Counted from the stretch's first letter, positions 1 to 20,312 are shown. The stretch: DNA of 20,312 nt from a virus (IMGVR_UViG_3300043540_000057:1-20312), one strand, 5' to 3'. The notes: a model not told the origin generated them from the sequence alone. Numbers and translations: made by a program.

Positions 1-99
1 GACGCCGGGGGGCAGGGACAGCGTGGGTGTGACCTTGTCCAGGCCCCCCTCGAGCCGGAACAGGTCGTAGCGAACGGGGGACGTGCGCGCCGGGATCAT
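1..99 (-). CDS. Tail hub/nozzle-like protein, N-terminal fragment
   Basis: Only the first 33 codons are in the window; the gene continues past the left edge. The ATG at 99 lies one base after the TGA of the adaptor gene, so the two are probably translationally coupled. The visible peptide begins MIPARTSPVRYDLFRLEGG and continues with a Val-Thr-Pro-x-Leu-Ser-Leu-Pro-Pro-Gly segment. In my memory of phage proteins, this kind of opening belongs to large tail hub or nozzle proteins of podoviruses, encoded just after the head-tail adaptor. The position fits, but no domain can be checked from so short a piece. The reading frame is well supported; the function is inference. Confidence 0.6.
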   Translation of the reverse strand, partial: MIPARTSPVRYDLFRLEGGLDKVTPTLSLPPGV

Positions 100-100
100 C

Positions 101-811
101 TCAGGCGAGCGGAGGGCCCGCCATGATCGGCGGCAACTGGTCGATGCAAAGCATCGGATAGCGCTCCGAGATCTTCTCGTCCGCACGGCTGATCACCTCG
201 GGCGCCGACATGAACAGGCCGTAGGCGCGCAGCGCTCGGTACGCCACGAGGTTGTGGAACCGCGCCGGCATCAGCGGGACGTCGGCGTCCGCGACGAGCG
301 CCTGGGGCGTGCGGTAATACTCCTGGACGATCGTGTACGCGCCATCGGGAACGATGCCGAACCACAGGTTTTTCTGCGGGTCCACGGTGAACACCACCGG
401 CCGGGCGCGCTGGACCCGCATCTGCCCGTACTGGTACAGGTTGCGGTAGGTGTCCCAGGGCATGAAGCCCATGATCATCTCGTCGCCGTAGTTCTGGCCC
501 GACGTCGACGCGCGGAAACTGTCGACCTTCCACTCGGCCAGAATAGGGTTCCCCGCCGGGAGCCCGGTGTCCGTGGCGTTGGCCTGACTCGGGGTGTACT
601 GCGCCTGGTTGGCGACCGTGTCGAACTGGTTCGACACGCGCAGGAACTGCCAGTCGGTGTGCTCGCCCTGGAGCTCGGTCCACTCGTTGGCGACCCAGGT
701 CTTGAACCTGGTCGATTCCGCCGAGAGCCCGGATTGCAGTGTGGAGAGATCGCCGCCGGCGATGCCTGCCTCGCTGCGCGCCAGGTTGACGAGCTCCAGG
801 AACGTCGCCAT
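101..811 (-). CDS. Head-tail adaptor protein (SU10-adaptor-like)
   Basis: A 236-residue protein with the features of the phage adaptor family that docks below the portal and joins the tail to the head. It begins with a short helix (MATFLELVNLARSEAG), has a central Trp-rich segment (TWVANEWTELQ, then DWQFLR) and a beta-rich middle with a GDEMIMGFMPWDTYRN stretch. It ends with a helical Arg/Glu-rich segment typical of members that stack against the portal. The start ATG overlaps the upstream stop as TGATG, and the gene is followed one base later by the next tail gene, so it sits in a tight late operon. Family assignment rests on recall of the pattern rather than a search; a tail tubular protein A-like role would be the alternative. 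Confidence 0.72.
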   Translation of the reverse strand: MATFLELVNLARSEAGIAGGDLSTLQSGLSAESTRFKTWVANEWTELQGEHTDWQFLRVSNQFDTVANQAQYTPSQANATDTGLPAGNPILAEWKVDSFRASTSGQNYGDEMIMGFMPWDTYRNLYQYGQMRVQRARPVVFTVDPQKNLWFGIVPDGAYTIVQEYYRTPQALVADADVPLMPARFHNLVAYRALRAYGLFMSAPEVISRADEKISERYPMLCIDQLPPIMAGPPLA

Positions 812-1257
812 CAGTAGCTCGGTTCAGCCAGGATGTTCGCGAGCCACGCGCCGCCGGCCGGGTTGCGGTCGGCGAGCACGGTAAACGGATACGCCAGGCC
901 GGTGTGCGTCTGCAGCGACGCCATGGTGATCTCGCCTTGCTGATTCGGCGTCAGGTCCTGGGTGATCCGGGTCTCTCGCATGCGCGCGAGCACCTCGAGG
1001 TGCTTGCGCTTGATGCGCGTGCGCTTGTTGCGGGGCACGAAGACGCGATCGCTGCCGACGGTGACCGCGACGTAGGGCGCCGCGTTGATGTCGGTCGTCG
1101 GGAGCACGATGATGTCGATGTCCTCGTGCATGAATGCTTCGTCGGCCGCGAGCCTCGCGAGGTCGCTCTCCGAGACGAGCTGGATGTCCGGCTCGCTGTC
1201 CAGCGCGGTGGCGCCCTGAGCGAGAAGGCCTTCGACGAGCGGTGATTTCTTTGCCAT
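811..1257 (-). CDS. Hypothetical head/tail-region protein, 148 aa
   Basis: I do not recognise a named domain. The protein opens with MAKKSPLVEGLLAQG, has an acidic middle (HEDIDIIVLPTTDINAAPYV) and then a basic patch with PRNKRTRIKRKHLEVLARMRETR, followed by a Gln/Gly stretch and an aromatic C-terminus. Charge changes sharply along its length, as is common for small virion proteins that bind both head and tail parts. No Shine-Dalgarno sequence is visible before the ATG: the 25 nt upstream are CCACC-rich, and the gene begins shortly after an intrinsic terminator. The 3' end overlaps the adaptor start by one base (TGATG). It is probably a virion or connector protein by position only. Confidence 0.6.
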   Translation of the reverse strand: MAKKSPLVEGLLAQGATALDSEPDIQLVSESDLARLAADEAFMHEDIDIIVLPTTDINAAPYVAVTVGSDRVFVPRNKRTRIKRKHLEVLARMRETRITQDLTPNQQGEITMASLQTHTGLAYPFTVLADRNPAGGAWLANILAEPSY

Positions 1258-1279
1258 GGTGGTTCGACGGTGGTGGAGT

Positions 1280-1311
1280 AAAAAGGGCCTCGCCCCTTGC
1301 GAGGTGAGGCC
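1280..1311 (-). terminator. Intrinsic terminator after the capsid block
   Basis: On the minus strand, GGCCTC pairs with GAGGCC (1306-1311 with 1286-1291), an inner CCT/AGG helix closes a CGCA loop, and the stem is followed by CTTTTTA. This is a classic rho-independent arrangement. It lies 20 nt after the stop codon of the 167-residue decoration-like gene and 23 nt before the start of the 148-residue gene. It would end or weaken the transcript that begins at the promoter at 4408-4436, giving more capsid than tail message. Confidence 0.75.
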
Positions 1312-1330
1312 TGCGGTGCCGCCGAGGCGG

Positions 1331-1834
1331 TCAGGTCGTCAGCAGCGGCTGGTTGCGCAGCTGGCAGAGGTTGCGGACCGTGATCGCGCTCAGCCCGGAC
1401 TGGTTCCAGTTGCTCGAGCCGAAGGTCCACGCCGTGCCCGCCGAGCCGTTCTGGACCGTGTGGGCCGCGAACGGGGCCACGTTGCCCGGGATCGCCGGCA
1501 ACGGGCACGGGGTCGAACCGGCGCTGGTGTCACCCCACGTCACGATCGGGCCCTGGTAGACCTTCACGGTGCCGCTGGCATCGACGGCCCACACGAACGC
1601 GCAGGCCTGGCTCGCGGCGAGCGCCTTGAACGCCGCGCCGGTGTTGCCGTCGGTTGTGGGGGTGGCGCCACCGGACACGAGGGCCTTGGCGTAGGCGTCG
1701 CCGTTCAGCGCGTAGCCGAAGGCGCTCGAGCTGTAGGTGGTGGCCGCGCCCGACAGGCCAGTCAGTGCCGCGCCGGCGGTGGCGACGGCCAGGACGGCGG
1801 TCAGCGAGCTGGATTCTTCGAGATTCAGAGACAT
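1331..1834 (-). CDS. Putative capsid decoration / virion protein, 167 aa
   Basis: This Ala/Gly/Ser/Thr-rich protein begins MSLNLEESSSLTAVLAVATAG, continues with AALTGLSGAATTYSSSAFGYALNG, and then has a beta-strand-rich half (VWAVDASGTVKVYQGPIV, QNGSAGTAWTFGSSNW). It contains no obvious enzyme motif. The start is well marked: AAAGGA lies 6 nt before the ATG. The gene sits 11 nt after the 68-residue coiled-coil gene, and both lie between the coat gene and a terminator, which is the usual place for head decoration or head-fibre proteins. The low-complexity beta-rich sequence fits an exposed particle protein. Function is inferred from position and composition; no family is recognised with confidence. 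Confidence 0.62.
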   Translation of the reverse strand: MSLNLEESSSLTAVLAVATAGAALTGLSGAATTYSSSAFGYALNGDAYAKALVSGGATPTTDGNTGAAFKALAASQACAFVWAVDASGTVKVYQGPIVTWGDTSAGSTPCPLPAIPGNVAPFAAHTVQNGSAGTAWTFGSSNWNQSGLSAITVRNLCQLRNQPLLTT

Positions 1835-1845
1835 CTTGGTTCCTT

Positions 1846-2052
1846 TCAGGGCTGGGTGTTCAGCGACGCGAGCGTCGTCGTCGGGGCGCCCGTGTTGGCG
1901 GCGCCGGCGGTCACCCCACTGTGCACATGCGCGTTGACCTGCGCCCGCAGCGCGGCCAGGTCGGCCTGGATCTGGGTGAGCAGCTTGTAGAGCTGCTCCG
2001 CATCGACGTGCTGCGCGAGCGCGGCAGTTCGCTGGGCGACGGATTCGGACAT
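1846..2052 (-). CDS. Small coiled-coil virion protein with a His/Gly motif, 68 aa
   Basis: Residues 5-45 form one amphipathic helix with heptad-like Leu/Ala spacing (QHVDAEQLYKLLTQIQADL), followed by a NAHVHSGVTAGAANTGAPT segment. A His-x-His-x-Gly-Val-Thr-x-Gly stretch followed by Thr-Gly-Ala-Pro is familiar from small phage structural proteins and fibre stems that trimerise, but I cannot name a family. AAGGA lies 9 nt before the ATG. The gene follows the coat gene across a strong hairpin and precedes the 167-residue protein, so it probably forms part of a decoration or head-fibre pair. Role inferred. Confidence 0.62.
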   Translation of the reverse strand: MSESVAQRTAALAQHVDAEQLYKLLTQIQADLAALRAQVNAHVHSGVTAGAANTGAPTTTLASLNTQP

Positions 2053-2074
2053 GGACTGGTTCCTTCTTGAAGAT

Positions 2075-2100
2075 CGCGTCAGGCGCGAGCGCCTGACGCG
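2075..2100 (-). promoter_or_regulatory. Strong hairpin 10 nt after the coat gene
   Basis: CGCGTCAGGC and GCCTGACGCG form a 10-bp perfect stem, extendable to 12 bp through the GCGAGC loop. It begins about 10 nt after the coat stop codon and ends 22 nt before the next start. On the minus strand the bases after the stem (ATCTTCAAG) have no T-run, so it is a poor intrinsic terminator. It more likely protects the 3' end of the coat message or causes partial termination that favours coat over the downstream genes. Confidence 0.6.
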
Positions 2101-2110
2101 AGATCAGTCA

Positions 2111-3169
2111 TCAGAGGGCCGAGACGCCGCACTCGATGCGCGCCATCCACGCCTCGTTGGTGCGCACGCAGGCGAACCAGGTGCTGGCCCCGACGAAGCC
2201 GAACTGGCCCAGCGGGTTGGCGTGGTTGATGTCCGTCGCCTTCAGGACGGTCGGCTTCACTGCGTTGTAGCCCTTGAGTGCCACCTGGCCCCACGCGTCC
2301 TCCGCGATGATCACGAAGGGGTAGACGTCGACGTTCGACGCGCCGATCGACAGGCAACCGTTCAGCGTGGCCGAGCCGGCGCCTGCGAACGACGCGAGCA
2401 GCGGCGACTTGACGAAGCGGAAGTCCTCGCAGGCGCCCACCTCGTTGTCGTGGACCGGCTTGAAGGTGCCGTACTCCTCGACCTTCGTGAAGCCCGGCAG
2501 GTTGCGCACGTCCGCCACCGCGTCAGTGTGGATGAACACGATGAACGCCGGCTGCACCGCACGGGTGCCGAAGTCGACGCCGGGCGCCAGGCGCGAGGTC
2601 ACGCGCTTGGCCCGGTTCGACTCGAGCGTGCGGGCCGCCTTGCGCAGCGCGTTCAGGCTGATAACGGTGTTGACCGCGGCGCGGCTCGAGCCGTTGCCGT
2701 AGATCACCGTCGAGCCGGCCTTCAGCACGCCGTAGCGCACGAGCTCCAGAACTTCGGCCAGGGTCTCGCCGGTCTGCTTGACCATGTCCGAAGGGATGTC
2801 GTCTTCGTACAGCAGCTCGACCTTGCTCGAGAACTTGAACAGCAGGCCGTACTGCTGCAGGCTCACCGTCACGTCCTGGTAGGAGATCGTGTTCGCGTTC
2901 GGCGTCGCGCCTTCGCCCAGCACGAAGCTGGCCGGCGAGACGACCGGCGTACCGGCGTAGCGCTGCGTGCTCTCGATCGTGGTGCCGGCCGGGTTCGCGC
3001 CGAACGGCAGCGCGCGCCGGAACACCAGCGTGTCGGTGCTCTTCTGCGGCATTTCACGCTGGGTGCCGAAGTCACCGAGAACGGTGATCGGCTGGGCATG
3101 CGCGAGCATGTCCTGCGAGGCGCGGATCAGGTTCCGCGAAGAAACGGTGCTGTAGCCTTGCATGGCCAT
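2111..3169 (-). CDS. Major capsid protein (N4-gp56-like)
   Basis: A 352-residue protein of the HK97-fold coat type seen in the N4-gp56 family. It begins MAMQGYSTVSSRNLIRASQ, has an early PITVLGDFGTQREMP segment and a Phe-Arg-Arg-rich strand (TLVFRRALPFG). A central YQDVTVSLQQYGLLFKFSSK stretch is followed by a long helix with ETLAEVLELVRYGVLKAG, and then FIVFIHTDAVADVRNLPGF and a beta-rich C-terminus. There is no signal or transmembrane region. GAGGT lies 9 nt before the ATG. It follows the scaffold gene directly, as is standard, and is followed by a strong hairpin. Identity as coat is well supported by sequence pattern and context; the exact family is from recall. Confidence 0.88.
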   Translation of the reverse strand: MAMQGYSTVSSRNLIRASQDMLAHAQPITVLGDFGTQREMPQKSTDTLVFRRALPFGANPAGTTIESTQRYAGTPVVSPASFVLGEGATPNANTISYQDVTVSLQQYGLLFKFSSKVELLYEDDIPSDMVKQTGETLAEVLELVRYGVLKAGSTVIYGNGSSRAAVNTVISLNALRKAARTLESNRAKRVTSRLAPGVDFGTRAVQPAFIVFIHTDAVADVRNLPGFTKVEEYGTFKPVHDNEVGACEDFRFVKSPLLASFAGAGSATLNGCLSIGASNVDVYPFVIIAEDAWGQVALKGYNAVKPTVLKATDINHANPLGQFGFVGASTWFACVRTNEAWMARIECGVSAL

Positions 3170-3184
3170 TGGAAGTACCTCGGT

Positions 3185-4078
3185 TTAGGCTGCTCGCGCT
3201 CGGCGCTGCTTGGCCTCGTGATCCCAGAGTTCCTGCGGCGTCATGTCCTCGACCGACTTGACCGTGGCTGCGCCGCCGGAAGGCTTGCTGGTGACTGCCG
3301 CTGCGAGCACCCGTTGCCGGTCGCTCTGGACTTCCGCTGCCGGCCTCTTCTTGTGCTCGGCGTAGAGGTCGAGCATCTGAATGGCGTCGAACGGGTCCGC
3401 GCTTTGCGCAAGCTGCTGGACGGCCGGGGCCTGGACCTTGACCCAGTCCCCGAACGCGGGGCTGTTGATCTCGGTCTTCCAGTTGCGGTGCGCCAGCGTC
3501 ACCAAGTTCTCGTTGAACTTCTTCGCGAGCTCGGTGCTCACCGTCGTCGTACGTTGGGCGACCAGTTGCTCGAGGTCCTCGGCGGAAACTCCCTTTCCGG
3601 CGAGACCCGCAGCGCGGCTCTCCACGTACTCCGAGATGGCATCGCCCCACTCGGGAAAGTCCTTCTTCAACGCGGCCCACTTCTCGGGGTCCTTGGCCGC
3701 ACTGGTGACCTGCGCCTGCGTGGGCTGCGCGGAGGCTTGCGCCTGCCGTGCTCGCTCAAGCTGGGACTGCAGGGCCCCGATGCGGCCGGTCGCTTCCCGG
3801 AGGCCGTTGACCAGTTGCGTGTGCGTTGCCGCGACCTGGTCGAACCTCTCGAGGCGCGCCCGGATGTCCGGATGCAGGCCTGCGTACGGGTCGGCGGGTT
3901 CCTGCGGGGCCGGGGCTTGCGACCCGGCGGGCGTCTCGCCAGCGTTGGCGCTGCTGGGCTGGCCACCCGTCCCTTCAGCCGGCGGAGCGGGCTCCGGCGG
4001 TGTCTGGTTCGTGGCGCCTTGCTCGCGCTCCTTGGCGACGGCGTTCCACTCGTCTTGCAGGTTGACCTCGTCGGCCAT
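3185..4078 (-). CDS. Capsid scaffolding protein
   Basis: A 297-residue acidic protein lying between the portal side and the coat gene. Its N-terminal 80 residues are Pro/Ala/Glu-rich and disordered (repeated PAPPAE-like and PAPQEPADP stretches). Residues about 85-125 make a coiled coil rich in Gln, Arg and Ala. The C-terminus ends in a helical, basic tail with ELWDHEAKQRRARAA, the usual coat-binding end of phage scaffolds. I chose the ATG at 4078 because GAGGAGAGGAA directly precedes it; a longer reading from a TTG at 4096 would add six residues and overlap the previous gene. The protein should fill the procapsid and be released before packaging. Confidence 0.85.
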   Translation of the reverse strand: MADEVNLQDEWNAVAKEREQGATNQTPPEPAPPAEGTGGQPSSANAGETPAGSQAPAPQEPADPYAGLHPDIRARLERFDQVAATHTQLVNGLREATGRIGALQSQLERARQAQASAQPTQAQVTSAAKDPEKWAALKKDFPEWGDAISEYVESRAAGLAGKGVSAEDLEQLVAQRTTTVSTELAKKFNENLVTLAHRNWKTEINSPAFGDWVKVQAPAVQQLAQSADPFDAIQMLDLYAEHKKRPAAEVQSDRQRVLAAAVTSKPSGGAATVKSVEDMTPQELWDHEAKQRRARAA

Positions 4079-4092
4079 TTCCTCTCCTCGCG

Positions 4093-4314
4093 TCAAGAGT
4101 CATCAGCGCCGGGCATTCCCGGGGCTGGGATTTGGGCTCGACGAGCCGCCTCGTTGGGCAGGTCGATGAGCCTCTTCAGCGCGCGGATCTCCCCACGCAG
4201 CGCGTTCGTCTCGGCGTCCGACAGACCGACCAAGTCGTTCTTCTGGCGAAGCCGATCGATCTCTGCCTTGGCCCACGCCAAGATGGCGTGCCACGCGGGG
4301 GCAATCTCGTTCAC
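4093..4314 (-). CDS. Small helical protein ahead of the scaffold, 73 aa
   Basis: A 73-residue, mostly helical protein starting at a GTG: MNEIAPAWHAILAWAKAEID, then a charged heptad-like middle (ETNALRGEIRALKRLIDLP) and a Pro-rich tail. Short proteins of this kind, with an ALRGEIRALKRL-like helix, recur beside portal and scaffold genes in podovirus-like phages, but their job is unknown to me. It is the first gene after the promoter at 4408-4436. No clear Shine-Dalgarno sequence is visible before the GTG, and no in-frame ATG is available, since a TGA stop lies upstream in the same frame. The stop overlaps the alternative TTG start of the scaffold. Confidence 0.65.
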   Translation of the reverse strand: MNEIAPAWHAILAWAKAEIDRLRQKNDLVGLSDAETNALRGEIRALKRLIDLPNEAARRAQIPAPGMPGADDS

Positions 4315-4407
4315 TGGCGGTGTTGGTGACCGGCGCTCGCCTCTGTCGGGCGGTCTGCTCGGTGATCAGGCCGAAAGCGGTGGCGGATCCGCCGGCCGAA
4401 TGATCGA

Positions 4408-4436
4408 ATGATAGGACGGCCCTGCTGTCCTCGCAA
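4408..4436 (-). promoter_or_regulatory. Sigma70-like promoter for the capsid block
   Basis: On the minus strand there is TTGCGA (4431-4436), a 17-nt spacer and TATCAT (4408-4413). The -10 box has one mismatch to consensus and the spacer is ideal. It lies in a 161-nt gap between the microgene ending at 4476 and the GTG at 4314. The spacer holds an imperfect palindrome GGACGGCCCTGCTGTCC at 4414-4430 that also occurs in the early promoter on the plus strand, so this promoter is probably regulated. Transcription would start near 4401. Confidence 0.65.
4414..4430. repeat. GGACAGC palindrome, copy 1 (capsid promoter)
   Basis: Sequence GGACGGCCCTGCTGTCC, a 17-bp near-palindrome that fills the spacer between the -35 and -10 boxes. 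Extended by one base to the left, it matches the copy at 16250-16266 at 15 of 18 positions. The location suggests an operator. Confidence 0.6.
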
Positions 4437-4475
4437 GTCGTGATCGCGGCCGGCGCCTGGCGCGACATCCAGCCT

Positions 4476-4598
4476 TTACCGCCGCCCCCGGCGTGCGATC
4501 AAGTACAGCACGCTGGCGTGCCGGCGTACCAGGCCGCCGCCCCCATTCATCCCGCGGAACAGCAGCCCCGCGAACAGCTTTCCCCGGAACAGTAGCAT
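4476..4598 (-). CDS. 40-residue microgene with LFRG/LFAG repeats
   Basis: An ATG at 4598 opens a 40-codon frame that ends with TAA at 4476. The peptide opens MLLFRGKLFAGLLFRGMNGG and ends in a basic LYLIARRGRR segment, with Leu-Phe-Arg/Ala-Gly units repeated three times. Short phage proteins with GKLFAGKLF-type repeats are familiar from tail regions. The start lies 5 nt after the stop of the 185-residue structural gene, so it can be translated by coupling; the Shine-Dalgarno signal is weak. The regular repeat and position argue that the frame is real. Function unknown; a small tail-associated protein is the likely answer. Confidence 0.5.
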   Translation of the reverse strand: MLLFRGKLFAGLLFRGMNGGGGLVRRHASVLYLIARRGRR

Positions 4599-4603
4599 TG
4601 TCG

Positions 4604-5161
4604 TCAGGCGCCGTTGACCGTCATCGAGACGCGGTTGCCCGACGAATCGAAGTTCGCAGTGACACGCGGGGTGACGCCATCCTGGCCGAAGTACAGCTCC
4701 GTGGTCGTTCCGATGCCCGACGCCTTGCCGGCCAGCGGCGCGAGGATGACGCGTAGGATCTGCTCGGCGGTGAGACCCTGCTCAAGAGCCTGAGTCCACA
4801 CGGCGGACGCGATGTCTGCCGGTGTCGGCGCCGTGGCGCCCACCGCCGTTGTGGTGTACGCGAGGCTGGTCTTGCGCTCGACGTAGACGCCAGTCGCCGG
4901 CACGATAGTCGCGTTCAGGTTGCCGGTGATCGTGTAGTTACCTGCGGTAGGGAACTTGAGCTGGTAGCCATTGATGAAGTCGATCTGGTTGAACGACGCA
5001 CCGCCGCCCAGGTCGAGCGAGCGCCACTGGTGAATCGGCAGGTACAGCATGCCGAGCACCGACGTCTCCAGGGCCCGCAGGGACTGATGGAAGACGACGA
5101 TGTCCGTGATCGAGGCATCGCTGCTGACGATCTTGTTGGCCCAGTCGACCGTAACGGTCAT
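4604..5161 (-). CDS. Virion structural protein, 185 aa
   Basis: Starts MTVTVDWANKIVSSDASITD and contains a conserved-looking core: VFHQSLRALETSVLGMLYLP, a SLDLGGGASFNQIDFINGY strand pair and a KFPTAGNYTITGNLNATIVP stretch. It ends with a helical linker (ADIASAVWTQAL) and beta strands. Proteins with this N-terminus are frequent in phage tail-fibre neighbourhoods and are usually annotated as virion or minor tail proteins. It lies 6 nt after the 493-residue structural gene and ahead of the microgene, in the fibre block. No enzyme motif is seen. The gene is certain; the exact particle role is not. Confidence 0.72.
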   Translation of the reverse strand: MTVTVDWANKIVSSDASITDIVVFHQSLRALETSVLGMLYLPIHQWRSLDLGGGASFNQIDFINGYQLKFPTAGNYTITGNLNATIVPATGVYVERKTSLAYTTTAVGATAPTPADIASAVWTQALEQGLTAEQILRVILAPLAGKASGIGTTTELYFGQDGVTPRVTANFDSSGNRVSMTVNGA

Positions 5162-5166
5162 GGCGC

Positions 5167-6648
5167 TTAGGCGTCAGCAGTGCGAACCGCCGTGCCCGAG
5201 CCGCCGGCCGAGGTCACCGAGAAGTTGCTCTCGAACGGAATGATCGGAGGCGTGCTGGCGTTATTGCGCACCCGGAAGCGCGCGTTGAAGTTGGCGTTGA
5301 ACAGGAACGCCGCGCTGCTGATCGAACCACTGCTTGCGGCGTCATCGATGAATGGGACGAACGCTGGCGCCGCGCTGTAGGCGACCGTCGTAGCCGCCGC
5401 GAGCGTGATGGTGGTGCCCGTCCAGCTCGTGTACGCCAGCTTGTCCCCGTTGACGCGGATGTGGCCGGACTGCGGCGTGTCGGACTTCAGCCCGGGGACG
5501 CTCAGGGTCGTCGCGCCCAGCGCGGCGGTGATCGTGTACTCGTTCTCCAGCAGGTTGCCCGCGCCGTCGTCGCGACCGCACAGGACGTAGTCGCCGACCG
5601 CCAGGCCTGTGACGCTGAGCTGCAGCGAATTCGGCGGAATCTCGGGTGTGCCCGCCGTGGTGATGAGCTGATAGTTCTTCGAGTCAGCTGGAGCGACGCC
5701 GGTGAGCCACCAGCCTTGAGCGACGAACCACTTGCCGCCCGCAAAGCTGCCGAACGGAGCGGCCACGTTCTCAGCGAACCCGCTGACCAGAGCGCGGTAC
5801 TTCCAGCCCGGGATGCCGTTGAGCGTGATCGTCGACGAGTCACTGCAGGCCCACATGAGCGCTTGGTACGCCTGCGCCAGCGTGATGGTGCCGTTGAGCG
5901 TGATCGTGCCCGAGTACGTCTGCGCCCCGCTGCCGTTGCCCAGGTCGTAGCTGCCACCAGTGAAGGACAGCGCGATGGCCGGCGTCGTGCCTCCGGTACC
6001 CCCGATGGCCGAGGCGAAGTAGCTCGCGGCCACCGCCGGCGTGATGGTTGCGGGGTCGACGTTCGCGTCGAGCGCCGTGTTCACGGCGGCGACCTGCTCG
6101 GAACCCGCGCTCAGGTCCACGTCGAAGTGCGAGTAGGTCTGCCCGTACTTACGGCTGAAGACGGTGACGCTGCCGGGCGGAACCGTCGGGTTCGTGTTGC
6201 CAGCGAGCAGCGCGCCGCCGGTCTTTGCCTTCACCAGGATCTGGATGTGGCCGGCGCCCCAGAACGGCGTGATCTTGGCGTCGCCCTGCACGATGTACAT
6301 CGGGCTGGCTGCGACGATGGTGCCGATGGTTTTCAGGCCGGTCCATAGGTCGCTGCTGCCTGTGCCCTGCTCGATGGAGCCGAACTTGAGCCACTGGCTT
6401 GCCGTCTGGTCGATGTTGAAGCCATTGATCAGCGTCAACGCCGAGGGGCGCGCGCTGTTTCGCTTACCGGCCAGCTCGGACGGGTCGGCCTGCAGAATCG
6501 ATAGGACCTCGCCTGCGCTGGGCGACGCGTTGTCTGCCAAGTCCTGCAGCATGGCGTGCAGGTCGAGGACGTTGTAGACCGTGGCAATGCCGCCAACTGA
6601 GCGGATGTTGCCACTGCCGTCGATGGTGAAGTCGGTGTAGATGCTCAT
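5167..6648 (-). CDS. Large beta-rich virion/tail protein, 493 aa
   Basis: N-terminal residues 1-50 hold MSIYTDFTIDGSGNIRSVGG and a helical LDLHAMLQDLADNASPS segment. The rest is a long series of short beta strands rich in Thr, Gly and Ser, with TYSGTITLNGTITLAQAYQ and WKYRALVSGFAENVAAPFG as landmarks. There is no transmembrane segment or enzyme signature. The composition fits a fibre, spike or baseplate-like wall protein. It lies 3 nt after the 132-residue gene and 5 nt before the 185-residue gene, all one transcription unit. I take it to be an exposed tail protein, by composition and neighbours. Confidence 0.7.
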   Translation of the reverse strand: MSIYTDFTIDGSGNIRSVGGIATVYNVLDLHAMLQDLADNASPSAGEVLSILQADPSELAGKRNSARPSALTLINGFNIDQTASQWLKFGSIEQGTGSSDLWTGLKTIGTIVAASPMYIVQGDAKITPFWGAGHIQILVKAKTGGALLAGNTNPTVPPGSVTVFSRKYGQTYSHFDVDLSAGSEQVAAVNTALDANVDPATITPAVAASYFASAIGGTGGTTPAIALSFTGGSYDLGNGSGAQTYSGTITLNGTITLAQAYQALMWACSDSSTITLNGIPGWKYRALVSGFAENVAAPFGSFAGGKWFVAQGWWLTGVAPADSKNYQLITTAGTPEIPPNSLQLSVTGLAVGDYVLCGRDDGAGNLLENEYTITAALGATTLSVPGLKSDTPQSGHIRVNGDKLAYTSWTGTTITLAAATTVAYSAAPAFVPFIDDAASSGSISSAAFLFNANFNARFRVRNNASTPPIIPFESNFSVTSAGGSGTAVRTADA

Positions 6649-6651
6649 GGC

Positions 6652-7050
6652 TTACTCGTCCGATACTTGTGCGACGTAGATCGAGGCGCTGCCGATGACG
6701 GCAGTGGCGAGGGTTTCCCAGGGCTGGTAGTACGGGCTGGCGCTGCCCTTGCGCACGCGGATACGCAGGTCATTGAGGCTCGACCCCGCGGCGTAGGCCG
6801 ATAGTGACAGCGTGACCTGGGCCGCCGCCGCCGTGCCGTTGTAGAAGGTCGTTGTGCCTGCCTGGTCCTCGACCAGGACCGCGCTGCCGACGACCACGTT
6901 GGTCAGGATCAGCGTGAAGGTGCCGATCGGCTCAGTTGGAAGGCGCTGGCGGCCGAACACCCCGGACTTTGTTGAGCGGACGCCCAAGTCGGTCAGGTCC
7001 ATGACGAGTGCTCGGCCTGGGAATGCGCCAATCGGAGCGACGATGGTCAT
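6652..7050 (-). CDS. Virion protein with a small beta domain, 132 aa
   Basis: The sequence has MTIVAPIGAFPGRALVMDLT at its start, then GTFTLILTNVVVGSAVLVED, a beta-sandwich-like pattern seen in small phage structural proteins, followed by RIRVRKGSASPYYQPWETL. The ATG overlaps the stop of the 665-residue fibre gene as ATGA, so the two are translationally coupled. This suggests that it forms part of, or helps assemble, the fibre. AGGGG lies 5 nt before the ATG. No family is assigned with confidence. Confidence 0.68.
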   Translation of the reverse strand: MTIVAPIGAFPGRALVMDLTDLGVRSTKSGVFGRQRLPTEPIGTFTLILTNVVVGSAVLVEDQAGTTTFYNGTAAAAQVTLSLSAYAAGSSLNDLRIRVRKGSASPYYQPWETLATAVIGSASIYVAQVSDE

Positions 7051-9044
7051 GCAACCCCTAGTGCTGGGTCGACAAACAGGCTCTCGGTCACGCCAGAGCG
7101 CGGAGGCCCGACAAATCCAAGGGTCGCCGTGACTTGGCTATTGGCCGCCACGGCATCGGGCGTCGTGATGGCCATGCTCACGGCAGTCATGCTCGCGTAG
7201 TTGCCGGCACCAGCCCATGAAGCTCCACTTGCCGCGGGTAGCGACCTGGAGGTCACCGTCTTGATGGTGCCGTCGACGGCGGACGTATAGCTCACCGTGA
7301 ACGTGATGTCGCCCGCCAGCATCGCCGCCAGCAATGCGCTGCTCAGCATCATGTTGAGCGTGAATGTCTTGACCGCCGCCGTGCCTCGATAGAACACCGA
7401 GAGCGGTGGTGGGTTCAGCGCCATTCCGTTCGAGGCTGCGCTCACGATCCACACCACGCGCTCGGACCAAGCGACGCCATCTGGTAGCGTCGCGGACAAG
7501 GTCGGGTAAGCCGGAAATGCTGCGGAGTCATAGTCGACCACGCCGAGCAAGTTTTCGTACCTGAATGAACCCCCGGCATCGCTTCGCTGATAGATCAGCG
7601 CACACTGGTCGGGCGTCAACCCGTTTGAGCTCTTGTACGCGAGGCCAGCGAACAGCGTAGGTAGCGCAAGACCGGAGCAATCCGATGCCTCGATCAGGAT
7701 CTGGGTAGGCATTCCCGTCCCGGGGAGCGGTTTGATGAGCGGGAAGGCATTGCCGCCAGCGCTCCAACCCGAGAATGAGCAGCCGATCAGGCGGCATGAG
7801 AACCCGGCGACTGGGTACCCAGCCGATAGGTCAACGAAGGCAGGCGGCGTCGCTGCGCCAGAAATGTTCCACAAGAAACGGCACCCTACAAACAGGTGCG
7901 ATTGAAGCGTGTAACTGCCGGCATTAGAAGACGCAAAACTCCCGAACAGCGCCGTCTGCGGATTGACCCGTACAAAATCACAGTCTACCCATGACTGGTA
8001 CCCGCCGTTGAACGTGCCCCCGCCAGCGCCATATGCGGTGGCTTTGAACATCACGCCATCAGTCGGCGCTGCCGCCAGATCTTTGAAGTTGACCCCAACA
8101 ACCCGACCTGAAAGTCCGTTGCTGAATGTCGATGAAACTGGTGACGCCATTGTGAGGATGCGAGCGCCGCCTCCCGCGCTAGGCGTCAGCGCGATGACGA
8201 GTGAGCCCTTCTGTAGGCATCTCAGCTCGCCACCATAGTCGGAGTAGCCGGCGGTGGCATTGCTCACCGAGAACAGCAAGCTCTGCGTCATCGGCATGTT
8301 AATGGTAATGACACCTGGGCTGTCTGTCGTCCACTTCGTAGAAGTGTCGATAACGATGGTGATCGTGTACGCGCCTGAGCGAGCAAGGTTTGCTGCTGAC
8401 GAGAAATTCAATGTCGGGTTGTCGCCGGAACGAACCCACAAAATGTCTGATGCGCCTCGGGCAATCCAGTCTACGTAGGGAGTGGCGCCAAACACAGCGC
8501 CGTAGGCACCAACAGCGATGCTGCTCGCCACCCCCATCGCGGTCGGGGCCGCCATGTACCCGAAACACCCGCCTGTACCACCAACGAACTGCGTCAGGGT
8601 AGGCGTGCCGTCGAAGGTCGTGGCGATGCCGACGTTGGTGTTCGACGCGTAGTTCAGCGTCGCGCTGCCCACACGCATCATGATCTGGCAGGTGCCGGCC
8701 GGCGCCCCGTTCGTCGGGCCGCGCGCATAGACGAGATTGCGCAGTTGCGGGGTGCCGATGGCGACACCAGCAGCGACCGCCGTGGTGGCCGCATTGATGT
8801 TGGCCGCCAGGGCGTCCGCCGCAGCGCCGACGCTGGCCGCACCGATCACGCCGGTCGTGCTGATCGTGACGCCGCAGACCGAGATGGTGCCGGTGGTCGG
8901 CACCGCGCCGAACAGGACGCTGCCGATGCTCGACGCGGTGGCCGCGTCCTTGGTCGACCCGTCGCCCTCTTGCGGCACGCCCCAGGTGGGTGTGGAGCCG
9001 AGTGCGCTGGCGTACGCGCCGTGGTCGCAGTAGAAGTCGGCCAT
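7047..9044 (-). CDS. Tail fibre or spike-like protein, 665 aa
   Basis: The largest gene of the tail block apart from the portal. Residues 1-35 (MADFYCDHGAYASALGSTPT, then WGVPQEGDGS) resemble an N-terminal module that recurs at the head of phage structural proteins. An Ala-rich stretch with ADALAANINAATTAVAAG follows. The central part from about residue 290 has repeated short strands with Cys, Gly and Phe (FVGCRFLWNISG, RLIGCSFSGWSAGG) that fit a parallel beta-helix, as in receptor-binding spikes. The C-terminal 150 residues are a separate beta domain with ERVVWIVSAASNGMALNPPP. No catalytic motif for a depolymerase could be picked out by eye. Probably the host-recognition protein. Confidence 0.68.
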   Translation of the reverse strand: MADFYCDHGAYASALGSTPTWGVPQEGDGSTKDAATASSIGSVLFGAVPTTGTISVCGVTISTTGVIGAASVGAAADALAANINAATTAVAAGVAIGTPQLRNLVYARGPTNGAPAGTCQIMMRVGSATLNYASNTNVGIATTFDGTPTLTQFVGGTGGCFGYMAAPTAMGVASSIAVGAYGAVFGATPYVDWIARGASDILWVRSGDNPTLNFSSAANLARSGAYTITIVIDTSTKWTTDSPGVITINMPMTQSLLFSVSNATAGYSDYGGELRCLQKGSLVIALTPSAGGGARILTMASPVSSTFSNGLSGRVVGVNFKDLAAAPTDGVMFKATAYGAGGGTFNGGYQSWVDCDFVRVNPQTALFGSFASSNAGSYTLQSHLFVGCRFLWNISGAATPPAFVDLSAGYPVAGFSCRLIGCSFSGWSAGGNAFPLIKPLPGTGMPTQILIEASDCSGLALPTLFAGLAYKSSNGLTPDQCALIYQRSDAGGSFRYENLLGVVDYDSAAFPAYPTLSATLPDGVAWSERVVWIVSAASNGMALNPPPLSVFYRGTAAVKTFTLNMMLSSALLAAMLAGDITFTVSYTSAVDGTIKTVTSRSLPAASGASWAGAGNYASMTAVSMAITTPDAVAANSQVTATLGFVGPPRSGVTESLFVDPALGVA

Positions 9045-9045
9045 G

Positions 9046-9426
9046 TCAGGCGAGCCCCATGATGATGTCGTGGCGCGCCTGCGTGAGCACGCCGACGCTG
9101 ACGAGGTAGTTCATGCCGGCGATCAGGTCCGGGTCGCTTGAGTGCACGTTGTCGGCCTTGAGCAGCAGCGAGTAGAAGTCGTCGAGCACCGGGTCGGTCG
9201 CGGACTTCGTGCGCGCGGCGATGCGCTCGGCAGCCTGGAAGCTGCGCAGGAAGTCGAACGCGGCCATCGTCTGCCAGCTCGACGCGGGCGCGGGGGCCGC
9301 CGGATCGGGAATCGCCGTGTAGGTGTAGGCCGGCGTCGGGAACTGGTCCCAGATGATCTCGGTGAGCGAGCTGTACCTGTAGACCTCTTTTCCGGTCGCG
9401 GCATCGGTGACGACGTAGGTGGTCAT
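9046..9426 (-). CDS. Hypothetical protein beside the fibre gene, 126 aa
   Basis: Starts MTTYVVTDAATGKEVYRYSS and continues with LTEIIWDQFPTPAYTYTAIP, a pattern like the short beta module at the start of some tail accessory proteins. Residues 60-126 are helical, with AAFDFLRSFQAAERIAARTK and DFYSLLLKADNVHSSDPDLI. It lies one base ahead of the fibre gene (TGACATG junction) and two bases after the 91-residue gene. A role as a fibre-associated protein or assembly helper fits the position, but I do not recognise the family. Confidence 0.62.
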   Translation of the reverse strand: MTTYVVTDAATGKEVYRYSSLTEIIWDQFPTPAYTYTAIPDPAAPAPASSWQTMAAFDFLRSFQAAERIAARTKSATDPVLDDFYSLLLKADNVHSSDPDLIAGMNYLVSVGVLTQARHDIIMGLA

Positions 9427-9427
9427 C

Positions 9428-9703
9428 TCAGTCCCCCTTCTTCACGCTGCCGCGGAACAGCATGTGCGTCCACGCGAGCCACCAGGGCGCGTCGGTCGGC
9501 ACGTCGGGCTTGAACGACTCCACCTCGATCCGGCCGTCCTCGCACCGGCGACCGACCTCGTAGTGCATCAAGCAGCGCGGCTCGTTGCGACTTTGCCTCT
9601 TGACCCAGTACGGTTCCTGCCCGATCGGCATCCCCGCGCGAACCCAGGCGCGCTTGCGGCGCCAGTATTCGAGCTTGGCCCAGATCCAGCAGTTCGATCG
9701 CAT
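9428..9703 (-). CDS. Hypothetical basic Trp-rich protein, 91 aa
   Basis: A 91-residue protein with eight Trp residues and many Arg/Lys: MRSNCWIWAKLEYWRRKRAW, then MHYEVGRRCEDGRIEVESFK and a PTDAPWWLAWTHMLFRGSVK end. Two Cys lie in the middle (PRCLMHYEVGRRC). Small Trp/Arg-rich proteins of this type are found in phage late operons, but no function is known to me. The ATG is 3 nt after the stop of the coiled-coil gene (TGACCCATG), and the stop nearly touches the next start, so the frame is well set in the operon. Confidence 0.62.
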   Translation of the reverse strand: MRSNCWIWAKLEYWRRKRAWVRAGMPIGQEPYWVKRQSRNEPRCLMHYEVGRRCEDGRIEVESFKPDVPTDAPWWLAWTHMLFRGSVKKGD

Positions 9704-9706
9704 GGG

Positions 9707-10234
9707 TCACCCGATGAGACCGCGCAGCTGGCTCCTCATCGCGTCCAGCGCCTGGGACACTTCCGCGTGCTTGAGCTGCACGTCGCCAAGGTCCTTCGCC
9801 ACGGCCTCGCGCGCGGCGATCGCCGCGGCCTTCTCCTCGTGCAGCTTGGTGAGCTCTTCCTGCGCCGTGGCCACGGCGGCCGCGTGCAGCCGCTGGTGCT
9901 CCGCGAGAAGGGCCGCGTGCTGCTCCGCCGCGGCTTTCTCGATCGCGGTCACCGCATCCCGAGCCCGGGCCACTTCGGCCTCGCCATGCGCGATGGCTTC
10001 CTCCACCACGCGTTGCGCTTCCGCGCGCGCCGCCTCGAGCTCCGTCTGCGCCTGCGCGTGTGCCCTCACCACCTCGTCGTGCGCGGCTCGCGCGCGCTGC
10101 AGCCGAGCCTCCGCCTCGCCGGCGGCTTGCTCGATCGACCCCGCGTTCTCCAACCACGCGGACAGCTCCAAGAGCGACTTGAACTGATTGGCGAGTTTGT
10201 TCAGGGTCGCCGAGCCCTCGAGAAGTTTGCTCAT
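9707..10234 (-). CDS. Coiled-coil protein of the head/tail block, 175 aa
   Basis: Residues 40-165 are one long, unbroken helix rich in Ala, Glu, Gln and Arg, with clear heptads (QTELEAARAEAQRVVEEAIA, EELTKLHEEKAAAIAAREAV). The N-terminus MSKLLEGSATLNKLANQFK is a short amphipathic helix. No Cys, transmembrane segment or enzyme motif is present. AAGGA lies 8 nt before the ATG. It follows the 121-residue protein by 10 nt. It could be an internal head protein, a tail rod or a fibre-bundle protein; the sequence supports only an extended coiled coil. Confidence 0.66.
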   Translation of the reverse strand: MSKLLEGSATLNKLANQFKSLLELSAWLENAGSIEQAAGEAEARLQRARAAHDEVVRAHAQAQTELEAARAEAQRVVEEAIAHGEAEVARARDAVTAIEKAAAEQHAALLAEHQRLHAAAVATAQEELTKLHEEKAAAIAAREAVAKDLGDVQLKHAEVSQALDAMRSQLRGLIG

Positions 10235-10244
10235 CTATCCGTCC

Positions 10245-10610
10245 TTACAGAAGCGAGTTGATCTTGCGACCCAGAACCGTCACGTTCAACGAGGTCGTGC
10301 CGTCGCCGCTTGTGACATGCGGCCGTACAAACATCGGCGCCTCATTGGCCTGCTTGACCGTCGCCGAGCTGTACGTCATCGCGTTGCCGTTCATGTCGGA
10401 CAGTACCGACCAGTTCGCGCCGTCGTTTGACCCCTCGATCGAGATCGAACCCCCGGCGCCGAATGTGCCGGAGATCTGGAAGCACCTGTCGGCCCAGTCG
10501 GACTGCTGGAACGGCTCACCGGTGTCGCCGTTGGCGAGCGGCTGCCAAGTGCCGAGGCGCAGGGAGTTGGTCGGACCCTGCATCGTCACCGCGCACTTCT
10601 GAACTGCCAT
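10245..10610 (-). CDS. Small beta-sandwich virion protein, 121 aa
   Basis: The protein starts MAVQKCAVTMQGPTNSLRLG and has a QISGTFGAGGSISIEGSNDG strand pair followed by ANWSVLSDMNGNAMTYSSA. This looks like a small jelly-roll or sandwich fold in which an expected Gly-Ser-Asn-Asp-Gly turn precedes a Trp. It is encoded directly after the portal, with GAGGT 7 nt before the ATG. Short proteins of this type occur in phage particles and are usually called structural or decoration proteins. The family is not certain. There is no sign of an enzyme. Confidence 0.66.
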   Translation of the reverse strand: MAVQKCAVTMQGPTNSLRLGTWQPLANGDTGEPFQQSDWADRCFQISGTFGAGGSISIEGSNDGANWSVLSDMNGNAMTYSSATVKQANEAPMFVRPHVTSGDGTTSLNVTVLGRKINSLL

Positions 10611-10619
10611 GTTGTTACC

Positions 10620-12917
10620 TCACTGGTTTGGAATTGCGGCCGGGGCCCGGGCGGCTGCCGCGGCGCTGTGGTCCGCCGCGCGACCGTGCGCGTCGGCAAT
10701 GATCTTGGTGACCGCGAGCTCGCGCTTCGAGTTGCTGACGATCGCCGCCTGCGCGAGCTGGGCCTTGACCTGCTCGATGGAGATCTTCAGGGCCGAGGCG
10801 GTCTTGAGCACCTCGACCTCGTACTGCAGCTGCAGTTCCTGCATCCGCAGCTGGCGGTCCTGGACGGCGGCCTGCTCGCGCGACTGAACCTCGACGGCCT
10901 GCCCCTGCGCGATGGCTTGCGCCTCCTGCACCTTGGCCTGCGCCGAGATCTGCGCGGCCTGCACGCGGGGGTCGGGCGGCGCGGGCTGCTGCTGCTTCTG
11001 CTCGATCTGGGCGTCGGACAGCATGATGTCCTTCGGATCGATGTAGTTGGCCTGCAGCCCCTTCTCGAAGAGCTTCTTCGGGTCGATGAACATGCTGTAG
11101 ATCGGGTTCGCCCCGGCCGCCAACAGGTTCAAGTAGCCCTGGTTCTGGATGTCGCGCACCACCAGCGCCGACGAGCCGCGGGCGTCGATCTGGAAGTCGC
11201 CCTTGATCTCGTCGTCGTCGCTGTACGCCATGTTGTAGTCGTAGTAGCGACGGATGTGCGGCTTGGTGACGTAGTCGTCGAACTGCTTGACGAGCCGGCG
11301 CAGCACGACGTTGGCGCTGTTCATCAGCAGCTGCATGCCGCCGACGGTCTGCGGGGCCGAGCCTTGCTGGCCCTGCGCCATCATCGGTACGGACGTCTCC
11401 TGGTCCGCGAGCTTCTCGGACAGGTCGAGCACGGCCGCCAGTTGCTCCTGGTGATTGGCGAACTCGACGGAGTAGAAGACCCGCGCCGGGTCGACGTTCT
11501 CGTCGTTGAGGTACCAGAACTTGAACGGGCGCAAGTTCCACTGGCGGTCGGCCGGCGTGACGGCGCGCTGGTTGACCAGGATCTGCGGACCGGCGGTAAG
11601 GCCGTTGTTGTCCATCATCTGGCGCCACGCTGCGTTCGTCACCGACTGCTGCGCGAGCATCAGGTACGGCACGCCGTAGCCGCGGGGCGATCCGAAGACC
11701 TTCTCCCAGGGGTAGAAGTCGTACGGGAGCGCGCCATCCTCGAGGGGGTTCAGGTAGGCGCGCACGACCGTGTCGTTGATCATCTCGACGCAGCCGCTGA
11801 CGCTCGTCAGCGGGTCGTCTTCCGAAGCGCCCGGCGGCAGGTCGACGCCGGCGGCGACCAGGTCTTCGCTCTTCAGCTCGCCCCAGTAGTACCAGTGGTA
11901 GTAGGTCCTGTCACGCTCGGCGCCGTTCTTGTCCGCGTCCTGTCGTTGGAGCTCGAAGTTGAGCGCGACGTTGTCCTTCGGGCCCTCGACGAGAACCTTG
12001 CGCAGCTGGTCCAGCAGGTAGCCCGGCTGCTTCGCCAAGTCGCGCACCCTCTTCTCGGTCTTGCGCTCGAGCTCGAAGATGCCCTGGCCGTCCTGCACGT
12101 CATCGCCGCACTCGGGGTCTTCCCAGACCATCCGCGGGTCGATGCTGAACGAGGCCGGGTTGATCTCCTCGACGATCTCGAGGACGTAGGCCGAAGCGCC
12201 GCTGGCATCCTTGCGCTCACGCCAGGCCTTGCGCGTGCGCTTCGTGACGATCGGACCCTTGATCACGCCGGTCCCCATGACCGCGGCGTTGTGGATCATC
12301 TTGCGGCATTCCGCGTTGAAGTCGCACTCGACGAGCTGGTCGTCGATCTTGTCCTGCATCGCCTTGGCCGCGCGCTTCGCGACCTCCTGGGCCATCTGGG
12401 CGACCTGGCTCTTGAGCACCGGCTGGCCCTGCGAGGGGTCGGTCGTGACGTTGCCGTCGGCGTCCAAGAGCACCGGCTGGCCGGTGGCGGGGTCGATGAG
12501 CTTGCCATCGTCGTCGAGCGCGCGGGCCCCTTCCGGGTCCGGTGTGGGCTGAATGCCCCAGTTGCGGTCGTCGGTCGGCAGCATGATGTCCGCCAGACGC
12601 GCTTCCGCCGCGTTCGCCTTCTGCCGGGTGATGCCCACGAACACCGTTGACCTGGTGGGTGCGGCGTGGCCGACGGTCACCGGGTAGCCCTGCTGGACTG
12701 AGTCCATCATGGACGACGCCATCTTCGTGGCGGCGTCGCGCATGTGGTAGTTGTCGAGGTCCTTCGCGACGCGCTTGTCCCAGCCGGTCGCGGAGCGCGC
12801 ACGGATCCACTCGTCGCGCAGCTTCGACAGCGTCGACCCGAAAGCCTGCAGACGGTCCTCCTGGTCGAGGACAGCTTTGCTGTCTTGCGTGTCCGAAACT
12901 TGACTGAGTTTGTTCAT
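10620..12917 (-). CDS. Portal protein
   Basis: A 765-residue protein of the large podovirus-type portal class, which forms the dodecameric ring through which DNA is packaged and ejected. The N-terminal part contains FVGITRQKANAAEARLADIM and a PTDDRNWGIQPTPDPEG segment. The middle has FNAECRKMIHNAAVMGTGVI, and then SFSIDPRMVWEDPECGD and a crown region with LPYDFYPWEKVFGSPRGYG. Residues about 650-745 form a long Gln/Ala/Glu-rich coiled coil that probably makes the barrel. It is read after the large terminase across an 89-nt gap and before the small virion genes. The Shine-Dalgarno signal is weak. Codons about 12-16, encoding DSKAV, coincide with a 17-bp palindrome. Confidence 0.88.
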   Translation of the reverse strand: MNKLSQVSDTQDSKAVLDQEDRLQAFGSTLSKLRDEWIRARSATGWDKRVAKDLDNYHMRDAATKMASSMMDSVQQGYPVTVGHAAPTRSTVFVGITRQKANAAEARLADIMLPTDDRNWGIQPTPDPEGARALDDDGKLIDPATGQPVLLDADGNVTTDPSQGQPVLKSQVAQMAQEVAKRAAKAMQDKIDDQLVECDFNAECRKMIHNAAVMGTGVIKGPIVTKRTRKAWRERKDASGASAYVLEIVEEINPASFSIDPRMVWEDPECGDDVQDGQGIFELERKTEKRVRDLAKQPGYLLDQLRKVLVEGPKDNVALNFELQRQDADKNGAERDRTYYHWYYWGELKSEDLVAAGVDLPPGASEDDPLTSVSGCVEMINDTVVRAYLNPLEDGALPYDFYPWEKVFGSPRGYGVPYLMLAQQSVTNAAWRQMMDNNGLTAGPQILVNQRAVTPADRQWNLRPFKFWYLNDENVDPARVFYSVEFANHQEQLAAVLDLSEKLADQETSVPMMAQGQQGSAPQTVGGMQLLMNSANVVLRRLVKQFDDYVTKPHIRRYYDYNMAYSDDDEIKGDFQIDARGSSALVVRDIQNQGYLNLLAAGANPIYSMFIDPKKLFEKGLQANYIDPKDIMLSDAQIEQKQQQPAPPDPRVQAAQISAQAKVQEAQAIAQGQAVEVQSREQAAVQDRQLRMQELQLQYEVEVLKTASALKISIEQVKAQLAQAAIVSNSKRELAVTKIIADAHGRAADHSAAAAARAPAAIPNQ
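12869..12885. repeat. GGACAGC palindrome, copy 2 (inside portal 5' end)
   Basis: Sequence GGACAGCTTTGCTGTCT, with perfect 6-bp arms GACAGC/GCTGTC around TTT. It lies 33 bp inside the portal gene. The arms are identical to those at 16251-16265. No convincing promoter boxes flank it. Confidence 0.5.
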
Positions 12918-12975
12918 GGTCCGTCGTGTTGGTGCCGGCTACCTCTTGACCCAGGCCGGCGCGGGGCCACCATTC

Positions 12976-13006
12976 CCGAGAGGCTCGGGTCGCACCGCCA
13001 GTGCGA
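12976..13006 (-). other. Two small tandem hairpins after the large terminase
   Basis: On the minus strand, directly after the shifted-frame terminase stop, CGCAC/GTGCG and then CCCGAG/CTCGGG can form two short stems (5 and 6 bp). No T-run follows. They may mark an RNA processing or stability site between terminase and portal messages, or be chance in GC-rich DNA. Confidence 0.3.
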
Positions 13007-14465
13007 TCAATACCCCGCCATTGCGTCAAAGACGGGGTGTGCGGGGAGCACGATCGACTCGGAAAACGGACGATTCGCCGCACCGATCTCGTGCACGTTT
13101 TTCGCGTAGCGCAGCATCATCAGCGCGTAGCGGGTGGCCGAAAGGATGTCGTCGTCCTGCTTGACGATGATCCCGTCCTTGCGGTGGAATAGGCGGAACT
13201 CCTCGAACCAGTCGTTGGCGCGCCTGCATGCGGGTGAGCATCATCGCGACGCCGGCCTCGACGCTGTTGCCTCCTGGCTTGCCGTCCGGCCCGGGCTCGA
13301 ACTGCGCGCGCTCCGCCAGCATGCGGATGCCGAACTTCTTGTACTGCTCCTTGAGCTGCTCGCCCGAGCCCTTGTCGTGCTGCAGACCGTCGTGCGGCCA
13401 CGCCGTGGGATAGGACGCGTAGCCCTTGGCCAGGATAAGGCCCGACTGCTGCAGCACCGGCGCGTTGCGCACGCGCCATGCGTCGTAGACGTAGGCCGTG
13501 TCGGTGTCCCGATCGTGCGCGACGGCAACGAAGCCGGCCGGGTGGTCCCAGCCAAAGTCGACGCCGTTGATGCGCCCCCAGTGCGCGGGGATTGGGAACG
13601 GATCGCACGCTACGATCGACTCCGCGACCGGGAAGACCAGGCCGCTGCCCATGATCGGGATGCCCCGCGCGCGGGCCTCACGCTCGTGCTCCGGGTAGCC
13701 CGCGATGATCCGGGCGCGCTCCTCGGGCGTGTAGTGCTCGGCATCGTCGATCGTCATCTGCGTGACGTGTGTGCCGACCGGCTTCTCCTGCAAGAAGCGC
13801 TTCACCACTGCCGACATGCCGAGCAGCGGCGTGAAGGTCACGAAGACGATGCCGCCGGTGGCGTTCGTCCGGGTCACGCCTTCGGTGTAGACGTCCATCG
13901 GCGGCTCTTCGTCGAACCACACCCCGTCCACCGTGTCGGCCTGCCACTTCGTGCGGCCCTGGTCGTACGAGTTGAACTGGACGATCGACTCGCCGCCGTA
14001 CTCGTTCTTCACGGTGATCGACGCCACGGCGTCGGGGACGCCCTGCTTCATGGACGTCCCGACGATCGTGTCGTGCGGGATCGCGCCGGTGCCCCACTGG
14101 TCGCGCGCTTGGGGCGGACCGAGCAGCAGGCGCTGTACGCCCTTGCGCGTCAGCTCCCCAGATTCCGAGCCGACCAACCAGCTCGTGGCTCGCTTGAACC
14201 TGATCCCCGGCCACCAGGCCGGGTACCTCCCGGTCAGGTGCATCGCCACCTCGGCGGCGCCCGACCAGGTCTTGCCCAGTTGGTTGCCCGCCATGAAGAG
14301 GCGCTCGCGGTAGTGCTGGCCCGCCTCGTGGAACTTGAGCTGCGGCTTGTAGGGCGCGTAGCCGCGTAGCCAGTTGCGGCGGATGCGCCTGTCCCGGAGC
14401 TCGAGTAGCTCGAGGACCTCGAGCTTCTCCTCCGGGGAGAGTGCGACCAGCTGCGCCAGGTCCAT
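13007..14465 (-). CDS. terL: Terminase large subunit, reading frame broken near 13217
   Basis: This is the DNA-packaging motor: an N-terminal ATPase and a C-terminal nuclease. Walker A is MAGNQLGKT at residues 58-66 and Walker B with its catalytic Glu is VDGVWFDEE at 179-187. The first nuclease Asp is in GVDFGWDHP (Asp303), and a second acidic site lies in HDGLQHDKG (358-366). After residue about 415 the ATG frame turns into Arg/Pro-rich sequence ending at 13026. If one base is skipped near 13217, the frame continues with NDWFEEFRLFHRKDG, then KQDDDILSATRYALMMLRYA and stops at 13007; this carries the last nuclease Asp motif. About eight residues usual before DWFEEF also seem to be missing. 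A real mutation or a sequencing error is possible. Confidence 0.88.
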
Positions 14466-14468
14466 GCG

Positions 14469-14588
14469 TCAGGTCCGGGCGGCCGCTGCCGGGCGGCCGG
14501 GTGCCGGGACCGCGGCCGCAATGAGCGCGGCCGTGCCGAAGAGCACGCTCGCGATGACGACCGCGGCCGCCAGCTCGCGCCACTTCAC
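14469..14588 (-). CDS. Very short single-pass membrane protein, 39 aa
   Basis: A GTG at 14588 overlaps the stop of the previous gene as GTGA, giving a 39-residue peptide that opens MKWRELAAAVVIASVLFGTA and has one hydrophobic segment at residues 7-27, followed by a Pro/Ala/Arg tail. A GTG one codon earlier is also possible; the longer reading from 14669 would overlap the upstream gene and lacks support. It lies just before the terminase. A lysis accessory or small holin-like peptide is possible because it is coupled to the membrane protein upstream, but nothing proves it. Confidence 0.5.
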   Translation of the reverse strand: MKWRELAAAVVIASVLFGTAALIAAAVPAPGRPAAAART

Positions 14589-14929
14589 CACGGGACCCCT
14601 GCGGCCATGGCCAAAGCGCCCCACACCGTCAGCGGCCACAGGACCGTGGCGATCGCCTTTCCGATGCACACAGGGCCGCTTTCCGTCGGGGCGCCAACCT
14701 TGATGTAGTCCGCTGCCTTCTTGATGACCGCGACGGCGGTCATCGTCAGCAGCGACAGGGCCGCGGTGTGCAGGACGAGCGACAGCGTCAGCGCGTGGCC
14801 GAAGACGCCGTGGAGGACCAGCAGGACCGCCGCCGTCTGGAGGCTCGAGCCGATGCCGCCGTAGACGATGTGGTTGGCCCAGTCCGACCGGAACTGAGGC
14901 AGTGTGTCCAAGGGATTCGTCCAGGCCAT
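14585..14929 (-). CDS. Three-pass membrane protein, possible holin, 114 aa
   Basis: The N-terminal 20 residues are soluble (MAWTNPLDTLPQFRSDWANH). Hydrophobic helices follow at about 21-42, 46-69 and 92-112, with a basic KKAADYIK loop after the second. This size and topology fit phage holins, which form holes in the inner membrane at lysis, but many unrelated small membrane proteins look alike. It lies between the terminase small-subunit-like gene and the large terminase and is coupled to a second small membrane peptide. In T7-like phages lysis genes are also mixed with terminase genes, which supports the idea weakly. No endolysin lies in the window. Confidence 0.6.
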   Translation of the reverse strand: MAWTNPLDTLPQFRSDWANHIVYGGIGSSLQTAAVLLVLHGVFGHALTLSLVLHTAALSLLTMTAVAVIKKAADYIKVGAPTESGPVCIGKAIATVLWPLTVWGALAMAAGVPW

Positions 14930-15007
14930 CGCAGGAATTGCTTTCGTTTGCGGGTGTGTGGGGGGTCGCGTTCGTGCGCAGAATCGCGAAGGCCGATGGG
15001 GTGGGGG

Positions 15008-15475
15008 TTAACTTTTCTCCGCTGCTCTGCGGTCGAGCAGCGCCTCGAGACGCCGGTCGATCTGCTCATCCGTGAGCTCGGTAGGCTTGTGCTGCACCTC
15101 GATCGCCTTCAGCTTCGGCCTGCTGTACTGGGCGAGCTCCAACAGCGTGCGCAGCCTGGTTGTCGCGTCCAGAACCGGCCGCATCGCCGGCTTTCCGTCG
15201 TCGCCGATGACCGGCTTTCCGTCGCCGTCGAGCACTGGCTCCAGCGCGGTCACCACACGGGCGACCTCTTCGATCGGGTCGAGGTCGTAGCGGCCCAGCA
15301 CCTCGGCCACCGCGCGCAGATTGAGCCTGCCGGAGCGACTGGCGCGGCCGCCGGGGCCGTGCTTGATCTGGGCCGTCTCACCGATCATCCCGGCCGACAT
15401 CACGTCGACCGGCGTGGCGAGCACCGGAGGGTCGCCACCCATGCTGCTGAGACGCGCCCGGCGCGCGTCGTCCAT
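15008..15475 (-). CDS. Putative terminase small subunit, 155 aa
   Basis: The protein has a basic N-terminus (MDDARRARLSSMGGDPPVLA), a GRASRSGRLNLRAVAEVLGR segment, an YDLDPIEEVARVVTALEPV helix and a C-terminal helical part with RLRTLLELAQYSRPKLKAIE and TDEQIDRRLEALLDRRAAE. The order (basic DNA-facing start, helical core, LLELAQYxxPKLKAIEV segment) recurs in phage proteins annotated as small terminase or as unknown proteins near it. It lies two genes ahead of the large terminase. A central insert VLDGDGKPVIGDDGKPAMRP carries two near-repeats of DGKP. AAGGT lies 7 nt before the ATG. The packaging role is likely but not proven. Confidence 0.55.
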   Translation of the reverse strand: MDDARRARLSSMGGDPPVLATPVDVMSAGMIGETAQIKHGPGGRASRSGRLNLRAVAEVLGRYDLDPIEEVARVVTALEPVLDGDGKPVIGDDGKPAMRPVLDATTRLRTLLELAQYSRPKLKAIEVQHKPTELTDEQIDRRLEALLDRRAAEKS

Positions 15476-15477
15476 CG

Positions 15478-15693
15478 TCAGACCTTGATCTTGCCCGGCA
15501 GAAAGCCGCCGTTGAAGCCGACGGGCGCCTTCACGCCACCGCCGGCCGCAGGGCTGGCGCCTTTGCTGTCGGCGACCGACGGCGAGCCGGCGCGCTGCGG
15601 CGTACTGATCTCACCCGGCTTGACGCCGCCGCCGGCATTGGCGGCGCGGAACTGGTTGCGTGCGGGCGCGGTGCCCATGGATTGCATGCCCAT
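15478..15693 (-). CDS. Small Gly/Pro-rich protein, 71 aa
   Basis: I start this gene at the ATG at 15693, which has AGAGG 7 nt upstream; a longer frame would start with TTG at 15726. The product begins MGMQSMGTAPARNQFRAANA and holds two similar AGGGVKxP units (AGGGVKPGE and AGGGVKAPV). It ends in a NGGFLPGKIKV tail. It appears disordered with no known domain. It lies 3 nt before the terminase small-subunit-like gene, so it is part of the same operon. Function unknown. Confidence 0.55.
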   Translation of the reverse strand: MGMQSMGTAPARNQFRAANAGGGVKPGEISTPQRAGSPSVADSKGASPAAGGGVKAPVGFNGGFLPGKIKV

Positions 15694-15719
15694 CTCGGAC
15701 CTCTCGAAGTGACTGGGTT

Positions 15720-15751
15720 GTGACAAAGTGGCGCCATTGGCGCCGTTTCAC
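15720..15751 (-). other. Imperfect hairpin between the first two late genes
   Basis: GGCGCC-ATT-GGCGCC with outer GTG/CAC and AAA/TTT pairs lies between the 86-residue gene (stop at 15799) and the 71-residue gene (start at 15693). On the minus strand it is followed by ACTTTGTCA, so it is not a strong terminator. It could reduce read-through or stabilise RNA. Confidence 0.35.
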
Positions 15752-15798
15752 CTGGGAGTGCGCTTGTGTCCTTGCGTCCTCTCACAGGCACCGAGCCG

Positions 15799-16059
15799 CT
15801 ACATCGACATCGACGGCCCGTCGCCCGGCGTGCGTGGGAAGCCCGACGGGCCTCGCTTCGCCGATTCGGACGCCCAGGCCTGCTGGCCGTCGTCCTGGTC
15901 GTCGCTGAGCTCCTGCCGCACGAGCTGGAGCACCTCGGCGACCGTCTGCACGGTCTGGTTCAGCGGCCGGTCGCCCTGGGCCGGCTCGCCGGGGTCCTCT
16001 GTCGACTGGACCGTGTAGCTGCCATCCTGGTTCTCGGTGATCGTGATCTTCTCGGCCAT
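15799..16059 (-). CDS. Small acidic hypothetical protein, 86 aa
   Basis: Leftward gene closest to the divergent control region, so it would be first in the late transcript. I start it at the ATG at 16059, preceded by GGAAGG; the frame stays open to 16104. The product has MAEKITITENQDGSYTVQST, a beta-hairpin-like opening, then an acidic helical part (AEVLQLVRQELSDDQDDGQQ) and a disordered end with PRTPGDGPSMSM. Short proteins with ITITENxDGSYTV are known as phage orphans, but I cannot name a function. Confidence 0.58.
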   Translation of the reverse strand: MAEKITITENQDGSYTVQSTEDPGEPAQGDRPLNQTVQTVAEVLQLVRQELSDDQDDGQQAWASESAKRGPSGFPRTPGDGPSMSM

Positions 16060-16107
16060 CTGGCGCCCTTCCCGTGCGTCTGGACGCTGTCGAGCGCCCT
16101 CCACCGA

Positions 16108-16136
16108 ATTGTCTACGGCGCATGTTCCGGCCGCAA
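16108..16136 (-). promoter_or_regulatory. Weak candidate promoter for the late operon
   Basis: On the minus strand TTGCGG (16131-16136), a 17-nt spacer and GACAAT (16108-16113) precede the start of the 86-residue gene by about 50 nt. The match is modest (3 of 6 and 4 of 6), but the -35 box resembles TTGCGA of the capsid promoter and the position is right for the first late gene. Confidence 0.3.
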
Positions 16137-16187
16137 ACTGCGATCACAACGCAATTTTCTTGCGCCAACGCACGCCGTCGCGCAAGA
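16132..16187. promoter_or_regulatory. Cluster of CGCAA/TTGCG half-sites and an 8-bp inverted repeat
   Basis: CGCAA occurs at 16132, 16150 and 16181 and its complement TTGCG at 16160. An inverted repeat TCTTGCGC (16158-16165) / GCGCAAGA (16180-16187) spans 14 nt. This lies between the divergent modules in a locally AT-richer stretch. It may be an operator array or, on the plus strand, a hairpin followed by TTCTTT. Confidence 0.45.
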
Positions 16188-16240
16188 TTCTTTCGTCTTC
16201 TCCGGACGTGGGATTCCCCATTGATTTTGTCTGGTACTTG

Positions 16241-16270
16241 TTGACGTTAGGACAGCGATGCTGTCATGAT
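16241..16270 (+). promoter_or_regulatory. Candidate early promoter with extended -10
   Basis: TTGACG (16241-16246, 5 of 6), an 18-nt spacer and CATGAT (16265-16270, 4 of 6) with TGT just before the -10 box, which gives an extended -10 element. It lies about 50 nt before the first plus-strand start codon. A 17-bp palindrome fills the spacer, as in the capsid promoter. Confidence 0.6.
16250..16266. repeat. GGACAGC palindrome, copy 3 (early promoter)
   Basis: Sequence GGACAGCGATGCTGTCA with perfect 6-bp arms GACAGC/GCTGTC. It overlaps the spacer and first -10 bases of the early promoter, a typical place for a repressor site. Confidence 0.65.
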
Positions 16271-16318
16271 GACGACCAGACGACGCCGATCCCCGGCGCC
16301 GCAACCGGAGACCCCGAC

Positions 16319-16453
16319 ATGGACCTGACCCGCTTCCTCCCCCCGGCCGACGCGCCGTCGCACGTCAACGGCGCGATGCGCTCGGACCCCACGACCTTGG
16401 CCGGGTGGATGTCCCGCCTGCACCCCATCGTCGCGCCGCGCCCGGCCCGCTGA
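16319..16453 (+). CDS. Very small hypothetical protein, 44 aa
   Basis: The ATG at 16319 has CCGGAG 9 nt upstream and is the first good start after the early promoter. The peptide opens MDLTRFLPPADAPSHVNGAM and ends WMSRLHPIVAPRPAR. It has no membrane segment or known motif. The frame is also open upstream to 16037, but that part overlaps the control region and lacks a ribosome binding site. It is the first gene of the plus-strand module; short first genes in phage early operons often act on host proteins, but nothing here proves it. Confidence 0.55.
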   Translation: MDLTRFLPPADAPSHVNGAMRSDPTTLAGWMSRLHPIVAPRPAR

Positions 16454-16472
16454 CCCAGTCGAAGGCGCTCTC

Positions 16473-16829
16473 ATGCACGTCCTCCTCAACATCGGCCTCA
16501 CGAGCGGGGCCCGCCGCCTCGGCACCGGCACCGTAATGCGCGAGGTTATCGGCGCGTTCGGCGCCGCCTCGTTCACGTTCCATCAATCCGACACCGAGCC
16601 GACGTGCGTGGCCGCCGTCGGCGCCAAGAGCGACAGCGAGCTCCAGGGCCGCGTCTCCCGTCTCGCGCAGCTGCTCGACCAGGACTGCATCGCGGTCTAC
16701 CTGCCTGAGCGCGAGCACGGCGTCCTGGTCGGCCCGCGCGCCGCCGCCTGGGGGCCCTTCGACCCCGCGTTCTTCCTCATGCCCGACGGCTCGCGGCTGG
16801 CCGACCGCCTGATGCCTGCGGCCGCCTGA
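16473..16829 (+). CDS. Hypothetical protein, 118 aa, paralogue of 19208-19627
   Basis: Starts MHVLLNIGLTSGARRLGTGT and ends in a compact segment with QDCIAVYLPEREHGVLVGPR followed by AAAWGPFDPAFFLMPDGSRL. The 139-residue protein at 19208 has a similar order: an LNI-x-L start, a Leu-Asp-Cys-Val core, a GxVFGPxAA motif and an LPDGxxL end. They look like diverged copies of one family. It is predicted to be cytoplasmic with an alpha/beta fold. Its stop codon TGA forms the first bases of the RNA hairpin copy 1. Function unknown; early module position. Confidence 0.65.
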   Translation: MHVLLNIGLTSGARRLGTGTVMREVIGAFGAASFTFHQSDTEPTCVAAVGAKSDSELQGRVSRLAQLLDQDCIAVYLPEREHGVLVGPRAAAWGPFDPAFFLMPDGSRLADRLMPAAA

Positions 16830-16874
16830 CCCCAGCCGCTTGCCCTGGTGCGCCAGGGCTCGCGAGTGGCGTCA
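16827..16874 (+). promoter_or_regulatory. Repeated structured RNA element, copy 1
   Basis: TGAC pairs with GTCA, CCA with TGG, CGC with GCG and GCCCTGG with CCAGGGC, closing a TGCG loop. Between these helices lie symmetric 1x1, 2x2 and 2x2 internal loops. The TGA is also the stop codon of the 118-residue gene. The next ATG is 30 nt after the element. Confidence 0.72.
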
Positions 16875-16903
16875 TCCCGATAGCCCAGAAAGGAGCCTTT
16901 GAA

Positions 16904-17152
16904 ATGCAACGCGTTCGAGTCATCGTGACCCTCTTGCACCTGCCCCGCGTCCTCGCCGAGCACGCGGTCGGCCGAGACCATACCGTGGGCCACCGCATGG
17001 TCGTCGGCATCCTGCTGATGACCCTCGGCGCGATCGTGACCCGGGGCGGCGACCTGCTGCCGGCGGCCCACCTCTTCTTCGACGTGACCGGGCCGCTGCT
17101 TCACGCGATCGGCGTCACCCCGTTCGCCGAATACCTCGGCGACATCCGCTGA
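16904..17152 (+). CDS. Small membrane protein of the early module, 82 aa
   Basis: AGGAG lies 9 nt before the ATG. The N-terminal 30 residues are basic and partly helical (MQRVRVIVTLLHLPRVLAEH). One hydrophobic segment runs from about 32 to 46 (MVVGILLMTLGAIVT) and a second, weaker one from 51 to 70. It probably sits in the inner membrane. No holin signature or known family is visible. It is flanked on both sides by hairpin elements, so it forms a cassette of its own. A superinfection or host-membrane role is conceivable but unsupported. Confidence 0.58.
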   Translation: MQRVRVIVTLLHLPRVLAEHAVGRDHTVGHRMVVGILLMTLGAIVTRGGDLLPAAHLFFDVTGPLLHAIGVTPFAEYLGDIR

Positions 17153-17197
17153 CCCCAGCCGCTTGCCCTGGTGCGCCAGGGCTTGCGGGTGCAGTCC
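17150..17197 (+). promoter_or_regulatory. Repeated structured RNA element, copy 2
   Basis: Nearly identical to copy 1 over the first 40 nt, again beginning at the stop codon of the upstream gene. The inner GCCCTGG/CCAGGGC stem and CGC/GCG helix are kept; the outer helix is weaker (CCA opposite TGC, TGAC opposite GTCC). A GGTGC/GCACC hairpin (17188-17202) could form instead of the outer part. The next ATG is 24 nt on. Confidence 0.7.
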
Positions 17198-17220
17198 GCA
17201 CCAGCCAACTGGAGAACATC

Positions 17221-17661
17221 ATGCTCAAAGTCTCGTCTGGAGTCGGCCAGCTTTGCACCGTGGCCATGACTACCACCACCGCCGCTGCTGTTGCGCAGCA
17301 ACTCGCCGCCGAAGGCCGTTCGTTCTACTGTGAACCGCGGCCCGACGACCAGAGCCGCATCAGCGTCGACGCCGAGCACGCCGGCCGCGTTCGAGAGCTG
17401 GCCGCGAGCCTTCCGGGGGCCCCCGAGCCGCTCGGCTGGCACCTGTTCTACATCGAGGTTGACGACCCGGACGGCACGCACGCGTTCATCGTCTCCGCCG
17501 ACTCAGATAGCGAGACCAAGGCGCGCGAACTCGCCGAGGCCGCTGCGCTCGACCACTGCGGCGCTGACTTCGCGGAGGACGTGTCGGTCTCGCACTGCCA
17601 CAAGCTCTGCATGACCGACGTGGACGTGTTCGAGAGCATCGGGACGCTGGCCGAGAACTGA
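17221..17661 (+). CDS. Hypothetical early-module protein, 146 aa
   Basis: GGAG lies 6 nt before the ATG at 17221, which sets the start; an internal ATG at 17266 is less likely. The product opens MLKVSSGVGQLCTVAMTTTT, then has an AAVAQQLAAEGRSFYCEPRP helix-strand unit, a WHLFYIEVDDPDGTHAFIVS strand pair and a helical part with AEAAALDHCGADFAED followed by SHCHKLCMTDVD. Several Cys/His near the end (HC, CHKLC) might bind metal. No family recognised. It stands as a separate cassette after hairpin copy 2. Confidence 0.6.
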   Translation: MLKVSSGVGQLCTVAMTTTTAAAVAQQLAAEGRSFYCEPRPDDQSRISVDAEHAGRVRELAASLPGAPEPLGWHLFYIEVDDPDGTHAFIVSADSDSETKARELAEAAALDHCGADFAEDVSVSHCHKLCMTDVDVFESIGTLAEN

Positions 17662-17691
17662 TCCCCTGACCCGAAACCGAGAAAGAACCCC

Positions 17692-17931
17692 ATGACACCG
17701 TCCACCAGACCCGTCACCCGCATCACGTCGGCCTACGTCCGCGACAAAGGTCTGCGGCCCGTCGTCGCGACCATCACCGGCTCGATCCTCGAACTGCGCG
17801 CCAAGGGCCTGCGCAGCCGCGAGACGCTCGACCTCGCGTCGTGCTACGGCCTTGCGGTCAAGCAGCGTGTAGCCCGCGAGAAGGCCGAGCGCAAGGCAGC
17901 GCGGGCCGCAAAAGGCAAGCGGGGGCCTTGA
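17692..17931 (+). CDS. Small basic hypothetical protein, 79 aa
   Basis: The protein begins MTPSTRPVTRITSAYVRDKG and carries a PVVATITGSILELRAKGLRS segment, then a helical LDLASCYGLAVKQRVAREKA and a strongly basic tail (ERKAARAAKGKRGP). Similar short proteins with a conserved middle and a Lys/Arg/Ala tail occur in phages and plasmids of GC-rich bacteria, but their function is unknown to me. The basic tail suggests nucleic acid contact. The ribosome binding site is weak (GAGAAAG). The 3' end overlaps the -35 box of a candidate promoter for the next gene. Confidence 0.6.
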   Translation: MTPSTRPVTRITSAYVRDKGLRPVVATITGSILELRAKGLRSRETLDLASCYGLAVKQRVAREKAERKAARAAKGKRGP

Positions 17932-17957
17932 ACTTCACGAGAGGACAGTCATATTGT
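17928..17957 (+). promoter_or_regulatory. Weak candidate promoter before the DUF932 gene
   Basis: TTGAAC (17928-17933), an 18-nt spacer and TATTGT (17952-17957) match the consensus at 4 of 6 each. A palindrome with 9-bp arms (17939-17963) overlaps the spacer and -10 box. A shifted -10, CATATT, with a 16-nt spacer is equally good. Confidence 0.35.
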
Positions 17958-17959
17958 CC
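17943..17959. repeat. GGACAGC palindrome, copy 4
   Basis: Sequence GGACAGTCATATTGTCC. The arms extend outwards to 9 bp, GAGAGGACA/TGTCCTCTC (17939-17963), around a 7-nt centre. It starts just after the 79-residue gene and ends 5 nt before RNA element copy 3. Confidence 0.6.
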
Positions 17960-17964
17960 TCTCA

Positions 17965-18004
17965 TGACCCCAGCGGCAAGCCCGAGGGCTTGCCAGTGGT
18001 GTCA
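17965..18004 (+). promoter_or_regulatory. Repeated structured RNA element, copy 3
   Basis: TGAC/GTCA, CCA/TGG and an 8-bp GGCAAGCC/GGCTTGCC stem. The inner helix has changed on both sides relative to copies 1 and 2 and remains paired, and the inner TT/TC loop has become AA/TT pairs. Here TGA is not a stop codon of the upstream gene, so these bases belong to the element. The next ATG is 28 nt on. Confidence 0.72.
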
Positions 18005-18031
18005 TCCCGACCCACGTAACCGGAGTTATCC

Positions 18032-19114
18032 ATGAACGAACTGTCCCTCCACCGCCAGTGGGCCTCACGCCCCGCCGACGAACGCTTTTCGAGCCTGACC
18101 GAGATGAGCTCGAAGCTCGAAGCCCAGCGCGCGATCTCCCGGGCTCGCACCATCTCCTCGCGCTCGCTGGTGGCCGTCCCCGACCCAGACCACCGCGGGC
18201 TGACGCTCCAGACCTACGACGGCACGAAGTCCGCGCCGACGCACTGGGCGTTCGGCCAGCTGGCCTCGCTCGTCGAAGCGCCCGCGCGCTACCTGCGCAA
18301 CTTGCCGGCCGAACTGGCCGCCGACTGCATCAACTACGGGCTGCACGTCAAGCGCGGACCCGAAGATGTCGGCATCCTCACCGTTGACGGCGACGCGCCG
18401 CAACTGCGCGCCGCCACTGGCCCGAACTACGGCCGTATCTGGAACGCGGACATCGTGCGCCACCTGATGGACCGCTTCGGCGACGGGGTCGCCGGTCAGT
18501 GGCGCGTGCCCGGCGTCTTCGGCCGGCGCGTCGAGGTGAACCGCGATACCACCACGTTGTTCGCCGGGGACCGGGACCTGTTCATCTTCCTCGTTGACGA
18601 GGACAAGCGCGTGCCGGTGCGCACGCGCAGGGACGCCGACAGCGAGGGCATGCTCTACCGCGGTTTCATGGTCAGCAACAGCGAGGTGGGCTCGGGCACG
18701 CTGAGCGTTCGATTCTTCGCCTACGACGGTATCTGCGGCAACCGGATCATTTGGGGCGCGCAGGAGCTGGGCCGGCTGGACATCCGCCACACCGCCAGCG
18801 CGCCGGACAAGTTCCTCGGCCAGCTGCAGCCGATGCTGGAGTCCTACGTCGAGAGCAGCACCGCGTCGCTGGTCGACAAGGTCACGCTGGCGCAACAGAC
18901 GCGCGTGGACGACCTGGAGAAGTTCCTCGGCACTCGCTTCGGGCCGCGCGTGGCCGAGCGCATCGTCGACGCCCACCAGCTCGACGAGCACCGGCCGATG
19001 GAAACCATCTGGGACGTGGTGACCGGCGTCACCGCCTACGCACGCTCGATCCCGCACCAAGGTGACCGCGTCGAGGTGGAGGAGGTGGCCGGCAAGATCC
19101 TCGAAGCTGCGTGA
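18032..19114 (+). CDS. DUF932-family phage/plasmid protein, 360 aa
   Basis: The protein fits the DUF932 (phage/plasmid-like TIGR03299) family. It has an N-terminal basic region and then a conserved THWAFGQLASLVEAPARYLR segment, a QLRAATGPNYGRIWNADIVR core and RDTTTLFAGDRDLFIFLVDE. MLYRGFMVSNSEVGSGTLSV leads into FFAYDGICGNRIIWGAQELG, a hallmark order (Ser-Asn-Ser-Glu-Val-Gly...Cys-Gly-Asn) of the family. The C-terminal third is helical. Such proteins are common in phages and plasmids; a DNA-related role is often assumed, but no activity is established to my knowledge. GGAG lies 7 nt before the ATG. A palindrome and RNA element copy 3 precede it. Confidence 0.85.
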   Translation: MNELSLHRQWASRPADERFSSLTEMSSKLEAQRAISRARTISSRSLVAVPDPDHRGLTLQTYDGTKSAPTHWAFGQLASLVEAPARYLRNLPAELAADCINYGLHVKRGPEDVGILTVDGDAPQLRAATGPNYGRIWNADIVRHLMDRFGDGVAGQWRVPGVFGRRVEVNRDTTTLFAGDRDLFIFLVDEDKRVPVRTRRDADSEGMLYRGFMVSNSEVGSGTLSVRFFAYDGICGNRIIWGAQELGRLDIRHTASAPDKFLGQLQPMLESYVESSTASLVDKVTLAQQTRVDDLEKFLGTRFGPRVAERIVDAHQLDEHRPMETIWDVVTGVTAYARSIPHQGDRVEVEEVAGKILEAA

Positions 19115-19121
19115 CCGGAGG

Positions 19122-19138
19122 GGACAGCTTGTCTGTCC
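19122..19138. repeat. GGACAGC palindrome, copy 5
   Basis: Sequence GGACAGCTTGTCTGTCC; arms GGGACAG/CTGTCCC are perfect over 7 bp (19121-19139). It lies 7 nt after the DUF932 stop codon and runs straight into RNA element copy 4. Confidence 0.6.
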
Positions 19139-19184
19139 CGTCACCAGCCGCCTGCCCTGCGCGCAGGGCTCGCGGGTGGCGATG
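19139..19184 (+). promoter_or_regulatory. Repeated structured RNA element, copy 4
   Basis: The outer helix is CGTC/GATG (one G-U pair) instead of TGAC/GTCA, followed by a 1x1 loop, CCA/TGG, a G-G mismatch, CCGC/GCGG, a 2x2 loop and GCCCTG/CAGGGC with a CGCG loop. The outer arms changed together, which is covariation. An alternative GGTGGC/GCCACC stem followed by TTTT (19175-19195) would exclude the outer part. The ATG at 19208 is 24 nt on. Confidence 0.7.
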
Positions 19185-19195
19185 TGCCACCTTTT
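19175..19195 (+). terminator. Possible weak terminator or switch hairpin
   Basis: GGTGGC (19175-19180) and GCCACC (19186-19191) form a 6-bp stem followed by TTTT. The T-run is short. The left arm is shared with RNA element copy 4, so the two structures exclude each other. Confidence 0.3.
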
Positions 19196-19207
19196 AACCT
19201 GCCGACC

Positions 19208-19627
19208 ATGCTGACCCTGAACATCACCCTCCAGCGGCCCAACGGCCGCGAAGCGAACCCTATCGAGGCCGTTGGGCGCCTTGTCCCCCGGCTCGATGAG
19301 GTGCGCGACTTCCGCATCGTCACGAACGAAGAGGACGAACGCGTCCTGGTCCTCGCTCTCGACTACTTGGAGTCGATCCGGCCCGAGGACCTGCAGACCG
19401 ACCTCGACTGCGTGCGCCTCGCGGTCCACGGCGACGGGTACGAGACCGGCGCCGTGTTCGGGCCTGATGCCGCGCACAACGCGTTCCAGGACGACGAGTT
19501 CTACCTGCCAGACGGCCGCACTCTGCGCGCGTGGCGCGACGAAGCCTGCCGCATGTCGGAGCTCCTCTCCGGGAACCACACCTTCACGCCGGTCCGCCGC
19601 CGGGTCGTCGTGCCGAACGTCTTCTGA
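19208..19627 (+). CDS. Hypothetical protein, 139 aa, paralogue of 16473-16829
   Basis: I start it at the ATG at 19208, not at a GTG at 19184, because MLTLNITLQRPNGR then lines up with the MHVLLNIGLTSGAR start of the 118-residue protein, and because the distance to the RNA element matches the other copies. The core has ALDYLESIRPEDLQTDLDCV, then GAVFGPDAAHNAFQDDEFYL and PDGRTL, which resemble the end of the paralogue, followed by an extra tail RAWRDEACRMSELL and RRRVVVPNVF. The protein is acidic and predicted cytoplasmic. No Shine-Dalgarno sequence is visible. Function unknown. Confidence 0.62.
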   Translation: MLTLNITLQRPNGREANPIEAVGRLVPRLDEVRDFRIVTNEEDERVLVLALDYLESIRPEDLQTDLDCVRLAVHGDGYETGAVFGPDAAHNAFQDDEFYLPDGRTLRAWRDEACRMSELLSGNHTFTPVRRRVVVPNVF

Positions 19628-19639
19628 GGTGAAGCTGCC

Positions 19640-19954
19640 ATGAACCTGTACCGACTGAAGAACCTCGAGGCATTGCCGGAGACCGACCCCGACTACGACC
19701 CGCGCATCGACGCGTCCAGCTACCACGGCACGCTCGGGGAGGCCCAGGCCGCTGCGCGCGACCGCTTCGAGCCGCACATGCGTTCGACCGCACGCATCGA
19801 GCTGGTCGACGCGGACGTGTCGAAGGACGGCGTGCTGCACATCCTCGCCACCGGCGCGCCGCGACCCCTCGGCATCGCCGACGTGCTGCGCTCCTGGTCC
19901 GTCAGCGCGCGCGGTGGCCTGCGCGAACTGGAGGGCGCGCCGTGCAACACGTAA
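19640..19954 (+). CDS. Hypothetical protein, 104 aa
   Basis: GAGGTGA lies 8 nt before the ATG, 12 nt after the previous stop. The product begins MNLYRLKNLEALPETDPDYD, then has SSYHGTLGEAQAAARDRFEP and a STARIELVDADVSKDGVLHI strand pair with a helical IADVLRSWSVSARGGLREL end. No known domain is recognised; the mix of strands and helices suggests a small globular protein. Its last codons overlap the next gene by 13 nt, so the two are coupled. It belongs to the early module. Confidence 0.6.
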   Translation: MNLYRLKNLEALPETDPDYDPRIDASSYHGTLGEAQAAARDRFEPHMRSTARIELVDADVSKDGVLHILATGAPRPLGIADVLRSWSVSARGGLRELEGAPCNT

Positions 19955-20312
19955 CCCTGAAGCAGCTTTCGGTGCCGCCGAGCACGCGCGAGCAGATCGC
20001 CGCGTCCGCCGCGTCCGCTGACGTCGCCGGCGCGATCCTCTACGCAATGGGGGACGACGACCACGTTCTTTGCTTCGGCCCCGGCTGCCTCCACCCGACC
20101 GAGGAGCTCGCCGCAGCGGCGCTGCGGGGGCGCGAGCTCCTCCAGATCTGGCGCCGCGACGATGCGCCGGCACGCGTCAAGCCCGGAAGCCGCACGGCGC
20201 GGGCGCTGGAACTGCTCGACAACGATCCGACGATGACGCCGAACGCGGCGGCCAGGAAGGCGGGCGTCGGCGCCAGCGCCGTGTACCGCGCGCTCGACCG
20301 GGTGAAGAACGG
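19942..20312 (+). CDS. Protein with C-terminal helix-turn-helix, incomplete
   Basis: A GTG at 19942 (GGAGGG 8 nt upstream) starts a frame that overlaps the previous gene by 13 nt and runs off the right edge after 123 codons. Residues 1-75 hold a MQHVTLKQLSVPPSTREQIA start and an AILYAMGDDDHVLCFGPGCL core. Residues about 84-122 (TARALELLDNDPTMTPNAAA, then RKAGVGASAVYRALDR) have the length and pattern of a helix-turn-helix as found in resolvase-type and transcription-factor proteins. It may be a DNA-binding regulator. The true end and identity cannot be seen. Confidence 0.55.
   Translation, partial: MQHVTLKQLSVPPSTREQIAASAASADVAGAILYAMGDDDHVLCFGPGCLHPTEELAAAALRGRELLQIWRRDDAPARVKPGSRTARALELLDNDPTMTPNAAARKAGVGASAVYRALDRVKN

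Follow-up and report, generated by a model that had tools for sequence, protein, structure and literature searches.

Four early gene junctions of this viral genome contain copies of a hairpin which is a new RNA motif, absent from the public RNA family library. It is almost certainly an intercistronic element of the sense-strand mRNA. The best overall explanation, to which we give a probability of about one half on sequence evidence, is that it may be a cis-acting RNA marking gene junctions in polycistronic phage early mRNAs. We have traced the family to at least 80 distinct copies, all in contigs of uncultured phages: They are found in the DUF932 relatives of this genome, in a group of phages with a SprT protease and in several unrelated phages.

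The window (the whole stretch of DNA that we have analyzed) is an IMG/VR virus fragment of 20,312 bases. Its minus strand contains the terminase, portal and major head protein genes; the nearest relative of the terminase is that of Rhizobium phage RHph_N2 (58%). The plus strand contains small early genes, beginning at 16473, and all window features described below are in this strand. The covariance model R2 places the four copies at 16826–16875 (56.9 bits, E 7e-17), 17149–17198 (53.2 bits, E 1e-15), 17964–18005 (48.3 bits, E 5e-14) and 19138–19185 (52.1 bits, E 3e-15), where they had been predicted; these E-values are rough, and the scores are partly so by construction, since the four copies were included in the training set of R2. 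They are followed by start codons at 16904, 17221, 18032 and 19208.

Copy 1 comes after a gene of unknown function (phrog_11722, 16473–16829, E 1.7e-18), whose TGA (16827–16829) is inside the outer helix of the hairpin. Between copies 1 and 2 there is an 82 amino acid ORF with no match in family searches (16904–17152), whose TGA (17150–17152) is inside the outer helix of copy 2; a 146 amino acid ORF follows (17221–17661). Copies 3 and 4 are found immediately 5' and 3' of a DUF932-like gene (phrog_1362, 18032–19114). In these two copies the stop codon is separated from the element by another small hairpin. The one ahead of copy 3 has 9 bp (GAGAGGACA/TGTCCTCTC, 17939–17963) and the one ahead of copy 4 has 7 bp (GGGACAG/CTGTCCC, 19121–19139); both adjoin the element on its 5' side, the second having two bases in common with copy 4, in its outer helix. 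The ORF after copy 4 (139 amino acids, 19208–19627) had been listed with a GTG start at 19184. This GTG sits at the end of the copy 4 hairpin, and the ATG at 19208 is preferred as the likely start. The junctions preceding 17692 (start of a 79 amino acid ORF, 17692–17931) and 19640 contain no element, which is therefore not present on every junction.

Some minor features of this region may be added. The two small hairpins have a common heart, GGACAG/TGTCC. DUF932-like genes have elements on both sides not only in the window, also in L076, L077, L079 and L133. The phrog_11722 gene (...NIGLT...), also present in L070, L187 and L186, is homologous to genes of Erythrobacter phage L02 and of Achromobacter Axy phages, which do not carry the element.

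The structure has been derived from 67 distinct parsed copies and a 47-sequence alignment. An outer helix of 3–6 bp is followed by a Y·C site (replaced by a C-G pair in copies of the AGTGG type), by CA/TG, which is invariant across the family, by a purine·G mismatch (GG in 44 cases, AG in 3) and by a C·A site (43 cases; C·G in 2, U-A in 2). Then come a 3-bp helix which covaries freely, two sites which are either paired or mostly pyrimidine-pyrimidine, and an inner stem based on GCC/GGC, with a variable length. The family has, then, a constant core, (Y)CAGC/AGUG(C/G) with its purine-G mismatch and C·A, next to helices which change. Two points of the architecture in the original prediction need correction. 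Its CCA/TGG helix is not a general feature, as copy 2 has TGC and only CA/TG is kept family-wide. Its 2x2 loop forms pairs in copy 3 (AA/TT), as it does in numerous homologues, and is otherwise mostly pyrimidine-pyrimidine. The helix changes it pointed out, from TGAC/GTCA to CGTC/GATG in the outer helix and from CGC/GCG to GGC/GCC in the inner ones, can both be read in the sequence.

The covariation score is 0.498, compared with 0.141 ± 0.012 for shuffled controls (0 of 500 as high), and it drops to 0.05–0.14 for slid structures. These tests ignore shared ancestry; the changes are found repeatedly, both among unrelated phages and inside single genomes. Both sides change in 17 of 19 pairs. Compensatory changes are above both controls, as in a conserved structured RNA. 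The inner helices contain 23 G·U and a single A·C; with G·U so far above A·C, it is the coding-strand RNA that folds, into a helix predicted from the sequence to be irregular and about 20 bp long. A known family is ruled out, in agreement with the original reading: In Rfam 15 the window has no match at the gathering threshold, the early-region elements have none at E<=10, and those in five other loci have none at E<=1. We should also note a sub-threshold match to the Twister-sister ribozyme in L079 (3583–3671, minus strand; 25.2 bits, gathering 34, E 0.3), which is probably due to chance.

The element has a defined position between genes. Among 96 contexts, which include six spurious ones, a stop codon is found 6–10 nt 5' of CAGC in 71 cases, which places it in the outer helix; in 64, the start codon, accompanied by a ribosome site, comes 30–35 nt past AGTG. 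Its usual distance from AGTG is about 33 nt. The inclusion of the stop codon had been noticed in copies 1 and 2, where it is correct, but it is a general feature; copies 3 and 4 are exceptions. The median distance from the end of the helix to the start codon is 23 nt, and the end of the hairpin would fall just outside the footprint of an initiating ribosome. The original reading, a covarying hairpin at a set distance before start codons, is supported.

No promoter or terminator match is found at the window copies; the only promoter match of the early region, sigma70-like, is at its head (16241–16270; 1 found, 0.2 expected). The copy tails have no consistent U tract, and neither they nor the terminator search agree with an intrinsic terminator, a G+C hairpin followed by a U run. 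The predicted accessibility of the ribosome site is 0.52 with the element intact, 0.55 with a ribosome on the stop codon and 0.51 with the element deleted in silico. Since it is practically the same with or without the element, a riboswitch which masks or sequesters the ribosome site is not supported. Together, the lack of promoters and terminators and the unchanged accessibility argue against simple roles in transcription or occlusion. A programmed translational bypass of the T4 gene 60 type, with a stop codon and a hairpin, has been dropped because a separate start codon and ribosome site are available at most junctions, and no conservation is seen in the upstream codon.

The first search for other members used a permissive DNA pattern for the core against viral contigs. 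Most matches were due to chance in coding sequence, and the rest included copies with the same layout before starts in other contigs. A second pattern, with no pairing required in the 3-bp helix, returned eight contigs; four of them have the complete hairpin, formed by different base pairs (L040, where it appears twice, L068, L070 and L072). Model R1, built on 16 copies, found more copies among relatives of the DUF932 gene, several per phage. Relatives of the SprT-like protease gene, which is placed 3' of one copy, gave 80 additional loci, with 65 R1 matches, 64 of them on the coding strand, even if only one member of this group was included in the training of R1. A structural descriptor, tuned on copies already in hand, has 164 matches in 3.18 Mb of redundant loci and none in the reversed-sequence control. 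These two results, 164 to 0 and 64 of 65, rule out chance GC-rich hairpins. The many further copies precede unrelated genes, in agreement with what a covariance model search of related phages had been expected to find.

When 46 whole records were searched with R2, 21 carriers were clear and no match came from the non-carriers, nine isolates among them. Three further isolates were also negative, so that none of 12 has the element, and a blastn search for isolated phages with two consensus queries did not find it. In bacterial genome contigs, a pattern scan gave only chance-like matches. The search of 300 genomes of the Variovorax order with R2 and the pattern, scoring a few candidates per genome, gave four weak matches, none of them convincing: L351 and L352 are repetitive or unlike the element, while L350 and L353 align without the AGTG core or the helix. 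Elements occur in phages with few genes in common, and three close SprT relatives (G032, G033 and G035) do not have them: The element is therefore not essential to the SprT gene set. An all-against-all BLAST of 6,996 ORFs from 18 records found no protein family in every carrier, which rules out a common phage-encoded RNA-binding protein as a visible family. Any trans factor would therefore be a host protein or RNase, or else too diverged or too short to be seen.

The genes next to the elements are shuffled. L013, L021, L027, L033 and L034 have different genes between a small ORF (the MFH peptide, which was not found in L013) and the SprT gene, and elements are found at nearly every seam of the region. 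The same or a near-identical hairpin adjoins different genes, on either side, which indicates recombination on both sides of the element. At one of these positions the genes overlap in L261, a relative without the motif. The MFH peptide ORF is conserved, codes for 20 amino acids (MFH[VI]PAHKNTxxPPAQFTPK) and is found 3' of the first element of the array in L021, L027, L033, L034 and L209; for example, in reversed L021 it starts 32 nt after the AGTG at 1028. It is possibly a leader peptide or a tiny effector. L040 has a longer homologue of 104 amino acids (MFHIPPHKATTNPP...).

Many copies also present an alternative pairing. An NCAC complementary to GTGN is found past the outer helix in 48 of 85 copies (3.4 expected from shuffled downstream sequence). 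Five-base matches are found in 12 of 39, compared with 3.9 with swapped partners; 0 of 2000 swaps were as high, a test which overstates independence, as the copies are related. The variants change on both sides: AGTGC/GCACT, GGTGC/GCACC, GGTGG/CCACC and AGTGG/CCACT. In copy 2 of the window, GGTGC (17188–17192) may pair with GCACC (17198–17202), and in copy 4, GGTGG (19175–19179) with a CCACC downstream. Whole sub-types, such as the AATCCGTTTAAA type and most AGTGG copies, do not have this pairing, which makes it an accessory feature. The result might be a competing hairpin, or a pseudoknot with the outer-helix strand as its loop. The alternative pairing with AGTGC/GCACT, the general tie to the stop codon and the shuffled junction genes go beyond what the original prediction described.

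Several known systems resemble this element. The RNase III sites of T7 are irregular hairpins, about 20 bp long and with mismatches inside, which stand at junctions of the early polycistronic mRNA, with a stop codon on the 5' side and a ribosome site on the 3' side. Sites R0.3 to R1.3 are similar to our element in size, mismatches and position between stop and ribosome site; here, on the other hand, the phages all keep one specific 8-base core, and the helix incorporates the stop codon. R2 has no match at E<=5 in T7 1–12000, which contains its RNase III sites. The attC sites of integrons are single-strand DNA sites for IntI and carry R-box sequences. They also present a hairpin past the stop codon of each cassette gene, a structure conserved above the sequence and cassette-like shuffling. 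We consider this as an analogy only: R-box sequences are not seen here and the G·U bias indicates RNA.

Other systems come from the literature. The promoter early stem-loops (PeSL) of T4-type phages (Arbiol 2010, Comeau 2014, as cited in PMC4503421) are repeated junction elements where modules of small genes shuffle. Our element is similar in being found at the seams of shuffled small genes. It differs from the promoter plus terminator-type stem-loop unit of PeSL, which is not found at the window copies, and also in a fold kept by covariation and a fixed geometry from stop to start. No significant R2 match is found in T4 1–30000. Cluster K mycobacteriophages have start-associated sequences (SAS), in which 13 bp placed at the start codon are conserved (5'-GGGATAGGAGCCC), and ESAS, whose arms have a 17 bp consensus (PMC3203893). 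The likeness, multiple copies close to the translation starts of non-structural genes, is limited to the layout, as predicted. Direct reading of the sequences from hairpin to start does not find the 13-bp SAS; the arms of ESAS follow a consensus sequence, while ours form a covarying helix with an internal-loop core, and the best R2 match in a TM4 segment (the early half) has E 0.51, which is not significant.

There is perhaps an even chance that the element is a processing or protein recognition site which separates cistrons, a reading based on its invariant core, a helix length of two turns, its location with a stop codon on one side and a start codon on the other, and the absence of other functions. 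The folded core would be recognized specifically, either by an endonuclease (RNase III, for example) or by another RNA-binding protein. Cutting or protecting the transcript at this core would allow each small gene to be expressed and to decay independently of its neighbours. On reaching the end of the upstream gene, a ribosome would open the lower part of the helix, so folding would be sensitive to upstream translation. Since identical seams lie between many genes, they might double as joints for the exchange of gene cassettes. RNase III is the leading named candidate, purely by analogy with T7, and we consider it rather unlikely to be the specific factor. Several facts stand against the recognition or processing reading: The invariant core exceeds what RNase III is known to need (to our knowledge it does not require a sequence-invariant core), R2 has no match in the first 12 kb of T7, the carriers have no protein in common, and G032, G033 and G035 manage without the element. 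A different use of the core is possible, if on the unlikely side: One RNA-binding protein, from host or phage, might bind the CAGC/AGUG internal loop in every copy and co-regulate, up or down, the translation of all genes in the array. The core sequence is constant while all surrounding helices vary, and the spacing to the start codon is similar across copies. Besides, a purine-purine mismatch beside C·A is the type of wide-groove site which is read by arginine-rich proteins. Nevertheless, no phage protein is common to the carriers, and ribosome-site accessibility is not altered in our predictions, so repression would need a bound protein reaching 10–20 nt downstream.

The element might also be a two-state switch or pseudoknot which depends on translation: AGTGC would leave the hairpin to pair with GCACT, and a ribosome on the upstream stop codon would select the fold. 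The excess of complementary tetramers and five-base matches, the last base changing along with its partner and the overlap of the stop codon with the helix all agree with this. We find it distinctly unlikely, as the pairing is absent from whole sub-types, the predicted accessibilities hardly differ (0.52 and 0.55, p=0.07) and the swap test overstates the independence of related copies. It is quite improbable that the element is primarily a DNA seam for recombination or mobility, with the hairpin as a by-product of cassette exchange. The gene content from MFH to SprT does differ in every related phage with a hairpin kept at each seam, and near-identical hairpins appear beside different genes. 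However, copies within one genome differ and still pair, where homologous recombination would favour identical sequences; the G·U bias points to sense RNA, recombination does not need a fixed spacing to stop and start codons, and no recombinase is linked to the copies. GC-rich intergenic hairpins, and the palindromic AGTGCN6GCACT in DNA, might suggest a transcription terminator, a promoter-associated repeat or a double-stranded DNA operator. This is very improbable indeed: The copies lack promoter and terminator matches and a consistent U tract, and half-sites covary within a genome (GGTGC/GCACC beside GGTGG/CCACC), unlike a fixed operator.

Beyond the reading as a recognition or processing site, it is conceivable, with little probability, that this phage-specific RNA family is a standard gene seam which senses upstream translation up to the stop codon, sets the fate of both cistrons and allows plug-in exchange of cassettes. 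If so, the two mutually exclusive pairings of AGTGC would do the sensing, and the element would be an RNA-level counterpart of the integron cassette. The accessory regions of phages contain many small genes which are exchanged rapidly, candidates for anti-defence or host takeover, whose expression logic is mostly unknown. A recognizable, strand-specific RNA seam which marks cassette boundaries would help to annotate them, and the covariance model finds such seams in unannotated contigs. How shuffled genes keep their proper expression becomes directly testable with a reporter. Finally, we have found a 268 amino acid ORF between two elements in L040 (6302–7108, minus strand), which consists mostly of VYGNAQVYGDA-type tandem repeats and is beta-helix-like.
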